Shown in pieces: positions 1-64,000 of a stretch of 64,000 bases of DNA. The notes beneath the pieces were generated by a model. That model saw only the letters and a list, made by a program, of their open reading frames with translations, ran no database searches and was not told the DNA's origin. Origin of the DNA: Lachnospiraceae bacterium (lineage in GTDB: Bacteria; Bacillota; Clostridia; Lachnospirales; Lachnospiraceae). The stretch spans positions 1 through 64,000 of the forward strand of contig SVEC01000014.1 of the NCBI GenBank assembly GCA_015057555.1, read 5' to 3'. Position 1 is the first letter of the stretch. Each line of letters begins with the position of its first letter. Both the position numbers and the translations under genes were made by a program.

Positions 1-42
1 CCTGTCTACGATAAAGACGACACATTATGATTTTTATATAAA

Positions 43-70
43 GAATGCCGCAGAGAAATCTGCGGCATTC
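43..70 (-). terminator. Hairpin, probable guaA terminator
   Basis: A perfect 12-bp stem (GAATGCCGCAGA) closes a GAAA loop. On the minus strand, after the guaA stop about 100 nt upstream, it is followed by TTTATATAAAAA, a broken U-tract. It could instead end a gene lying left of the window, so the assignment to guaA is an inference. Confidence 0.5.
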
Positions 71-174
71 ACATTACATATATTCAAATCATTCTGATAA
101 CAAATTGATAACACTTTTTTGCAACCACGCCTCCCAAAAATCCAGTGTTTTCGGGCATTTCCAGCGTTTTTCTC

Positions 175-1467
175 CTACTCGAACTCTATAGTCGCTACTG
201 GCTTCTTAGTTAACTCATAACATACTCTATTAACACTTGGAACCTCAGTTGTGATTCTGTCCACAACCTTCTCCAAGAAATCATAATCAAGTCTTTCTAT
301 CTCAGCTGTCATTGCATCAATAGTATTAACCGCTCTGATAACTACCATATATCCCATGCTTCTCTCGTGGTTTCTTACACCTACTGCCTTGAAGTCTGGA
401 ATTACTGTGAAGTACTGCCATACCTTCTTGTCAAGACCTGCCTTTGCAAACTCCTCACGAAGGATTGCGTCTGCCTCACGAAGGGCATTAAGACGCTCAC
501 GAGTAATGGCGCCAAGGCAACGTACTCCAAGTCCTGGACCTGGGAATGGCTGACGGTATACCATCTCTGCTGGAAGACCAAGCTCAACTCCACAAGCTCT
601 AACCTCATCCTTGAAGAGCTGTGCAAGTGGCTCTACAAGACCGAACTGAAGGTCCTCAGGAAGTCCTCCTACGTTGTGGTGTGACTTAACTGCCTTTGCA
701 GTCTTTGTACCACTCTCTATAATGTCTGGGTAGATTGTTCCCTGTCCAAGGAAGTCAATGCCCTCAAGCTTTCTAGCTTCCTCTGCGAATACCTCGATGA
801 ACTCCTTACCGATAATCTTTCTCTTCTGCTCTGGCTCGTCCACACCTGCAAGAAGGTCTAAGAAACGGTCTGTAGCATCAACGTAGATAAGCTCTGCATC
901 AAGCTGGTTCTTAAATACATCGATAACGTTCTCTGACTCATTCTTACGCATAAGGCCGTGGTTTACGTGAACACACACAAGCTGCTTGCCAATAGCCTTG
1001 ATTAAAAGTGCTGCAACTACTGATGAATCAACTCCGCCTGAAAGTGCAAGAAGTACCTTCTTGTCACCAACCTGCTTACGAATAAGCTCAACCTGATCTG
1101 CGATGAAGTTCTTCATGTTCCAATTTGCCTCTGACTTACAAGTATCGAATACGAACTTCTTAATCACATCCTCTGCTGGCATAGTGTCGTACTTCTCGTC
1201 ACACTTTGCTGTTGGATGATCTATAGACATCACAGGATATCCACAGTCGTAGATTGCCGGGTCAACATCTACTGCTACACCGTCTACTACACGGTTCTCA
1301 CCACCATTTAAGATGATACCCTTTACATTATTAAGAGCCTTAAGTGCCTCTGGCGTAATGTCGTGTGGGTGAATCTCACTGTACACGCCCATGTCACGAA
1401 TCTGTCTTGCAATAACTGTGTTTTCTGTGCTTCCCATATCGAGAATAACAATCATATCCTGCTTCAT
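175..1467 (-). CDS. guaA: GMP synthase with degenerate amidotransferase domain
   Basis: GMP synthase adenylates XMP and aminates it to GMP. The ATP pyrophosphatase domain is intact: PP-loop SGGVDSS at residues 143-149, then a full C-terminal dimerisation domain with QPFPGPGLGVR and a terminal VATIEFE. The N-terminal class I glutaminase is a remnant of about 110 residues against about 190 normally. The nucleophile-elbow position reads PVMSID where active enzymes have PVLGIC, so Cys is replaced by Asp83, and the part carrying the catalytic His and Glu is absent. The protein is 430 aa, while complete enzymes are usually 510-525. The start was placed at the ATG at 1467 because AAGGAGAG lies just upstream; a longer frame reaching 1515 has no such site. 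By inference the enzyme is ammonia-dependent, or relies on a separate glutaminase not seen here. Confidence 0.93.
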   Translation of the reverse strand: MKQDMIVILDMGSTENTVIARQIRDMGVYSEIHPHDITPEALKALNNVKGIILNGGENRVVDGVAVDVDPAIYDCGYPVMSIDHPTAKCDEKYDTMPAEDVIKKFVFDTCKSEANWNMKNFIADQVELIRKQVGDKKVLLALSGGVDSSVVAALLIKAIGKQLVCVHVNHGLMRKNESENVIDVFKNQLDAELIYVDATDRFLDLLAGVDEPEQKRKIIGKEFIEVFAEEARKLEGIDFLGQGTIYPDIIESGTKTAKAVKSHHNVGGLPEDLQFGLVEPLAQLFKDEVRACGVELGLPAEMVYRQPFPGPGLGVRCLGAITRERLNALREADAILREEFAKAGLDKKVWQYFTVIPDFKAVGVRNHERSMGYMVVIRAVNTIDAMTAEIERLDYDFLEKVVDRITTEVPSVNRVCYELTKKPVATIEFE

Positions 1468-1691
1468 TTTTGCTCTCCTTTTGATAAAAATAAGATAGTT
1501 GTAATTATATATCAAAATTTCTCCTGTGAAAAGAATTTTTTGTTGGTAAAAAGAACTTTTTTTGCATTTTTTACAAATACGATAAAATCACATTTTATTC
1601 TGAACATTTTTTAGTAATTTTACTACTAGCTAAGTATATAAAATGCGAAGCAACACATTTTTCATAACTCAATCCCTAATAAACAATTGCT

Positions 1692-1720
1692 TTTTTCGAC
1701 ATTTTCCTATATTCTATAAT
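1692..1720 (+). promoter_or_regulatory. Candidate glnA promoter
   Basis: A perfect TATAAT at 1715-1720 lies 34 bp before the glnA start. A weak -35 (TTTTTC, 1692-1697) sits 17 bp upstream. No clear GlnR-type operator was recognised. The glnA ribosome binding site GGAGGT is at 1741-1746. Confidence 0.4.
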
Positions 1721-1754
1721 TACTTATATAAATGTATTACGGAGGTATTTTTCA

Positions 1755-3179
1755 ATGGCTAGAACAGCACAAGAGCTTATGGATATGATTAAGGACAATA
1801 ATATCCAGATGATCGACTTTAAGATTGTAGACATTAACGGTCAGTTCCGTCACGTTACAATCCCAGCAGGTCAGTTCTCAGAATCAACTTTAACAGAGGG
1901 TATCGGATTTGATGCTTCTAACTACGGCTACGCAGTAGTTGAGAAGAGTGATATGGTATTTATACCGGACCTTGACACAGCTATGGTTGACCCATTCTGT
2001 GGTGTTCCTACTCTCTCTATTACAGGTAATGCGATGGTTATCGATTACCCTAACAACAGACCTTTAGACCAGTATCCACGTAACATCGTACTTGCTGCAG
2101 AGCAGTATATGAAGGACACAGGAATTGCAGATACTATGCTTATCCTTCCTGAGTTTGAGTTCCACCTTTTTGATGATGCAGGCTGGTCAGTTTCACCTGA
2201 GAAGATTTCTATGCATGTAGACACTTCACAGGCTTACTGGAATTCTGATACTGAGGGCAAGGGCTGTGTAGTTGCTCACCAGAAGAACTACCATGTTGCT
2301 AAGCCATTTGATACTTCTTACGAGTGTCGTTCAGAGATGTGTCTTGAGATGGAGAAGGCTGGAATTCCTATAAAGTATCACCACCCAGAGGTTGGTGCTG
2401 CAGGACAGTTTGAGATTGAGCCTATGCTTGGTCAAATGTCTAAGATGGCAGACGCTACTATGATGATTAAATATATTATTCACAATACGGCTCTTAAGTA
2501 TGGCAAGGTTGCTACATTTATGCCAAAGCCAGTTTACGGTGAGGCTGGAAATGGTATGCATGTACATATGCTTCTTCTTAAGGACGGAGAGCCAGTGTTC
2601 TCAGATGACAATGGTTACTCACACTTAAGTGAGACAGCTCACTACTTTATGGGTGGTCTCTTAAAGCACATTTCTTCACTTTGTGCTATCACTAATCCAA
2701 GTACTAACTCATTTAAGAGACTTGTACCTGGCTTTGAGGCTCCAGTTACTGTTGGTTACGCTACTTCAAATCGTAGTGCAGTTATCCGTATCCCGGCTTA
2801 CGCTAAGACTCCTAACCTAAGAAGATTCGAGATTCGTAACCCAGATGCTACCTGTAACCCATATCTTGCTTACGCAGCTATTCTTATGGCTGGTCTTGAT
2901 GGTGTTAAGAATAAGATTGATCCTAAGGCTAATGGCTGGGGACCATACGACTTTAATCTTTACAACCTATCAGATGAGGAGAAGGCTAAGCTTTCAAGTC
3001 TTCCTACTACTCTTGATGCAGCACTTGATGCTCTTGAGGCTGACCACGATTACCTTACCGCAGGTGGGGTATTCCCAGAGCAGCTTATTAAGAACTTTAT
3101 CGCTAACAAGAGAAAGGAATGCTTTGAGCTTTCTAAGATTCCTCATCCAGCGGAGTTTGATAGGTATTTTAATCTTTAA
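1755..3179 (+). CDS. glnA: Type I glutamine synthetase, GSI-beta-like
   Basis: Glutamine synthetase makes glutamine from glutamate, ammonia and ATP. The 474-aa length, the roughly 25-residue insertion after EFEFHLFDD, and the NLYNL segment resemble the beta form (about 470 aa, as in enteric bacteria) more than the about 440-aa alpha form usual in Firmicutes. Tyr403 in NLYNL aligns with the tyrosine adenylylated in enteric enzymes, but no adenylyltransferase is in the window. Conserved signatures include KPVYGEAGNGMH, NPSTNSFKRLVPG and NRSAVIRIP. It is a single-gene unit on the plus strand, divergent from guaA by 287 bp, and ends just before the structured element at 3192. Regulation through adenylylation is possible but not shown. 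Confidence 0.96.
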   Translation: MARTAQELMDMIKDNNIQMIDFKIVDINGQFRHVTIPAGQFSESTLTEGIGFDASNYGYAVVEKSDMVFIPDLDTAMVDPFCGVPTLSITGNAMVIDYPNNRPLDQYPRNIVLAAEQYMKDTGIADTMLILPEFEFHLFDDAGWSVSPEKISMHVDTSQAYWNSDTEGKGCVVAHQKNYHVAKPFDTSYECRSEMCLEMEKAGIPIKYHHPEVGAAGQFEIEPMLGQMSKMADATMMIKYIIHNTALKYGKVATFMPKPVYGEAGNGMHVHMLLLKDGEPVFSDDNGYSHLSETAHYFMGGLLKHISSLCAITNPSTNSFKRLVPGFEAPVTVGYATSNRSAVIRIPAYAKTPNLRRFEIRNPDATCNPYLAYAAILMAGLDGVKNKIDPKANGWGPYDFNLYNLSDEEKAKLSSLPTTLDAALDALEADHDYLTAGGVFPEQLIKNFIANKRKECFELSKIPHPAEFDRYFNL

Positions 3180-3191
3180 TCAATAAAACCT

Positions 3192-3316
3192 AAAGGCTGT
3201 GCGGATTTACGTAACATCCCGGTCTGCCTAGGGTTGGTCCACGCTGACACTTAAGACGGTCAGCTTAGTCCCAACCCTGTCGCGCCCGGTTGGTACATTT
3301 ATTGCGCACAGCCTTT
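3192..3316. ncRNA. 125-nt structured repeat element, copy 1
   Basis: The outer 12-bp stem AAAGGCTGTGCG/CGCACAGCCTTT encloses CCGG/CCGG pairing, an AGGGTTGG/CCAACCCT stem and a GCTGAC/GTCAGC apical hairpin. A 16-nt block (3218-3233) and a 25-nt block (3275-3299) are identical in copy 2 at 30656-30780. The element lies between the convergent ends of glnA and the histidine kinase gene. Both flanks carry T-rich runs on the outgoing strand, so it could act as a two-way terminator, but the conserved interior suggests more. The transcribed strand is unknown, and I could not match it to a named RNA family. Confidence 0.7.
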
Positions 3317-3334
3317 ATTATTTTCCTCATCAAT

Positions 3335-4324
3335 TTACGCTCTATACATCTTTATGTTAAAAGTACTACCCTTGTCCTTTTCACTTTCCACTGTGATATT
3401 TCCATTCTGTCTCATAATTATCTGCTTGGACATGGAAAGACCTATTCCCACGCTGCTGTTTGATGAGCCTGGTGCTTTGTAGAAGCGCTTAAATATGTAT
3501 GGTAGGTGGTCTTTTTCTATTCCCTCTCCTGTGTCTGTTATTGTTATTTCAGTAGCTAGGTTGTTTTGCTCTACCTTTATTCTAACACTTCCCTCAGATG
3601 GGGTGTGCTCGATACAGTTTTTCACTATATTGGATATAGCTTCAGTGGTCCATTGCTTATCACAAGTTATGTAAACTTCGTCAGGACATTCAAGAGAAAG
3701 TTCTACATCCTTTACCTCTGCTATTATCTCGAAGGTTTCCATTATACCATCAAGCATTCCCCTAAGATTATTCTTTTCTTTTTTTAGCTCAAGCATATCT
3801 GCCTCAAGCTGTGATAGAGTGAGAAGATTTCTTATAAGCCAAGTTATTCTCTTAGTCTGCTGATCTATCTTTGCCACATAGTCAAGACGCTTTTCCTCTG
3901 ACAAATCAGGTGCCTTAAGCAAGTCTGTCATAAGAGTTATGGCCGTAAGAGGTGTCTTTATCTGATGAGATATGTCTGATAACATATCTACCATATAGCT
4001 CTTCTGCTTTTTCTCTCCGGAATACATTTCCTTAAGCTGTGCCACTAGCTTATATATCTCACTTTCAAGGATTCCAAGCTGTCCTTCACTGATTCCCTCC
4101 ATAGCAGGAAGCTCTAAATTGTCCTGAACTCTCATAAGATATATGATTAGATCTGCCAGCTTGTTCTCACGCTTTTTGTAAGCAACATAAGCTACTACAA
4201 CCATAGCTACCATGGAAAATCCTAGTATAATCAGAACCCCTAGTGGGCTATGGGTAAATACACATATTAATATTCCTACTATAATTGCTATAACTGCAAT
4301 TATAAGTTGTATCATAATTTCCAT
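3335..4324 (-). CDS. Sensor histidine kinase, intramembrane-sensing type
   Basis: This is the sensor of the pair with the response regulator 13 bp upstream. Two membrane segments (about residues 5-22 and 28-48) are joined by a very short loop, so there is no real extracellular sensor domain. The dimerisation domain has the H-box SDISHQIKTPL with the phosphorylatable His120. The HATPase domain shows N (NIVKNCIEHTP), DTGEGIEKDHLPYIFKRFY and GIGLSMSKQI boxes. Such kinases often take their signal from an ABC transporter encoded next to them (Bce type). Here an exporter follows directly, so control of that exporter, perhaps in response to a cell-wall-active peptide, is a reasonable inference. GGGGAA precedes the start. 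Confidence 0.9.
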   Translation of the reverse strand: MEIMIQLIIAVIAIIVGILICVFTHSPLGVLIILGFSMVAMVVVAYVAYKKRENKLADLIIYLMRVQDNLELPAMEGISEGQLGILESEIYKLVAQLKEMYSGEKKQKSYMVDMLSDISHQIKTPLTAITLMTDLLKAPDLSEEKRLDYVAKIDQQTKRITWLIRNLLTLSQLEADMLELKKEKNNLRGMLDGIMETFEIIAEVKDVELSLECPDEVYITCDKQWTTEAISNIVKNCIEHTPSEGSVRIKVEQNNLATEITITDTGEGIEKDHLPYIFKRFYKAPGSSNSSVGIGLSMSKQIIMRQNGNITVESEKDKGSTFNIKMYRA

Positions 4325-4337
4325 TATTTGTTCCCCA

Positions 4338-5033
4338 CTATTCCATTAGATATCCTATACCTCTAACGGTCTGAATAAGCTGATTTTCATCTGTATCCCC
4401 AAGCTTCTTTCTAAGTCTCTTTATGTACACGCTAAGGGTATTGTCATTTACAAAGTCCCCAGCCTCGTCCCATATCTGATTAAGGATCTGCTGTCTGGAC
4501 AGATTCTTTCCTCTGTGCTGGATAAATATAAGCAAAAGCTTATACTCCATGGCAGTTAAAACTATTTCCTCGCCATCACGATATACCTTTGCAGTATTTA
4601 TATTAATCTGGTTTTCTCCCACCATAACAATTCCATTATCTGAAGCTCCACCTGTAGAAGAACCGCTCATTGCACCACTTCTTCTAAGTATAGCCTTCAT
4701 CCTGGCAAGAAGCTCCCTTATACGAAATGGCTTTGCTATATAATCATCTGCTCCCTGCTCTAGGGCAAGTACAGTATGTACCTCATCATCACAGGCTGTA
4801 AGAAAAAGTATAGGAATCTGACTTTTCTCTCTAACCTTCCTGCATATCTGATAACCGTCCCCATCTGGTAGCATCACATCCAGCAGGCATATATTTATGT
4901 CTGTCACTGAGTCCACTATGTGAAATGCATCCTTCATAGTGGACGCATTTACCACCTCATAGCCCTCCTGCTCTAGGGATATCTTTAGACCTTCCATGAT
5001 TATGGAATCGTCCTCAACAACTAAAACCTTCAT
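4338..5033 (-). CDS. OmpR/PhoB-family response regulator
   Basis: The receiver domain is at residues 1-120, with acidic residues in VVEDD, the phosphoacceptor Asp52 in LLDVMLPDGDG, and the conserved Lys in IAKPF. A C-terminal winged helix (about 135-230) carries TAMEYKLLL, VYIKRLRKKLG and RGIGYLME. The start was set at the ATG at 5033 because AAGGAGAT lies directly upstream; the longer frame to 5066 has no such site and would run into the hairpin element upstream. It is followed by its kinase with a 13-bp gap. The likely target is the neighbouring ABC exporter operon, which is inferred from context only. Confidence 0.92.
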   Translation of the reverse strand: MKVLVVEDDSIIMEGLKISLEQEGYEVVNASTMKDAFHIVDSVTDINICLLDVMLPDGDGYQICRKVREKSQIPILFLTACDDEVHTVLALEQGADDYIAKPFRIRELLARMKAILRRSGAMSGSSTGGASDNGIVMVGENQININTAKVYRDGEEIVLTAMEYKLLLIFIQHRGKNLSRQQILNQIWDEAGDFVNDNTLSVYIKRLRKKLGDTDENQLIQTVRGIGYLME

Positions 5034-5057
5034 AATAATCTCCTTCACATTTCTACA

Positions 5058-5236
5058 TACGCGCACACCCCCGTAATCACCTGCCGGTAATTACGGGGGG
5101 GCGTAACCAGGCCTTCGCTACGCTGGGCCTGGTTCGCGCACATTCGCCAAAGGCAGTCTAACAAATATGCCCGCTTGAAAGCAAGCTTTCAGCGGGCACA
5201 TTCATTATCCTACCCTTGGCTCATTGTGTTCGCGTA
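5058..5236. repeat. Multi-hairpin intergenic element, copy A
   Basis: The stretch folds into nested inverted repeats: outer TACGCGCACAC/GTGTTCGCGTA with one mismatch, CCCCCGTAAT/ATTACGGGGG, AACCAGGCC/GGCCTGGTT, and TGCCCGCT..AAAGC/GCTTTC.AGCGGGCA. Read on the minus strand it shares short blocks (CAATGAGCCA, an AGCTTGCT hairpin loop, GGCGAA) with the elements at 15391 and 34858. It fills the gap between the exporter permease stop and the response regulator start. It may be a mobile or RNA-type repeat of this genome. Confidence 0.55.
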
Positions 5237-5238
5237 CA

Positions 5239-8049
5239 TTATACACTCTCTCTGCGTATATCTTCAATAATATTTTCATTTTTTTCTGTTTTAAAGCTTA
5301 CAAATGTTACTGCAAAGAGGGCTACTGTTGCTGCAAGGATTGCTACTACATATATCATCCAAGGTACTTCTATCTTCACAAATCCGTACATATCCATAAG
5401 TGTATTCTTAATAAATATAATTACCGGTGTAGCCACAAGCACTGCCACAGCTACCGCTCTTATAAGTATCTGGCCACTTTCTAAAGCAAGCATCTTAATC
5501 ATCTGCTTATCTGTCATACCCATTGAACGAAGAACTGCAAATTCCTTCTTCTGAGTAGAGATTCTTCCCTTTGTTGAATTGTAAAGGTTAAGAAGACAGA
5601 TGATTGATGTGAGGGCTACAAAGCAGATTAGAAGGATTCTAATTACTGAATTAAGGGCAGTTTCTAAGGTCTTTGTATCAAGCATTTCCTTACCGTATAC
5701 AAGTATTCCTTCTCCTTCGTTTTTAACAGCTAATGCAAGCTCCCCAAGCTCCTTATAAAGCTCACAGTCCTGATTAGAGAATTTTACCATCACATCCCTA
5801 AATACCATTCCACTGTACTCATCAGTACATATAATCTGTCTCATCTCCTCCATAGTATCAAGCTTAGTTATAATCCACATATTTTGGGAGTGCAATGTAA
5901 CATAGTCCTCTAAAGACTCTCTATCAGCTACTGCTGCCACAGTTACATTTATATCCTCATACTCCTTAGTGTCAGAATCATACACATGAAGAGGGAACTC
6001 ATCTCCTACATTTTTCGCAAATGCATTTTCAATCTCATAGAACTTATAATCAGCTGTATCACCAAACACCATATTGTCAGTTGAAACCTCTGCAAAGCCT
6101 ACAAGAATTACAGGTGCCTTAGTGTCATCATTTAATATAGTTTTATCTACGCCACAAGCCTCAGCTATCTGGTCAAAGTGTGCATCATCAAATGCCATAA
6201 CACTTACATCTTTATACTTTAAAGGATGTGGGTTTCTCATTCGCTCTCTATCCTCTTCAGGCACACCATATGCATCAAATATATTTTCCCTTGCCTGGTT
6301 ATACTCCTGTCCGATTACATTCTCATCCACAAATGCCATATTGAAGTCATATACATATTCCACAACATCTTCTACATTTTCATCATTACGAGCCTTACCT
6401 ATTAATTCCTGCATCTGCTCCTCGTAATCATCTCCCACGTAATTTTGTATCACAAAATCATTCTCATAATTTACACTGATGTTGTCATCATCTACCAACA
6501 CATGAGATATCATAGTTGTAAGCAGGTTTGATGAAAATGCTGTAATAATAAGAATCATAATAAATACTGCCACAGCACCGATAATTCCTCTAGTCTTCTT
6601 TTTCTTTCTCTTTACTGAGTTTGCTGCAAGAAGACCCTCTGCTCCGAAAAGCTTTATAGCAAGCTTATTTACCTTATGTGTTTTCTTGCTTCTGGATGCA
6701 TTTCCTCTGATACACTCTATAGGTCCAATCTTACCGATTTTTCTAGCTGGAAGGTAAGCTGAAATCCAAACTGTAAATACTGAGAATACTATTGTAAATA
6801 ACACTCCTATAAGTGATATATTAAGTGGTACCTTATCAAAGCCTACATTTGAATAAATACCAAGCAAAGTATCCATGTAAGGCTTCAAAATTGTCATACC
6901 AAGCTTAACTACTCCGAGTCCTACTAAGAATCCAACTGGAAGGGATACAAGTAATAAACTAAATGCCTCATAATACACACTACTTCTCTTCTGCTTTCCT
7001 GTTGCACCAACTGATGAAAGCATTCCAAGGTATTTGCTTCTCTCCTCAAAGGACATATTGAATACATTGTAGATAAGTATTACTGATGCAACGATTATAA
7101 TCACTACGAAGAATATTGTCATAATATCAACCATGCCGCTAATGGTTGAGTCAGGTGAGTTTCCTGAGAAGGCAAGGAGAATACCGTTGAATTCTATGTT
7201 ATCATAGCCACCTACAATTTCCTCTATCCCATTATATTCTCCGTCAAGCTTACTTAAGTTAAATCTGATAGATACATTAAATGTGCCATCTATAGTAGCA
7301 TTATCATCCTGTAAAGTAATAGCTGTGTAAGCTGCTGAGTCTTCAGCCTCATAGATTGGTCTCTCAACGAAACCAACCACCTTATATGTAGTAGTAAAGC
7401 CTGTATACTCTCTTTCCTCTACAAACTCTTCAACAGGGTCTGTATCCTCTGGGGCGAAGTAGAAGAAGTTATCCGGTGCCTCTACATAATCGCCTGGCTG
7501 TAAAACCAAATTATAGTATGGGAATATAGTATTGGTTTTGCTATTTTCACTCTTGCTCAAAAATCTCTTAAAGCAATCCACAGATATCTCATCCCCAATC
7601 TTAATATCTGCACCATCATTTTTTGCATCCACACAAAGTACAAGCTCTCCGGCTTTTTCCGGGAATCTTCCCTCTGCAAGCCTCATATTCATCCAGTCAA
7701 AGTTTTCCTTGCTGTAGGCCTTAAGGTTAATGTAAGGTCTAACAGGATTTGCTGACTGCTCAAATACAGATAAATCATATCCTACTGATACTGCAGTTTC
7801 ATCTACCGCTTCAAGATTTTTAATCTTCTCATACTGGCTAGCATCTACATCATAAGCATTGATATGCCACTTACCCTGACTCTGTGATGCAAGTATCTCT
7901 AAGTAATTAACCGCTGTATCCTTTCCCACGAATACGCAAGTCATAAGCATTACCATAAATATTATTCCAAAAAGAGTTGTCATTGTTCTCTTCTTGTTTT
8001 TCTTCATATATTCCTTTGTTACCTGAAATACTATTTTCTTATTACTCAT
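5239..8049 (-). CDS. FtsX-family ABC exporter permease
   Basis: This is a large permease (936 aa) of the FtsX/MacB/Vex type with two copies of the core. It has an N-terminal membrane segment (about 20-40), a large external domain to about residue 300, and a three-helix FtsX core with the IYNVFNMSFEERSKYLGMLSSVGAT motif. A second external domain is followed by a C-terminal core with TQKKEFAVLRSMGMTDKQ. It pairs with the ATPase upstream, overlapping it by 8 nt (ATGAGTAA), which implies translational coupling. The ATG at 8049 is preferred over a TTG at 8064. The family exports peptides, lipoproteins or lipids, or works in antimicrobial-peptide resistance. The adjacent two-component system favours the last role, but the substrate is unknown. 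Confidence 0.88.
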   Translation of the reverse strand: MSNKKIVFQVTKEYMKKNKKRTMTTLFGIIFMVMLMTCVFVGKDTAVNYLEILASQSQGKWHINAYDVDASQYEKIKNLEAVDETAVSVGYDLSVFEQSANPVRPYINLKAYSKENFDWMNMRLAEGRFPEKAGELVLCVDAKNDGADIKIGDEISVDCFKRFLSKSENSKTNTIFPYYNLVLQPGDYVEAPDNFFYFAPEDTDPVEEFVEEREYTGFTTTYKVVGFVERPIYEAEDSAAYTAITLQDDNATIDGTFNVSIRFNLSKLDGEYNGIEEIVGGYDNIEFNGILLAFSGNSPDSTISGMVDIMTIFFVVIIIVASVILIYNVFNMSFEERSKYLGMLSSVGATGKQKRSSVYYEAFSLLLVSLPVGFLVGLGVVKLGMTILKPYMDTLLGIYSNVGFDKVPLNISLIGVLFTIVFSVFTVWISAYLPARKIGKIGPIECIRGNASRSKKTHKVNKLAIKLFGAEGLLAANSVKRKKKKTRGIIGAVAVFIMILIITAFSSNLLTTMISHVLVDDDNISVNYENDFVIQNYVGDDYEEQMQELIGKARNDENVEDVVEYVYDFNMAFVDENVIGQEYNQARENIFDAYGVPEEDRERMRNPHPLKYKDVSVMAFDDAHFDQIAEACGVDKTILNDDTKAPVILVGFAEVSTDNMVFGDTADYKFYEIENAFAKNVGDEFPLHVYDSDTKEYEDINVTVAAVADRESLEDYVTLHSQNMWIITKLDTMEEMRQIICTDEYSGMVFRDVMVKFSNQDCELYKELGELALAVKNEGEGILVYGKEMLDTKTLETALNSVIRILLICFVALTSIICLLNLYNSTKGRISTQKKEFAVLRSMGMTDKQMIKMLALESGQILIRAVAVAVLVATPVIIFIKNTLMDMYGFVKIEVPWMIYVVAILAATVALFAVTFVSFKTEKNENIIEDIRRESV

Positions 8050-8746
8050 TGACCTTTCCCCCAAGTACTCTTATTCTCTCGTCCCTAGTTAACTTTCCAT
8101 CTTCTATGTAAATAATTCTATCTGCCTGTAATGCAATACTCTCATCATGTGTGATAAGAATTAATGTCTGCTTCTGCTTTCTGTTTGACTCCTTAAGAAG
8201 CTTCATAATCTCCTCGCCGGTCTTTCTGTCAAGGTTTCCTGTTGGCTCGTCTGCAAGAACGATTGCAGGCTTGTTAAACATGGCTCTTCCGATTGATACT
8301 CTCTGCTGCTGTCCTCCTGATAACTGACTTGGAAGATTCTTTCTTCTATCTGTAAGTCCGATTTGCTCTACTATCTTATCAAGTCTCTCCGGATCCATTT
8401 TTCTTCCATCAAGTAAGTGTGGAAGCATAATGTTCTCGTCTACATTTAACACTGGCATCAGATTGTAGAACTGATAGATAAGTCCAATCTGTCTTCTTCT
8501 AAATATCGCAAGTTTGTCCTCATTTAAGCTGTGAATGTCTGTATCCTCAATGAACACCTTTCCACTTGTTGGCTTATCAACTCCACCTAAGATATGAAGC
8601 AGTGTTGACTTACCACTTCCTGAAGGTCCGATGATTGATACGAACTCTCCCTTCTCTACGCTAAAGCTTACATTGTCTAAGGCTTTGATTTTGGTGTTCC
8701 CCTCACCGTACTCCTTAGTTAAGTTTTCGCATCTTAAAATTTCCAT
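8042..8746 (-). CDS. ABC exporter ATP-binding protein (LolD/MacB type)
   Basis: ATPase of 234 aa energising the FtsX-like permease downstream. It carries Walker A GPSGSGKST, Q-loop IGLIYQFYNLMPVLNV, the signature LSGGQQQR, Walker B IVLADEPTGNLD and the switch His in LITHDE. Sequence around the Q-loop and ADEPTGNLD is typical of the subfamily including LolD, MacB, FtsE and BceA. The ATG at 8746 was chosen because GGGAGG lies 8 nt upstream; a frame extended to 8764 lacks this. It is the first gene of a two-gene operon, with the perfect inverted repeat at 8868-8915 upstream. Confidence 0.92.
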   Translation of the reverse strand: MEILRCENLTKEYGEGNTKIKALDNVSFSVEKGEFVSIIGPSGSGKSTLLHILGGVDKPTSGKVFIEDTDIHSLNEDKLAIFRRRQIGLIYQFYNLMPVLNVDENIMLPHLLDGRKMDPERLDKIVEQIGLTDRRKNLPSQLSGGQQQRVSIGRAMFNKPAIVLADEPTGNLDRKTGEEIMKLLKESNRKQKQTLILITHDESIALQADRIIYIEDGKLTRDERIRVLGGKVNE

Positions 8747-8867
8747 TTGTTTTTCCTCCCGCAATTCTATTTCTTGTATTCTTTTTTGGCTTTCTCCTTG
8801 CTACGGATTAGCTCTTGCTTACTAGCTTGATGTTAATATAACAGATTATTTATGATTATAAATGACT

Positions 8868-8915
8868 GTGAGATGAAAAAATAGTGACAGTTTTGTCACT
8901 ATTTTTTCATCTCAC
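8868..8915 (-). terminator. 22-bp perfect inverted repeat, probable terminator
   Basis: The arms GTGAGATGAAAAAATAGTGACA and its exact complement flank a 4-nt loop (GTTT). It begins 7 bp after the DUF3137 gene stop on the minus strand, so termination is the simplest reading. The A/T-rich middle of the stem and the lack of a clear T-tract after it are unusual for an intrinsic terminator. Confidence 0.55.
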
Positions 8916-8921
8916 ATCATT

Positions 8922-9791
8922 CTAATTTTCATAATAACGCTTCATTGCATCAACTATATCTATCACTACCTGTATATGTTTTTTTACTCTTGCCATCTCT
9001 ACATCATACTTTATCTTTTTCTTTCCTGGTGTATCAAAAGCATGCTCAGCACTTATAGCTACATATAATCTGTGATTCGTGAATCTAAATGCAACATTTT
9101 TATATCGTTCTTGTATACTCATCATCTTTTCCATAAAATGAGGTGTTAAAACATAAAACGCATCCTCCTCATCTATAGAATACACATTAAAGATATTGTT
9201 AAATTCAATATTTTCAAGTAATACCTTATTACCTAACTCCTCTATCTTACTTTCAAAATTTTTATCTAAAACCTTCACATCATTCACATTTTTATAAGTA
9301 TAGTCAAAGCACAAAAGGCGCCCTGAAAAGTAAATCTTTGCTGATTTTCTTTTATTTTCATCAACAAATCGACTTTCAACATCCGCCTGACAGAACCTAA
9401 TTCCTCTATAGGATGCAAACAAAACATCATCTGAACCGTATATATTACCTAACTTTATAAGACCTGATTCTGCCACATTTCTAGGTTCCAACCCTTGCCA
9501 TGGACGATAATCAACATCATCCAACATTGAATACAGCAAATCATATACAAATGTTTCTTTATATAAGATTTTAAACTTTTTTATTGTTTTTTTATTTATA
9601 CTTGTAAAAAAACTCATAATTATACAGAGCACCAATCCCAATAAAAAACTTTTGGGTATTGATTTCTCAGTAATGGTAGCTACAGCCATTACCGTAACAA
9701 TCAATATAAACATAAGTATGCTAATAGCGTATAGCACTTTAATTTTTATTCTCATCTTTTCGAGCTTCTTTATAACGGTTTTAGCTTCCAT
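8922..9791 (-). CDS. DUF3137-family membrane protein
   Basis: Function is not known. Two hydrophobic helices near the N-terminus (about residues 17-39 and 48-64) anchor a soluble C-terminal domain of about 200 residues. The stretch NNIFNVYSIDEEDAFYVLTP followed by HFMEKMMSIQER matches my recollection of DUF3137 proteins, where an F-x-V-Y-S, D-x-x-A, Y-x-L-T-P pattern recurs. The basic linker between the helices and the cytoplasmic-looking domain suggest both ends face inside. The start is uncertain: ATG 9791, ATG 9803 and GTG 9812 are all in frame, and 9791 has the best spaced GGAAG. A short frame (9842-9931) precedes it. Confidence 0.7.
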   Translation of the reverse strand: MEAKTVIKKLEKMRIKIKVLYAISILMFILIVTVMAVATITEKSIPKSFLLGLVLCIIMSFFTSINKKTIKKFKILYKETFVYDLLYSMLDDVDYRPWQGLEPRNVAESGLIKLGNIYGSDDVLFASYRGIRFCQADVESRFVDENKRKSAKIYFSGRLLCFDYTYKNVNDVKVLDKNFESKIEELGNKVLLENIEFNNIFNVYSIDEEDAFYVLTPHFMEKMMSIQERYKNVAFRFTNHRLYVAISAEHAFDTPGKKKIKYDVEMARVKKHIQVVIDIVDAMKRYYEN

Positions 9792-9841
9792 TTTCACTTC
9801 CATCCCTTCCACACTTCTGGTTTATATCCGATTGTGGCAAT

Positions 9842-9931
9842 TTAATCATTTATCACCTTTTTTATCAGCCTTTCAAAGGACTCCTTAAATCTTACATCAT
9901 CTTCCTCCGTTCTCTTTGCTGGTTCCTTCAT
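9842..9931 (-). CDS. Possible small ORF or gene remnant, 29 aa
   Basis: The frame ATG 9931 to TAA 9842 encodes a very polar peptide, MKEPAKRTEEDDVRFKES followed by FERLIKKVIND. The same frame stays open for another 30 codons upstream into the end of the KptA gene, reading SEDSSRRSSSKHH, but has no standard start there. Composition looks coding. No good ribosome binding site is visible. It may be the remains of a gene, or a small protein working with the DUF3137 gene 30-50 bp downstream. Confidence 0.25.
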   Translation of the reverse strand: MKEPAKRTEEDDVRFKESFERLIKKVIND

Positions 9932-9981
9932 ATGATGCTTGCTACTTGAGCGCCTACTAGAATCTTCACTGTTGATTACTC

Positions 9982-10536
9982 CTAATTCTGTTGTTTCTCC
10001 AAATACTCCGCTGGCACAGCTTTAGTTAACCACACCCCATTAACCGAACGATAAAACTTATAACCATCCTGGCTCATCTTACCACTATTTACTTTATACA
10101 TCAGCAGCTTCCCATGTCTTTTTCCTACCTTTGTAGCGGTTTCCACATCTCCTGACAAATGCACATACAGTCTGGACTTTGGAACTAACCCTTCCTTGTC
10201 AATTGACTCCATATATTTTGTGGCAGTTCCATGCCACAGATACTCTGAAGGCATAACTTCCTCAAGCTCCACATCCACAGGGATAGAATGGCCCTGGTTG
10301 GCTCTTATCAATGTCTTATCCTCATTAAATGAATATCTCTGCTTGTTATCTGTTCTTACGATTTCCTCAAGCTTTTCCATATCAATGTTGTTACTTGTAT
10401 TCACTTTATTTATACCTGTGATAAGCTCATCCACATTTGCCCAGCCATGCTCGTCTAGCTCGATATTAGCAGCACTTGGCTTGTGTCTTAGGATGAGGCT
10501 TATGAACTTGCTTAATTCTGTTAATGATTTACTCAT
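9982..10536 (-). CDS. kptA: RNA 2'-phosphotransferase (Tpt1/KptA)
   Basis: The family moves an internal RNA 2'-phosphate to NAD+, giving ADP-ribose 1'',2''-cyclic phosphate; in fungi this completes tRNA splicing. The 184-aa protein has the N-terminal winged helix with LILRHKP and LDEHGWANVDELI, and the C-terminal NAD-binding fold with LWHGTATKYMESIDKEGL, LYVHLSGD and HGKLLMYKV. The conserved basic residues (Arg in LRHKP, His in WHGT) are present, so it is probably active. Bacteria lack the fungal splicing pathway, so its natural substrate is unclear. GAGGAG precedes the ATG. No RNA ligase or RtcB gene is nearby. Confidence 0.92.
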   Translation of the reverse strand: MSKSLTELSKFISLILRHKPSAANIELDEHGWANVDELITGINKVNTSNNIDMEKLEEIVRTDNKQRYSFNEDKTLIRANQGHSIPVDVELEEVMPSEYLWHGTATKYMESIDKEGLVPKSRLYVHLSGDVETATKVGKRHGKLLMYKVNSGKMSQDGYKFYRSVNGVWLTKAVPAEYLEKQQN

Positions 10537-10746
10537 ACTATGTCTCCTCTTTCAATTTATCTATCTTTATACATACTTTGTTTCATAGCTTTTTGTACAT
10601 TATAGCAAGCTATAAACTCCAAGGCAAACCTTTATAACGGTTTTATACTACAAGAATACATTTTTCATAAAATATTACAGATAATATCCATCGCCTGTAA
10701 TCATTCGTGTTATCCGAACATATCCGGAAATAATTAATTATCACCA

Positions 10747-10775
10747 TTGACTAGTGAGAATTATTATAGTAATAT
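10747..10775 (+). promoter_or_regulatory. Sigma-A-type promoter of a possible antisense RNA
   Basis: TTGACT (10747-10752) and TAATAT (10770-10775) are 17 bp apart. A transcript starting near 10782 would be about 100 nt long, ending at the hairpin 10834-10880, and would be antisense to the 3' part of the minus-strand transcript from 11004. No good plus-strand coding frame explains it. Confidence 0.5.
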
Positions 10776-10833
10776 CTATATAGAAAGAAAGATGCTATCC
10801 CATAGGATAGTGGCTGACCTTTCGGTTGAAGTT

Positions 10834-10880
10834 ACAAAAAGCAACCTCTACTCTTGGTCGTGTGAGTGGTTGCTTTTTGT
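10834..10880. terminator. Two-way terminator with 13-bp stem
   Basis: The arms ACAAAAAGCAACC and GGTTGCTTTTTGT flank a 21-nt loop. Each strand ends in GCTTTTTGT, so it can stop transcripts from both sides. The loop includes the stop codon (10848-10850) of the small minus-strand hydrophobic frame. Confidence 0.75.
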
Positions 10881-10967
10881 ATGTATATCTTTAGCTTTTC
10901 TCATAGACTTAACTGTAGCAACGATACTAATACTAGTAACAACTATGCTTGCAACAAGATAGCACCT
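10848..10967 (-). pseudogene. Small hydrophobic toxin-like frame without a normal start
   Basis: An open frame of 39 codons reads RCYLVASIVVTSISIVATV, then the basic KSMRKAKDIHTKSNHSHDQE. A short membrane segment with a charged tail resembles type I toxin peptides. A strong promoter lies directly upstream (10976-11004), and the stop sits in the terminator loop, with an antisense promoter facing it from the other side. There is no ATG, GTG or TTG in frame before the internal Met22, so it is either decayed or uses an uncommon start. AAGGTG lies at the 5' end. The layout, not homology, is the evidence. Confidence 0.35.
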
Positions 10968-10975
10968 TCAAGGTC

Positions 10976-11004
10976 ATTATATCGCAATCACATCGCAATA
11001 TCAA
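10976..11004 (-). promoter_or_regulatory. Sigma-A-type promoter of the toxin-like frame
   Basis: TTGATA (10999-11004) and TATAAT (10976-10981) are separated by 17 bp on the minus strand. Predicted start is near 10969, giving a very short leader that begins at the AAGGTG motif. A repeated TTGCGAT/ATTGCGA motif lies in the spacer. Confidence 0.6.
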
Positions 11005-11089
11005 GAACGGAAATACGATATTTTCTCATTGCAAAAGAGCTGATAGATTAACTACCAGCCCTTACTCTAGATTATTATTCTAATTTACT

Positions 11090-11668
11090 TTACTCACCTG
11101 ACTCCAGTGATATTTCATAAGAATCAGCAGTTCCTGTAACAGTGTAGTTCACCATCTCACCATTACATTCCACCTGACCACTTGCCTTACCGTCAGCAAA
11201 GTCTTCAGTAATGTCCACTGTCTGACCATATACTACAAGTAGCACCTTGCCATCTTCAGCTTTAAGCTCTGCTGTATTCGACATTGAGCCCACAGTGTCC
11301 TCTGTAGATACATCAGCTTCATCAACCATTGATACTACCACATCGTCATTCTCATCAACATCAAGATGCATCTCTGCTACCGTAGCGTCGCCCTCCTGCG
11401 TTATAGTAACATCAACCTCCTGCTTCTCACCATTGATATAAACATAGGCTTTCTCCACCCAAGTCTCACCTGTTGCTGCATAGCAGATTCCATTTGTTCC
11501 TGCAAATGTAAGTGCGAACACTCCAAATGCTGCAGCTGCATACTTTAACACATTTCTCTTATCAAATTTCTTTACTTCCTTATTCTTCATATCCATAACC
11601 TTTCCGAACAGCGCATCTGGTGCATGAATCTCATCATACGCTCCCCGTACATAATCTCTATTATTCAT
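11090..11668 (-). CDS. Membrane-anchored anti-sigma-like protein
   Basis: The 192-aa protein has a cytoplasmic N-terminus of about 37 residues (YDEIHAPDALFGKVMDMKNKE), one membrane segment (about 41-60, AAAAFGVFALTFAGTNGICY) and an acidic external domain of about 130 residues. The N-terminal segment resembles that of anti-sigma factors in clostridia. Its start overlaps the ECF sigma stop by 8 nt (ATGAATAA), which strongly suggests that it is the cognate anti-sigma factor. The external signal is unknown. Confidence 0.75.
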   Translation of the reverse strand: MNNRDYVRGAYDEIHAPDALFGKVMDMKNKEVKKFDKRNVLKYAAAAFGVFALTFAGTNGICYAATGETWVEKAYVYINGEKQEVDVTITQEGDATVAEMHLDVDENDDVVVSMVDEADVSTEDTVGSMSNTAELKAEDGKVLLVVYGQTVDITEDFADGKASGQVECNGEMVNYTVTGTADSYEISLESGE

Positions 11669-12155
11669 CTTCCCACGCCTCCTTCAGCTTTGCTCTTAAC
11701 ATTTTTCTTGCTGCCACAAGTCTGGTCCTGACAGTTGGTTCCTTGATATGTAATATTTCAGCTATCTCCTTAGAGGAGTAATCCTCGTAATAAAAGAGGT
11801 ATATAACAATTCTACTTTTGGCTGGTAGCTCCTTAATGGCTTTAAACAGCTCCTCATGTTTCCCATCTGCGAATTCCACCTCATAGGAAGCCTCTTCAGA
11901 CATCTCATCTGTAGAGCCTACATTTCTTCGCCAGAATGTGGAAAATAAGCTGTTGCACTCATTAACACAAACTCTAATCAGCCACTTTTTAATATGCTCC
12001 TCATCCTTGAAGCTCACCTGCTTGGTGAGAAGCTTCATAAAGGTCTGCTGAACCACATCATCTGCATCCTGTGTGGACTTGGTATAGCTTAGAGCTATCC
12101 TATAGATTGTATCAATATTCTCTTTTACAATGCGTTCGTATTCTCTACTATCCAA
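11661..12155 (-). CDS. ECF-type RNA polymerase sigma factor
   Basis: The 164-aa sigma factor has region 2 (YRIALSYTKSTQDADDVVQQTFMKLL and the -10 recognition helix with HIKKWLIRVCVNECN) and region 4 (IKELPAKSRIVIYLFYYEDYSSKEIAEIL, with the recognition helix EPTVRTRLVAARKML). Translation begins at TTG 12155, supported by GGAGGTG 5 nt upstream; there is no better ATG. It is the first gene of a two-gene operon with its putative anti-sigma factor. It would direct a small stress or envelope regulon, probably including itself. Confidence 0.92.
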   Translation of the reverse strand: MDSREYERIVKENIDTIYRIALSYTKSTQDADDVVQQTFMKLLTKQVSFKDEEHIKKWLIRVCVNECNSLFSTFWRRNVGSTDEMSEEASYEVEFADGKHEELFKAIKELPAKSRIVIYLFYYEDYSSKEIAEILHIKEPTVRTRLVAARKMLRAKLKEAWEDE

Positions 12156-12280
12156 GACCTCACCTCCTGACTTGTGATTTTGTTTTAAAGGCCTTCAATA
12201 TAATAACGGTTGAAAGAGTCGATTTGTGCGATTTATTTTAAAAATATTTTTTAGACTACCACATCCCTTAACGCAAAGCA

Positions 12281-12308
12281 ATCCCCAGTGGAATTAACCA
12301 CTGGGGAT
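12281..12308 (-). terminator. Hairpin after the second sigma/anti-sigma operon
   Basis: ATCCCCAGTGG and CCACTGGGGAT flank a short AATTAA-type loop, starting 5 bp after the stop of the gene at 12313. The downstream minus-strand sequence TTGCTTTGCG is not a strong T-tract, so it may be a partial terminator or transcript-stabilising hairpin. Confidence 0.6.
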
Positions 12309-12312
12309 AAGC

Positions 12313-13821
12313 TTACTGCCTAATATCAATTACACCTGTATCAAGTATACTTTGTTTAAAATAATCTGTTGGGTCTGCACATGTAATATCAAAATACATA
12401 TAAGGCAACCAATCTTCTCTAACTACATAGCAAAATGAAGCTGTCCTTGTCTCTCCTGCCTGCACACTCTCAAAATGATTCTTTTCCCACACATCATTTC
12501 CATTATAAAAATAGATTTCATCTGGCTCATTTCTATAGTAGCTTGTTCTTACCACATCATATTCAGTGTCTCTTGCAAGTGGGCTTAACCCATCATATAT
12601 TTCATAGTTATCATTATTATCATTAATAAGCATTAGATTACCATAAAAGCTCATCTCTGAAGCTCCTGTATCTGAAGTATATTCCACCTCAATATAAACC
12701 AACTTAACCGGAATAGTTTCAGTAGCTACAACCTCATCTAAAGAATTTACTCCGTCGCCCACCTTACAATAAGACACTATCTCATCCTTTAGCTTACCAT
12801 TTTCATCTACAAAATCCGGATGTTCTCCCTGGAAGAAATCAAACACATCTTTATTTACAACACTTAAATCGTCACTTATTTCTACCTTGGTCACTTTCAC
12901 ATTACTATTTTGCTCAGAAATTTCAAACTCCTCTCCAACCTGATAAACCTTAAGCTCATCCTTGGCAACAGTAGTTCTTTCCTCAAGCTCATCTTCTGTC
13001 TCCACATAGATTATATTTTCCTCCTGAACACTCTCAAATGGCGGAACATAGGCTGGTGCTGACATATAATTTTTATTACTTGCTTCTTCAGCCTCTTCCT
13101 TAGTTGCTACCTCAAGACTAATTCCCTTTGCTACATTTACAAACTCATCCTTGGTTATACCCGGCTGTGCCCAGATATCTAGCACATAGCCTATATCATA
13201 TGCCATATATATCTTTCTTCGACCACCATCTAGTTCTACCAATACAGCTGTACCTCCAGGAACTTCAAATTCTTCGGTATTTATAACATTCACATCATTA
13301 TGAGTATATTCCACTCCCTCGTGTATTCTCCACATATAAAAGGTCATGCTTCTGTTAGCTCTATCTGTCTCAGAGTGAGAATGTAGCTTAGGTGTAGCCA
13401 CATCCTCCGGCCACTCAACATATATATCCTCCGGCATATAGCTTATATCAAGATGAACGTAGTTTTCTTCATTCATAAGCTCATATCTATCATAAGGAAC
13501 TTCCGTTGTATCCTCATCTACATCCACATTCTCCTTCTCATCCCCATTATCAGCACTTTCTGATACAGTAACCTTAGTCTCTAGTCCATACTCACCCTTC
13601 TTCTCTGTGGTTATGGATATAAGCTTAGATGCAGCATATACTGTAGTTCCAACCAATAAGGTTCCTACAAGGGCAGCTACTGCATACCTTATGAATTTGC
13701 CTTTTTTCACAATGTGTTTTCTCTCTACACCGTCAGATATTTCATTTTCCACCTGCTGCTTAATCATATCTCTTATATCATCAGGCATTTTCGGGTAATC
13801 CTTCTTATCTATCTTCATCAT
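12313..13821 (-). CDS. Membrane-anchored anti-sigma-like protein, large
   Basis: The 502-aa protein is organised like an anti-sigma factor: cytoplasmic N-terminus of about 43 residues beginning DYPKMPDDIRDMIKQQVENEI, one membrane helix (about 46-64, YAVAALVGTLLVGTTVYAA), and a long acidic external part. The first half of the external part (residues 110-250) resembles a DUF4367-like fold region with WAQPGITKDEFVNVAKG. The second half (about 290-500) has many aromatic beta-strand-like stretches. It overlaps the ECF sigma gene by 17 nt, so it probably holds that sigma factor at the membrane. The family assignment of the external domains is tentative. Confidence 0.7.
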   Translation of the reverse strand: MMKIDKKDYPKMPDDIRDMIKQQVENEISDGVERKHIVKKGKFIRYAVAALVGTLLVGTTVYAASKLISITTEKKGEYGLETKVTVSESADNGDEKENVDVDEDTTEVPYDRYELMNEENYVHLDISYMPEDIYVEWPEDVATPKLHSHSETDRANRSMTFYMWRIHEGVEYTHNDVNVINTEEFEVPGGTAVLVELDGGRRKIYMAYDIGYVLDIWAQPGITKDEFVNVAKGISLEVATKEEAEEASNKNYMSAPAYVPPFESVQEENIIYVETEDELEERTTVAKDELKVYQVGEEFEISEQNSNVKVTKVEISDDLSVVNKDVFDFFQGEHPDFVDENGKLKDEIVSYCKVGDGVNSLDEVVATETIPVKLVYIEVEYTSDTGASEMSFYGNLMLINDNNDNYEIYDGLSPLARDTEYDVVRTSYYRNEPDEIYFYNGNDVWEKNHFESVQAGETRTASFCYVVREDWLPYMYFDITCADPTDYFKQSILDTGVIDIRQ

Positions 13822-14290
13822 TTAATCCTCCTTCCAAATATACTCTTAGCTTTTTTCTGGCTCTGGCTAATCTCTTCTTAACCGCAGATTCAGTGGAATC
13901 AACCATAGTGGCAATCTCCTTTATCCTGTAGCCCTCTATGTAGTAAAGTACTATGGCAGTCCTGTAATCCACCTCAAGCTTCATGATAGCCTCATAAAGC
14001 TCAGAATAGTTTTCAGACTCCTCATAGCCAAGCTCATAAGTATGAGCCTCTATATCGTCTACATTTTTTCTTTTTCTCAAAATATCATAGCACTCATTAA
14101 TTAGAATTCTTGTGAGCCAGGTCTTAGCGAACCTATCCTTCTTAAGGGTATCAAGTTTCTCAAAGCCCTTAGTTATAGCCTCAGATATAGCATCTCTGCA
14201 ATCTTCATCACTATATAAAATTGACTTTGCTACTCTGTACAAGCTCTCCTGGGCATCTATCACAAGCTTGCCAAAGGCTTCCTTATTCAT
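13805..14290 (-). CDS. ECF-type RNA polymerase sigma factor
   Basis: Second ECF sigma factor of the window, 161 aa from the ATG at 14290. Region 2 includes LYRVAKSILYSDEDCRDAIS and FAKTWLTRILINECYDILRKRK. Region 4 includes LEVDYRTAIVLYYIEGYRIKEIATMV and ESAVKKRLARARKKLRVYL. GAGGAGGT lies 10-11 nt before this ATG; a GTG at 14302 sits on top of that site and is unlikely. It heads an operon with the large anti-sigma-like protein and is similar in layout, but not closely in sequence, to the pair at 11090-12155. Confidence 0.92.
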   Translation of the reverse strand: MNKEAFGKLVIDAQESLYRVAKSILYSDEDCRDAISEAITKGFEKLDTLKKDRFAKTWLTRILINECYDILRKRKNVDDIEAHTYELGYEESENYSELYEAIMKLEVDYRTAIVLYYIEGYRIKEIATMVDSTESAVKKRLARARKKLRVYLEGGLNDEDR

Positions 14291-14340
14291 ACACTTGATC
14301 ACCTCCTCATTTTGTGTTGTATTCCGGATTACATATATTA

Positions 14341-14365
14341 GACGGAATAGGAACAGAAAAGTCCC
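14341..14365 (-). promoter_or_regulatory. Possible ECF-type autoregulatory promoter
   Basis: On the minus strand GGGACT (14360-14365) and CGTC (14341-14344, within CGTCTAATATA) are 15 bp apart, about 50 nt upstream of the sigma gene. A CGTC -10 is typical of ECF promoters and differs from the TATAAT boxes elsewhere in the window. Self-activation by the sigma factor is an inference. Confidence 0.35.
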
Positions 14366-14617
14366 ACGTAAATAATTTAAAACAACTTTTTTAATATAAT
14401 CTTAAATCAATTATTATACAAAGCATTTGATAAATCAAAACTACCATCTATTATCATCAAAAAGCACGTCTTAAATCATATCATGAATCACAACACAAAT
14501 TATATCATTACCAGAAAAAACTCCTGCTATTAAGTATTTAAAAATCTAATGTGCACACACTATATCTAAAGCATTATATCAAATACTAATCATATAGAAA
14601 AATGGAGGATATATAAA
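14366..14617. other. AT-rich spacer, no gene seen
   Basis: This divergent region between the sigma operon and the plus-strand gene at 14618 holds only AT-rich sequence. No open frame of note, strong hairpin or clear -35/-10 pair was found. AATGGAGGATATA at its right end is the ribosome binding site of the next gene. Confidence 0.5.
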
Positions 14618-15052
14618 ATGGAAAATCAAGACACTATTAGACTACTTAAGGAATGTGACGCTGGCTCAAAGATGGCAGTGGCATCAATAGATGATATTAT
14701 TGACAAAGTGAAGGACACGGAACTATTGAAGCTTTTTTATGAAAGCAAAAAGCATCACGAAATGCTGGGTAACGAATTACATTCTCTATTAATTGAATAT
14801 GGAAGTGAAGAAAAGGAACCAAATGTAATGTCGAAAAGTATGTCTAAGATGAAAACCAGCTTTAAGATGGGTATGGATGATTCTGACAAAACTGCAGCAA
14901 ACCTTATGACCGACGGCTGCGATATGGGTATTAAGTCTCTAAACCAGTATCTTAACCAGTATCAGGCTGCAAACGACAAGGCTAAGGATATCTGCAGAAG
15001 ACTAATCAAAATCGAAGAAGCCTTGAGAGAGGATATTAAAAAATACTTGTAA
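14618..15052 (+). CDS. Four-helix-bundle protein, DUF2383/ferritin-like
   Basis: A 144-aa soluble protein predicted almost entirely helical, with four helices: residues about 1-30, 33-62, 85-117 and 120-144. It resembles the DUF2383 (PA2169-type) group, whose N-terminal stretch reads like DAGSKMAVASIDDIIDKVKD with a later SKKHHEMLGNELHSLL. Members are poorly characterised and are often linked to stress. His and Glu residues in helix 2 (KKHHE) could bind metal, but I cannot claim a complete di-iron site. GGAGG lies 10 nt before the ATG. It is a single gene on the plus strand in a minus-strand region. Confidence 0.7.
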   Translation: MENQDTIRLLKECDAGSKMAVASIDDIIDKVKDTELLKLFYESKKHHEMLGNELHSLLIEYGSEEKEPNVMSKSMSKMKTSFKMGMDDSDKTAANLMTDGCDMGIKSLNQYLNQYQAANDKAKDICRRLIKIEEALREDIKKYL

Positions 15053-15096
15053 GTCAGACTTACCATATTGGCATATGATAATCTAAACATTACCTT

Positions 15097-15340
15097 GTGG
15101 GTATAAACATAAGCATTAACTAATTCATACCCACTAAAATTTAAGGAAATTTTATATTATGGGTATGATGACTACAAAAACTAGCTTCTATACCCATAAT
15201 TAAACACAAACTACGGCTTACAAGGGGCAATTGCTCATAAAAATGGGTATACAGACTGCATCAACAGTCTGTATACCCAAAAACTACATATTACCAAATA
15301 TACACTGGGTATCAGATTCAAAAAACACTTTCCATACCCA
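15097..15340. repeat. Four consecutive GGGTAT/ATACCC stem-loops
   Basis: Within 244 bp there are four inverted repeats sharing the core GGGTAT...ATACCC: 15097-15134 (8-bp arms), 15156-15200 (11-bp arms), 15244-15279 (15-bp arms) and 15306-15340 (7-bp arms). Loops differ in length and sequence, so this is repetition of the arm motif and not of a whole unit. No coding frame covers the region. Possible roles are protein-binding sites, or hairpins in an RNA read from either strand. Confidence 0.6.
15244..15279 (-). terminator. Strong hairpin with minus-strand T-run
   Basis: A perfect 15-bp stem (TGGGTATACAGACTG) has a 6-nt loop. On the minus strand it is followed by TTTTTATG, fitting an intrinsic terminator about 230 nt after the AsnB-like gene stop. 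It is also the third and strongest of the four GGGTAT stem-loops. Confidence 0.6.
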
Positions 15341-15390
15341 ATATCTATTCTGTCTTGTACCTGTCATATCTGTAAATACCAAGCTCACAA

Positions 15391-15526
15391 AATGAGCTAT
15401 GCCGACACATCGCAAGCACAGCTTGCTCAGTGTCGCGGCGTTCGCCCTATGCATCTTAACACAAAAAAGGCTGACTGTGAGCAAGCTCACATCAGCCTTT
15501 TTAGGTTAATCTGCGCATGGCTCATT
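15391..15526. repeat. Multi-hairpin intergenic element, copy B
   Basis: The outer arms AATGAGCTATGC (15391-15402) and GCATGGCTCATT (15515-15526) pair with one G-T wobble. They enclose a CGACAC..CAAGC/GCTTG..GTGTCG hairpin and a long TTAAC..AAAAAGGCTGA/TCAGCCTTTTT.GGTTAA hairpin whose T-run can end transcription. Read on the minus strand it shares ordered blocks with the copy at 34858 (GCAAYGAGCYATGCRCAGAT, AAAAAG hairpin, GGCATAGC). The right arm overlaps the last seven codons of the AsnB-like gene. Confidence 0.65.
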
Positions 15527-17071
15527 GCTACGCGCAAAGTACTCCTCATACCACACCAGGAAGGTATAGATAGTCCACACCTTTCTCCACAGGTCTGAGT
15601 TTCCTCCTAAATACTCCTCATATATAGCCCAAATCTCATCCTTCTTAAAGAACTTATCCGCTATATCACTCTTAAACTTATCTCTTACATCCTGATTGTA
15701 ACTTTCATCCGCCATCCAGTAACGAATAGGAACTACAAAGCCAAGCTTCTTTCGAAATGCAATCTCCTCTGGAAGCTTCTTTAAAGCAGCTGTTCTAAAT
15801 GCTACCTTATTCTCCTCCGCAGTAACCTTGTACTCCACAGGAAGTCTTGACGCAATATCAAAAATTCTCATATCAGTAAGAGGCATTCTAACCTCAAGTC
15901 CTGCTGCCGTAGACATGTTATGCACATTGAAGTAGATATCCCCTTCAAGCCAAATCTGAATGTCCACATCCTGCATCTTCTCTAAAGGTGAAAGACCTTC
16001 ATTCTCCTCATAAATCTCCTTGCAAAGATTAATAGGAAGGATGCTTGGATTATATTTCCTAAGAATTTTCTCCTTCTCATCCTCTTTCATAATGTTGGTG
16101 TTACCTACATAGAAGGTCTTAAGGTTGTCACCGTATCTCTCAGCGTTTCTATACATATTATACCCACCGAAGAACTCATCTGAGCCCTCTCCGGAATAAC
16201 AAAGCTTAGTATGCTCTGCAGTAGCCCTACAACCAAGAGCAAATACTATAGCTGAAGCATCACCAAGTGGCTGCTCCATATTATACATAACCCATGGAAC
16301 TATATCAAAATACTCCTTAGGGGAAACTATGCATCTGTTAATATCTCTACCAAGTAACTCCGCAGTCTTAGCCGCAAGAGCGGACTCATCTAAGGCCTCA
16401 AAATCATAACCACAGGAATTAGCCACCTTTGCATCACTCATAGCAAGCACATATGAAGAATCCACACCACCTGATAAGAAGGACTCTGCCACCTCATCCT
16501 CGGTCTTAACCTCCTTCATAATCAGCTCTAAGGTATCATGAATTTCATCTGCATACTCCTGAAGGGATTTGCTATTGTCCGGCTTAAACTCAGGCTTAAA
16601 ATATCTAGTAATAGCAGGTGCCTTATCTCCAGCCTTAAACTCCATATATCTTCCAGGAAGAAGCTTCTTGATACCCTTGAAAAATGTATCCTCTCCTGGT
16701 ATATAAGTAAGAGTAAGATAAATCTGAAGCATATCCTCATTAAGCTCCTTCTTGTACCCTGGCATCTGAAGAATCTTACGGATGCTTGTACTATATAAAA
16801 GCTTACCATCCTCTGTCACATAATAGTAAAATGGCTTTGTACCAAACTGGTCTCTAATACAAAATACCTTATCTGCCTCATCATCATAGAGTGCCAATGC
16901 AAACATACCATAGATATGGTCTGCCATCTTACCAGCCCATTTTTCATATGCTTTAACAATAATTTGAAGCTCTCTATCCTCTCTGGAAAGAGTAGCATCA
17001 ACACCTAATTCCTGGCACAGTGCCTTCCAATTTCTAATATGTCCTACGTATTCCTTAACTGTTATCATCAT
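15506..17071 (-). CDS. AsnB-like asparagine synthetase lacking the glutaminase Cys
   Basis: The C-terminal AMP-forming synthetase domain is well kept: PP-loop SFLSGGVDSSYV (about 198-209), CYSGEGSDEFFGGY, LEVRMPLTD and FRKKLGFVVP. The N-terminal class II glutaminase is truncated. The protein starts at YVGHIRNWKALCQEL, which aligns with FNGEIYNHRELR of full enzymes, so about 75 residues including the catalytic Cys1 and the HRGPD region are absent. Only 99 bp separate it from the upstream gene, so the missing part is not encoded there in another frame. It probably uses ammonia to amidate aspartate or a related acid. AAAGG precedes the ATG. Its last residues (SNEPCAD) are encoded by the repeat element at 15391-15526. 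Confidence 0.85.
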   Translation of the reverse strand: MMITVKEYVGHIRNWKALCQELGVDATLSREDRELQIIVKAYEKWAGKMADHIYGMFALALYDDEADKVFCIRDQFGTKPFYYYVTEDGKLLYSTSIRKILQMPGYKKELNEDMLQIYLTLTYIPGEDTFFKGIKKLLPGRYMEFKAGDKAPAITRYFKPEFKPDNSKSLQEYADEIHDTLELIMKEVKTEDEVAESFLSGGVDSSYVLAMSDAKVANSCGYDFEALDESALAAKTAELLGRDINRCIVSPKEYFDIVPWVMYNMEQPLGDASAIVFALGCRATAEHTKLCYSGEGSDEFFGGYNMYRNAERYGDNLKTFYVGNTNIMKEDEKEKILRKYNPSILPINLCKEIYEENEGLSPLEKMQDVDIQIWLEGDIYFNVHNMSTAAGLEVRMPLTDMRIFDIASRLPVEYKVTAEENKVAFRTAALKKLPEEIAFRKKLGFVVPIRYWMADESYNQDVRDKFKSDIADKFFKKDEIWAIYEEYLGGNSDLWRKVWTIYTFLVWYEEYFARSNEPCAD

Positions 17072-17170
17072 GTAACCTTTCTATCAAGTATTATTATATT
17101 CTTCTCTAGCAATCCATCTTGCGTATTTATGTATTCCTATATTTATGAATAAAAAGTATGCCATAAACAT

Positions 17171-19657
17171 CTACTCTCTTACACCGTTAATAAGTGTTGC
17201 TGAGCCAAATGCCTTAAGAGGTCTACCATTTTCATCAAACTCCATGGTGTATTTGAACATAAATGGAACTCTTCCCACTGTAAGCGGTATTACTTCCTCT
17301 CTGCTTACATCACCAGTAGCTATTTCGCTCATCCACTGACGATACATATCAGCATAGTCCTCAGGTATAATTCCCTGCTCTATAAGAGGCTCTGGATAGT
17401 TCCTTACAAGGGCAGGAAGTCCCAAATCTCTCATACATCTAAAGCATGGGCGCATCGCCTTGGTAGCTATCTCGTACTCCCAGAAATATATATTGGCCTG
17501 TTCACTGGCTACTCTAAAGCGCTTGTCCATATCCTCAAGCTCGCTAAATCTCATCTTCTCTGCAGTTACATTTCTTATAGTTGCATAGAAGAGATAATTT
17601 TCCTCGCTCTTACCTATCATCTTAACGCAGGACCTTAAGCATATACGCTCTGTACCACAGCATGGAGACTGAACATTACACCAAACCTCACATTCCTGCT
17701 CCTCCATGGTAGCTATGGCCTTCTTAAGCATTCCGACATATATGTTCTTTGAGTTCTCCTCTATTGTTTCTATAAGGTCAAGCTCTATAATTTCCTTCTC
17801 AGACAAATTCATTCCAAGCTCCTGAAGATACTTTTGATTTACCCTAAGCATCTCCACCTTGCCATCTCTGTAATCAAAGATTGCTGCTGCCCCCACATAA
17901 TTACTAAATATAAGGGTATCCTGTGATTTTGGATCCCAAAAGTCACAAGCATTAAGTGTGTCAATAAGTCTCATCTGAGGCACAGCACTTCCTACAGTGC
18001 TACCACTTAATATCTTAACAAATTCCTCCTCTGGAATAGGTCTGGAGTAAAGATATCCCTGAATATAATTACAGCCTATGCTTCTTAAGAAGTCTGCCTG
18101 CTTAATGGTCTCAACACCCTCAGCTATAACCGGCAGACGTAGCCACTTTGCCATTCTAACTATGGAGCTAAGTATTGTTCCGCCCTTCTTGCTGGCCGAA
18201 TGCTCTGACATAAACATCATATCAAGCTTTATCACATCAAGCTCTATATCCTTAAGTACATTCAGAGACGAATATCCACTTCCAAAATCATCCATCTCTA
18301 CCACATAGCCATAGTTATGAAGCTTCTTAACCACCTGATTAACCACTTCACTGTTACCCATAACTGCTGATTCAGTAATCTCCACTCTAAGGTATTTTAC
18401 TGGCACATCATATTTATTACGAATCTCCTCTAGCTTTTCTACAAAACCCGGTAAAAATATATCATGTCTAGAGAAATTAGTAGATATAGGCACTGCAAAT
18501 ATATCACTATCCAGACACTTTCTTAAAAATACACATACCTGTTCAAACACATACAAATCAAGCTTTGTAATAAATCCATTTCTCTCAAATATTGGAATAA
18601 ACACTCCTGGTGATATGATTCCTTTCTCAGGATGCTTCCATCTAACCAATGCCTCTGCCCCAAGCAGCATACCTGTGGAGTGATTATACTGTGGCTGATA
18701 ATATACTATAAAATGCTTTTCAGTAAGAGCTGTAGTCATCATGCCTACAATCTCCTGTTCACCAAGCATAGTCCTTCTAAGCTCTTCTGTGTAATAATTA
18801 TACTTAATAGTATAGCTACCCTTTATCTTAGACTGCGCCAAAACCGCTCTGTCTATCATAGTGTCAACAGAATGCACCTTGCCACCTGTAACATATATTC
18901 CCATATTGCAGGCTATCTCAAATGGCACATCAAAATCTGCTATATCCTCTAAAATCCTATCAACTATCCTCTGTAACCTTTCGCCCTTTGCACGAACAAA
19001 GAACATAAACCTATCTGAGCCTGGGTGACTAATCAAATCCTGTTCACCTAAATTTGCTGTTAACACATCTGCTATATGAAGGATAAGCTTGTCACCCACA
19101 TTTGCTCCAAATAAGTCATTTACTGCCTTAAACTTTAGAACATCAAAGCAAGCCATAGCATACTCACCTGCTATAACACCTTCCTCGTCCTGTGCAACAG
19201 TTATATTAACCATCTTCTCAAAACCGACCCTGTTAAGCAAACCGGTAAAATCATCATATTCAGACATTTGAGCTAGCTTTCTCTGTATAATTACATTGCT
19301 GTTAATATCTGTAAATGTAATGCTGATTATCTCCCCTGGAATCGGACATACAAAGCCTACTCCATACCATTTCCACTGACCATCATAATCCTTAAATGAT
19401 AAATCCTCGAAATGGGCTTCACTGTGTTCAAGCTTTGATATATCCTCTATTCTCTGTTTAACTATATCTGCTGTCTCCTGTGTTGCAAAATCATCCTCTG
19501 ATAAAATCTGCCAGAGAGGACGGTTATCCATATCTTTTTTACCATCCTTAGACGTATGATTAGGATATGTAAACTCACCTGTCCTACAATCATACATAAC
19601 AAGTACATTTTTATTATAAATTCTCATTATTCCATCCTGAACAACCTTGTTAGTCAC
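17171..19657 (-). CDS. Degenerate GGDEF plus EAL c-di-GMP phosphodiesterase with PAS domains
   Basis: The 828-aa cytoplasmic protein has an N-terminal PAS-like domain (about 10-125), a GGDEF-fold domain (about 135-290), an EAL domain (about 300-555) and a C-terminal PAS-like region (about 580-828). The GGDEF signature is replaced by PGSDRF at 212-217, so cyclase activity is unlikely. The EAL domain keeps EALVRW (335-340), TNFSRHD, EITES, DDFGSGYSS, KLD and AEGVET, all needed for hydrolysis of c-di-GMP. The start is GTG 19657, with AGAGGAGAT upstream. The C-terminal sensor placement after the EAL domain is less common. It likely lowers c-di-GMP in response to a ligand. Confidence 0.9.
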   Translation of the reverse strand: MTNKVVQDGIMRIYNKNVLVMYDCRTGEFTYPNHTSKDGKKDMDNRPLWQILSEDDFATQETADIVKQRIEDISKLEHSEAHFEDLSFKDYDGQWKWYGVGFVCPIPGEIISITFTDINSNVIIQRKLAQMSEYDDFTGLLNRVGFEKMVNITVAQDEEGVIAGEYAMACFDVLKFKAVNDLFGANVGDKLILHIADVLTANLGEQDLISHPGSDRFMFFVRAKGERLQRIVDRILEDIADFDVPFEIACNMGIYVTGGKVHSVDTMIDRAVLAQSKIKGSYTIKYNYYTEELRRTMLGEQEIVGMMTTALTEKHFIVYYQPQYNHSTGMLLGAEALVRWKHPEKGIISPGVFIPIFERNGFITKLDLYVFEQVCVFLRKCLDSDIFAVPISTNFSRHDIFLPGFVEKLEEIRNKYDVPVKYLRVEITESAVMGNSEVVNQVVKKLHNYGYVVEMDDFGSGYSSLNVLKDIELDVIKLDMMFMSEHSASKKGGTILSSIVRMAKWLRLPVIAEGVETIKQADFLRSIGCNYIQGYLYSRPIPEEEFVKILSGSTVGSAVPQMRLIDTLNACDFWDPKSQDTLIFSNYVGAAAIFDYRDGKVEMLRVNQKYLQELGMNLSEKEIIELDLIETIEENSKNIYVGMLKKAIATMEEQECEVWCNVQSPCCGTERICLRSCVKMIGKSEENYLFYATIRNVTAEKMRFSELEDMDKRFRVASEQANIYFWEYEIATKAMRPCFRCMRDLGLPALVRNYPEPLIEQGIIPEDYADMYRQWMSEIATGDVSREEVIPLTVGRVPFMFKYTMEFDENGRPLKAFGSATLINGVRE

Positions 19658-19738
19658 CTAATCATCTCCTCTCAAAATCTATTTGCTTCTATACATAATT
19701 CATATGTAGCTTATCATACAGTATATTAATTGTATTTA

Positions 19739-20944
19739 CTATACTTCGAATTCCTTGGCCTCTGCCAAATATTTCTGAGTATATAAAAATACTCTGTCAT
19801 TGTCCTGAATAATCATATTTCCATTTGGAATAAGGGCTTTATTTTTCCTCTTAATTAATACTATAACAGAATACTTTGAGATATTTAAATCCTTTATTTT
19901 CTGTCCACACCAAGGATTCTCATCCTGAATCATAATCTCCTTAAGATTAATATTTTCCTCATCCTCATATGCTTCCGCACCGATGACAATGATATCGTCA
20001 AGCTGAAGCACCACATCACCTCTAGGTACAAGAATCTGTTTTTTTCTCTTAATTACAGCCATTACCATTCCTGATGGAAGCTTTAAATCCGCAACTCTCA
20101 TACCAATCCATCGGTCTCCATCCTTAATATGAATTTTAATAAAATGCATATCTCTCTTATAGCCATAAAGCGCCTTGTTCTTAATAGTGGTATATTGATT
20201 TACAAATCCTGCAGAAATAATACCTGTAGGAATAGCCACCATTCCTACTCCAAGGAAAGAGATAAATATACCAAAGATTTTTCCCAATGTGGTAATAGGA
20301 TAAATATCTCCGTAGCCCACAGTAAGCAATGTTGAGGTTGCCCACCAGATTCCTGAAAATGCGTTAGAAAATACCTCTGGCTGGGCCTCATGCTCCAAGC
20401 TATACATACAAAGACTTGATGCAAGCATTAGAATCAATATTATAAATACTGAAGAAATAAGCTGCTGCTTCTTACTGCTAAGTACCTCTGTAATTACACT
20501 TAAGGAGTCGTGATAAGCATTTATTCTAAACAATCTAAGTATTCGTACTATACGAATCATACGGAAGGCAACCGTTCCTGCTGGGAAGAAAATCGGCAGA
20601 TAATATGGCAGGAATGAAAGCAAATCAATAATTCCAGTAAAAGAAAATACATATTTCTTGATAGCTTTACCTTCCTTCTCATCTGGATATAAATATTTCG
20701 CAGTAAAAACACGCAATATATAATCCACAGCAAAAATAGCTACGGTAATTTGTTCAATAACAAGCATCAACTGCCCAAAATCAGCCTTTATCTCGTCAAA
20801 GGTATACAAGACACTGACAATAAGATTTATAACTATGGCAATAATACTAAAATAATCATATGCCTTACTTGCCTTATCGTAGTAGTTTCCAACTTCAATT
20901 ATTTCAAATAATCTTTTCCTACGTTTTTCCCACTTTTTGTTCAT
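19739..20944 (-). CDS. Voltage-gated-type K+ channel with two RCK_C domains
   Basis: Six-helix channel of 401 aa. Helices S1-S4 lie at about residues 28-140, with a voltage-sensor-like S4, RMIRIVRILRLFRI (128-141). S5, the pore with the filter TVGYGD (208-213) and S6 (about 222-245) follow. The cytoplasmic part has two TrkA_C-like domains (about 262-325 and 330-395), each ending in a VLQLDDIIVIG or IIQDNDRVFLY type strand. There is no TrkA_N Rossmann domain, so NAD-type ligand binding is not expected; TrkA_C domains may bind cyclic di-AMP or other nucleotides. It is monocistronic with AAGGAGT-like spacing before the ATG. Confidence 0.9.
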   Translation of the reverse strand: MNKKWEKRRKRLFEIIEVGNYYDKASKAYDYFSIIAIVINLIVSVLYTFDEIKADFGQLMLVIEQITVAIFAVDYILRVFTAKYLYPDEKEGKAIKKYVFSFTGIIDLLSFLPYYLPIFFPAGTVAFRMIRIVRILRLFRINAYHDSLSVITEVLSSKKQQLISSVFIILILMLASSLCMYSLEHEAQPEVFSNAFSGIWWATSTLLTVGYGDIYPITTLGKIFGIFISFLGVGMVAIPTGIISAGFVNQYTTIKNKALYGYKRDMHFIKIHIKDGDRWIGMRVADLKLPSGMVMAVIKRKKQILVPRGDVVLQLDDIIVIGAEAYEDEENINLKEIMIQDENPWCGQKIKDLNISKYSVIVLIKRKNKALIPNGNMIIQDNDRVFLYTQKYLAEAKEFEV

Positions 20945-21066
20945 ATTATAAACTCCTTGGAATTTAAATCAAATCTAATTACATTATCTAACTAATATAG
21001 AATTTAAAACTATCATTTTAATTTTAATATTTTTTGGAATAAAATGCAATTCCTTAGTAATGTACA

Positions 21067-21597
21067 TTAGTCTAATATCTTGTTAAGTTCTACATATACC
21101 ATATCCGCTACAAAAAGCTTATATAATAATCTGGAAGGCTGAGGTGGTATCTTTCTAGAAAATGAATATATTGCATCCCCCATAGTTATTGCAAAATATA
21201 CCTGCCCTGGTACTGAAATGTTCTTATTTGCAGGGTCAATATTCCCCATGGTACCTGTTACACCTATTCCTATATCTGTCTTATATCTGTCCTTACATGA
21301 AACAGCCATAGCTCTTGCAGTTTCTTCTGAATATACCGAATTATTTTCGATTATTTCTGCAGGTACCCCCTGCATTATCTTTGCTTCATTGCTGTATGTA
21401 ACAAACGCCCCCTTAAGCACTGCTGATGCTCCCTCTGTATCTGTTATAAGAGAGGCTATCTGTCCTGAAGTTGCACTTTCCATGGTTGTAATGGTAAGCC
21501 CTTTTTCTATTAGGGTCTCTGTAAGCTTTCTATAATGCTCTCTTACCAGCTTCTCATTGCACACCGGCATAGGAATCCCAATAAAATTTTCTCTCAT
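21067..21597 (-). CDS. pncC: Nicotinamide-nucleotide amidase-like protein (CinA C-terminal domain)
   Basis: The 176-aa protein consists only of the CinA C-terminal domain, as in stand-alone PncC, which deamidates NMN to NaMN and recycles the NAD by-product of NAD-dependent DNA ligase. The characteristic motif ESCTGG reads ESATSG here (residues about 40-45), keeping the likely nucleophilic Ser. Later motifs are FVTYSNEAK and GIGVTGTMG. GGAGGAG precedes the ATG. It is followed by the ctpA operon end on the same strand, 60 bp away, but is downstream of it and not in the operon core. Activity with the altered motif is probable, not certain. Confidence 0.82.
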   Translation of the reverse strand: MRENFIGIPMPVCNEKLVREHYRKLTETLIEKGLTITTMESATSGQIASLITDTEGASAVLKGAFVTYSNEAKIMQGVPAEIIENNSVYSEETARAMAVSCKDRYKTDIGIGVTGTMGNIDPANKNISVPGQVYFAITMGDAIYSFSRKIPPQPSRLLYKLFVADMVYVELNKILD

Positions 21598-21656
21598 ATT
21601 ACTCCTCCATACAAGAAACAGAAGAAGTGGATAACCTACTCCTTCTGTTTTTAAAT

Positions 21657-22838
21657 TTAATTCATCTGATATATTATATCTATAGCCTTATCAAGCTGAG
21701 TATCATTCTCTCGCTCAATATTAACCGCGCTTCCTTTACCGTCTGGAAGTTCAACTATATAGTCTGGCTCAACACCCACCTCATGAATATCATGACCTGC
21801 TGGTGTAAAGTATTTTGCTACGGTAAGCTTTATAGCTGTTCCATCAGAAAGTGGTAATACTGACTGTACGATACCTTTTCCAAATGTAGTTGTTCCTACA
21901 AGCTCTGCCTTTCCAGTATCCTTTAATGCTCCTGCAAATATTTCTGATGCACTGGCACTATTACCATTAACAAGAACAACCATAGGAATGTCAAGAGATT
22001 CCTTATCTGTAGAATCATACTTCTGTATTATTTTTCCATTCTTGTCCTTTGTTGTAAGAATCGGACCTTCATCCATAATAAAATCACACATATTTACTAC
22101 AGAGGTCAGCAAACCACCTGGGTTATCACGCACATCTACAATAATACCTTTAACATTCTTTGACTGCATATCCTTGACTGCAGTAATAAATTCCTCATCT
22201 GTATTGTCATAGAACTGCTGTACCTGTATATATCCAATATTATCCTCTAACATCTCTGAATATACAGTAACATTTTCAACCTTTCTTCTGGTAACATCAA
22301 ATTCCATATATTCGTTTGCGCTTGGACGGTATATTTTGATATAAATCTTAGTACCTTCATCTCCACGAATCATATCCACTATTGATTGTAAATCCTGATC
22401 TGTGACTTCTACGTCACCAACCTGTACTACTATATCCTCAGCCATAAGACCAATCTCTTCTGCCGGACTACCTGGTACAGGTCTAACTATGGTAACAGCC
22501 TTATTCTCCCCCTGGGTTACTACAGCACCGATACCAACATACTCTCCAGAGCTTTCCTCCATTAGGTCTGCATATTCTTCAGCTGTATAATAAACAGAAT
22601 ATGGGTCATCTAAGCCTGCCATAATTCCATCATAAACAGCTTCCTCCTGTGTCTCTTCATCAGTCTCAAAATAATAGTAAATATCTATATATGCATTTAT
22701 TTCCTCCACCTTGTCCTCAACCTCTTTGTCATACATACCAGAGGAATCAGTCTTTTTCCTTATCTCATAATCGCAACCGGTTAAGGATAATACCAAAGCT
22801 ATCATAAGGACAAGAGCTAAACTTTTCTTCTTAAACAC
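21657..22838 (-). CDS. ctpA: S41 carboxy-terminal processing protease, lipoprotein
   Basis: Serine protease of the C-terminal processing type, 393 aa. The N-terminus is a lipoprotein signal with lipobox LTGC near residue 19, so it is tethered outside the membrane. A PDZ domain (about 85-170) contains GIGAVVTQ and SPAEEIGLMAED. The catalytic domain has the Ser in NGNSASASEI and Lys in TFGKGIVQ. The start was set at GTG 22838, with AAGGAGAG upstream; longer frames run into the M23 gene. It follows the M23 peptidase by 16 bp and ends the ftsEX operon, so it may trim a wall hydrolase or its regulator. Confidence 0.92.
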   Translation of the reverse strand: MFKKKSLALVLMIALVLSLTGCDYEIRKKTDSSGMYDKEVEDKVEEINAYIDIYYYFETDEETQEEAVYDGIMAGLDDPYSVYYTAEEYADLMEESSGEYVGIGAVVTQGENKAVTIVRPVPGSPAEEIGLMAEDIVVQVGDVEVTDQDLQSIVDMIRGDEGTKIYIKIYRPSANEYMEFDVTRRKVENVTVYSEMLEDNIGYIQVQQFYDNTDEEFITAVKDMQSKNVKGIIVDVRDNPGGLLTSVVNMCDFIMDEGPILTTKDKNGKIIQKYDSTDKESLDIPMVVLVNGNSASASEIFAGALKDTGKAELVGTTTFGKGIVQSVLPLSDGTAIKLTVAKYFTPAGHDIHEVGVEPDYIVELPDGKGSAVNIERENDTQLDKAIDIIYQMN

Positions 22839-22854
22839 AATTATTCTCTCCTTA

Positions 22855-24015
22855 CTACTGCAAATATGGTAATGGATCAACATATACACCATTAATTCTA
22901 AGTCCTAAATGGCAGTGTGGACCAGTTGAATTACCTGTACTTCCTGCAAGAGCGATAACCTGTCCTCTTGCAACTACATCTCCATAGCTTACACAAAGTG
23001 ATGAATTATGCATGTATACTGTTGTTACTCCACCACCATGGTCTATAAGTACATAATTACCCATAGAACTACTGTAAGCAGCACCAATTACAATACCAGC
23101 CTCACAGGCAACGATAGGTGTACCTGTTGCACAGCCTATATCAAGTCCCTGATGCACAGTTCCCCATCTAGGGCCAAATAAAGATGTTATAACACCACCT
23201 GTTGATACTGGCCACTGAAGTGGTCCACCTGTATAATTTATCTCAACATTCTGACCTGCAGCAAGAGCCTCCTGACGAGCCTTCTCAGCAGCAGCCTCCA
23301 TAGCAGCGATAGTTGCATTTGTGGCATCAATATCCGCCTGAATTGCAGCTATCTGCTCTTCATAATCATCAATTGACGTTGCATAATTTGCAGCCTGAAC
23401 CTGCTTACCCTCAATCATAAGCTCTACAGCTTCCTTGTTTTCAGTAACCTCAGCCTCAATGGCCTCTACTGCTGCAAGATTAGTTTCAAGCTCTAACTGA
23501 GTATTTGCTATAGTTTTCTTAATCTCAATCATTTCATTGAGCATATTAGCATCATAGTTAAGAATCTGCTCTGCATACTCTGTCTGATTAACAATATCAG
23601 CCACATCTGATGATGTAAAAAGAGTATCCAAATAGCTTACATCTCCACTCTCATAGGCATACTGAATATGAGTTTTCATAGCCTCATACTGAGTAGCTTC
23701 ATTCTCCTTAGCAACCTCAAGCTCTGCCAATGTCTCTTCAATATCTGCCTCGATAGTTACCTTCTGTGCCTCGAGCTCTGTTATCTGAGATGTATACTCT
23801 GCAACCTGATCATCTAAAAGCTTAATAGCATCTAATATATTTGTCTGCTCTGACTGAAGCTGGTCTAAAATCTCCTGTGCAGCCGCCTTTTTGCCTTCTG
23901 CCTCCTCAACCTGCTCCTCCAACTCTGTTATGGTACTTGCATTAACTGTTATTCCCATAGCCATAACCATAACAAAGGTCAATATTACAGCAATTTTCTT
24001 ATAAAATTTACGCAT
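22855..24015 (-). CDS. M23 peptidase with coiled coil (EnvC/PcsB-like)
   Basis: Secreted peptidoglycan endopeptidase, 386 aa. A signal peptide (about 1-26, ending VNA) is followed by two long coiled-coil stretches (about 28-110 and 150-245). The C-terminal LytM domain (about 262-386) carries zinc ligands HQGLDIG and HCHLGL. This layout matches EnvC and PcsB-type proteins, which FtsEX controls through their coiled coil. It directly follows ftsX (14-bp gap), which supports the link. Both zinc motifs are present, so unlike EnvC, which is catalytically dead, it is probably an active hydrolase. Confidence 0.92.
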   Translation of the reverse strand: MRKFYKKIAVILTFVMVMAMGITVNASTITELEEQVEEAEGKKAAAQEILDQLQSEQTNILDAIKLLDDQVAEYTSQITELEAQKVTIEADIEETLAELEVAKENEATQYEAMKTHIQYAYESGDVSYLDTLFTSSDVADIVNQTEYAEQILNYDANMLNEMIEIKKTIANTQLELETNLAAVEAIEAEVTENKEAVELMIEGKQVQAANYATSIDDYEEQIAAIQADIDATNATIAAMEAAAEKARQEALAAGQNVEINYTGGPLQWPVSTGGVITSLFGPRWGTVHQGLDIGCATGTPIVACEAGIVIGAAYSSSMGNYVLIDHGGGVTTVYMHNSSLCVSYGDVVARGQVIALAGSTGNSTGPHCHLGLRINGVYVDPLPYLQ

Positions 24016-24029
24016 ATAAATCCCCCTTA

Positions 24030-24941
24030 TTAAACCTTAAGGTGCTTTCTTGTGGTCATAATACTTCCTACTAAACCAAGTCCAATACCAATAGCTGCAG
24101 ATACCGGAATCAATACTGCAAATAAATCCTTTACTGGAACAAATGCAAATAAATTCTGAACTACTGCAAACTGGCCTATTACATAACTAATTACATTGTC
24201 GTACATAAGGTATACTAAACCAAGTGGTATCAACGAACCTACAAGACCAATAGTAATACCCTCAACTATGAAAGGTGCTCTTACAAAGAAGTTTGTTGCA
24301 CCTATAAGCTTCATAATCGCAATCTCTTCTTTTCTTACAGTGATACCTATAGTAATTGTGTTGCTTATAAGGAATATCGATACAAGTAAAAGTATAATTA
24401 TAATTCCTATTGACGCAAAGGTTACAACACTACTAAGAGCCTCTACACCATCTGCAACAGCCTGTGATGTAGCTACCTTTCTAACACCATTTAAACCCTC
24501 AAGATACTTTACAAATTCTGCCTGCTTATCAAGCTGCTTCATAGATATTGTGTAGGATGCACTGTCCTTAAGCGGGTTGTCTCCTGCAAATATCTCCATA
24601 GCTTCTTCATAATTATCCTTGAATTTCTCCTTGGCATAGGTTTCCCATGCTTGCTCTGGCGAGATATACTCTACAGTATTTACCTCTTCTCTAACTCGAA
24701 TCTGCTCACCAATAAGCTTAATATTTTCATCAGATATGCCTGGCTCAAAGAATACTGAAATAGTAACTGTATTCTCCAATTCATTCATAGCACTTCTGAA
24801 ATTTACAATTACACAATAAAAAATACCGAACAAGAACAGACAGGACACGATAGTTCCGATGGAAGCCAATGAGAAGAGGAGATTTCTTCTTATGTTCTTA
24901 AGTCCCTGTCTAATGCTGTAAACTGCTGAACTAATCCTCAT
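24030..24941 (-). CDS. ftsX: Cell division protein FtsX
   Basis: Membrane subunit of the FtsEX complex, 303 aa. A cytoplasmic N-terminus (SIRQGLKNIRRNLLFSLASIG) leads into TM1 (about 22-44), an external domain (about 50-165) and three C-terminal helices with VRKEEIAIMKLIGATNFFVRAPFIVEG. FtsEX transmits ATP hydrolysis by FtsE to a periplasmic or extracellular wall hydrolase, here most likely the M23 protein encoded next. It overlaps ftsE by 11 nt. Length and motif order are normal for Firmicutes. Confidence 0.95.
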   Translation of the reverse strand: MRISSAVYSIRQGLKNIRRNLLFSLASIGTIVSCLFLFGIFYCVIVNFRSAMNELENTVTISVFFEPGISDENIKLIGEQIRVREEVNTVEYISPEQAWETYAKEKFKDNYEEAMEIFAGDNPLKDSASYTISMKQLDKQAEFVKYLEGLNGVRKVATSQAVADGVEALSSVVTFASIGIIIILLLVSIFLISNTITIGITVRKEEIAIMKLIGATNFFVRAPFIVEGITIGLVGSLIPLGLVYLMYDNVISYVIGQFAVVQNLFAFVPVKDLFAVLIPVSAAIGIGLGLVGSIMTTRKHLKV

Positions 24942-25620
24942 CTATATAACCACCCTTCTGTTCATCACTGATTATTTCACCCTTCTTTAAGGTGATAACT
25001 CGCTTTTGCATCATATCAACTATTTCCTTGTTATGAGTAACAACTACAACTGTTGTTCCCTTACTGTTGATATCCTCTAAAAGCCTCATAATATCCCATG
25101 AATTTTTAGGGTCAAGGTTACCTGTTGGCTCATCACAAAGAAGTAATTCTGGCTTATTTACCAATGCTCTTGCAAGGGCAACTCTCTGCTGCTCACCACC
25201 AGAAAGCTGTCTAGGAAAAGATTTGTACTTATCAGCAAGTCCAACAAGAGTAAGCATAGCTGGCACCTGTCTTCTAATAAATCTAGTAGGTGTTTCTACG
25301 ACTCTCTGGGCAAATGCTACATTTTCATATACTGTTCTATCCTTTAAAAGACGATAATTCTGGAATACAACTCCAAGTCTTCTTCTAAACTTAGGTATCT
25401 GCTTCTTCTTAATCTTGGCATAATCCATACCATCAAACCTAATCTTACCAGATGTAGGATCAAGTTCCTTTAGGATAAGTCTCATAAGAGTGGTCTTACC
25501 GGAACCACTGGATCCAACTATAAATACAAATTCCCCTTTTTTTATGTGGATATTAATATCATTCAGAGCATAAGTTTTGCTAGCTGGATATTTCATCTTT
25601 ACATGTTCCAATTTAATCAT
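24931..25620 (-). CDS. ftsE: Cell division ATP-binding protein FtsE
   Basis: ABC-type ATPase of 229 aa. Motifs are Walker A GSSGSGKTT, Q-loop VVFQNYRLL, signature LSGGEQQR, Walker B LLLCDEPTGNLD and the switch VVTHNKE. The stretch FRRRLGVVFQNYRLLKDRTVYENV is characteristic of FtsE. It is encoded just downstream of the CdaR-like regulator (18 bp) and overlaps ftsX, so the whole group is probably one transcript. Confidence 0.95.
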   Translation of the reverse strand: MIKLEHVKMKYPASKTYALNDINIHIKKGEFVFIVGSSGSGKTTLMRLILKELDPTSGKIRFDGMDYAKIKKKQIPKFRRRLGVVFQNYRLLKDRTVYENVAFAQRVVETPTRFIRRQVPAMLTLVGLADKYKSFPRQLSGGEQQRVALARALVNKPELLLCDEPTGNLDPKNSWDIMRLLEDINSKGTTVVVVTHNKEIVDMMQKRVITLKKGEIISDEQKGGYIDED

Positions 25621-25638
25621 AGTTTCAATTTCTCCTGT

Positions 25639-26727
25639 TTAGTAATCTAATGATTCCATATACTTCATATATTTTACAACCATAAGAGCAATCTTAAATG
25701 TAATTGCATCCTCAAAGACTCTAAGATCAAGTCCTGTGCTCTTCTGAAGCTTATCAAGACGATATACCAGAGTATTTCTGTGTATATAGAGCTGTCTTGA
25801 TGTCTCAGAAACGTTGAGACTATTCTCAAAGAATTTGTTAATTGTTGTAAGAGTTTCCTCGTCGAATTCATCAGGTGACTTACCATCAAAAATCTCCTTG
25901 ATAAACATCTTACAAAGTGGAATAGGCAACTGATATATAAGTCTTCCTATGCCAAGATTGCTGTAAGCAATAATCTTTCTATCACTATAGAAAATCTTTC
26001 CTACATCAAGAGCAAGCTTGGCTTCCTTATATGAACGTGATACTTCCTTAATCTCATTAACAATAGTACCATATGCAACATTTACAGAAGACATAGCCTC
26101 TGTATTGAGCATATCAACAATAACCTTAGCAGTCTTATTCATATCTTCATAAGTCTCGCTAGGTTTTACCTCTTTAACAAGGATGATATTCTTCTCATCA
26201 ACTGCAGTAATAAAGTCCTTTGTCTTACTTGAAAACAGAGTTCTAACTGTTTCAAGAGCATTGGTATCCTTCTCGTTCTTGGTCTCAATAATAAATACTA
26301 TTCTCTTCACATCTGTTTCAACATGAAGCTTCTTGGCTCTATTATAAATATCAACCAAAAGCAAGTTATCAAGAAGAAGGTTCTTGATAAAGTTATCCTT
26401 ATCAAATCTCTCCTTATAAGCAACCAATAAGCTTTGAATCTGGAAGGATGCAACCTTTCCTATCATATAAACATCCTCAGCTTCACCCTTGGCAAGTATT
26501 ACATATTCTAATTCATTATCATCATACACCTTAAAGAAATGGAAGCCCATCATAACCTGGCTATCCGCTGGTGACTCTGCGAAGGCAACAACTGCGTCCT
26601 CATACTCATCTGTTTCTCTAAAGGTTGTTGCTAATGTTTTACCCTCTGTATCCATAACACAAAGTTCTGTTCTTGTTATGTTCTTTATCCCCTCAATTGT
26701 ATCCTGCAGTATTTGATTTGAGATCAT
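25639..26727 (-). CDS. CdaR/PucR-type transcriptional regulator
   Basis: The 362-aa protein has an N-terminal putative sugar-diacid recognition region (about 1-130), a middle GGDEF-like domain (about 140-245) and a C-terminal PucR-type helix-turn-helix (about 300-355) with FFENSLNVSETSRQLYIHRNTLVYRLDKL. CdaR regulators sense organic acids in enteric bacteria. Here the gene heads the ftsEX/M23/ctpA transcript with an 18-bp gap, so it may instead control or simply share the division operon. The ligand is unknown. Confidence 0.85.
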   Translation of the reverse strand: MISNQILQDTIEGIKNITRTELCVMDTEGKTLATTFRETDEYEDAVVAFAESPADSQVMMGFHFFKVYDDNELEYVILAKGEAEDVYMIGKVASFQIQSLLVAYKERFDKDNFIKNLLLDNLLLVDIYNRAKKLHVETDVKRIVFIIETKNEKDTNALETVRTLFSSKTKDFITAVDEKNIILVKEVKPSETYEDMNKTAKVIVDMLNTEAMSSVNVAYGTIVNEIKEVSRSYKEAKLALDVGKIFYSDRKIIAYSNLGIGRLIYQLPIPLCKMFIKEIFDGKSPDEFDEETLTTINKFFENSLNVSETSRQLYIHRNTLVYRLDKLQKSTGLDLRVFEDAITFKIALMVVKYMKYMESLDY

Positions 26728-26844
26728 CCTATCACTCCTTACATATAAGTTACTTTATTTCACTACACTATTTTAACAGACTAGGTTTTATATTTATACA
26801 TAGAACCCCTAATCATACATAGTACATTGTAACGCAAAAACTCG

Positions 26845-26885
26845 AAAAAAAAAAGAGGAAATACACAATTTTTGTGTATTTCCTC
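26845..26885 (-). terminator. Strong intrinsic terminator of the ugpC-type gene
   Basis: A 14-bp stem (GAGGAAATACACAA, 26855-26868 with 26872-26885) is followed on the minus strand by ten T residues (26845-26854). It lies 27 bp after the stop of the ATPase gene and separates it from the CdaR/ftsEX operon. Confidence 0.9.
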
Positions 26886-26911
26886 GAATTTTCACAAATT
26901 ATATATGTTGA

Positions 26912-28024
26912 CTAGTTAGCTACTACTTCCTCAGTCTCCTTATCGAAGATATGAATCTTGCTTAAGTCGAATGCGAACTGAACTGTATCACCAGGTCTAG
27001 CTGTTGTACGAGCGTTAACTCTTGCAGTGATATCGAACTGATCGATAGTGAAGTATAAGTAAACCTCAGCACCTAACATCTCGTAGATGTTAATTCTAGC
27101 ATCGATTACACTCTCAGGTGAAGACTCGATGAATAACTGCTCATCATGAATATCCTCTGGACGGATACCAAGAACAACTTCCTTATCAATAAAGTCACCA
27201 GCGATAAGCTTAGCAGCCTTTGACTCTGGAACCTTGATTGAGTGTGAACCAAACATAAGTAATACGTCAGTACCTGACTTAACAACCTTACAGTCGATGA
27301 AGTTCATAGGTGGCATACCCATGAATCCAGCAACGAATAAGTTACATGGCTTATCGTAAAGGTTCTGTGGAGTATCGATCTGCTGGATGATACCATCCTT
27401 CATAACTACGATTCTAGTACCAAGAGTCATCGCCTCTGTCTGGTCATGTGTAACGTAGATGATTGTAGTCTGGAGTCTCTGATGAAGCTTTGAAATCTCA
27501 ACTCTCATCTGTACTCTAAGCTTAGCGTCAAGGTTTGAAAGTGGCTCGTCCATAAGGAATACCTTAGGCTCACGAACGATAGCACGTCCCATAGCAACTC
27601 TCTGTCTCTGTCCACCTGATAAAGCCTTTGGCTTTCTGTCAAGAAGGTGCTCAATATCAAGAATCTTAGCAGCCTCATGTACCTGCTTGTCAATCTTCTC
27701 CTTTGGTACCTTTCTAAGCTTAAGACCGAATGCCATATTATCATAAACTGACATATGTGGGTAAAGAGCGTAGTTCTGGAATACCATTGCGATATCTCTA
27801 TCCTTTGGCTCTACATCGTTAACCATCTTGTCACCGATCCATAACTCACCTGAGCTGATGTCCTCGAGACCTGCGATCATACGAAGTGTAGTTGACTTAC
27901 CACATCCTGAAGGACCTACGAAGATGATAAACTCCTTATCCTCAATCTCCATGTTGAAGTCCTTAACAGCGTTAAATCCGTTAGGGTAAATCTTATAAAT
28001 ATTCTTAAGTGATAAACTAGCCAT
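26912..28024 (-). CDS. ugpC: Sugar ABC transporter ATPase (UgpC/MsmX type)
   Basis: The 370-aa ATPase has Walker A GPSGCGKST, signature LSGGQRQR, Walker B FLMDEPLSNLDAKL and the switch YVTHDQ, followed by the MalK-type C-terminal OB-like regulatory region (about 240-370, GIRPEDI). It stands alone without permeases. In Firmicutes such a single ATPase (MsmX, MsmK) often energises several sugar transporters encoded elsewhere, so a shared role is likely. GGAGG precedes the ATG, and a strong terminator follows. Its regular codon use suggests high expression. Confidence 0.93.
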   Translation of the reverse strand: MASLSLKNIYKIYPNGFNAVKDFNMEIEDKEFIIFVGPSGCGKSTTLRMIAGLEDISSGELWIGDKMVNDVEPKDRDIAMVFQNYALYPHMSVYDNMAFGLKLRKVPKEKIDKQVHEAAKILDIEHLLDRKPKALSGGQRQRVAMGRAIVREPKVFLMDEPLSNLDAKLRVQMRVEISKLHQRLQTTIIYVTHDQTEAMTLGTRIVVMKDGIIQQIDTPQNLYDKPCNLFVAGFMGMPPMNFIDCKVVKSGTDVLLMFGSHSIKVPESKAAKLIAGDFIDKEVVLGIRPEDIHDEQLFIESSPESVIDARINIYEMLGAEVYLYFTIDQFDITARVNARTTARPGDTVQFAFDLSKIHIFDKETEEVVAN

Positions 28025-28204
28025 TTTAAAATTTCCTCCTTAGATTAGCTTTTTTTACTCACCAACATAGGTCAATTCTACCTCAAATCAATTTTAATTG
28101 CCATATTATTATTCCACAAATTAATTTTAAAAAAATTGTTGATTTTGTATATGAATATTTTTTTTGCCGTTTTTTTATCTATTTTAGACAAAGAAAACGG
28201 TTTC

Positions 28205-29086
28205 TTACCCTTTAAAACTTGTGAAACCTTCACCAAAAGCTTCCCTAATATCCCCCACAAAACACATTGCATTGGCATCAATTTGGTAGGTTTTTTGTTT
28301 AATTTTCACCATTTCTCTGCTTGACACAACACACATCAGCATATTTTTCTTATTTTTGGTAAATGCCCCTGTAACTTCTACTCTAGTGGCTCCCCTTCCT
28401 ATGACATTCATAATGTAATTACTTATATCATCCGGGCTTGAGGATATAATATAAAGAAGTTTAGCTCTTCCCGGACCTTCCACTATACTGTCCGACACCC
28501 TTGTAACTATAAATATTGCAATCAAGGCATATATTCCCTTACTAAGCCCAAACACTCCTATTCCCATAAATACAATTATTCCATCTATTACCGCCATAAT
28601 CTTTGGTACTGAAAAGTATTTTATTTTGTGATTAACCAAGCTAGCCATAAGGTCTGTTCCACCGGAGGATGCATAAGCTCTAAACACAAAACCCAAGCCA
28701 CCTCCCATCAACACGCTTCCCAAAATTATGTCAACCAATAAATCTCCTGTCAGTATGTTGTATACCGGTATTACTGCTAAAAATAATGTCAAGCACAAAT
28801 TGGCTACCAGTGTCCTTACAAAGACTTGTTTGTCTAATACTTTAAATCCAATTATAAACAATGGTAAATTCACTCCTGCATTTATTACCCACATAGGTAT
28901 TCCAAATAGATTCTTGAAAATAATAGCTAGGCCTGTTACCCCTCCCACAACAACCTCTGTAGCATCAAAGCTCATCAATACTGCTATGGACATAATAAAG
29001 GTTCCAAATATTATATATAAATACTCCTTAATATTTTCCACTATCCTTTTCCATACAAGCTTCTTATCCATTGTTATATTTTTCAT
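28205..29086 (-). CDS. YitT-family membrane protein (DUF2179)
   Basis: The 293-aa protein has about five membrane helices (first at about 18-40) and a cytoplasmic C-terminal DUF2179 domain (about 215-293) ending in the pattern VSSREMVKIKQKTYQIDANAM. This is the typical YitT/YpjC architecture. The biochemical role is not established. The start was moved to the ATG at 29086 because GGAGGTG lies 8 nt upstream; the longer frame to 29128 reads through the terminator of the preceding gene. Confidence 0.88.
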   Translation of the reverse strand: MKNITMDKKLVWKRIVENIKEYLYIIFGTFIMSIAVLMSFDATEVVVGGVTGLAIIFKNLFGIPMWVINAGVNLPLFIIGFKVLDKQVFVRTLVANLCLTLFLAVIPVYNILTGDLLVDIILGSVLMGGGLGFVFRAYASSGGTDLMASLVNHKIKYFSVPKIMAVIDGIIVFMGIGVFGLSKGIYALIAIFIVTRVSDSIVEGPGRAKLLYIISSSPDDISNYIMNVIGRGATRVEVTGAFTKNKKNMLMCVVSSREMVKIKQKTYQIDANAMCFVGDIREAFGEGFTSFKG

Positions 29087-29118
29087 ATAAACAACACCTC
29101 CATTATTTGCAATAAAAA

Positions 29119-29145
29119 AACTCTTCATACTTATGATGAAGAGTT
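29119..29145 (-). terminator. Terminator of the LytR_C-domain gene
   Basis: AACTCTTCAT and ATGAAGAGTT form a 10-bp stem with a 7-nt loop, followed on the minus strand by TTTTTATT. It lies 20 bp after the stop of the gene at 29166 and just before the YitT ribosome binding site. Confidence 0.85.
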
Positions 29146-29165
29146 CTCTTATAATTTATACTATA

Positions 29166-29732
29166 TTACATACCACCATCTGCGATTCCAATAATAATCA
29201 CAATATCGTAACCATCAGTTGACTCAGAAGAACCTGTTGTCACTGTACCTACCTCATAGGATGCACCATTGAAATACTGAACTAAGTCCTGTCCAATATC
29301 AGGTGATGTAGAAATAACTCTAGTATATTCCTGTGGTGTATAATAGTCAGATGCCGATGTGTTATTATATCCAAAACCACCTAAGGTCTCACACCATTTA
29401 CCCGCTAAGCCTATCTCATCTGTACTGTTAAGCACAAGTATTTTAGCGTCATATGACATAATAGGCTCTACCACTTCCTCCTGAGTATCTGAAGCAGTAA
29501 TGTACTCTGTGGTATCTGAAGGGTCTGCGTAAAGAAGAGAATCATGTCCCTCTGCCTCTGTTAATACATTTGGGCTTGAAGTTGTGGCAGGAGTTTTACT
29601 CTTGCCGTCATCCTTTTTCATAACCTTGCTGATAAATACTACACCAAACACAACTATCACTATAGCTAATATAATAACTGTGGCTCTTAAAAACATCGAG
29701 AAAAATAAGCCAACCATACTTTGCTTTTTCAT
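29166..29732 (-). CDS. Membrane-anchored LytR_C-domain protein
   Basis: The 188-aa protein has one N-terminal membrane segment (about 14-36), a Ser/Thr-rich linker to about residue 90, and an external LytR_C-like domain beginning AKILVLNSTDEIGLAGKWCETLGGFGY. That opening is typical of the domain found at the C-terminus of many LytR-CpsA-Psr proteins; here it is free-standing. The role is probably in the envelope, partner unknown. The ATG at 29732 has GGAGG 7 nt upstream; the ATG at 29738 is too close to it. A terminator follows. Confidence 0.72.
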   Translation of the reverse strand: MKKQSMVGLFFSMFLRATVIILAIVIVVFGVVFISKVMKKDDGKSKTPATTSSPNVLTEAEGHDSLLYADPSDTTEYITASDTQEEVVEPIMSYDAKILVLNSTDEIGLAGKWCETLGGFGYNNTSASDYYTPQEYTRVISTSPDIGQDLVQYFNGASYEVGTVTTGSSESTDGYDIVIIIGIADGGM

Positions 29733-29911
29733 AATCATTCCTCCAAAATTTTCGTATTTTATATGTACTGACCTTAAACCAGTCTTTTTTCAACTTATCT
29801 CGTGATAGTATAACAAATGTTATTGTTTTTTTCAACCTTTTATAGGATAATCAAATTCTAAGCAGATTATTATGTAAGTTATTATTTTTACCAAATACAA
29901 GGAGTTTATGT

Positions 29912-30637
29912 ATGAAATCAATCATTATAACAGGAGCCTCACGAGGTATCGGATACGAAGCAGCTCTTTTGCTTGCCAAGGAATATGATTATATTGCAAT
30001 TTGCTGTAGCAAGGACATAAAAAAGCTAGGTGAATTAAAAGAAAAAATAGAAGCTATGGACAAATGTTGTCTGGCCATTGTGGGCGATGTGGCCGATTAT
30101 AATTTTGCAAAAAAGCTGGTAAATACCGTTGCAAATGACGCCGGAGAAATCACCACCTTGATAAACAATGCAGCCATTTCCAAGGTAGGCATTTTAACAG
30201 ACACCACACCTGATGCTTGGCAGCATATTATGAATGTAAACATTAATTCTGTGTATAATTTTTGTCACACAACCCTTCCTTATATGATTAACAAGAAGGC
30301 AGGTAAAATCGTGAACATCTCTTCTGTATGGGGACTGGTTGGAGCCTCCTGTGAGGTTGCCTACTCCACCACTAAGGGAGCAGTAAATGCCTTTACTAAG
30401 GCATTGGCAAAGGAGCTTGCTCCTAGCAATATATCAGTGAATGCCGTAGCATTTGGAGCTGTAGATACTACTATGAATGGACACCTTGAGCCAGAAGACT
30501 CAGAAGCACTTTGTGACGAAATACCTTATGGAAGAATGTGCTCACCTATAGAAGCGGCACAAGCTATCAAGGGTGTACTGGATATGCCAGGATATATGAC
30601 CGGCGAAATAATCAAGGTAGACGGAGGGTGGATATAG
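29912..30637 (+). CDS. Short-chain dehydrogenase/reductase, FabG-like
   Basis: NAD(P)-dependent oxidoreductase of 241 aa. It has the nucleotide-binding motif TGASRGIG (7-14), NNAA, the catalytic Ser in ISSVWG and YSTTK as the active-site YxxxK pair, and ends with TGEIIKVDGGWI as in FabG. Close to 3-oxoacyl-ACP reductase, but no fatty-acid genes are nearby, so the substrate is open. It is a plus-strand single gene; AAGGAG lies before the ATG, and a structured element follows 18 bp after the stop. Confidence 0.88.
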   Translation: MKSIIITGASRGIGYEAALLLAKEYDYIAICCSKDIKKLGELKEKIEAMDKCCLAIVGDVADYNFAKKLVNTVANDAGEITTLINNAAISKVGILTDTTPDAWQHIMNVNINSVYNFCHTTLPYMINKKAGKIVNISSVWGLVGASCEVAYSTTKGAVNAFTKALAKELAPSNISVNAVAFGAVDTTMNGHLEPEDSEALCDEIPYGRMCSPIEAAQAIKGVLDMPGYMTGEIIKVDGGWI

Positions 30638-30655
30638 GATTTCCCATAAAACAGC

Positions 30656-30780
30656 AAAGGATGTGCGATTATATTGTATCTCCCGGTCTGCCTAGGGGAT
30701 AAAGCTTCGCTGACACTACAACGGTCAGCTGCGCTTCACCCCTGTCGCGCCCGGTTGGTACATTGTGGCGCACATCCTTT
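30656..30780. ncRNA. 125-nt structured repeat element, copy 2
   Basis: This has the same length and layout as 3192-3316. The outer stem is AAAGGATGTGCG/CGCACATCCTTT: relative to copy 1 a C-G pair has become A-T, a compensatory change. Identical blocks lie at 30682-30697 and 30740-30764. The middle stem has different sequence but still pairs (GGGG/CCCC, AAGC/GCTT), and the apical GCTGAC/GTCAGC hairpin is kept. It again lies between convergent gene ends (SDR and YfbR-like). A conserved RNA structure is likely; the function and strand are not known. Confidence 0.72.
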
Positions 30781-30797
30781 GTATCTTCCTACAAATA

Positions 30798-31385
30798 TTA
30801 ATTCAACTCATCCAAGGTCTTGTTATATGCTCCTAGGAAGTCTCTAACGAAATCTCCTACCTCTGGCATATCCTCGGCTAACCTGTCAACAGTAGCCGAG
30901 ATAGTCTCCCTAGCCTTAACAAACTCACGGTTTCCAGTTTTTTCTTCTTCCATACATTTGATAAGGGCTGAGATCTTGTCTGCAGCCTTTACAAGCTTCC
31001 ACTCATAAGCATATTCCTCTGACTTAAAGAATAGTTTTTCGTAATATGGCTTCATATCCTCAGGAAGCTGATTTAGCAAGGTCTTATTGGCCTCATTTTC
31101 TATTATCTTGAAGGTTTCCTTCATATCCTTATTGTAATACTTAATAGGTGTTGGCATATCTCCGGTTATTATCTCTGAGGCATCGTGGTAAATACCCATA
31201 AGAGCTGCCTTTTCCTCATTAAGCTTCTTATCATATCGAACATTTCCTATAACACAGAGAGCATGGGCTATCATACTAACCTCCATGCTGTGTTCCGAAA
31301 GGTTTTCCTGTCTTGTGTTACGCATAAGCGCCCATCTTTCAATGTATTTAGTTCTGGCAATAGTTGCAAAAAAATTGTATTCCAT
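30798..31385 (-). CDS. yfbR: HD-domain 5'-deoxynucleotidase, YfbR-like
   Basis: HD-superfamily phosphohydrolase, 195 aa. The metal site is formed by His in SEHSMEVSMIAHAL, the HD pair in GIYHDASEIITGDMPTPIKYY, and a later Asp in KAADKISALIKCMEEE. RWALMRNTRQENLSEHS is characteristic of YfbR, which removes phosphate from dNMPs. The start lies 2 bp after the ftsH stop, so the two are co-transcribed and probably translationally coupled. The catalytic residues appear complete. Confidence 0.9.
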   Translation of the reverse strand: MEYNFFATIARTKYIERWALMRNTRQENLSEHSMEVSMIAHALCVIGNVRYDKKLNEEKAALMGIYHDASEIITGDMPTPIKYYNKDMKETFKIIENEANKTLLNQLPEDMKPYYEKLFFKSEEYAYEWKLVKAADKISALIKCMEEEKTGNREFVKARETISATVDRLAEDMPEVGDFVRDFLGAYNKTLDELN

Positions 31386-31387
31386 AA

Positions 31388-33349
31388 CTATTCATCTCCC
31401 TTTGTATCTTCTGCTTCCTCTGTAGCATCCCTATCCAAATCAATTACATTCTCAGAAATTTCTAGTTCAGTTCCATTATGTTCTTTAAACAGTTCCATAA
31501 ATTCCTGTCCTGAAAGATTTTCCTTTTCCAAAAGAACCTCTGCAATTGCCTCCAATGTTACCATGTTATCCTTAAGCAAATTAATTGCCTTATCGTAGGA
31601 CTCCTTAATCATATTCTTAACCTCGGCATCTACCAATGCCTCTGTCTCTGTAGAACAATTAAGCACCCTTCTTCTATCAAGATATTCACCTGTAATACCC
31701 TCTAGCTGCACCATACCGAACTTATCCGACATACCATACATAGTAATCATAGTTCTGGCAATGTTTGTGGCCTTTTCGATATCATTTGAAGCCCCTGTAG
31801 TAACAGACTCAAACTTAAGCTCCTCTGCAGCTCTACCAGCCAAGCATATAACTATTTCTTCTTGCAATTCAACCTTGCTTTGAAGCTGTTTTTCCTCTTC
31901 TGGAACCTGCCATACATATCCTAGAGCACCTGAGGTTCTAGGTACTATGGTGATTCTCTGAATCGGAAGTGTATTTTTTTGAAGTGCAGCAACCAGTGCA
32001 TGACCTACCTCATGATAGGCCACAACCTTCTTTTCCTTTTCAGTAAGTAGCTTACCCTTCTTTTCCTTACCTGCAAAGACTATCTCCACTGATTCTAATA
32101 AATCCTTTTGAGACACCATCTCTCTGCCCTTGCGAACCGCCATAAGTGCACCCTCGTTAATAATATTTGCAAGGTCTGCACCTACAGCTCCAGCTGTAGC
32201 AAGCGCAAGCTCCTTAAAATCAACAGTCTCATCCAATTTTACATTCTTGGAATGAACCTTAAGCGTGTCAATTCTACCTTGTAAATCTGGTTTTGACACC
32301 ACAACTCTTCTATCAAAGCGCCCTGGTCTAAGAAGCGCCTTATCCAATACCTCCGGTCTATTTGTAGCTGCAAGGATAACAATACCCTTTGCACTATCAA
32401 AACCATCCATCTCAGACAAAAGCTGATTCAAGGTCTGCTCTCTCTCTGAATCTCCTCCGGAATGTCTGGTATCTCTGCTTCTTCCTATGGCATCTATCTC
32501 GTCTATAAATATAATACAAGGAGACATAGCATTTGCCTTCTTAAACAAATCTCTTACACGAGATGCTCCTGCACCCACGTAAAGCTCTACAAATTCAGAA
32601 CCAGATAGTGAGAAAAATGGCACCTTAGCCTCTCCAGCTACTGCCCTGGCAAGTAAGGTCTTACCGGTTCCAGGAGGTCCAACCAAAAGAGCACCCTTAG
32701 GAAGCTTTGCACCTATCTCCACATATTTTCCCGGCTCATGCAAGAAATCCACCAACTCAGTTAAAGATTCCTTAGCCTCCTCCTGTCCTGCTACATCCTC
32801 AAAGGTTACTCCTGTAGCCTTCTCCACATCATATAGCTTTGCACTAGTTCTTCCCACACTAAACATTCCATTCTTACCGCCCATCATAAGCTTAAATAGA
32901 ATGTAAAATGCACCTATCATAATCACGTAAGACATTATTGTGGTAAATATCACACTACCACCCTCGTCTATTTGTTCAAATTCTATACCTGCCTCATAAA
33001 GTCTTTCAACAATATTATAGTCATCAGCTCTTACCACTCTATAGGTAGTTGTCTGTGCAGAATTAATCTCCTTAACAGGCTTAAAAACTATCTCGTTTCC
33101 ATATATCTCTACATCCTTAACATTTTCCTCCTCTATCATCTTAAGGAATCTGCTATAGGATATCTCTTCCTCTCCCGCCTTCATAAAGGCATTAATTGAT
33201 TGCCAAAAAACAAAGGTTAATGCAAGGGACAAAAATAGAAGTATAAAGCTACCCTTCTTCTTTCCTCCACCCGACTTGTCACCCTTATCGTTACTATTTT
33301 CGTTTTTCCCCAAATTATCAAATCTATTGTCTTTCTTGTTATCCTTCAT
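31388..33349 (-). CDS. ftsH: ATP-dependent zinc metalloprotease FtsH
   Basis: Membrane AAA+ protease, 653 aa. A polar N-terminus is followed by two membrane helices (about 34-52 and 133-152) around a small external domain. The AAA module has Walker A GPPGTGKT (224-231), Walker [12 protein letters not shown] and the second region of homology RPGRFDRRV. The protease domain carries the zinc motif HEVGH (446-450). It degrades unassembled membrane proteins and some regulators. The acidic C-terminus ends [10 protein letters not shown]. It is first in an operon with the YfbR-like gene. Confidence 0.97.
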
Positions 33350-33489
33350 ATTATCTCCATTTCTAAGTTACCATAGCAAAACATCCAAAGAACAGAGTAA
33401 CTTCCAAATCATCATTATGTATTATATCCCTAGCACCTTAGTTATAATACCATTTATTAAGAGTAATAAAAATACCTTAATAAATTATA

Positions 33490-33518
33490 AAGGGCTACAA
33501 AAAATCATTGCAGCCCTT
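33490..33518 (-). terminator. Terminator of glyA
   Basis: AAGGGCT and AGCCCTT pair around a 15-nt loop and are followed on the minus strand by TATAATTTATT. It is located 13 bp after the glyA stop. Confidence 0.6.
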
Positions 33519-33530
33519 TTAACCAATTAA

Positions 33531-34766
33531 TTATGCATATAAAGGATATTTGTCAGTTATGCTCTTAACTAAAGCCATAGCCTTATCATTATCCTTGTCT
33601 ATAACAGCAGCCTTAATAGCGTCTGCGATTGTAATCATATCCTCTTCCTTAGCACCTCTAGTTGTAATAGCTGGTGTACCAAGTCTAATACCGCTTGTTA
33701 CAAATGGTGATTTAGGATCATTTGGTACTGTGTTCTTATTACAAGTAATATGTACTGAATCAAGAAGCTTCTCAACCTCTTTACCTGTAAGGTCAAGATT
33801 CTGTAAATCTACAAGCATAAGGTGATTATCAGTTCCACCTGACACAATGTTAAAGCCTCTCTCAATAAGAGCCTGTGAAAGTGTTGCTGCATTCTTCACA
33901 ACCTGTGCCTGATATGCCTTATACTCATCAGAAAGAGCTTCCTTAAAGCACACTGCCTTTGCAGCTATAACATGCATAAGTGGTCCTCCCTGAATTCCTG
34001 GGAATACTGCCTTGTTGAAGTTATACTTCTCATTAACCTCATTGCTTGATAAAATCATACCACCACGTGGTCCTCTTAAAGTCTTATGAGTTGTAGTTGT
34101 AGTTACGTGTGCATATGGAATTGGGCTCTCATGCTGTCCTGCTGCTACAAGACCTGCAATGTGCGCCATATCTACCATAAGTACTGCACCAACACTATCA
34201 GCGATTTCTCTAAATCTCTTGAAGTCGATAGCTCTTGCATAAGCTGAAGCACCAGCAACGATAAGCTTTGGCTTACACTCCTTTGCAATTCTCTCTACCT
34301 CATCGTAATCTATAAATCCATCATCATTTACACCGTAAGGTACAATGTTAAAGTACTTACCTGACATATTAACAGGTGAACCATGTGTAAGGTGTCCGCC
34401 ATGAGCTAAGTTCATACCCATAAATGTATCACCCGGTTCCATAATAGCGAAGAATACTGCCATATTAGCCTGTGCACCTGAATGTGGCTGAACATTTGCA
34501 TACTCACATCCAAAAAGCTCCTTAGCTCTATCTATAGCAAGCTGCTCAACTACATCTACATGCTCACATCCTCCATAATATCTCTTACCTGGATATCCTT
34601 CCGCATACTTATTAGTAAGTGGACTTCCCATAGCTGCCATAACAGCCTTAGATACAATATTCTCTGAAGCAATAAGCTCAATGTTATCATTCTGTCTACC
34701 AATCTCCGCATTCATAGCTTCAGCTATCTGTGGATCTAATGTTGAAACTTCATCAAAACTATACAT
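33531..34766 (-). CDS. glyA: Serine hydroxymethyltransferase
   Basis: PLP enzyme interconverting serine and glycine while charging tetrahydrofolate with a one-carbon unit. Length 411 aa is normal. Signatures are [33 protein letters not shown] with the cofactor-binding Asp-His, and the PLP lysine in [22 protein letters not shown] lies before the ATG, and a consensus promoter is found 36-64 bp upstream of the start. It is monocistronic, with its own terminator. Confidence 0.97.
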
Positions 34767-34801
34767 TGTGTAAAATCCTCCGTTTTTTTCGTACTTTGGT
34801 T

Positions 34802-34830
34802 ATTATCTCATATACATTTTTTAGTGTCAA
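34802..34830 (-). promoter_or_regulatory. glyA promoter
   Basis: The consensus -35 TTGACA (34825-34830) and -10 GATAAT (34802-34807) are 17 bp apart on the minus strand. Predicted start is near 34795, giving a leader of about 30 nt with no room for a riboswitch. Confidence 0.75.
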
Positions 34831-34857
34831 CAAGGTAACGGTAAAAATATTACAAGT

Positions 34858-34991
34858 AGCAACGCGCTATGCCTTGCCCATGCACGCATGGGCAAGTATC
34901 GCCGCAGTCGCTGTATACAGATAAGAAAAAGCATATGCAAACAAGTAAACTTGTGCATATGCTTTTTCCTATCTGTGCATAGCTCGTTGCT
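34858..34991. repeat. Multi-hairpin intergenic element, copy C
   Basis: The outer arms AGCAACGCGCTATGC (34858-34872) and GCATAGCTCGTTGCT (34977-34991) pair with one mismatch. Inside are CTTGCCCATG/CATGGGCAAG and a long ACAGATA.GAAAAAGCATATGCA hairpin ending in a T-run on both strands. It lies between the 6S-like RNA and the glyA promoter. On the minus strand the T-run hairpin could end the 6S-like transcript. It shares ordered blocks with 15391-15526. Confidence 0.6.
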
Positions 34992-34999
34992 TATGCTTT

Positions 35000-35190
35000 A
35001 TATCCGAAATGCCGTTTCCTGAATTTTGACTCCTAGCATTGCTAGGTGGGTGACCGCACACAAGCTTCTGCCTTCCACTGCAAAGGAGGCCTGACATCCA
35101 CTTGTAGATATAGGAATCCCTTTTAAAGATTTGTAGGTTCAAAATATCAGGTCATATCGGACATCCCAGACATATAACCAATCACTTAAT
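35000..35190 (-). ncRNA. ssrS: Probable 6S RNA
   Basis: The minus-strand sequence folds into a long rod. The ends TCCGA/TCGGA, CCTGA/TCAGG and ATTTTGA/TCAAAAT pair; a central open region follows with TTTGAACCTACA and GGTCACCCACCTAGC; and AGGCCTCCTTTGCAGTGG/CCACTGCAAAGGAGGC-type sequence lies toward the apex. This rod with a large central bubble, and the GTGCGGTCACCCACC stretch, match my memory of clostridial 6S RNAs, which mimic an open promoter and bind sigma-A RNA polymerase. A consensus promoter lies upstream. The exact ends are estimates; identification is by structure and recall, not by a covariance search. Confidence 0.7.
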
Positions 35191-35201
35191 TAAGTGATTT
35201 A

Positions 35202-35230
35202 ATTATATAATATTTATATGTTTTTTTCAA
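35202..35230 (-). promoter_or_regulatory. Promoter of the 6S-like RNA
   Basis: TTGAAA (35225-35230) and TATAAT (35202-35207) are 17 bp apart on the minus strand. The predicted start (about 35195) lies in an 18-bp palindrome, ATCACTTAATTAAGTGAT (35180-35198 region), that could be an operator. The rest of the stretch up to 35385 is AT-rich 5' sequence of the next gene, with no ORF. Confidence 0.65.
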
Positions 35231-35385
35231 TAATTTTATTCAAGATTCTGCTGACATTTTATAGAAAATACAATCCTATTTTTATACATTTTTCATATAA
35301 ACAATTGTAGGTATAGCCATTTCAAGCTTTATATGATATTCTATTGTAGATTGAAATATTTTACAATTATACGAGGTAATAAATT

Positions 35386-36609
35386 ATGAAGAAAAACTGT
35401 ATCGTAGCTCAGTCAGGTGGTCCTACTGTAGCCATCAACGCTTCCCTTGCAGGAGTTATTGATGGTGTGATTAATAGCCAAACATTTGATAAAATTTATG
35501 GGGCTGTACACGGCATTCAGGGTGTATTAAGAAATAACTTCCTTGACCTATCAGATAGTTCTGATGAATTCATCAAAAAGCTTTCTTATTCCCCAGCTAT
35601 GTACCTTGGCTCATGTAGATTTAAGCTTCCTGATTTATCTGCTGACAAAGCTACCTACGAAACAATATTTAAAACCTTTGAGGAAATGAATATAGGCGCA
35701 TTCTTCTACATAGGTGGCAATGATTCTATGGACACGGTAGACAAGCTTTCCAAATATGCCAAAGAGATAGGCAGTGATATCCTCATAGCAGGAATCCCTA
35801 AGACTATAGACAATGATTTGGTAGTAACAGACCACACTCCTGGCTTTGGTTCAGCAGCAAAATACATTGCTACCTCAATGAGAGAAATGGCTTACGATAC
35901 ATATATTTATGATATACAGAGTGTTCTTATAGTAGAGATTATGGGACGAGATGCTGGATGGCTCACAGCAGCTTCTGCCCTTGCTCGTACAGAGTTTAGC
36001 CAGGCACCTCACCTTATATACTTGCCAGAAACTAGCTTTGACGAGGAGCAGTTTATAGAAGATATTAAAGCATTACTTCCAGTTAAGAAGAATGTTATTG
36101 TAGCAGTTTCTGAGGGTATTCACGACGCAGAGGGCAACTATGTTTCAGCTACTAGCGCAGTAGCAGACAAGTTCGGACACGCTCAGCTAAGCGGAACGGG
36201 TAAATACTTAGAGAATCTTGTAAGCACAAAACTAGGTGTCAAGGTTCGTTCTGTAGAGATAAATGTACTCCAGAGAAGTGCAGCACATATGGCTTCTAAG
36301 ACAGATTTAGATGAAGCCTTCCAGTTAGGAAAAATGGCTGTTAAATTTGTAGAGGATGGTCATAGTGAATTTATGACAATTCTCACTAGAACAAGTGACA
36401 AACCATATAGCTACCAGATTTCTCACTCTCCTGTTATCCACATTGCTAATCAGGCAAAATCAGTACCTAGAGAATGGATTAACCAGGCTGGCAATGATGT
36501 AACAGTGGATATGCTTACTTATCTTAAGCCTTTAGTTACTGGGGAAATTGAGCTTTGCTACGAAGACGGTATACCATTCTATCCAAACATAAAGCATTTA
36601 ACATCATAA
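35386..36609 (+). CDS. pfp: Phosphofructokinase, PPi-dependent signature
   Basis: PFK-A family enzyme of 407 aa phosphorylating fructose 6-phosphate. Where ATP enzymes have GGDGS and PGTIDND, this one has GGNDS and PKTIDND (IPKTIDNDLVVTDHT). The Asp in the first motif and the Lys in the second are known markers for pyrophosphate as phosphoryl donor. Further motifs are AQSGGPTVAIN near the N-terminus and MGRDAGWLTAASAL. It could work in both glycolytic directions and save ATP. A plus-strand single gene with ACGAGG before the ATG; a two-way terminator follows directly. Confidence 0.88.
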   Translation: MKKNCIVAQSGGPTVAINASLAGVIDGVINSQTFDKIYGAVHGIQGVLRNNFLDLSDSSDEFIKKLSYSPAMYLGSCRFKLPDLSADKATYETIFKTFEEMNIGAFFYIGGNDSMDTVDKLSKYAKEIGSDILIAGIPKTIDNDLVVTDHTPGFGSAAKYIATSMREMAYDTYIYDIQSVLIVEIMGRDAGWLTAASALARTEFSQAPHLIYLPETSFDEEQFIEDIKALLPVKKNVIVAVSEGIHDAEGNYVSATSAVADKFGHAQLSGTGKYLENLVSTKLGVKVRSVEINVLQRSAAHMASKTDLDEAFQLGKMAVKFVEDGHSEFMTILTRTSDKPYSYQISHSPVIHIANQAKSVPREWINQAGNDVTVDMLTYLKPLVTGEIELCYEDGIPFYPNIKHLTS

Positions 36610-36611
36610 CA

Positions 36612-36647
36612 AAATAAAAACCATGGAAAACTCCATGGTTTTTATTT
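36612..36647. terminator. Two-way terminator between pfp and pilin gene
   Basis: AAATAAAAACCATGG and CCATGGTTTTTATTT form a 15-bp stem with a 6-nt loop. The T-run in either direction serves the convergent pfp and pilin-like genes. Confidence 0.85.
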
Positions 36648-37264
36648 TACTGTATTCTAGATGAAGATATAAAATTTGTTCCATCCTCTATAAATTTGTA
36701 TTCATTATCCTCATAGTGTATCAAGCATCCGTAGTTATAATACTCAAGCAGAAGAACTTTTCCATTAGGTCCATAGGCTATTATCACCCCTGGACAATCC
36801 CTGTACTGTGAAGCGAACTGACCACAGTTCATACCTATAATATTAGTCCTGCTTCCTGTAAAATTGAAGAACTTATAGTTATGATTACTAGAAGACGATA
36901 AATTCTCCAATATCTCCTTAGACACTATATAATTAGAATATTCTGAGTCTGTATCACTATACAGAGTTCCCGTCTGAGTCTCAGCAAGAATCCAATTTGT
37001 AACCAAACCTACAGCTATAGTATTGCCATTAGAGTCTACAAAAGTGTTGTTGTAGACCACCGGTGCATCCTCACCAGCTTTTGTAGCCAATGCCGCCTCC
37101 GTTGCATTAACAATAATCCTAGCTTCATCTGTGGCACGGGACGCTCTCGCCTTGTCAATATATCTAATCAACGCAGGAGCTATGGCACCAACCAAAACAG
37201 CCATAATAGCTATAACTATTATGAGCTCCACCAATGAAAATCCTTTATTATTTGCTTTTCCCAT
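36647..37264 (-). CDS. Type IV pilin/pseudopilin-like protein, orphan
   Basis: The 205-aa protein has a class III signal: short basic leader MGKANNKG then FSLVELIIVIAIMAVLVGAIAPALIRYI with Glu5 of the mature helix. Prepilin peptidase would cut after the Gly and methylate Phe. The C-terminal domain (about 60-205) has two Cys (MNCGQF, RDCPGV) and a third in NYGCLIHYED, allowing a disulfide. No prepilin peptidase, PilB or PilC gene is in the window, so assembly genes must be elsewhere or it is a stand-alone pseudopilin. Gene lies alone, with a terminator after it. Confidence 0.82.
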   Translation of the reverse strand: MGKANNKGFSLVELIIVIAIMAVLVGAIAPALIRYIDKARASRATDEARIIVNATEAALATKAGEDAPVVYNNTFVDSNGNTIAVGLVTNWILAETQTGTLYSDTDSEYSNYIVSKEILENLSSSSNHNYKFFNFTGSRTNIIGMNCGQFASQYRDCPGVIIAYGPNGKVLLLEYYNYGCLIHYEDNEYKFIEDGTNFISSSRIQ

Positions 37265-37370
37265 AAACGCACCTCTCTTCTTGCGTCCCCCCCTGTTTAC
37301 ATATTAAACATATATTCAAATAAAATCAATACAAATTTCAACATTTTTATACATTTTAACACAAATAAAA

Positions 37371-37398
37371 AACCTTCTGCAAATCATTGCAGAAGGTT
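37371..37398 (-). terminator. Terminator of the LCP gene
   Basis: AACCTTCTGCAA and TTGCAGAAGGTT form a 12-bp stem with loop ATCA, followed on the minus strand by TTTTATTTGTG. It is 7 bp after the gene stop. Confidence 0.85.
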
Positions 37399-37404
37399 TA
37401 TAAA

Positions 37405-38499
37405 TTATTGTTGATTCAAAAGTGCTTCAACATCTATTTCCTGAGGCCATATACCTGTTTCCGTTTGAATTTTTATACTTATATTCTGTACTGACTGTGT
37501 TGGCATATAGTTTTTAGTTCCAAATAAAAACTCATGAAGGGCAGCAACATTTGTATTCAAATCTGCTGGAACAAGTATGGATCCCTTTGTACCATGATCA
37601 TAAGGCATATACGCCATAGGGAAGCCAACTGTTGGTCCCATCTGATATTCCAAAAGGCCCTTAGCCAAAGCTAACATCTCATCCTTGGAGATACTTGTAC
37701 AAACATTAGGAAATACATCATCAATAATGTTTTCTAAGGTTTCCATATCAGCAGTCTTTGCCTTTTGAAGCATCTTGTTAAGCACGTCCCTTTGTCTTTC
37801 TGTTCTTGTTATATCACCCTGATCAGTGCTTCTAATTCTAGCATAGCCAGTTGCCTGTGTACCATTGAGAAGTAAATCTCCTGTTTCAAACACTCCCTCA
37901 GAATAAATACCAGTAATATTAATCTGCTCTGTTATACATGCATTAAGCATTAAAAGTTCATTATCCTCTACGTGAATTTGTATTCCACCTAAATGGTCTA
38001 TTGTCTTGATAAGAGCCAAGAAATTCACAGTAACAAAGTCAGTAATCTCTAAATCCAAATTTGCATTCAATGTATTGATAGCAAGCTCAGGACCACCATA
38101 AGAGTAAGCCGCATTAACCTTTGCTGTAAGCCCGCTTCCATCAGCTATCTCCAAAATAGTATCTCGGTATATAGATACTATTTTAACCTCATAGGTCTCC
38201 TCATTGATACTGGCAATCATAATTGTATCGCTACGATTACCTTCCTTCATAGAATCTGTGCTTCTTGAGTCTATACCGAACAGTGCAATAGTTTTATAAC
38301 CCTTCTGGTCATCATTGGCACCTTCATTTTTTACTATGTTCTCTTCCTTTATTTCCTCATACTGTATAGCATTTAGCTTTTCATTGGCCCAAAAGACACC
38401 GTAGCTCACTATCATAAGTGCTAACACAAGTATCTCTACAACTAATGCTATACCCCACTTAACGTTAGGATTCTTCTTTTTCTTCTTTTTATCGCTCAT
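37405..38499 (-). CDS. LytR-CpsA-Psr (LCP) family protein
   Basis: LCP enzymes transfer lipid-linked teichoic acids or polysaccharides to peptidoglycan. The 364-aa protein has a Lys-rich cytoplasmic N-terminus, one membrane helix (about 18-38) and an external LCP domain (about 70-300). That domain has IALFGIDSRS, NRSDTIMIASI, VSIYRDTILEI and ATGYARIRSTDQGDITRTERQRDVL, including the conserved Arg residues that bind the pyrophosphate. The ATG at 38499 has GGAAGG at the right distance, so earlier Met codons were rejected. It may attach the polymer made by the 41-54 kb cluster. Confidence 0.92.
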   Translation of the reverse strand: MSDKKKKKKNPNVKWGIALVVEILVLALMIVSYGVFWANEKLNAIQYEEIKEENIVKNEGANDDQKGYKTIALFGIDSRSTDSMKEGNRSDTIMIASINEETYEVKIVSIYRDTILEIADGSGLTAKVNAAYSYGGPELAINTLNANLDLEITDFVTVNFLALIKTIDHLGGIQIHVEDNELLMLNACITEQINITGIYSEGVFETGDLLLNGTQATGYARIRSTDQGDITRTERQRDVLNKMLQKAKTADMETLENIIDDVFPNVCTSISKDEMLALAKGLLEYQMGPTVGFPMAYMPYDHGTKGSILVPADLNTNVAALHEFLFGTKNYMPTQSVQNISIKIQTETGIWPQEIDVEALLNQQ

Positions 38500-38668
38500 A
38501 TCTAACCTTCCATTCATATGCATTATCTATATATCATTGTAAGTAACTTCATATTTCATACTGGTATATAATACCCTATTCGACCAAAAATTACAACCTA
38601 TATTTACTTTTTGCGTAACATTTGCGTAACAATTATTATTTCAAGCAGTTTTTGTTATTTTACACACA

Positions 38669-38697
38669 TTGTAAAACACCGATAACTATGTTATATT
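38669..38697 (+). promoter_or_regulatory. Promoter of the plus-strand glycan pair
   Basis: TTGTAA (38669-38674) and TATATT (38692-38697) are separated by 17 bp, about 30 bp before the ATG at 38728. A direct repeat, TTGCGTAACA(a/t)T, lies just upstream near 38611-38632 and might be a regulator site. Confidence 0.55.
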
Positions 38698-38727
38698 AAT
38701 TGTGTATGCAAATTTGGGAGATAACTT

Positions 38728-39489
38728 ATGAACACAAACTATAAAACGTCAATTAAAGATACGGATAAAATCTATGATTTGGTAGTAATTATGCCTGCTT
38801 ACAACGAAGCTGAGCACATTACAGAAAATCTATTAGAAGCAGCCCGTTTAATCCATTCCTTTCAAGACGATTTTTCTATAATTGCCGTAAACGACGGAAG
38901 CTCGGATGCAACAGAAGAAAGAATCATAGATGCATCATCTAAAAGCCCTCATATAGAATACATTTCATATTCAAAAAATAAGGGCAAGGGTGGAGCCATA
39001 AAAGAAGGGGTTAAACTTGCAAATGGCAAGTATATAGCTTTTTTGGATTCAGATTTAGAGTTAGCACCTACTATGCTTAAGGAATTTTTATCTAATTTAA
39101 AAAACAAAAATGCTCAAATCGCAATTGGTTCTAAACTCCACAAGGATTCTAAGCTTCACTATCCATTAACCAGAAGAATAATGAGTTTAGGATACTACTT
39201 TATGTTAAAGCTTATGTTCAAACTAGATATAAAAGATACACAAACTGGCATTAAGCTTTTTGAGCAGGATGTAATAAAACCTATCTGTGATAACCTTATT
39301 ACTACTGGTTTTGCATTTGATATAGAAATATTGGCAACTGCCAGCAAGCAAGGACATAAAATAATCGAGATGCCCATTACACTGAATTACAGTAGAGATG
39401 ACAGAGAAAAATCTCGTATAAGCTTTAAAACTATTACTAATGTATTCAAAGATACTATACGTATAAAGAAACATATTAGAAGTATTTAG
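38728..39489 (+). CDS. Family 2 glycosyltransferase, DPM1-like
   Basis: The 253-aa transferase has a GT-A fold with VVIMPAYNEAEHI near residue 20, VNDGSSDATEE, KGKGGAIKEGVKLANGKYIAFLDSDLEL containing the metal-binding DxD, and DTQTGIKLF. It has no C-terminal membrane helices, so it is a soluble or peripheral polyprenyl-phosphate sugar synthase (dolichyl-phosphate mannose synthase type). It is followed 17 bp later by a UDP-sugar pyrophosphorylase, with which it forms a short plus-strand operon. Confidence 0.88.
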   Translation: MNTNYKTSIKDTDKIYDLVVIMPAYNEAEHITENLLEAARLIHSFQDDFSIIAVNDGSSDATEERIIDASSKSPHIEYISYSKNKGKGGAIKEGVKLANGKYIAFLDSDLELAPTMLKEFLSNLKNKNAQIAIGSKLHKDSKLHYPLTRRIMSLGYYFMLKLMFKLDIKDTQTGIKLFEQDVIKPICDNLITTGFAFDIEILATASKQGHKIIEMPITLNYSRDDREKSRISFKTITNVFKDTIRIKKHIRSI

Positions 39490-39506
39490 TTACTAACGAG
39501 GGGATT

Positions 39507-40730
39507 ATGAATACAAAAAAAATATTAGATACGCTGAAATTATATAAACAAGAACATCTTCTGCAGTATGAAGAATCTCTAACAGAAGCCGAAATCAAGA
39601 ATTTGTGCACTCAGATAAATAATGTAGATTGGAATTTCCTTGATTCATTAAACAAACCTAAGGGAGCCAACAAATCTATTATTCAGCCTATAGACGCCCT
39701 TTCTATAAAGGATATCCGACGATTTGAGGACACTTACAGGTCTACTGGCTTAAACGCCATCAAAGAAGGTAAGCTTTGTCTTCTCCTTTTAGCTGGTGGT
39801 CAAGGTACAAGACTGGGACATGATAAACCCAAGGGGTGTTTCAATATGGGAATCACCAAGGAAATGTCTATATTTAGCCTACTTATGGAGAATACTTTAA
39901 AAGTTGTAAAGGAAGCAGACACTTGGATTCATCTTTATATTATGACCAGCGACATTAACTATGATGACACAACCAGCTTTTTTGAAGAACATAATTATTT
40001 TGGATATAACCCGGAATATATTCACTTCTTCGTTCAGGAGCTTAATCCTTCAACTGACCTTAATGGTAAAGTTCTCATGGTTTCTCCTTGTTCACTGTCC
40101 TTGTCACCTAACGGCAACGGTGGTTGGTTCAGCTCTATGAATAAGGCAGGTCTACTTACTGAGATATTTAACAGTCCTATAGAATGGATTAATGTATATG
40201 CAGTTGATAATGTATTGCAGGGCATTGCAGATCCATTATTTTTAGGAGCAACTATCGAATCAGGTAAAATGTGTGGTTCTAAGGTTGTAAGAAAGGCCTT
40301 TCCTGAAGAAAAGGTAGGAGCAATATGTAAAGAAAATGGAAAGCCACATATTATAGAATATTATGAATTGTCTGCGGATATGAGATATCAAAAGAATGAG
40401 GATGGTTCTTTGGCTTACGGCTTTGGTGTAACACTTAACTATTTGTTTCCAATCAGCAGACTTAAAGAAACCTTGGATTACAAAATGCCTCTTCATGTGG
40501 TAAAAAAGGTTGTACCATATATAGACGAGAACAAGAACCTAATTAATCCTACCGAACCTAATGGGTTTAAATTTGAAACCTTAGCACTAGACCTTATCCA
40601 TGAGATGGATGATTGTCTGGTTTTTGAGGTTGAAAGAGAAAAGGAATTTGCCCCAGTTAAGAATAAATCCGGAGTGGATTCTATAGACACAGCAAGAGAG
40701 TTGCTAAAAAAGAATGGATATGAGCTATAA
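39507..40730 (+). CDS. UDP-sugar pyrophosphorylase, UAP1-like
   Basis: The 407-aa protein belongs to the UDPGP family common in eukaryotes (UDP-GlcNAc/UDP-sugar pyrophosphorylases) and not to the bacterial GalU or GlmU families. Motifs are LLAGGQGTRLGHDKPKG, the nucleotide-binding loop, LYIMTSDINYD and the substrate region NVYAVDNVLQGIADPLFLG. It forms a UDP-sugar from UTP and a sugar 1-phosphate; GlcNAc-1-P or a hexose-1-P is likely but not decided. The product may feed the glycosyltransferase encoded 17 bp upstream. The stop codon is inside a two-way terminator. Confidence 0.88.
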   Translation: MNTKKILDTLKLYKQEHLLQYEESLTEAEIKNLCTQINNVDWNFLDSLNKPKGANKSIIQPIDALSIKDIRRFEDTYRSTGLNAIKEGKLCLLLLAGGQGTRLGHDKPKGCFNMGITKEMSIFSLLMENTLKVVKEADTWIHLYIMTSDINYDDTTSFFEEHNYFGYNPEYIHFFVQELNPSTDLNGKVLMVSPCSLSLSPNGNGGWFSSMNKAGLLTEIFNSPIEWINVYAVDNVLQGIADPLFLGATIESGKMCGSKVVRKAFPEEKVGAICKENGKPHIIEYYELSADMRYQKNEDGSLAYGFGVTLNYLFPISRLKETLDYKMPLHVVKKVVPYIDENKNLINPTEPNGFKFETLALDLIHEMDDCLVFEVEREKEFAPVKNKSGVDSIDTARELLKKNGYEL

Positions 40731-40745
40731 GCTCATATCCATTCT
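40711..40745. terminator. Two-way terminator overlapping a stop codon
   Basis: AGAATGGATATGAGCT and AGCTCATATCCATTCT form a perfect 16-bp stem with a 3-nt loop, flanked by AAAAA on the left and TTTTAAT on the right. It includes the final codons of the plus-strand UAP1-like gene and serves the convergent rfbA. Confidence 0.85.
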
Positions 40746-40763
40746 TTTAATATTTGATAGTTT

Positions 40764-41633
40764 TTATAAACCATTTGCCACATCTACCAAGTACTGTCCA
40801 TAGGCAGTCTTCATAAGTGGCTCTGCAAGCTTAAGAAGCTGCTCCTTATCAATAAAGCCTCTCTTATAAGCTATCTCCTCGATACATGAGATATAAAGTC
40901 CCTGTCTCTTCTGGAAAGCTGCCACGAAATCAGCTGCATCAAGAAGCATATCATGGTTACCAGTATCAAGCCAAGCAAAGCCTCTACCAAGAGTCTCAAC
41001 CATAAGCGTTCCTCTTCTAAGGTACTCATTATTAATGCTTGTTATCTCTATCTCGCCTCTGGCTGATGGCTTAACATTCTTAGCTATCTCCACAACATCA
41101 TTGTCATAGAAGTAAAGCCCAGGCACTGCATAATTTGACTTTGGATTTTCAGGCTTCTCCTCGATGGAAAGCGCCTTACCATTCTCGTCAAACTCTACTA
41201 CACCGTACTCTCTTGGATCCTTTACATAGTATCCAAAGATTGTAGCACCCTTATCTCTGGACGCTGCATTCCTAAGAACCTTAGAAAAGCTCTGTCCATA
41301 GAAGATGTTATCTCCTAATACAAGGGCAACACTGTCGTCACCGATAAATTCCTCACCTATGATAAATGCATCTGCAAGTCCTCTAGGCACCTCCTGAACT
41401 GCATAAGAAAACTTCATGCCAAGCTGCTCACCTGTTCCAAAAAGCTCCTCGAAGGCAGGTAAATCTCTAGGTGTTGATATAATTAATACTTCTCTAATTC
41501 CCGCTAACATCAAGGTTGAAAGCGGGTAATAAATCATAGGCTTGTCATATACAGGCATAATCTGCTTTGAAACCGCTTTGGTCAAAGGATATAATCTTGT
41601 GCCTGAACCACCTGCAAGAATAATTCCCTTCAT
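40764..41633 (-). CDS. rfbA: Glucose-1-phosphate thymidylyltransferase
   Basis: First step of the dTDP-sugar pathway: glucose 1-phosphate plus dTTP gives dTDP-glucose. The 289-aa length is standard. Motifs are [41 protein letters not shown] and [11 protein letters not shown] with the metal-binding Asp. It follows rfbB with a 12-bp gap. The rest of the dTDP-rhamnose pathway (rfbC, rfbD) is not in the window, so the end sugar is unknown. Confidence 0.96.
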
Positions 41634-41645
41634 TTTTATCTCCTT

Positions 41646-42725
41646 TTATGAATACATGTCGTTGTAGTATTTCTGATAGTCTCCACTGGTTACGTTCTTC
41701 ATCCACTCCTCGTTCTCGAAGAACCAAGCGATAGTCTTCTTGATACCCTCAGCAAACATAGTCTCTGGATACCAGCCTACCTCTGCCTTAATCTTATCTG
41801 GAGCGATAGCGTATCTTCTGTCATGACCCTTTCTATCCTCTACATAAGTGATTAAATCACGAGTTACAAGTGCCTTTCTTGGATCTCCTTCCGGAAGCAT
41901 CTCCTGAAGTGTGTCTATAATAATGTGAATAATCTCAATATTCTGCTTCTCGTTGTGACCACCGATATTATAAGTCTCAAATAACTTACCCTGCTCCTGA
42001 ACCATATCGATTCCCTTAGCGTGATCCTCTACATAGAGCCAGTCACGAACGTTCTTACCATCACCATATACAGGAAGCTTCTTGCCCTGAAGAGCATTAT
42101 TAATAATAAGTGGAATAAGCTTTTCCGGGAACTGATAAGGACCATAGTTGTTACTGCAGTTAGTAATATTTGCAGGGAACTTGTATGTGTCCATATATGC
42201 CTTTACCAGCATATCACTTGATGCCTTACTAGCTGAGTATGGGCTATGAGGATCATATGGTGTAGTCTCATAGAAGTAAGCATTTGGATCATCTGGAAGT
42301 GAACCGTATACCTCGTCAGTTGATACGTGAAGGAACTTCTTTCCCTCCTTAAATGTACCATCTGGAAGCTCCCAAGCCGCCTTAGCACAGTTAAGCATAA
42401 CTGCTGTACCTAAAACATTAGTCTGTACAAATACCTCTGGGTTACGAATACTTCTATCTACGTGTGACTCCGCTGCAAAATGAACAACTCTATCGATATC
42501 GTTCTCCGCAAAAATCTTTGCTATTGCATCCTTGTCACAGATATCTGCCTTAACAAAAGTATAGTTGTCTCTATTCTCAACATCCTTTAAGTTCTCAAGA
42601 TTACCTGCGTAGGTTAAAACGTCTACATTAATAATTCTAATTTCATCACCGTACTTCTTAAACATGTAGTGAATGTAATTTGAGCCGATAAAGCCTGCTC
42701 CACCTGTTACTAAATATGTTCTCAT
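41646..42725 (-). CDS. rfbB: dTDP-glucose 4,6-dehydratase
   Basis: The extended SDR enzyme of 359 aa converts dTDP-glucose to dTDP-4-keto-6-deoxyglucose. Motifs are VTGGAGFIGSNYIHY (NAD binding), HFAAESHVDRSI, HVSTDEVYGSL and YSASKASSD with the catalytic Tyr and Lys. The ATG at 42725 has AAGGAGG upstream; a frame reaching 42830 would cross the promoter and was rejected. First gene of the rfbB-rfbA operon, with a consensus promoter at 42760-42788. Confidence 0.96.
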   Translation of the reverse strand: MRTYLVTGGAGFIGSNYIHYMFKKYGDEIRIINVDVLTYAGNLENLKDVENRDNYTFVKADICDKDAIAKIFAENDIDRVVHFAAESHVDRSIRNPEVFVQTNVLGTAVMLNCAKAAWELPDGTFKEGKKFLHVSTDEVYGSLPDDPNAYFYETTPYDPHSPYSASKASSDMLVKAYMDTYKFPANITNCSNNYGPYQFPEKLIPLIINNALQGKKLPVYGDGKNVRDWLYVEDHAKGIDMVQEQGKLFETYNIGGHNEKQNIEIIHIIIDTLQEMLPEGDPRKALVTRDLITYVEDRKGHDRRYAIAPDKIKAEVGWYPETMFAEGIKKTIAWFFENEEWMKNVTSGDYQKYYNDMYS

Positions 42726-42759
42726 ATTTTTCCTCCTTAATGATTGCATACATAGGGTT

Positions 42760-42788
42760 ATTATAATATTATTTTGTATTTTTGACAA
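42760..42788 (-). promoter_or_regulatory. rfbBA promoter
   Basis: TTGTCA (42783-42788) and TATAAT (42760-42765) are separated by 17 bp on the minus strand, about 35 bp before the rfbB ATG. It directly follows the terminator of the long envelope operon. Confidence 0.75.
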
Positions 42789-42822
42789 TACCTGTCTTAT
42801 AATATACACGATGACAAAAAAC

Positions 42823-42861
42823 AAAAGCAACCTGATATATTTTTCACATCAGATTGCTTTT
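42823..42861 (-). terminator. Terminator at the end of the envelope polymer operon
   Basis: AAAAGCAACCTGAT pairs with ATCAGATTGCTTTT (one mismatch) around an 11-nt loop, followed on the minus strand by GTTTTTTG. It lies 10 bp after the stop of the glycosyltransferase gene, which suggests that a long transcript ends here. Confidence 0.8.
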
Positions 42862-42870
42862 ATTATTCAT

Positions 42871-43725
42871 TTACAAATATTTCTTAAGTCCATAATAGCA
42901 ATATGGAATCATCATTTTAAGTGCCTGTTTTTTCTCATAGCCAGCATAGATGTAAGTTCTATAAGTCATAACTGCAGACTTAAACTTGTTGGCGGACTTA
43001 CTATTCTTATTGACTCTATATTTGAGCAAGGGCTGATCTACACCTGTCACATATTTATAATCCTTAAGTAGCTTAAGCCACGCATAATAATCCTCGTGGG
43101 CATCATCATGCTTCATAGGATATTCCAGGGCAACATCTCTCTTTATAAGCACCGATGAGCAGCTTATGTAATTAGTTTTCTCCAGGTGCTTTAGTGTGAT
43201 TTTTCTTGGCACGCTTACTATTCTGTCCCAACCAATTTCCTTCTCATTAAACAAAGCTCTGGCAGTACAGCAAAGGGGTGTACCATCCTTTTCAATGGCA
43301 GCAAGCTGTATCTTAAGCTTTTTGTTATCCCACCAATCATCTCCATCTAGAAAAGCAACATACTCGCCCTTAGCCAAGAATACTCCTGCGTTTCTGGTAT
43401 AGCTTGCGCCTCTATTTTCTCTGTTCCTGTAAATGTATATCTTAGTGCCACTGGCCACTTCATTATTATCAGTCATTTTAGCACCGGTAATCATTCCCGC
43501 CAAAACAGAATCCATTCCACTTTGAAGACTAATACCGGAAAGCGGATTCACCTGCAAACCGTACTCATTTTTCATAAAGTTAACAAGTCCACTTATTCCA
43601 TCATCAGTAGAGCTATCGTCGATTATTATAATCTCCTTCTCCACATCCTCCTGCATAATAGCCGAGTCAACAGCTCTCATCAAGTATCTTCCTGCATTGT
43701 ATACCGGTATAACTACAGATATCAT
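42871..43725 (-). CDS. Family 2 glycosyltransferase
   Basis: A GT-A enzyme of 284 aa. Motifs are ISVVIPVYNAGRYLMRAVDSAI, IIDDSSTDDG, NAGVFLAKGEYVAFLDGDDWW with the metal-binding DGDD, and SSVLIKRD. Length and the absence of membrane helices fit a soluble transferase adding sugars to a lipid-linked chain. The ATG at 43725 has AGGTG upstream, though a GTG at 43734 is also possible. It directly follows the first TagF-like gene and ends the operon. Confidence 0.87.
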   Translation of the reverse strand: MISVVIPVYNAGRYLMRAVDSAIMQEDVEKEIIIIDDSSTDDGISGLVNFMKNEYGLQVNPLSGISLQSGMDSVLAGMITGAKMTDNNEVASGTKIYIYRNRENRGASYTRNAGVFLAKGEYVAFLDGDDWWDNKKLKIQLAAIEKDGTPLCCTARALFNEKEIGWDRIVSVPRKITLKHLEKTNYISCSSVLIKRDVALEYPMKHDDAHEDYYAWLKLLKDYKYVTGVDQPLLKYRVNKNSKSANKFKSAVMTYRTYIYAGYEKKQALKMMIPYCYYGLKKYL

Positions 43726-43734
43726 TCCAATCAC

Positions 43735-44967
43735 CTATCTCCTATATGTTTCCAATTTATCCTCAAATACTAGTTTCATAATTCGCTCAGTGGAATGACC
43801 ATCACAGGCGCTCATAAATTTCTCCTTGAAGGCTATAACCTGCTGCCTATCAAAATTATTTTCCACATCACTTATATATTTTACCATAGATTCATTGTCA
43901 TAGTAAATCGGTCCAGGCACAAATTCTTTAAAATCATAGAAAAATCCTCTCCAGTCATAATATTCATCCAAGTCATAAGCAAAGAAAATCATAGGTCTCT
44001 CAAACAAAGAGTACTCAAATATCAAGGATGAATAATCTGATATACAAATATCACTTACTATAAGCAGCTCCTCTATAGCCATGTCATCTGTAAAATCCCT
44101 AGCAAAGCCCTCACAGCCCTTTGGAATCTCCGGTCTCTCCTTTACAAATGGATGATGCTTAAATATAAGCACATACTGACTCTCAAAATTTTCTCTAAAC
44201 ATTTCTACATCAAGTAGGTCCGGCGTATTTGCACTTGCTACTCTTCCCCTAAAGGTTGGTGCATATAATATGACCTTTTTATTCTTTGCCTCTGGAAATA
44301 ATTTATATAGCTTATTAAAAGCTTTATCTCTTACATCATCCTTATAAAAATAATCAGTTCTAGATACTCCTACAGGTACCACAACGCCCTTTTTATCCTC
44401 ATAGCCCATAGCTTCCTCGTAAGCCCAAACTATTTCTGACGAGCTAACTGTAGCATAGGTATAATTCTTATGATATGGATATTTTTCAAGAGTCCTTCTA
44501 TCATCTCCAAATATCAAATCAGCAGTACTCATTCCAAATTTTTTAAAGGCTCCACAGGCATGCCATAGCTGAGTAACAATAGTTTCCTTTCTCATAGACA
44601 AAAACGAAAGAACATTTGTAGACTCATTTAAAAATACATACTTTGCATCGGATATATCCTCAATCATCGCTTTTGTACGCTTAATATTTTCTACCCTTGA
44701 TACAAAGCTAGTCTCTAAAAAATGCTCTGTAACATTGAAATTATAATTAGCTTTCAGGTCATCATAAACCAATCTAAAGCTATCACTAATTTCCGGAGAC
44801 CTAACCTCCACAAAAACAACCTTAGAATTATCCAGCTGTTTTTTCAATCCCTTCTTATATATTTTAGGGTATAAAATTCTAAGGGTATAGAATCTATACC
44901 CTTTTGAAATAACACCTCTAATTTTTCTTTTAATCTTCCAGTATATTTTTCTTATAAATATATACAA
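43735..44967 (-). CDS. TagF-like CDP-polyol phosphotransferase 1
   Basis: The 410-aa protein belongs to the CDP-glycerol glycerophosphotransferase family, which builds polyol-phosphate chains of teichoic acids or decorates capsule. The catalytic His lies in LWHACGAFKKFG; YAPTFRG, HHPFV and SDICISDYSSLIFEYSLF follow, and the C-terminus has SACDGHSTERI. TTG 44967 was chosen as start because AAGGAG lies 6 nt before it; a TTG at 44991 is upstream of that site. It is one of three consecutive paralogues, each about 360-410 aa. Confidence 0.87.
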   Translation of the reverse strand: MYIFIRKIYWKIKRKIRGVISKGYRFYTLRILYPKIYKKGLKKQLDNSKVVFVEVRSPEISDSFRLVYDDLKANYNFNVTEHFLETSFVSRVENIKRTKAMIEDISDAKYVFLNESTNVLSFLSMRKETIVTQLWHACGAFKKFGMSTADLIFGDDRRTLEKYPYHKNYTYATVSSSEIVWAYEEAMGYEDKKGVVVPVGVSRTDYFYKDDVRDKAFNKLYKLFPEAKNKKVILYAPTFRGRVASANTPDLLDVEMFRENFESQYVLIFKHHPFVKERPEIPKGCEGFARDFTDDMAIEELLIVSDICISDYSSLIFEYSLFERPMIFFAYDLDEYYDWRGFFYDFKEFVPGPIYYDNESMVKYISDVENNFDRQQVIAFKEKFMSACDGHSTERIMKLVFEDKLETYRR

Positions 44968-45016
44968 AAAGTTCTCCTTGATACTATACAATCAGTTTGC
45001 TCCCTTACTTATTTTT

Positions 45017-46114
45017 CTACAAGGCTTTGACAGCCTCCATCAATCTATGGGTTGCTTCTCCATCACAGGCAGACATATAGTCTTCTTTGAATTTCTTCAT
45101 CTTGCTTACATCATAGCAACCATTCTTTATCTCCTTAATCACATCCATTGTACTGGTACATACAGTCCCCGGAATTTGAGACTTATAATCTAGATAAAAT
45201 CCTATATTTTTCTCATACTCAGCCAAATCAAAAGCATAGAATAATGCTGGTTTATTCAACAAGGAATAATCAAAGATTACAGAAGAGTAGTCTGTTATTA
45301 ATATATCACACACCATAAGAGCTTCCTCTATGGTCCACACACTACTTACATCATAATAAAAATCCTTATGTCTGTAATTTTTCTTTACTGGCTTCAAAAG
45401 AGGATGAAGCTTACTAATAACAATATACTCTTGATTTAGATGCTTATACATTATATCTAAATTAAGTCCACTGGCATCCTTTGGTGTACTAATATCTCCC
45501 CTAAAGGTTGGTGCATAGAGGACTATCCTCTTGCTTCTACCAGCTAAAACATCCTCTTTTAATTCCTGGCAATGTTTCTTAAATCCATCACTAAAATAAA
45601 TATCTGTGTGTGGCACTCCCACAGCCTTAATTTTGTCCTGTTCCAGGCCCATAGCCTTGCTATAAACTGGCACAACCTGTTCACTGCTTACAGTCACTAT
45701 ATCCTCATTACCAAATATCCTTTTGCTTTCATCAATATCACAGCCAAATTTCTTAAGAGCACCACAACCATGCCAGGTCTGAATTAATTTAGTTCCTTTA
45801 CGAAGCTTTAGATTAGTAATAATATTACTCCCATCACTAACAAAAACATATTTTGCCCTTGCAAGCTTTGGCATTAAGCTAAAGCAACGACCAGCATACT
45901 TTAGCTTTGTACCCTTTCCTAAGGTAAAGTAATGATAAACTCTCTTATATTCTTTAAGCTCATCATCCTTTTTTATATATTTTTTTGTCATAGCAAAATC
46001 AGAAGGTAGCTTATCACCTCTAATCACCACAAAAAGTATATGTTTTTTTATTCTGCACAAGCAGCAAAGCCTATACCATATTGGTAATATAAAGCCGGCT
46101 ATTATCTTATTCAT
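45017..46114 (-). CDS. TagF-like CDP-polyol phosphotransferase 2
   Basis: The 365-aa paralogue carries TWHGCGALKKFG, LYAPTFRGD, KLHPLL, CDILITDYSSVIFDYSLL and SACDGEATHRLM. A hydrophobic, basic N-terminus (about 1-32) may hold it at the membrane. Sequence has diverged clearly from its two neighbours, so the three probably act at different steps (for instance priming, linking, elongating) or on different acceptors. GAGG lies 8 nt before the ATG. Confidence 0.87.
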   Translation of the reverse strand: MNKIIAGFILPIWYRLCCLCRIKKHILFVVIRGDKLPSDFAMTKKYIKKDDELKEYKRVYHYFTLGKGTKLKYAGRCFSLMPKLARAKYVFVSDGSNIITNLKLRKGTKLIQTWHGCGALKKFGCDIDESKRIFGNEDIVTVSSEQVVPVYSKAMGLEQDKIKAVGVPHTDIYFSDGFKKHCQELKEDVLAGRSKRIVLYAPTFRGDISTPKDASGLNLDIMYKHLNQEYIVISKLHPLLKPVKKNYRHKDFYYDVSSVWTIEEALMVCDILITDYSSVIFDYSLLNKPALFYAFDLAEYEKNIGFYLDYKSQIPGTVCTSTMDVIKEIKNGCYDVSKMKKFKEDYMSACDGEATHRLMEAVKAL

Positions 46115-46185
46115 CCCTTTATCCTCTGTCTCCTAATAATCCGCATTAGTATATCCCAAAAGAAGTTAAATTTCAATATTTATAT

Positions 46186-47286
46186 TTAAAGTATATAATT
46201 CGCAATTCGTCTTGTGGCACAGCCATCACAGGCATTCATATAAAGTTCTTTGAATTCAGTTCTTTGAGATGAATATTCATCCTGTTCAAGCAACTCCTTA
46301 ACATGAGGTTTCAAGTCAGTGTCCAATGTCAATACCTTTCCAGGAAGAGTCTTATAGTCCAAATAAAAACCTCTATTCGCACTATACTCATCATAATCCG
46401 GTGCGAAGAAAATTATCGGCTTATCAAGCAATAAATATTCAAAAAACACAGAAGAATAATCTGTAATCAGTAAATCCACACAGCAAAGAAGTTCTGAGGT
46501 AGTCATTCTACCTGACTGATGCAAATGCGGATGAGTGCTCTTAATAACATAATAGTTATCATCCTCCATAAGAAGATTTACATATTCTTCTCCTGGGAGC
46601 ATATTATTCTCACCTTTTTTCTTCTTTGCATTACCCCTAAAGGTAGGTGCCCAAAGGATTACCTTTTTACCCACTGCATCTGGATATTCAAAACGGAATT
46701 TATCCTTACAAAGTCCTATGTAATCCTCATCAAAAAGTCTATCTGTAAAGCTTACACCTATGGGCTTTATTATATTGCCCACGCCTAAAACCATGGCTGT
46801 CTCAAAAGGCTTAATAGCCCCATCTCCACTTACGGTTACTAAGCTATAATTCTTATGGACATTACCCACATAGCCCTCAGGGATATCTTCCTTGGAATTA
46901 TACCCAAACTTCTTAAATGCTCCACAGCCATGCCATAGCTGTACTACCTTGGTTTTTTTCTTCTTGTTGCAGGATGCTACCGGAAGAAAATAATCGCAGA
47001 CAACCACAGTACCTGCCACAGCATATCTGGCCATAAATAAAACCATCTTCTTGAAGGCTTCCCACTTTCCTATGGTATATATATCAAAGAAATGTTCCTC
47101 CACCTTGCAGTCACTTTCCATAAGCAGTTTCCTAATATAAGTCATTTGCTCTGGACAACCATCATGATGGGAATCTGCCAGAATAACCAGTTTCTTATCA
47201 ACAGGTCTTATTCTGTTAAAGAAATATACAAAGGGAAATACTATATGCTGACAAAGCATCTTAAACATCATTCTAATTCTAAACAT
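46186..47286 (-). CDS. TagF-like CDP-polyol phosphotransferase 3
   Basis: The 366-aa paralogue has LWHGCGAFKKFGYN, LWAPTFRGN, STHPHLH, CVDLLITDYSSVFFEYLLL and NACDGCATRRI. The gene starts directly after the ATPase stop (adjacent codons), so it is translated from the same message. As the first TagF-like gene of the operon it may act first in chain building, which is only a guess from order. Confidence 0.87.
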   Translation of the reverse strand: MFRIRMMFKMLCQHIVFPFVYFFNRIRPVDKKLVILADSHHDGCPEQMTYIRKLLMESDCKVEEHFFDIYTIGKWEAFKKMVLFMARYAVAGTVVVCDYFLPVASCNKKKKTKVVQLWHGCGAFKKFGYNSKEDIPEGYVGNVHKNYSLVTVSGDGAIKPFETAMVLGVGNIIKPIGVSFTDRLFDEDYIGLCKDKFRFEYPDAVGKKVILWAPTFRGNAKKKKGENNMLPGEEYVNLLMEDDNYYVIKSTHPHLHQSGRMTTSELLCCVDLLITDYSSVFFEYLLLDKPIIFFAPDYDEYSANRGFYLDYKTLPGKVLTLDTDLKPHVKELLEQDEYSSQRTEFKELYMNACDGCATRRIANYIL

Positions 47287-48042
47287 CTACTTAGTCATCT
47301 CCTCGTATTTTTTAGAAATTTCTTCAATATCTCCAAAGTCAACTAATTTGCCCTTCTGCAAAATCATAGCCTTATTACATATCCTTTTAACCTGTGCTAA
47401 ATTGTGGGATACAAACAGCACTGTTGTCTTTTCATCCATCATAGAAAGAAGCTTTTCCTCACTCTTTTTCTTAAATCTAGCATCTCCTACAGAAAGAACT
47501 TCATCAAGTATAAGAATATCTGGTTTTACCATAGTTGCTATGGAAAAACCCAGTCTAGCTCTCATACCAGAAGAATAATTTTTAAGGGGTACATCTATAA
47601 AATCTCCTAGCTCAGAAAACTCTACTATCTTATGAAATTTTTCCTGCATATATTTTCTGGAGTGGCCTAAAACAGCTCCATATAAGAATATGTTTTCTGC
47701 TCCAGTATACTGGTTATCAAAACCTGCCCCAAGCTCTATCATAGGAGCTATAACTCCTTGCTTATATACCTTTCCACTGCTTGGCTCAAAGACTCCAGCT
47801 ATAACCTTCATAAGAGTAGACTTTCCAGCTCCATTTAGTCCTAGCACACCCACTCTGTCACCTTTTTCTATGGTAAAGGATACATCATCCAACGCCTTGA
47901 AGCTATTCCTCTTAACGTCCCCCTTAACAAGGTTAATAAAGTATTCCTTAACACTATCAAGCTTTTCTCTGTGAAGATTAAACTCCATAGTGATATTTTC
48001 TAATTTAATTGCATATTTATCTTCTTTAAGACTATTTCTCAT
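47287..48042 (-). CDS. tagH: TagH/Wzt-like polysaccharide ABC exporter ATPase
   Basis: The 251-aa ATPase has Walker A GLNGAGKST, the pattern NIFLYGAVLGHSRKYMQEKF, signature YSSGMRARLGFSIAT, Walker B DILILDEVLSVGDARF and the switch FVSHNLAQV. These are features of exporters of teichoic acid and O-antigen. It lacks the C-terminal carbohydrate-binding domain of Wzt and the long tail of TagH. It pairs with the permease gene 17 bp upstream. Confidence 0.9.
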   Translation of the reverse strand: MRNSLKEDKYAIKLENITMEFNLHREKLDSVKEYFINLVKGDVKRNSFKALDDVSFTIEKGDRVGVLGLNGAGKSTLMKVIAGVFEPSSGKVYKQGVIAPMIELGAGFDNQYTGAENIFLYGAVLGHSRKYMQEKFHKIVEFSELGDFIDVPLKNYSSGMRARLGFSIATMVKPDILILDEVLSVGDARFKKKSEEKLLSMMDEKTTVLFVSHNLAQVKRICNKAMILQKGKLVDFGDIEEISKKYEEMTK

Positions 48043-48059
48043 TAAATTCTATCCTTAAT

Positions 48060-48833
48060 TTACAAATGTAATATAAATTTGTTCTTATTCTTATCAAATA
48101 TTACATAACCAACAATCACTGACACCACAGCAAACACTGCTGCATACGAAAGCATCCACACATCTATATTTTCACCGAATATACAGCTTCTAAAATTAGA
48201 TATCACGCAAAACAGAGGGTTGAATCTTAATATCCAGCTTACATTGCTATTTAGAATTGTGTCTGGATAATAGAAAATTGCGCTTGCATACATAACCAGC
48301 ATAAGAGCTACATTCCACAGATACTCCAAATCTCTAAAGAAGGTTCCCAAGGTGGAAAGAATAAGACCAACTCCCAAGGACATTACAAAGAGCACTCCTA
48401 GAGGTACTATTACCATTAATACTCTCATGGTAGGATAAACTCCTAATACTAAGGACACTGTTGCCAAAACCACCAAGGAAATAACAAACAAAATGTAATT
48501 AAATACCACCGCTGACATAGGATATAGCATCTTAGGCACATACACCTTCTTAATCAAGCCTTCATTCTGCCTAATGGATTTTAAAGCTGTGGTTGAGGAC
48601 TGGGAGAACAAGCTGTATATTAATCTTCCTGACAATATATATACAGGAAATGTTTTCTCGTGATGTCCAAGCAAGGTTCCAAACACAATTGTAAGCACTA
48701 TCATTGTAAGAAGTGGTTCAATCATGGACCAAATCACTCCTAGATAGGAACGTCTGTATTTTAATTTAATTCCCTTTCTCACCAGTTCAAAAAACAAATT
48801 CTTATACTGGAGTACTTCCTTGATACCTGTCAT
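48060..48833 (-). CDS. tagG: TagG/Wzm-like polysaccharide ABC exporter permease
   Basis: The 257-aa protein is an ABC-2 type permease with six hydrophobic helices. The N-terminal region LVRKGIKLKYRRSYLGVIWSMIEPLL is typical for TagG/RfbA-type exporters. With the ATPase it would flip the finished lipid-linked polymer across the membrane. It lies between the cytidylyltransferase and ATPase genes in the same operon. Confidence 0.92.
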   Translation of the reverse strand: MTGIKEVLQYKNLFFELVRKGIKLKYRRSYLGVIWSMIEPLLTMIVLTIVFGTLLGHHEKTFPVYILSGRLIYSLFSQSSTTALKSIRQNEGLIKKVYVPKMLYPMSAVVFNYILFVISLVVLATVSLVLGVYPTMRVLMVIVPLGVLFVMSLGVGLILSTLGTFFRDLEYLWNVALMLVMYASAIFYYPDTILNSNVSWILRFNPLFCVISNFRSCIFGENIDVWMLSYAAVFAVVSVIVGYVIFDKNKNKFILHL

Positions 48834-48868
48834 TCTTTCTCCTAATCCATCCTGAAACTATTATATCT

Positions 48869-49573
48869 TTATGTCTTTTTTCCTTTTAGATACCCCTTAA
48901 ATATCTCTAGATCATCTGGGGTTGTAAGCTTTATGTTCTTATCCGAACCCTTTGCAAAATAAAGTCTTTCCCCTAGCTCTACCATCATGGTGTTAGCATA
49001 GGAAGAGCCATATATTCCAATTTCTTCCCTAAAGGCTTTATCATAAGCCCATGCCAATTTGTTATACTTATACGCCTGTGGTGTAGAAACTCTTCTAAGG
49101 GTTTCTCTAGGTATATACCTTGTAGTTGATACCTCATCATCTATAACAAATATCTGCTCATTGTATGGTAAGGATGTAACTCCATTACCACACCTGTGGC
49201 AAGTCTCAATCACATCAGTCAATACCTCTATATCCACCAAGGGTCTAATACCATCGTGAATGACAATGGTATCCTCCTCTACAACCTTTCCCTTCAGATG
49301 CTCCACGCCATTTCTTATAGATTCCTGGGCAGTTGCACCACCTGTTACAATCCATTTTAGCTTTGTTATATTATATTTTTCTACGTAACCTTCTACATCC
49401 TGCTGCCAGCCATCTATACACACCACCTCTATAGCATCAATCATAGAATGGTTTTGGAAATTTTCTAATGTATAGACAAGCACCGGCTTATCCTCCACAG
49501 TAATAAACTGCTTTGGTATATCATGCCCCATTCTGCAGCCTACGCCCCCCGCAATTATTATTGCCACATTCAT
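48869..49573 (-). CDS. IspD/TarI-family cytidylyltransferase
   Basis: The 234-aa enzyme transfers CMP from CTP to a polyol phosphate. Motifs are IIAGGVGCRMGHDIPKQFI, GGATAQESIRNGV and VIHDGIRPLV. The family includes IspD (isoprenoid synthesis) and TarI (CDP-ribitol). Position among TagF- and TagGH-like genes favours TarI-like activity making the CDP-polyol donor. However, the reductase TarJ that normally accompanies it is not in the window. The stop codon overlaps the start of the permease-side gene order by normal operon spacing, and its start overlaps the sugar transferase stop by one base. Confidence 0.85.
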   Translation of the reverse strand: MNVAIIIAGGVGCRMGHDIPKQFITVEDKPVLVYTLENFQNHSMIDAIEVVCIDGWQQDVEGYVEKYNITKLKWIVTGGATAQESIRNGVEHLKGKVVEEDTIVIHDGIRPLVDIEVLTDVIETCHRCGNGVTSLPYNEQIFVIDDEVSTTRYIPRETLRRVSTPQAYKYNKLAWAYDKAFREEIGIYGSSYANTMMVELGERLYFAKGSDKNIKLTTPDDLEIFKGYLKGKKT

Positions 49574-50925
49574 TATGCTTCCTCCTTTTTTAGAGCCGTT
49601 GTCTGCCCTGACTCTATACCTTCTGTACTGTCCTTAGAAAAAATAATTCTAAGAGTAAGCAACATCAACTTTATATCCAACAAAAAAGAGTATCTTTCTA
49701 TATAAAGCAAATCCAACTTCAGCTTATCTATAGGAGTTGTATTGTACTTTCCCTGCACCTGAGCATAGCCCGTAATTCCCGCCTTAACCTTAAGTCGAAA
49801 TTCAAATTCTGGAATGGTCTCGGAATACTTTTCAAATATTTCCGGTCTCTCAGGTCGAGGACCAACTATAGACATATCCCCCTTTAGCACGTTGAAAAGC
49901 TGCATAGTCTCATCAATATGAGTCCTTCTTATAACTCTACCTACAGGCGTAATTCTTCCATCAGCCTTATTTGCTAACTGTGCACCTGTATTCTCTGCAT
50001 TTACTCTCATACTTCTAAACTTGTATATGGTAAAGGTCTTTTTATCTCTGGTAAATCTAGTCTGCTTGTATAAAACAGGTCCACCATCATAGACCTTTAT
50101 ACAAATTGCGGTTATAAGCATAATCGGTGACAGCACTATTATTCCTGCTATTGCCACAGCTATATCCATAATCCTTTTAACCACTCTCTGATCCAGATGC
50201 AATCCTTGATTTCTAGCTAAAAACAGTGGAGTGTCTACCAGATAAAGCTCCTCTGATTCTCTCATTACAATATCTGTAATCTTAGGTACTACATAGGTTC
50301 TTAGGGAATTCTTATAGCAATATTTTATGATTGAATTTCTCTCTTCTGACGGTAAATCATAGAGGATCACTCCCTCGTAGTCTGATATGTTCTGACAGAT
50401 TTTCTTGTAGCCCTCTTCATAGTTAAGCAGCTCTCTAATATCATATCTATCACTTTTCCTATTAAGCTTTGCCAGAAAATCATCCGGTGGATAATTACCG
50501 TAGATTACCACCATCTGTCTCGGTGGATAAACATAGGATTGAACAACTCGCACTATTATTATCCATAGGGTAACAAATAATATCTGTACACCAACCAAAG
50601 CTAGTATAGGAATTATACTCTCATATTCATTTAAGGCCATACAAATAAAAGCATACGCAACACAACCACCCAATATGCTGGCTATGGCATGGGATACACA
50701 TAAATATCCTATCCTCATGTAGCTAATCTTATATCCGTTAAAGCTTTTTGTAAGCAAGTAAACAAAAATCAAATACAACCAAATCACTACATAGTCCCCT
50801 CTGAAAAAATATGGACTATCATAGTAATTTGACCAAACATATCCAAAGGAACGAGCCTGAAATACCAATATAATCAAATTAGCTGCTATAGCTAAAAATC
50901 TTTTCTTCTCTTCCTGTAGATACAT
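49573..50925 (-). CDS. Undecaprenyl-phosphate sugar phosphotransferase
   Basis: Initiating enzyme of 450 aa for polysaccharide or teichoic-type polymer synthesis. Four to five N-terminal helices (about 9-130) are followed by a cytoplasmic domain, another helix (about 252-272) and the bacterial sugar transferase domain. That domain shows KRIMDIAVAIAGIIVLSPIM, TIYKFRSMRVNAE, RRTHIDETMQLFNVLKGDMSIVGPRPERPE and GITGYAQVQGKYNT. It transfers a sugar 1-phosphate to undecaprenyl phosphate; the sugar cannot be told from sequence. Confidence 0.92.
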   Translation of the reverse strand: MYLQEEKKRFLAIAANLIILVFQARSFGYVWSNYYDSPYFFRGDYVVIWLYLIFVYLLTKSFNGYKISYMRIGYLCVSHAIASILGGCVAYAFICMALNEYESIIPILALVGVQILFVTLWIIIVRVVQSYVYPPRQMVVIYGNYPPDDFLAKLNRKSDRYDIRELLNYEEGYKKICQNISDYEGVILYDLPSEERNSIIKYCYKNSLRTYVVPKITDIVMRESEELYLVDTPLFLARNQGLHLDQRVVKRIMDIAVAIAGIIVLSPIMLITAICIKVYDGGPVLYKQTRFTRDKKTFTIYKFRSMRVNAENTGAQLANKADGRITPVGRVIRRTHIDETMQLFNVLKGDMSIVGPRPERPEIFEKYSETIPEFEFRLKVKAGITGYAQVQGKYNTTPIDKLKLDLLYIERYSFLLDIKLMLLTLRIIFSKDSTEGIESGQTTALKKEEA

Positions 50926-50940
50926 ATTGCCTCCAAATAA

Positions 50941-52713
50941 TTATTTATTAATCAATGGATCTGTTGGATCCCAAGTCTGATTGGCAGGAATCTTCTGAGC
51001 CGTTGGTTTTCCAAGAGGTCCTGGGTCCGGACTGTTATAAATAATAACAGGGGTTCCTGTAGGACAGTTATCATACAACCACTTTGCATCAATGGTTGTA
51101 AGACGTATACATCCAGCAGATGCAGTCTGTCCCAGTTTGTTGTAGTCTGAAGGGAACAGCTTATAAATATTTGGGTCATCATAAGGAACTGAATGGAACA
51201 AATAATTACCAGTTATATGATAAGAATATTGTCCGTATACATCATGTATAAGTTCCTTCCATCTCCATTTTTGCTTAAGATTAAATGAACCAACCGGGGT
51301 AGCATATCCTGTGGAGCAAACCATTGCCTTAAATGGAACCTTCCCTTTATAAATTGTTATGCAGTTCATCTGCTTATTAACCTTTATAGCAAGCTGTCCT
51401 GGAGCATTCTTCCAACCATTGCCAGTATAATTATAATATGGATTAGATGTGGATCCAGGAGCTGCTTCGCCACTTTTAACCAAATATATCTGGATAGCTT
51501 CTATCCTACGTCTAGCGCCTTCTGTTCCTGCTTTCTGCCCATTTTTAGCCCAACCAAGCCAACCTAGGCTCTGCACATGTACTCTGTAATAAACATCATA
51601 ATATGATGCCACCTGTCCTGTAAGTTCTATTGTAATAGCTTCCATTCGCTTAGCAGCACCTTCCGTTCCAGCCAGTTCACCACCTGTTACAGGATTTTGC
51701 CAGCCTATACCCTGTATATGGGCCTTGTATTCTATACCGCCTGTAATTCCCGTTGTCTTAAGGTCTATTTTCATAGCCTCTAAACGCTTTGATTTACCTA
51801 CTGTTCCTGCTATAGTAGACGAGTTTCCATAACCAGGAGTTATTGTAATTGGATTCATCCACCCATAAGACTGACTATGAACAGAATATGTAATACTAGC
51901 TGAAACCTGAGCATCCTTTTCAACAATGATTATCTCTAAGGCTTCTATTCTTTTTGCCTTACCTACAGTCCCTGCTGTGGCGCCATTTGACTTAGCACTT
52001 TGCCAGCCGTAGGACTGTCCATGAACTCGGTATAAAACATCATACTTTTCTCCAAGTTCACCAGTTAAGACTATCTCAATAGCTTCTATTCGCTTAGCCT
52101 TTCCCATGGTACCTGCATAATTTCTATTCTCAATATTTGCAGTTACTGTTGAACCATCCGCTTCAGCATATACCCAATCCTGCCAACCTATGCTTTGAAC
52201 ATGGGCCCTAAGCTTTATTCCACCTGTTATTGGATGTCCATCATCACCAAGGATTCCGTTAGTATCCAAGGAAATTGCTATAGCCTCAACTCTCTTTGAC
52301 TTTCCAATACTACCTGCACGCTCACCATCCTTAACTGGTGCCATCCATCCAAAAGATTGGGCGTGAACCGCATAATTTACTATAGGTCTAGCAACAGTTT
52401 CATCAGCCTGATAAATAAGAGAATTTGCATCGTAAATATTATTCTCATCTTCTAAATTCTCATCAACTGTTGTTACCTCGGTTGTGGTTACTTCCTCGGA
52501 CACTGTATCCACATTACTATCTGTTACAGTAGTAGGCCCAACAACACTTGCATCCGTACCAGTGGATAGCCCCTCAAGCTGTCCATCTGTGCTAGTTGCA
52601 AGCTCTGTGGCGTATACATTTATCTCTGGTATGTATATGACTGTTAACAGCATTATTGCTGCAACCATAATTCCTAGCTTCTTATATAACTTATTTGTTA
52701 TCTTTCCTAACAT
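50941..52713 (-). CDS. L,D-transpeptidase with six ChW repeats
   Basis: Secreted 590-aa protein. A signal sequence (about 10-36) and a Ser/Thr-rich linker precede six repeats of the ChW type (about 115-435), each with a core like HxQSxGWxxxV, GxxAGTxGKxKRxEAI. These repeats are known from clostridia and are thought to bind surfaces or carbohydrates. The C-terminal YkuD domain (about 450-575) has HSVPY and SAGCIRLT with the catalytic Cys, so it can form 3-3 cross-links in peptidoglycan. The gene lies between dapF and the sugar transferase gene. Confidence 0.9.
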   Translation of the reverse strand: MLGKITNKLYKKLGIMVAAIMLLTVIYIPEINVYATELATSTDGQLEGLSTGTDASVVGPTTVTDSNVDTVSEEVTTTEVTTVDENLEDENNIYDANSLIYQADETVARPIVNYAVHAQSFGWMAPVKDGERAGSIGKSKRVEAIAISLDTNGILGDDGHPITGGIKLRAHVQSIGWQDWVYAEADGSTVTANIENRNYAGTMGKAKRIEAIEIVLTGELGEKYDVLYRVHGQSYGWQSAKSNGATAGTVGKAKRIEALEIIIVEKDAQVSASITYSVHSQSYGWMNPITITPGYGNSSTIAGTVGKSKRLEAMKIDLKTTGITGGIEYKAHIQGIGWQNPVTGGELAGTEGAAKRMEAITIELTGQVASYYDVYYRVHVQSLGWLGWAKNGQKAGTEGARRRIEAIQIYLVKSGEAAPGSTSNPYYNYTGNGWKNAPGQLAIKVNKQMNCITIYKGKVPFKAMVCSTGYATPVGSFNLKQKWRWKELIHDVYGQYSYHITGNYLFHSVPYDDPNIYKLFPSDYNKLGQTASAGCIRLTTIDAKWLYDNCPTGTPVIIYNSPDPGPLGKPTAQKIPANQTWDPTDPLINK

Positions 52714-52731
52714 ATTCTATCCCCCTAGAAT

Positions 52732-53595
52732 TTATATTTCTATTACTCCATCAAATACAACCTTTGCAGGTCCAGTCATATACACCAAGTTAGTCTCTCT
52801 ATCCCACTTGATAATAAGCTCTCCCCCTAAAAGCTTAACTGTAACCTCATTCTCTGTGTGACCATTTAATATACTCGCCACAACGGTTGCACAGGTTCCT
52901 GTACCGCAGGCAAGGGTCTCCCCTGAGCCTCTCTCCCACACACGCATCTTAAGATAATCTCTGCTGACCACCTGAACGAATTCCGCATTTACTCTTCTAG
53001 GAAACAGTGGACTTGACTCAAACTTAGGTCCAATCTCCTCTAGTGGAAATGTATCTGTATCCTCCACATATGTAATACAGTGTGGGTTACCCATAGACAC
53101 ACAGGTAATGTTGTAGCTTGTTCCATCTATGGTTACTGGATAGTCAACAACTCTCTCCAAATCTTCAGTTATAGCTACCGGAACCTCTGCTGGTGTGAAA
53201 ATTGGCTCACCCATATTTACAGTAACCATAGCAACTGTACCTCTGTCTGATGAGTCTTTTCTATCTATAACAAACTTAAGGTACTTTATTCCTGCAAGGG
53301 TCTCTACAGAGATTTCCTCCTTATCAGTAAGACCGTAATCGTACACGTACTTTCCTACACAGCGGATACCATTTCCACACATCTCTGACTGGGAACCGTC
53401 TGCGTTGTACATCTCCATAGTAAAATCAGCCACGTCTGAAGGCTTGATAAGAATAAGTCCATCTGAACCGATTCCGAAATGTCTGTCACTAACTTTCTTT
53501 GAAAGCTCTGAAGGGTTCTCTATAGTCTCCTTAAAGCAGTTCACATATACATAGTCGTTTCCTAAGCCTTCCATCTTGGTAAAATTAAGCTTCAT
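52732..53595 (-). CDS. dapF: Diaminopimelate epimerase
   Basis: Converts LL-diaminopimelate to the meso form for lysine and peptidoglycan. The 287-aa protein keeps both active-site Cys residues, in SEMCGNGIRC and ETLACGTGTCA, and the start MKLNFTKMEGLGNDYVYVN. AAGGAG precedes the ATG. It is first in a long minus-strand run of envelope genes; the next gene, an L,D-transpeptidase that acts on meso-DAP, starts 18 bp after it. Confidence 0.96.
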   Translation of the reverse strand: MKLNFTKMEGLGNDYVYVNCFKETIENPSELSKKVSDRHFGIGSDGLILIKPSDVADFTMEMYNADGSQSEMCGNGIRCVGKYVYDYGLTDKEEISVETLAGIKYLKFVIDRKDSSDRGTVAMVTVNMGEPIFTPAEVPVAITEDLERVVDYPVTIDGTSYNITCVSMGNPHCITYVEDTDTFPLEEIGPKFESSPLFPRRVNAEFVQVVSRDYLKMRVWERGSGETLACGTGTCATVVASILNGHTENEVTVKLLGGELIIKWDRETNLVYMTGPAKVVFDGVIEI

Positions 53596-53758
53596 ATATT
53601 TCTCCTTATAATCTATATTGTAGGTATTTTTTATCTAATGTAGTGGGTGTGAATAGGATTAAATTTTCCTTAATCCAACTAACGCCCATAATTAATTTAT
53701 TTTACCATATTTGTTATATTATTGTAAATGTAAGATTGCACATTATAGAACGCAAAAA

Positions 53759-53787
53759 CCCCTAGAGTATTACAAATACTCTAGGGG
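53759..53787 (-). terminator. Terminator of the DUF3592-like gene
   Basis: CCCCTAGAGTATT and AATACTCTAGGGG form a 13-bp stem with loop ACA. On the minus strand TTTTTGCG follows. It lies 34 bp after the stop of the gene at 53822 and ahead of dapF. Confidence 0.88.
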
Positions 53788-53821
53788 GCATACATATAGC
53801 CAACATCCTGCATACTACTAA

Positions 53822-54241
53822 TTATTTTAACCAAGGTGGATCCTCTCCATAATCCTGTGGTTTATTCTTAGGCTTGTCCATAGCGTCCACTTTTAACGAA
53901 ATAATTCCAAATACAATTGGCAGTATTCCAAATGTAAAATCAACGCACTTAGGCCACTCCGGTTTCTTAGGGTTTATATATACTGTATATTTCTTCCCGT
54001 CCTTCATGGTAAATAGGTTTCGCGAAGAAAGACCTATGTCTTCATAAAGCTTGCCATCATACTCATAGGTCACATAGACTCGTATATTGTTATTGCGACC
54101 TTTCTTGGTAATATATAGCTCACCTTCCACCTTATCATATGTAGCTAAATAGAATACACTTAACCCTATAAGAAAAATCCCTACACATATAAAAAGTACT
54201 CCTACCCACCAAAATGCACTTTTTTTATTTTTTTCTTCCAT
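53822..54241 (-). CDS. Small membrane protein, DUF3592-like
   Basis: The 139-aa protein has two membrane helices (about 10-30 and 100-118) around an external beta-rich domain with EGELYITKKGRNNNIRVYVTYEYDGKLYEDIG and KYTVYINPKKPEWPK. That arrangement and the Y-x-Y-x-G-K-x-Y pattern resemble DUF3592 proteins. The function is unknown. It lies between the hydrogenase operon and the envelope operon, and has its own terminator. Confidence 0.6.
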   Translation of the reverse strand: MEEKNKKSAFWWVGVLFICVGIFLIGLSVFYLATYDKVEGELYITKKGRNNNIRVYVTYEYDGKLYEDIGLSSRNLFTMKDGKKYTVYINPKKPEWPKCVDFTFGILPIVFGIISLKVDAMDKPKNKPQDYGEDPPWLK

Positions 54242-54254
54242 GATTTTTATTCTC

Positions 54255-54392
54255 CTATAGCCACACCGTAATCTCCACCAGATTTCCCTCTACCCCAACC
54301 ACACACCTTTCGTAATATCCATCTCCTGTGGTTCTTGGGCCACTTATTACCTCATAGCCATCATTTGATTTTGCACACCTCAGCCCTTGTAT
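54255..54392 (-). pseudogene. Open 45-codon frame directly after the hydA stop
   Basis: Immediately after the TAA of hydA and in the same frame, 45 sense codons follow, beginning [18 protein letters not shown] and ending [10 protein letters not shown] before TAG. There is no start codon. The composition looks like a protein C-terminus, so it may be what is left of a deleted gene joined to the end of hydA; readthrough extension of hydA is less likely. No homologue was recognised. Confidence 0.35.
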
Positions 54393-56081
54393 TTAATGTG
54401 TGTTCCTATGCAACAATTTATGCTCCTTACCAGCTATTACATCCTGATAGGTCTGACTAAGAAGTGGATTATCCTCTGTAAATCTGATAAGCGACTCTCT
54501 ATCCACTGCATAGATTCCCTCAGCACGGGAAGCTCTGGTTCTTGGTCCTATAGGAAGTGGCTGACCACCACCAGCTATACAGCCTCGTCTACAAGCCATA
54601 ACCTCTACGAAATCATAGTGTGCCTCACCAGACTTAATAGCCTTAAGAAGTTTGTCGGCGTTGCCAAGACCATTTACTACTGCAATTTTAATCTCTCTAT
54701 CACCAAGCATTACGCTAGTTTCCTTGATACCCTCGTCGCCGCGAACACCAGAGAAGCTAAGCTGTGATATAACCTGATGTCCCTTTTCAGCAGACACATG
54801 ACGAAGTACCGCCTCAGTAACACCTCCGGTTACACCGAAAATTGATGCAGCACCAGAAGCTATACCAAACGGCATATCAGGTGCCTCACTCTCTATCTCA
54901 TCAAACTTAATTCCAGCCTGACGAATCATTCTAATAATCTCCACAGTCGTAAGTACCTTGTCTGTATCCTGTCTGCCATCTGTGAAGTTATCTGGCCTTT
55001 CAATCTCACCCTTCTTTGCAGTACAAGGCATGATTGATACCACAAAGGTCTTCTTACCATCTCCTTCATCCTGCTTTGCAAAGTATTCCTTTACCACCGC
55101 TGAGAACATTCCCTGTGGTGAACGACATGTGGAAATATTGCCTGCAAACTCCGGATACTTAGTCTCGCAGAACTTAACCCAGCCCGGACAACAGGAAGTA
55201 AAAAGAGGAAGGTTTTCATTCTTCTCTAATCTCTCAGCAAACTCTTTGGACTCCTCCACAACTGTAAGGTCTGCTGCAAAGTTAGTATCGTACACCTTGT
55301 CAAAGCCCATAAGCCTAAGAGCTGCCACCAGCTTACCCATAGTGTTTTCTCCCTTAGGGAAGCCGAACTTGTCACCTACTGCAAGTCTTACTGCAGGGGC
55401 AATCTGTGCCACTACTCTTATGTTAGGGTCTTCTATAGCCTGCCATACATCAGTAACATTTGTACGTACTGATATAGCACCTGTAGGACAGGCAACCACA
55501 CACTGTCCACAGCCTACACAGTCAGTCTCTGCAAGCTCCTTACCAAATGCAGGGGTAACCTCCATCTTAGAACCACGATGTGCAAAATCAATAGCACCTA
55601 CTGCCTGAATTTCGTCACAGGTTCTTACACAGTCACCACAAAGAATACATTTGTTAGGGTCTCTAACAATAGATGGTGAGCTTATGTCGATAGGTACCTG
55701 CTCTCTATTATTAGGGAATCTAACTGAGTGGATTCCCACCTTAAAGGCTATGTTCTGAAGGTCACAGTTTCCATTTCTTGTACACACTGTACAATCTCTA
55801 CAATGTGATGCAAGAAGAAGCTCTATAATAAGCTTTCTATACTTTCTAATCTTAGTTGAATTGGTCTTAATTACCATTCCAGCCCTTGGCTGCTCTGAAC
55901 AAGAGGCAAATATTCTTCCTCTATCGTCCTCCACAACGCACATACGACAAGCGCCGTATACAGAAAGCTCTGAATGATAACAAAATGTTGGTAAATCGAT
56001 GCCAGCCTTACGAATTACTGCAAGGATGTTTTTCTCACCCTCTATAGGCACACATCTTCCGTCTATAGTCATATAATCCAT
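54393..56081 (-). CDS. hydA: [FeFe]-hydrogenase catalytic subunit HydA
   Basis: Forms H2 as part of a NADH/ferredoxin-linked trimer. The 562-aa subunit has an N-terminal 2Fe-2S domain (FCYHSELSVYGACRMC), a His-Cys 4Fe-4S motif (HCRDCTVCTRNGNC), two ferredoxin clusters (CILCGDCVRTC, CVGCGQCVVAC) and the H-cluster domain. Its three signatures are intact: TSCCPGWVKF, MPCTAKKGE and MACRRGCIAGGGQP. It lacks the additional C-terminal 2Fe-2S domain of the Thermotoga enzyme. Last gene of hydC-hydB-hydA. The maturases HydEFG are not in the window. Confidence 0.94.
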   Translation of the reverse strand: MDYMTIDGRCVPIEGEKNILAVIRKAGIDLPTFCYHSELSVYGACRMCVVEDDRGRIFASCSEQPRAGMVIKTNSTKIRKYRKLIIELLLASHCRDCTVCTRNGNCDLQNIAFKVGIHSVRFPNNREQVPIDISSPSIVRDPNKCILCGDCVRTCDEIQAVGAIDFAHRGSKMEVTPAFGKELAETDCVGCGQCVVACPTGAISVRTNVTDVWQAIEDPNIRVVAQIAPAVRLAVGDKFGFPKGENTMGKLVAALRLMGFDKVYDTNFAADLTVVEESKEFAERLEKNENLPLFTSCCPGWVKFCETKYPEFAGNISTCRSPQGMFSAVVKEYFAKQDEGDGKKTFVVSIMPCTAKKGEIERPDNFTDGRQDTDKVLTTVEIIRMIRQAGIKFDEIESEAPDMPFGIASGAASIFGVTGGVTEAVLRHVSAEKGHQVISQLSFSGVRGDEGIKETSVMLGDREIKIAVVNGLGNADKLLKAIKSGEAHYDFVEVMACRRGCIAGGGQPLPIGPRTRASRAEGIYAVDRESLIRFTEDNPLLSQTYQDVIAGKEHKLLHRNTH

Positions 56082-56096
56082 TATTCTAGCACCTCC

Positions 56097-58034
56097 TTAC
56101 ACGATCTCTATTGCCCCAAACGGACAATCACTCTCACAAGCGCCACACTTAATACACTTGCTTGGATCAATAGTATACGGACTCTTAATCACACCGGAAA
56201 TAGCCGAAACAGGACAATTTCTAGCACACTTTGAACAGCCCTTACACTTATCAGGGTCTATCTTATATGTTCTAAGAGCCTGACAGTTGCCTGTACGACA
56301 TTTCTTCTCTAAAACATGCTCCTCATACTCATCTCTAAAGGTTTTAAGAGTACTAAGAACAGGAAGTGCTGCACTCTTACCAAGTCCGCAGAGTGCTGTA
56401 TCAGTAATTGCAGTACCAAGCTCCTCCAGCATATCAAGCTGCTCCATAGTACCTCTTCCTGCAACAATATCCTCTAATATTTCAAGCATACGCTTAGTAC
56501 CCTCACGACAAGGGATACATTTTCCACAGGATTCATTCTGAGTAAAGTTCATGAAGAATCTTGCAACCTCAACCATACAGGTATCCTCGTCCATAATAAC
56601 CAGACCGCCGGAGCCTATCATAGCTCCACGCTTCTTCAAGGAATCAAAATCAAGAGGAAGGTCAAGGTCTGTGCCAATAAGACATCCGCCGGATGGTCCG
56701 CCTATCTGTACTGCCTTAAACTCCTTGCCATTCTTAATTCCACCGCCAATCTCATATACAATCTCTCTAAGAGTCGTACCCATTGGCACCTCTATAAGAC
56801 CAGTGTTATTAATACTACCTGTTACCGCAAATGCTTTAGTTCCCGGACTCTTCTCGGTACCAATTCCCTTGTACCACTGGGCACCATTTTCGATAATCAT
56901 AGGAACATTTGCATAGGTCTCTACGTTATTAAGCACTGTTGGCTTACCAAAAAGTCCCTGCTCAACCGTTCTAGGTGGCTTAGTTCTAGGCATACCACGC
57001 TCACCCTCTATAGACGCTGTAAGAGCTGAACCCTCACCACATACGAAGGCACCTGCACCACGATTTATATGAAGCTTAAAGCTATAGCCTGAGCCTAAAA
57101 TGTTATCTCCAAGCAAGCCCACTTCCTCAGCTTGGGCGATAGCTATCTTAAGTCTGCTAATAGCAAGTGGATACTCTGCTCTAACGTAGATGTATCCCTC
57201 CTGGGCACCAACTGCATAGCCTGCAATTATCATACCCTCTATCATCTTATGTGGGTCACCCTCCATAACGGAACGGTCCATAAATGCACCTGGATCTCCC
57301 TCATCACCATTACATACTACATAACGAGTCTTCTCAGCTTGACGTGCAACCTGCTTCCACTTATATCCGGTCTGAAATCCTCCGCCTCCACGACCGCGAA
57401 GCTCTGAGTCATATATCTCATTAATAATCTCATCCTGAGTCATATCAAAAAGAGCCTTTTCCAAAGCTGAATATCCGCCTACAGCCAAGTATTCATTAAT
57501 ATGCTCTGCGTCTATATGACCACAGTTCTTAAGTACAAGTCTGGTCTGCTTTGCGTAGAAAGGAATCTCCTCCTGAGTCTGGTACTTAACTCCATCCATC
57601 TCGTAAAGGAGTCTCTCAACAGGCTGACCACCTAAGATAGTGGTATTGTAAATCTCCTCACAGTCCTCTTCCTTAACCTTAGTATAAAGGAAGTTATATG
57701 GCTCAATTCTAACAAGTGGTCCCATCTCACAGAAGCCATGACAACCACTCTTCTTAACTCCACCTGCAACACTGGTTACATCCTCTGCCACAGTAGCTGC
57801 AATCTGTGCACTTGGACACTCACCATTAGGACCATGAGCTGCACCTGCACCAAACTCCACCTCAATGTTTGGATTACCGTCAACAAGTGCCTTTAGCTTC
57901 TCATATATCTTAACCGAGCCACCAGCAAGACATCCTGTACCGGCACAGATAAGTATTCTAAACTTCTCCTGCTCCATAGCTGCCTTAGCTTCACGGCGAG
58001 CATTAATTAAATCCTGTCTATTATTTAATCTCAT
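56097..58034 (-). CDS. hydB: NADH-binding hydrogenase subunit HydB (NuoF-like)
   Basis: The 645-aa flavoprotein carries FMN and the NADH site. It has an N-terminal thioredoxin-like 2Fe-2S region (GTGCLAGGSVKIYEKLKAL), the NuoF core with GRGGGGFQTGYKWK and NGDEGDPGAFMDRSVMEGDPH, the 4Fe-4S motif ESCGKCIPCREGTKRM and two C-terminal ferredoxin clusters (CKGCSKCARNC, CIKCGACESDC). This domain order matches the beta subunit of electron-bifurcating hydrogenases. It overlaps hydC by one base. Confidence 0.94.
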   Translation of the reverse strand: MRLNNRQDLINARREAKAAMEQEKFRILICAGTGCLAGGSVKIYEKLKALVDGNPNIEVEFGAGAAHGPNGECPSAQIAATVAEDVTSVAGGVKKSGCHGFCEMGPLVRIEPYNFLYTKVKEEDCEEIYNTTILGGQPVERLLYEMDGVKYQTQEEIPFYAKQTRLVLKNCGHIDAEHINEYLAVGGYSALEKALFDMTQDEIINEIYDSELRGRGGGGFQTGYKWKQVARQAEKTRYVVCNGDEGDPGAFMDRSVMEGDPHKMIEGMIIAGYAVGAQEGYIYVRAEYPLAISRLKIAIAQAEEVGLLGDNILGSGYSFKLHINRGAGAFVCGEGSALTASIEGERGMPRTKPPRTVEQGLFGKPTVLNNVETYANVPMIIENGAQWYKGIGTEKSPGTKAFAVTGSINNTGLIEVPMGTTLREIVYEIGGGIKNGKEFKAVQIGGPSGGCLIGTDLDLPLDFDSLKKRGAMIGSGGLVIMDEDTCMVEVARFFMNFTQNESCGKCIPCREGTKRMLEILEDIVAGRGTMEQLDMLEELGTAITDTALCGLGKSAALPVLSTLKTFRDEYEEHVLEKKCRTGNCQALRTYKIDPDKCKGCSKCARNCPVSAISGVIKSPYTIDPSKCIKCGACESDCPFGAIEIV

Positions 58035-58510
58035 TAATTCTCACCTCTCAATTCCTTAATAAGTGCACTTACCTTGTCAGGTGTCATAGCAGCGTGTACC
58101 TCATCATTTACAGTGAGAACCGGCGCCAAACCACAAGCACCAAGACAGGATACTGTCTCCACTGTAAACATCATATCATCGGTGGTGTGCTTGCCCTTCT
58201 CCAACTTAAGTTCCTTATATAATCTCTCTAAAATTCCTGTTGATTTTCTAACATGACAGGCTGTTCCATCACACACCTTTATGACATACTTACCCTTTTG
58301 CTCAAAGGAAAAATTCTCATAAAATGTAGCTACTGAATACGCCTTTGCCTCTGTAATTCCTAGCTTACCTGCTATATATGTAAGTAATTCCGGTGGCAAA
58401 TATCTGTACTCAGTCTGAACATCCTGAATAATAGGTATGAGCCATCTAGACTCTGTTCCATACTGTCCTATTATCTCGTCAGCCTTATCATAATATGATT
58501 GTTCTAGCAT
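58034..58510 (-). CDS. hydC: Hydrogenase subunit HydC (NuoE-like)
   Basis: A thioredoxin-like 2Fe-2S protein of 158 aa. The four cluster Cys lie in VCDGTACHVR and SCLGACGLAP. It works with HydB in moving electrons between NADH, ferredoxin and the H-cluster. First gene of the operon, with a consensus promoter at 58560-58588 and GGAGG before the ATG. Confidence 0.94.
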   Translation of the reverse strand: MLEQSYYDKADEIIGQYGTESRWLIPIIQDVQTEYRYLPPELLTYIAGKLGITEAKAYSVATFYENFSFEQKGKYVIKVCDGTACHVRKSTGILERLYKELKLEKGKHTTDDMMFTVETVSCLGACGLAPVLTVNDEVHAAMTPDKVSALIKELRGEN

Positions 58511-58559
58511 AACCGTCCTCCTTATTTATCACTTATAATATATTGATCCATATGAAGAC

Positions 58560-58588
58560 ATTATACTACGAAAGGCATTTTTTTCCAA
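58560..58588 (-). promoter_or_regulatory. hydCBA promoter
   Basis: TTGGAA (58583-58588) and TATAAT (58560-58565) are 17 bp apart on the minus strand, about 50 bp upstream of the hydC ATG. The -35 adjoins the carD terminator. Confidence 0.7.
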
Positions 58589-58590
58589 CA

Positions 58591-58638
58591 AGCAAAAGCC
58601 ACAGATAGGATATTGTCACCCTATCTGTGGCTTTTGCT
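58591..58638 (-). terminator. Terminator of carD
   Basis: AGCAAAAGCCACAGATAGG and its exact complement form a 19-bp stem with a loop of about 10 nt. The run of T within the stem (GGCTTTTGCT) and the position 30 bp after the carD stop support termination. Confidence 0.8.
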
Positions 58639-58667
58639 TTCAAATTATTCTGTGAATTGTGATGTTG

Positions 58668-59168
58668 TTAGGCACAAATTGCGCTAAAGACAAGCTGTTT
58701 TACTTCATCCTTCTCCTTGCCTGTAGCAATTGCTACCTCTGTGAAGAGAACCTCCTGTGCTGCATTCAAATACCTCTCGTCTGTGGCTGTAATCTTCTTA
58801 CCCATAGCCTCTCTCTCCTTCTTACGCATAAGAAGGGTCTTAACGATTTGAATCCACTGCTTTAAGTCGCAGCTTTTCATCACGTTCTTGTAGCACTCGT
58901 CTCTCATACGGTCATTTGCCACCTGAAGTGGCTCCATTCTCTCTGCCTCACCTATGGCCTCCATAGCTTCCTGGGCAGACACAATTTTTCTTAGTACAAC
59001 CTTTTTGTTATCTGTAGGACAAAACAGTCTACTCTCCCTAGACCTTTCCGGAACTAAAACGTAATATAATCTGTCATCGTCATAGCCGGAAATTTCAGGA
59101 TGAGTAATGTCCTCAACCCTACATATACCATTCTGGCCATATACTATGTATTCACCTACATCAAACAT
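58668..59168 (-). CDS. CarD-family transcriptional regulator
   Basis: The 166-aa protein binds the RNA polymerase beta subunit through an N-terminal Tudor-like domain (FDVGEYIVYGQNGICRVEDI, YYVLVPE, RLFCPTD) and has a helical C-terminal half with MRKKEREAMGKKITATDERYLNAAQEVLFTEVA. CarD proteins stabilise open promoter complexes at rRNA and other promoters. The ATG at 59168 has AGGAGG 7 nt upstream; a longer frame to 59198 was rejected. It is monocistronic with its own terminator. Confidence 0.9.
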   Translation of the reverse strand: MFDVGEYIVYGQNGICRVEDITHPEISGYDDDRLYYVLVPERSRESRLFCPTDNKKVVLRKIVSAQEAMEAIGEAERMEPLQVANDRMRDECYKNVMKSCDLKQWIQIVKTLLMRKKEREAMGKKITATDERYLNAAQEVLFTEVAIATGKEKDEVKQLVFSAICA

Positions 59169-59360
59169 ATTCCGCCTCCTAAAAAAAGGAAAAACCATTC
59201 TTCAGCTAATGCGTCCAAATGTTTTTTCAACCAACAAGTTGCAGCTAATCGCCCTGTACAATTTATATTAGCAAAATATTCCTAGATTTGTAAGTCGAAT
59301 TAGGAAGATTTTTTATTTTCGTTATTTTAATATTAAAAGGCATTGTGTTTTTGTGCATTT

Positions 59361-59534
59361 TTACAATATTCCTCTGAAATTTTTCTCCACCAGCTTTCTA
59401 GAAACCATTACCATATGCCCACAATTATTACATTTCAGCTTAAAATCCATACCTATTCGAAGTATCTCCCAGCTATTGCCTCCACAAGGATGACCTTTTT
59501 TTAATTTTATATTTTGCCCAATCTGAAAATCCAT
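59361..59534 (-). CDS. DUF951-family small zinc-ribbon protein
   Basis: The 57-aa protein reads MDFQIGQNIKLKKGHPCGG near its start and continues NSWEILRIGMDFKLKCNNCGH. The pattern LKKGHPCG-x-N-x-WEILR-x-G-x-D-x-x-LKC-x-x-CGH is that of DUF951, which usually occurs near chromosome-segregation or ribosome genes in Firmicutes. Cys17, Cys35, Cys38 and neighbouring His residues could bind zinc. GGAG lies upstream of the ATG. Function is unknown. The remaining parts of 59169-59589 hold no other gene. Confidence 0.88.
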   Translation of the reverse strand: MDFQIGQNIKLKKGHPCGGNSWEILRIGMDFKLKCNNCGHMVMVSRKLVEKNFRGIL

Positions 59535-59589
59535 TTGTTTCTCCTAGTTGCAATTATTCCCTATTCTTCGTACCTTAATCAAACTTAAT

Positions 59590-60255
59590 TTAATTGATTA
59601 TAACATTCACTAGCTCCTGGGCAGTATCTACAACATAAGTAGCTCCTGCCCTACTTAACTCCTCATAGTCACCATACCCAAAGGTTACACCCACGCTGTC
59701 TATAGAGAAGTATTTCGCACCATTGATATCAAAATGTCTGTCACCAACCATAATAGTCTGTTCCATATTAAAGTCTGGATATATCTCTTCAATCTGCTCT
59801 AGTAAATACTCTATAACTAATTCTTTCTTGTCTCTAGTCCCGTCAAAGCTGGCTCCTGCAACAATATCAAAGTACGATAATAATCCTAATTTTTCTAATA
59901 TAATTTTTGCGAATTTTTCTGGCTTTGAGGTAGCCACGTAAAGCTTGTAGCCCTGCTCCTGTAAATATTTCAATGCATCATCCATACCAGGCATAATATC
60001 ATTTTCCTCTAAGCCTCTTACACTATAATACTCTCTGTAATATACTGTCGCCTCTTCAGCCTGCTCAGCTGTAAATCCACAAAAATCTCTAAAAGAATCC
60101 CTAAGCGGTGGACCTATAAATTTACGTAGGGTACTATTATCAGGCACCTCTACACCAAATTTGTTAAGAGCATGAATTATACCACCTGATATGCCCTTGA
60201 AGGGTTCTGTAATTGTCCCGTCCAAATCAAATAAAATATATTTGTATTTGCTCAT
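59590..60255 (-). CDS. HAD-superfamily hydrolase, phosphoglycolate-phosphatase-like
   Basis: The 221-aa phosphatase has motif I FDLDGTITEP with both Asp residues, motif II VATSKPEKFA, and motif IV MVGDRHFDINGAKYFSIDSVGV. The helical cap between about residues 18 and 85 is of the Gph/PGMB type (class I). It is close to Gph and YhxA-like phosphatases; the substrate (phosphoglycolate, a sugar phosphate or PPi) cannot be assigned. The ATG at 60255 was chosen because GGAGG lies 8 nt upstream. Confidence 0.86.
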   Translation of the reverse strand: MSKYKYILFDLDGTITEPFKGISGGIIHALNKFGVEVPDNSTLRKFIGPPLRDSFRDFCGFTAEQAEEATVYYREYYSVRGLEENDIMPGMDDALKYLQEQGYKLYVATSKPEKFAKIILEKLGLLSYFDIVAGASFDGTRDKKELVIEYLLEQIEEIYPDFNMEQTIMVGDRHFDINGAKYFSIDSVGVTFGYGDYEELSRAGATYVVDTAQELVNVIIN

Positions 60256-60309
60256 ATTCTCATCCTCCACACTCTAAACAAGAGCCATTGTCTTACACTC
60301 GTTTATATT

Positions 60310-60338
60310 AAAAGGAGATTATTAACTAACCTCCTTTT
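60310..60338 (-). terminator. Short terminator after the CBS gene
   Basis: AAAAGGAG and CTCCTTTT form an 8-bp stem with a 13-nt loop, 5 bp after the CBS-protein stop. Minus-strand continuation is TTTTAATATAAA. Confidence 0.5.
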
Positions 60339-60342
60339 TAAT

Positions 60343-60729
60343 CTAGTCTTTATGCAACTTCATAATAACTGTCTTTCTAGTAATTATACCTATAAAACAG
60401 CCTCTATCATCAACCACTGCAAGGAAATTTCTATCGAGAATCTTCTCGTATATCTCTTCCTCTGTGGCAGTATTTAAAACCGCTCCCTCAAGATCCATTC
60501 GCACAATATCCTTAACTAAGTAATTGGCTAAATTTTCTCTTCCGCCATCCATAACTCTTCTAAGGAAATCACCCTCACTGGCTATAGCTACGAATTTGCC
60601 CTCGTCATCTATAACAGGAACCGCTGTAAAACCGCTGGCAAGCACAAATTCTACTGCCTTATCTACAGGGTCTTCTGCATTTAAATATGTCAGCATCTGC
60701 TTAGGAACCAGAATACTAAATATGTTCAT
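60343..60729 (-). CDS. CBS-pair domain protein
   Basis: The 128-aa protein is made only of two CBS motifs (about 10-60 and 75-125), with VKDIVRMDLEGAVLNTATEEEIYEKIL and FLAVVDDRGCFIGIITRKTVI. CBS pairs bind adenine nucleotides and regulate partner proteins. The partner is not evident; a DAHP synthase gene lies 23 bp upstream on the same strand, so co-transcription with it is likely. GGAGGGG precedes the ATG at 60729. Confidence 0.87.
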   Translation of the reverse strand: MNIFSILVPKQMLTYLNAEDPVDKAVEFVLASGFTAVPVIDDEGKFVAIASEGDFLRRVMDGGRENLANYLVKDIVRMDLEGAVLNTATEEEIYEKILDRNFLAVVDDRGCFIGIITRKTVIMKLHKD

Positions 60730-60752
60730 TTTCCCCTCCAAAATACCTTATC

Positions 60753-61781
60753 CTATAACTGCTCTGCCATCTCAAGAAGAAGCTTCTCTGTCTTCTCCCA
60801 ACCAAGACATGGATCAGTAATAGACTTTCCATAGCAGCCCCCACCGATTGGCTGGTTACCATCCTCGATGTAGCTTTCTACCATAACACCCTTTACTAAA
60901 TTTTTAACATCCTCTGAATGTCTTCTACAGTGAAGAATCTCATTTACTATACGTGGCTGCTCATCCCACTTCTTACCTGAGTTGTTATGATTTGCATCCA
61001 CTATACAAGCAGGATTTACAAGATTGAATTTCTGATACAAATCTGCAAGAAGCTTTAAGTCCTCGTAGTGATAGTTTGCAATTGACTGTCCACTCTTGTT
61101 AAGGGAACCTCTTAATATGCAATGCGCAAGTGGATTACCATCAGTTTTGGTCTCATAGCCTGAGAAAAGGAAGGTATGCTTTGCCTGTGCAGCAACGCAG
61201 GAGTTAAGCATAACTGTGTAGTCACCACTTGTTGGGTTCTTCATACCAACAGGTACATCCATACCACTGGCAGTAAGTCTGTGAGCCTGATTCTCCACAC
61301 TTCTAGCACCGATTGCTACGTATGAAAGAATATCCTCAAGGTATGGCCAGTTATCTGTATAAAGCATCTCGTCAGCTGCAGTAAGATGCGTTTCCTTAAT
61401 AGCCTTAATGTGCATCTTTCTAATAGCCTTAACACCCTCAATAAAATCTGGCTTATCCTCTGGGTTTGGCTGATGAAGCATTCCCTTGTAGCCTGAACCG
61501 TTAGTACGTGGCTTATTAGTGTAAATTCTAGGTATGATTAAAACTTTATCGCTAACCTTTTCCTGAACCTTAGCAAGTCTGTTAAGGTAGTCAAGAACTG
61601 AATCCTCATAGTCTGCTGAACAAGGTCCTATAATAGCTATAAACTTATCTGACTCACCTGTGAAAATCTTCTTAATCTCAGCGTCTCTTACCGCCTTTAT
61701 ATCAACTAATTCCTGATCCATAGGAAATGCATCTTTTATTTCCTGTGGTCCTGGTACTTTTTTAATCATGTGCAATGCCAT
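60753..61781 (-). CDS. Class I DAHP synthase (3-deoxy-7-phosphoheptulonate synthase)
   Basis: Catalyses the first step of the shikimate pathway from phosphoenolpyruvate and erythrose 4-phosphate. The 342-aa protein is of the AroF/AroG type: AIIGPCSADYEDSVLDYLNRL, RIYTNKPRTNGSGYKGM, GARSVENQAHRLTASGMDVPVGMKNPTSGD, ILRGSLNKSG and ANHNNSGKKWDEQPRIV, with a terminal GGCYGKSITDPCLGWEKTE. The Cys in GPCSAD and the later His, Glu and Asp fit metal binding. Feedback specificity for Phe, Tyr or Trp cannot be told. Confidence 0.93.
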   Translation of the reverse strand: MALHMIKKVPGPQEIKDAFPMDQELVDIKAVRDAEIKKIFTGESDKFIAIIGPCSADYEDSVLDYLNRLAKVQEKVSDKVLIIPRIYTNKPRTNGSGYKGMLHQPNPEDKPDFIEGVKAIRKMHIKAIKETHLTAADEMLYTDNWPYLEDILSYVAIGARSVENQAHRLTASGMDVPVGMKNPTSGDYTVMLNSCVAAQAKHTFLFSGYETKTDGNPLAHCILRGSLNKSGQSIANYHYEDLKLLADLYQKFNLVNPACIVDANHNNSGKKWDEQPRIVNEILHCRRHSEDVKNLVKGVMVESYIEDGNQPIGGGCYGKSITDPCLGWEKTEKLLLEMAEQL

Positions 61782-61923
61782 TGTTATGTCCCTCCATTAA
61801 AGCAAAGATTTTTATTGCTTCCAATATTTTCTAGTCCACAATATACTCGAACACAACTATTATACTCCTATAATTTTATTAATTCAAGAAAAAGGCGAAA
61901 CATATTTGTTCCGCCACAATACA

Positions 61924-64000
61924 CTACTCAATAGACTTCAGCGATTCCGCCATATCTATAGACTCAAGCTTACCTCTCATAACCCAATCTGTAAGCTTAA
62001 GGAACAAGAACACCAACACCACCGTAAGCACATAGCTTATAGGGAACAAGGTCTCCTTCATAATAAACATATCAACCTTTATCTGTGATATTACAAAGCT
62101 TACGAGCAGCTTGCCTAGTGGTATTCCAACCACTATACCCATAAGGGTAAGCACCAGGTTTTCTCTAAATACATAGGCTCCTGTTTCTCTCTGATAGAAG
62201 CCTAAAACCTTTATAGTTGCAATCTCTCTTACACGCTCTGTTATGTTAATGTTGCTAAGGTTAAATAACACTATAAATGCAAGCGCTCCAGCACAGCCTA
62301 TAACCAGCCATACCACCATATCAAGCATCTCCATAGTGTTGGAAATCATGTTTTTCACTTCCTCAACTACGGTTACATTTAACACGCTATCCAGCTCAGA
62401 AAGACTTGCTCCTAGCTCATAGGAATCCGCTCCCTCTGTCACATTTATATACATAGTGTTAGCTTCATACTCTTCACCGAAAAAGTCAGCATAAGTATCC
62501 GGAGTTACATAGCCATAATGCCATACATAATTTGTATAAACCGCTGAAACCTCTAAGGTGACATCCTTTCCATCACCAACTGATAGGGTAATGGTATCTC
62601 CTGCCTTAACTCCTGCCGCATCTGCTATTCCGTCGGTAAGCATTATTTGTCCGTAGCCAGGATATTCTATATCACCACTTACAAGCTGGTAATTCATAAC
62701 CGGATCCATATCCCGCTTAGTAGCACCGCAGATATATACGGATTTTACGGCATCTCCTGAGTGATATTCCACCGTGGTCTTAAGAAGTGGACTTATAACC
62801 GCTGCATCCTCCCCCAAAACATCTTCAACCTCGTGCCTTGCCTCATCAGTTATGCCCTCAGCAAAGGTTACCTCCATATCATAGACCTCTATCTCATCAT
62901 ACTGAAACTCAGCTATATTGGACACAGAATCCTTAATGCCAAAGCCTGCCATAACAAGAGCTGTACAGCCTGCGATACCCATAACCATCATAATCATTCT
63001 CTTCTTAAAACGAAATACATTTCTGGTGGTTATCTTATGAAGAAATTTCATACGCTTCCAGATAGGTGTGAATCTCTCTAGAAGAATTCTCTTACCTGCT
63101 GCCGGAGCCTTAGGTCTTATTAGCTCTGCCGGCATACAGCGAAGCTCATTTCTACATGCCAGATAGGTTGTACCCACTGAACAGATAAGGGATACAATAA
63201 TAGTAATTATAAGAAGCACTGGGTCGAAATAAAATTCCACACCTCTTCCATAATCGTAAAGCATCTTATATGCCTGACCTATTACATAGGGGAAAATATA
63301 GCTTCCACCGAAGAATCCTACCAAGCATCCGATTATAGCTGCACTACCAGAGTACACCATATATTTCCATATAATAGCAGTGTTAGTATACCCCACTGCT
63401 CTTAAAGTTCCTATCTGACCTCTCTCATCATCTATCATTCTAGTCATGGTTGTAGAGCAAACCAAAGCCGCTATAAGGAAGAAGAACACCGGAAATACCT
63501 TGGCCAAGCCATCCACTATGTTGGTGTCATTGTCATAGCATACATAGCCTGTGTTGGTGGTTCTGTCTAAGACAAACACCTCGGGTTCCTCTAGCTCTGG
63601 AAGCTCTATCTCAGCAACCAATTCCTCTATAGTCTTATCTATAGTATCCTGTGGATACTGGAGAGTTCCCTCAGTTAGCATATAGTCAATCATCTCATCA
63701 GTTAGTCCATTTGCGCGGAGACTGCTATAAAACTCCTCCTTGACCTGTACATTTACCTCATTCTCAATGGTGGCAACTGCCTCATTGTACTCTGTTTCTA
63801 TTTCTTCTAGCAAATCCTTATATCTGTCTATAGAATTACTCAGGAGCTGTGCCTCTATATCAGGAGTAAGGGTCTCTATAAACTCTTCATAATCCTCCTC
63901 ATAAATATCATAGTTCATCTGACATTTAGCATACATTTCTGTATAATACTCTAGCTCAAAGCCTTCCTTAAGAATATACATAAAGCCTTCTAGCTTACCA
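61924..64000 (-). CDS. FtsX-family ABC permease, 5' end outside the window
   Basis: The frame stays open to the window edge (GKLEGFMYILKEG upstream of the first visible Met), so the gene is incomplete at its start. At least 690 residues are seen. There are a long coiled-coil-like external stretch, a three-helix core with CSTTMTRMIDDERGQIGTLRAVGYTNTAIIWKYM, a second external domain, and a C-terminal core with NINITERVREIATIKVLGFYQRETGAYVFRENL. This layout, with two FtsX cores, is shared with the permease at 5239-8049, but the sequences differ. Its ATPase is probably encoded outside the window. The substrate is unknown. Confidence 0.85.
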   Translation of the reverse strand, partial: GKLEGFMYILKEGFELEYYTEMYAKCQMNYDIYEEDYEEFIETLTPDIEAQLLSNSIDRYKDLLEEIETEYNEAVATIENEVNVQVKEEFYSSLRANGLTDEMIDYMLTEGTLQYPQDTIDKTIEELVAEIELPELEEPEVFVLDRTTNTGYVCYDNDTNIVDGLAKVFPVFFFLIAALVCSTTMTRMIDDERGQIGTLRAVGYTNTAIIWKYMVYSGSAAIIGCLVGFFGGSYIFPYVIGQAYKMLYDYGRGVEFYFDPVLLIITIIVSLICSVGTTYLACRNELRCMPAELIRPKAPAAGKRILLERFTPIWKRMKFLHKITTRNVFRFKKRMIMMVMGIAGCTALVMAGFGIKDSVSNIAEFQYDEIEVYDMEVTFAEGITDEARHEVEDVLGEDAAVISPLLKTTVEYHSGDAVKSVYICGATKRDMDPVMNYQLVSGDIEYPGYGQIMLTDGIADAAGVKAGDTITLSVGDGKDVTLEVSAVYTNYVWHYGYVTPDTYADFFGEEYEANTMYINVTEGADSYELGASLSELDSVLNVTVVEEVKNMISNTMEMLDMVVWLVIGCAGALAFIVLFNLSNINITERVREIATIKVLGFYQRETGAYVFRENLVLTLMGIVVGIPLGKLLVSFVISQIKVDMFIMKETLFPISYVLTVVLVFLFLKLTDWVMRGKLESIDMAESLKSIE

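Follow-up and report, generated by a model that had tools for sequence, protein, structure and literature searches.

Which kind of element stands twice, at 125 nt each time, in the 64,000-nt stretch of a Lachnospiraceae genome analysed here (the window)? A sequence-only reading had proposed a duplicated structured RNA motif, either a known clostridial one or a new one, and we asked what the two copies are, how far the family extends, and what could maintain and spread it.

Two copies of a folded element in the window

Both copies lie on the forward strand and are 125 nt long, as had been proposed. Copy 1 (3192..3316; 122.6 bits with the covariance model described below) is flanked by convergent genes for a glutamine synthetase (1755-3179, +) and a sensor histidine kinase (3335-4324, -). 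The genes on either side of copy 2 (30656..30780; 130.4 bits) are convergent as well and encode a short-chain dehydrogenase (29912-30637, +) and a YfbR-like nucleotidase (30798-31385, -), all four being assigned by Pfam. Two blocks are identical between the copies, one of 25 nt (CCCTGTCGCGCCCGGTTGGTACATT) and one of 17 nt (TCCCGGTCTGCCTAGGG), the latter previously counted as 16 nt. The left outer arm of copy 1, AAAGGCTGTGCG (3192..3203), pairs with its right outer arm, CGCACAGCCTTT (3305..3316), which is followed by ATTATTTT; the arms of copy 2 are AAAGGATGTGCG (30656..30667) and CGCACATCCTTT (30769..30780). Covariation of the arms is seen throughout the family: in the outer stem AAAGG(C/A)TGTGCG...CGCACA(G/T)CCTTT, a compensatory change from C-G to A-T separates copies 1 and 2, and the inner stems differ by matched changes which keep the pairing, so that both of these earlier observations hold. 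Inside the arms are the left and right strands of a conserved core (copy 1, CCCGGTCTGCCTAGGG at 3218..3233 and CCCTGTCGCGCCCGG at 3275..3289; copy 2, 30682..30697 and 30740..30754) and an apical hairpin, GCTGAC..GTCAGC, at 3243..3264 (loop ACAC..ACGG; helix 6, 100% of cells paired) and 30709..30729. Folded as RNA with 10 nt of flank on each side, copy 1 reached -56.7 kcal/mol (z -5.56) and copy 2 -67.2 kcal/mol (z -7.74), and none of 200 shuffles of either copy folded as well.

The Rfam check suggested earlier was run, and both copies match no Rfam family: in an Rfam 15 scan of the window neither exceeded the gathering threshold, at E<=10 all matches of the two copies were far under the gathering scores, and the TwoAYGGAY model (RF01731, cmscan) had a match at neither copy. 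The sole match in the window is a 6S RNA (RF00013; 34997-35175, -; 86.6 bits). ERIC repeats have a similar length of 126-127 bp; the ERIC2 primer consensus, with up to three mismatches, had 0 matches in the window. A consensus terminator scan of window positions 1-20000 with loops of 3-8 nt did not list copy 1.

Family size and distribution

We refer to the source genome, a 2.5-Mb draft, as G000, to genomes of the same genus as G401, G406, G409, G411 and so on, and to fetched stretches or loci by L-numbers. The core pattern with up to three mismatches occurred 20 times in G000 and a strict core pattern 34 times, with 0 matches of the reversed control and of the strict control, respectively. 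A covariance model built from 17 copies found at least 40 full-length copies in G000 at >=68.8 bits (150 of 218 first-look candidates scored); beyond these 40, the 54 rows of this search include 13 echoes on the reverse strand and a single match that is weak and short, and copies cut by contig ends (L003, L004, L012) come on top. In light of these copy numbers, the empty reversed control and the shuffles that never folded as well, the pair in the window is not a chance resemblance.

Among the 37 genomes of the genus, with 92 candidates scored per genome, five are rich in copies (match rows, echoes included: at least 49 in G000, 33 in G401, 43 in G406, 48 in G409 and 12 in G411), G410 (5 rows) and G420 (1 row) carry a few weaker or diverged ones, and 30 are without a match. 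The relatives in G410 (L056, L062, L067, L072) and G420 (L057) retain the core CTGYCTGGG / CCNGYCGCG and have a long plain hairpin in place of the apical module. None of the other 396 family genomes in the sample (397 in all) matched the strict core pattern; absence across the family was judged by this pattern, which would miss diverged cores like those of G410 and G420, because the family-level model search scored only 8 candidates per genome. Copy 1 had no blastn match at E<=0.01 among plasmids and phages. A pattern scan of IMG/VR gave three matches, which we attribute to chance since all fall in one coding stretch (phage tail-sheath-like by eye) that the covariance model does not match. A gene-containing version, sought as orphan half-cores in 41 stretches (the window and L274-L313), yielded no more than two cut-down copies and a single match that looks like chance. 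No published description was found in a literature search of partial coverage, and the family of ~40 scattered folding elements is apparently undescribed.

Structure and covariation

Across 99 distinct copies, in an alignment fitted to the covariance model, 94.0% of cells pair as against 76.4% in shuffles and 30-43% in slid alignments. Both partners vary in 31 of 41 pairs, and the covariation score of 0.453 compares with 0.134 in shuffles and with values no higher than 0.095 in slid alignments. A MAFFT alignment of 17 copies gives a similar picture (89.1% paired, 21/41 pairs changed, slides 36-47%). Building and searching with a covariance model, as had been recommended, thus returned many further genomic copies, and covariation rose as copies were added; neither a similarity to a transposon end nor a loss of covariation in further copies was found.

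The layers of the hairpin differ in the kind of pairs they accept. In the outer arms all four Watson-Crick pairs occur at 12 of 13 positions, and pairing is near-perfect Watson-Crick, with 15 G-U and 24 A-C among 1241 cells. The core and the apical loop are near invariant; the core motif has two near-fixed U.G pairs (98/99 and 96/99 copies) and overall only one A-C in 791 cells versus 209 G-U, mostly from the two fixed pairs. For the inner stem the picture is mixed, with 22 G-U, 13 A-C and 70 other among 594 cells. To the right of the element, T accounts for 51-81% at the first four positions (108 copies). The G-U and A-C counts point to selection at the RNA level in the core and not in the outer arms, which upholds the earlier claim of selection on RNA structure for the former only. 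The outer arms look constrained on both strands, as a bidirectional terminator or a DNA palindrome would be, because they have no excess of G-U over A-C and antisense copies are about as frequent as sense copies, while the core looks constrained on the sense strand.

Placement at gene ends

Placement was scored with the longest ORF as gene call for 112 sequence-distinct copies of seven genomes, three copies at contig ends being left out; the counts include five diverged G410/G420 copies, and orthologous copies of several genomes are entered separately. Of the 109 copies placed, 66 lie between convergent genes, as both window copies do, 20 are tandem sense, 22 tandem antisense and one divergent; without the diverged G410/G420 copies the tandem counts are 22 antisense versus 16 sense. 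In G000 only (n=39), 22 are convergent, 17 tandem (9 sense, 8 antisense) and none divergent, with convergent gene pairs making up 65/713 (9.1%) of the background in 861.8 kb of that genome. The earlier idea of a structured element with covariation is supported, in the form of a dispersed repeat at gene ends and not of a single discrete motif.

Orthologous sites and plain terminators

Orthologous sites of the five rich carriers were compared within the fetched stretches, in 148 directed comparisons (reciprocals counted twice); the element kept its orientation in 103 of these, was inverted in 16 and was missing in 29. As antisense placement is as frequent as sense and orthologous copies can be inverted, the element has no fixed orientation to the transcript. 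At least three of the 29 rows without an element are misclassified (L070 to G409, L070 to G411, L161 to G409), the stretch being cut or the core diverged, and setting these three aside leaves 16 distinct element-less loci. A script found a plain hairpin with a T-run at 11/16 of them with loops up to 34 nt and at 9/16 with loops up to 12 nt; by eye, 14/16 have one, as the script overlooks imperfect stems. The remaining loci are a bare gene junction (L193 to L341) and an ambiguous case (L373). Since most gene ends should have a plain hairpin in any case, their presence at element-less sites supports an exchange only moderately. An extra plain terminator between the element and the neighbouring gene was seen at only 14 of 109 copies (loops <=12 nt).

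At most element-less orthologues the stems are unrelated to the element arms, and the arms are clearly common at two loci. One is the copy 2 locus, where G409 carries AAAAAGGATGTGC-TT-GCACATCCTTTTT, i.e., the arms of copy 2 minus the inner 100 nt, so that the same arm sequence stands there as a plain terminator; G406 has an inverted element at this locus, and different plain hairpins stand there in G411 and G431. The other is the L172 locus, where the arms of the G401 element, AAAGGGCGAG..CTCGCCCTTT, equal those of the plain terminator in G000. Elements occupy this locus in G409, G411 and G401, the G406 contig ends inside one, and by eye plain hairpins are found in G000, G413, G402, G400, G427, G416 and G431 (of the 20 loci looked at in this survey, two were unanchored, that of G412 was wrongly anchored and others were ambiguous). 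At both shared-arm loci, the core may have been either gained or lost. At the copy 1 locus, an element oriented like copy 1 is present in G406, and G409 has a plain terminator with a possible right-arm remnant and a different downstream gene.

Two further observations concern hairpins of other kinds. Positions 15244-15398 of the window (~15.2-15.4 kb) hold several other hairpins; the corresponding site is occupied by an element in G409, G401 and G411. Downstream of glnA, at copy 1's position, G412 (L250) and G402 (L252) have a different long hairpin, ATTAGYCAYATNTATCWGTAAAC, with three pattern matches in each of the two genomes and one control match in G412.

Turnover, modularity and long forms

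Orthologous elements in the same orientation are 55-100% identical, compared with an average of 69% for random pairs, and their differences fall in blocks. In 40 orthologous pairs the identities of arms and apical module are weakly correlated (0.35): three pairs at two loci combine arms of >=0.9 with an apical module of <=0.75, and three pairs, again at two loci, combine arms of <=0.6 with an apical module of >=0.9. Individual values include L061/L172 (arms 1.0, apical 0.66) and L064/L054 (arms 0.62, apical 0.98). One copy is nested (L017), close inverted or tandem neighbours occur in G401 (C80), G406 (C32) and G409 (C11), and in cut-down forms only the arms or a portion of the core are left (L310, L313, L280).

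Several copies (L008, L010, L013, L020, L021) sit within larger nested palindromes. A multi-layer inverted-repeat unit of ~660 nt at L008:1390-2062 and, in reverse, at L013 (95% identical) holds a TwoAYGGAY RNA (74.4 bits in L008, 70.9 bits in L013) in addition to the 125-nt element, and L008 folds into large arms beneath one outer stem. The contigs C1, C2 and C23 of G000 end inside near-identical copies of the 5' part of this unit. TwoAYGGAY is itself dispersed in the genus, being found in 20 of 37 genomes with 35 matches in G421, 27 in G398 and 25 in G414, and all 12 copies that were folded, out of more than 150, lie within a very long near-palindromic stem. Close inverted TwoAYGGAY pairs are present in G406 and G411.

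A proposed two-way terminator with a conserved core

We propose, with a probability of about 0.62, that the element is a lineage-specific small interspersed repeat that would act as a two-way intrinsic terminator with a conserved core in its loop; the proposal builds on the observed copy number, covariation, placement, indifference to orientation, plain hairpins at element-less sites and module differences. Each copy would form one long hairpin whose outer arms, preceded by A-rich and followed by T-rich sequence, may serve as an intrinsic terminator for transcripts coming from both sides. Inward from the arms would follow a variable middle stem, the almost invariant core CCGGNCTGYCTAGGG / CCCTGYCGCGNCCGG with its two U.G pairs, and innermost a variable inner stem with the conserved apical hairpin. 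Copies occupy gene 3' ends in either orientation and presumably trade places with plain terminators over time, in whichever direction. Nested, tandem and inverted pairs would reflect gains of copies, other copies would have been lost or trimmed to core-less hairpins, and modules would have been swapped, probably through recombination between copies. Some means of spreading and a factor that reads the core are both supposed.

The terminator part of this proposal agrees with a G+C-containing hairpin at gene 3' ends with an A-rich left and a T-rich right flank. Against it, the folded interior of ~100 nt is unusual for an intrinsic terminator, which has a short loop, the T-tracts are moderate, and 14 of the 109 copies have a further plain terminator beside them. 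The RNA-type G-U tolerance and the near-fixed U.G pairs suggest a strand-specific role of the core beyond termination alone.

The dispersal of the copies, one of them nested in L017, their presence at some and absence from other orthologous sites, and their patchy distribution in the genus would also be explained if the element were a MITE, with the outer arms as terminal inverted repeats, a transposase acting in trans, and gene ends merely tolerating insertions. The arms are indeed inverted, but their sequence is free instead of conserved, 12 of the 13 positions showing each of the four Watson-Crick pairs, and since they vary so freely a transposase would be left without a fixed terminal repeat. 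Moreover, element-less sites mostly hold other hairpins and not empty targets, one of them being a bare junction, and the Y1 transposase domain PF01797 (RAYT-type), the only transposase looked for, had 0 matches in G000, G401, G406 and G409 and one 43-aa fragment in G411; the carriers so searched and the orthologous loci yielded neither a mobilising enzyme nor a target-site duplication or a cleanly empty site. We consider a MITE unlikely.

The core is where an RNA acting in cis or in trans would find its best case: a sense transcript that folds and binds a protein or small molecule, as a 3' UTR or small RNA owing to the gene-end site, accords with core pairs that accept G-U far over A-C, with the two near-fixed U.G pairs and with the near-invariant core and apical loop. 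Such an RNA would hardly be expected antisense in 22 tandem pairs versus sense in 20 (22 versus 16 without G410/G420), or inverted in 16 of 148 directed comparisons, and we regard it as improbable. The strong convergent enrichment and the near-perfect Watson-Crick arms with no G-U excess over A-C would suit a DNA architectural site as proposed for REP/BIME, i.e., a cruciform or protein-binding palindrome handling supercoils between convergent genes; the RNA-type G-U tolerance of the core, the 42 of 109 copies outside convergent pairs and the 30 of 37 same-genus genomes without matches make this very improbable.

The two-way terminator with a core in its loop may be one case of a wider class, which we put forward tentatively and hold to be rather doubtful: bidirectional terminators of this clade could host an exchangeable guest core in their loop, TwoAYGGAY being another guest, with core and arms as separate modules. 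Cores would enter, leave, flip and swap, both arms would be rewritten jointly with pairing kept, and TwoAYGGAY and the 125-nt element could share one palindrome. If true, this would be a DNA/RNA element specialised for life in terminators.

The family turns over fast, and new stem sequences take the place of old ones without loss of pairing, so that its more than 100 natural copies allow one to read how selection acts on structure, strand and position. It suggests that terminators can be niches for dispersed elements, links TwoAYGGAY, an unexplained Rfam family, to the same architecture, and offers ready material for the question of whether RNA selection or DNA-level repair preserves palindrome arms.

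Comparison with known systems

REP/BIME palindromes resemble the element in being palindromic and in preferring gene 3' ends, both in unidirectional and in convergent pairs (PMC3733652). According to that source, REPs are 20-40 bp long, carry a GTAG or CGTC tag and often come with a RAYT transposase; the element is 125 nt long, and the missing PF01797 in four of the five rich carriers rules against a REP/RAYT identity. The bcr1-bcr18 repeats of the Bacillus cereus group are likewise lineage-specific and intergenic, some MITE-like, some conserved in structure, and often in UTRs; compared by description, terminator exchange is not mentioned for them in the accessible portion of their account (PMC3446304).

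The closest known systems are the pneumococcal SPRITE/BOX repeats and TwoAYGGAY RNA. The latter has a conserved core inside a long palindromic stem in this genus, a trait outside its published definition (PMC2864571). It differs from the element in its core, and the genomes rich in it are different from those rich in the element. Its two hairpin loops seem to resemble CsrA sites, and it might be a CsrA sponge; a CsrA-type GGA loop was dropped for the 125-nt element because many copies lack GGA (by eye).

SPRITE, BOX and RUP of Streptococcus pneumoniae are small interspersed structured repeats, mostly found in close relatives only, enriched between convergent genes and sometimes inserted in one another, and in all these respects the element is like them (PMC3049150). 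According to the same account, SPRITE resembles a rho-independent terminator and has 15 of its 30 copies between convergent genes, and BOX is modular, one BOX being a composite with two T boxes. By description, the 125-nt element is set apart from SPRITE and BOX by its sequence-free arms, its conserved core with covarying stems, its Lachnospiraceae hosts and the plain hairpins at its element-less orthologous sites.
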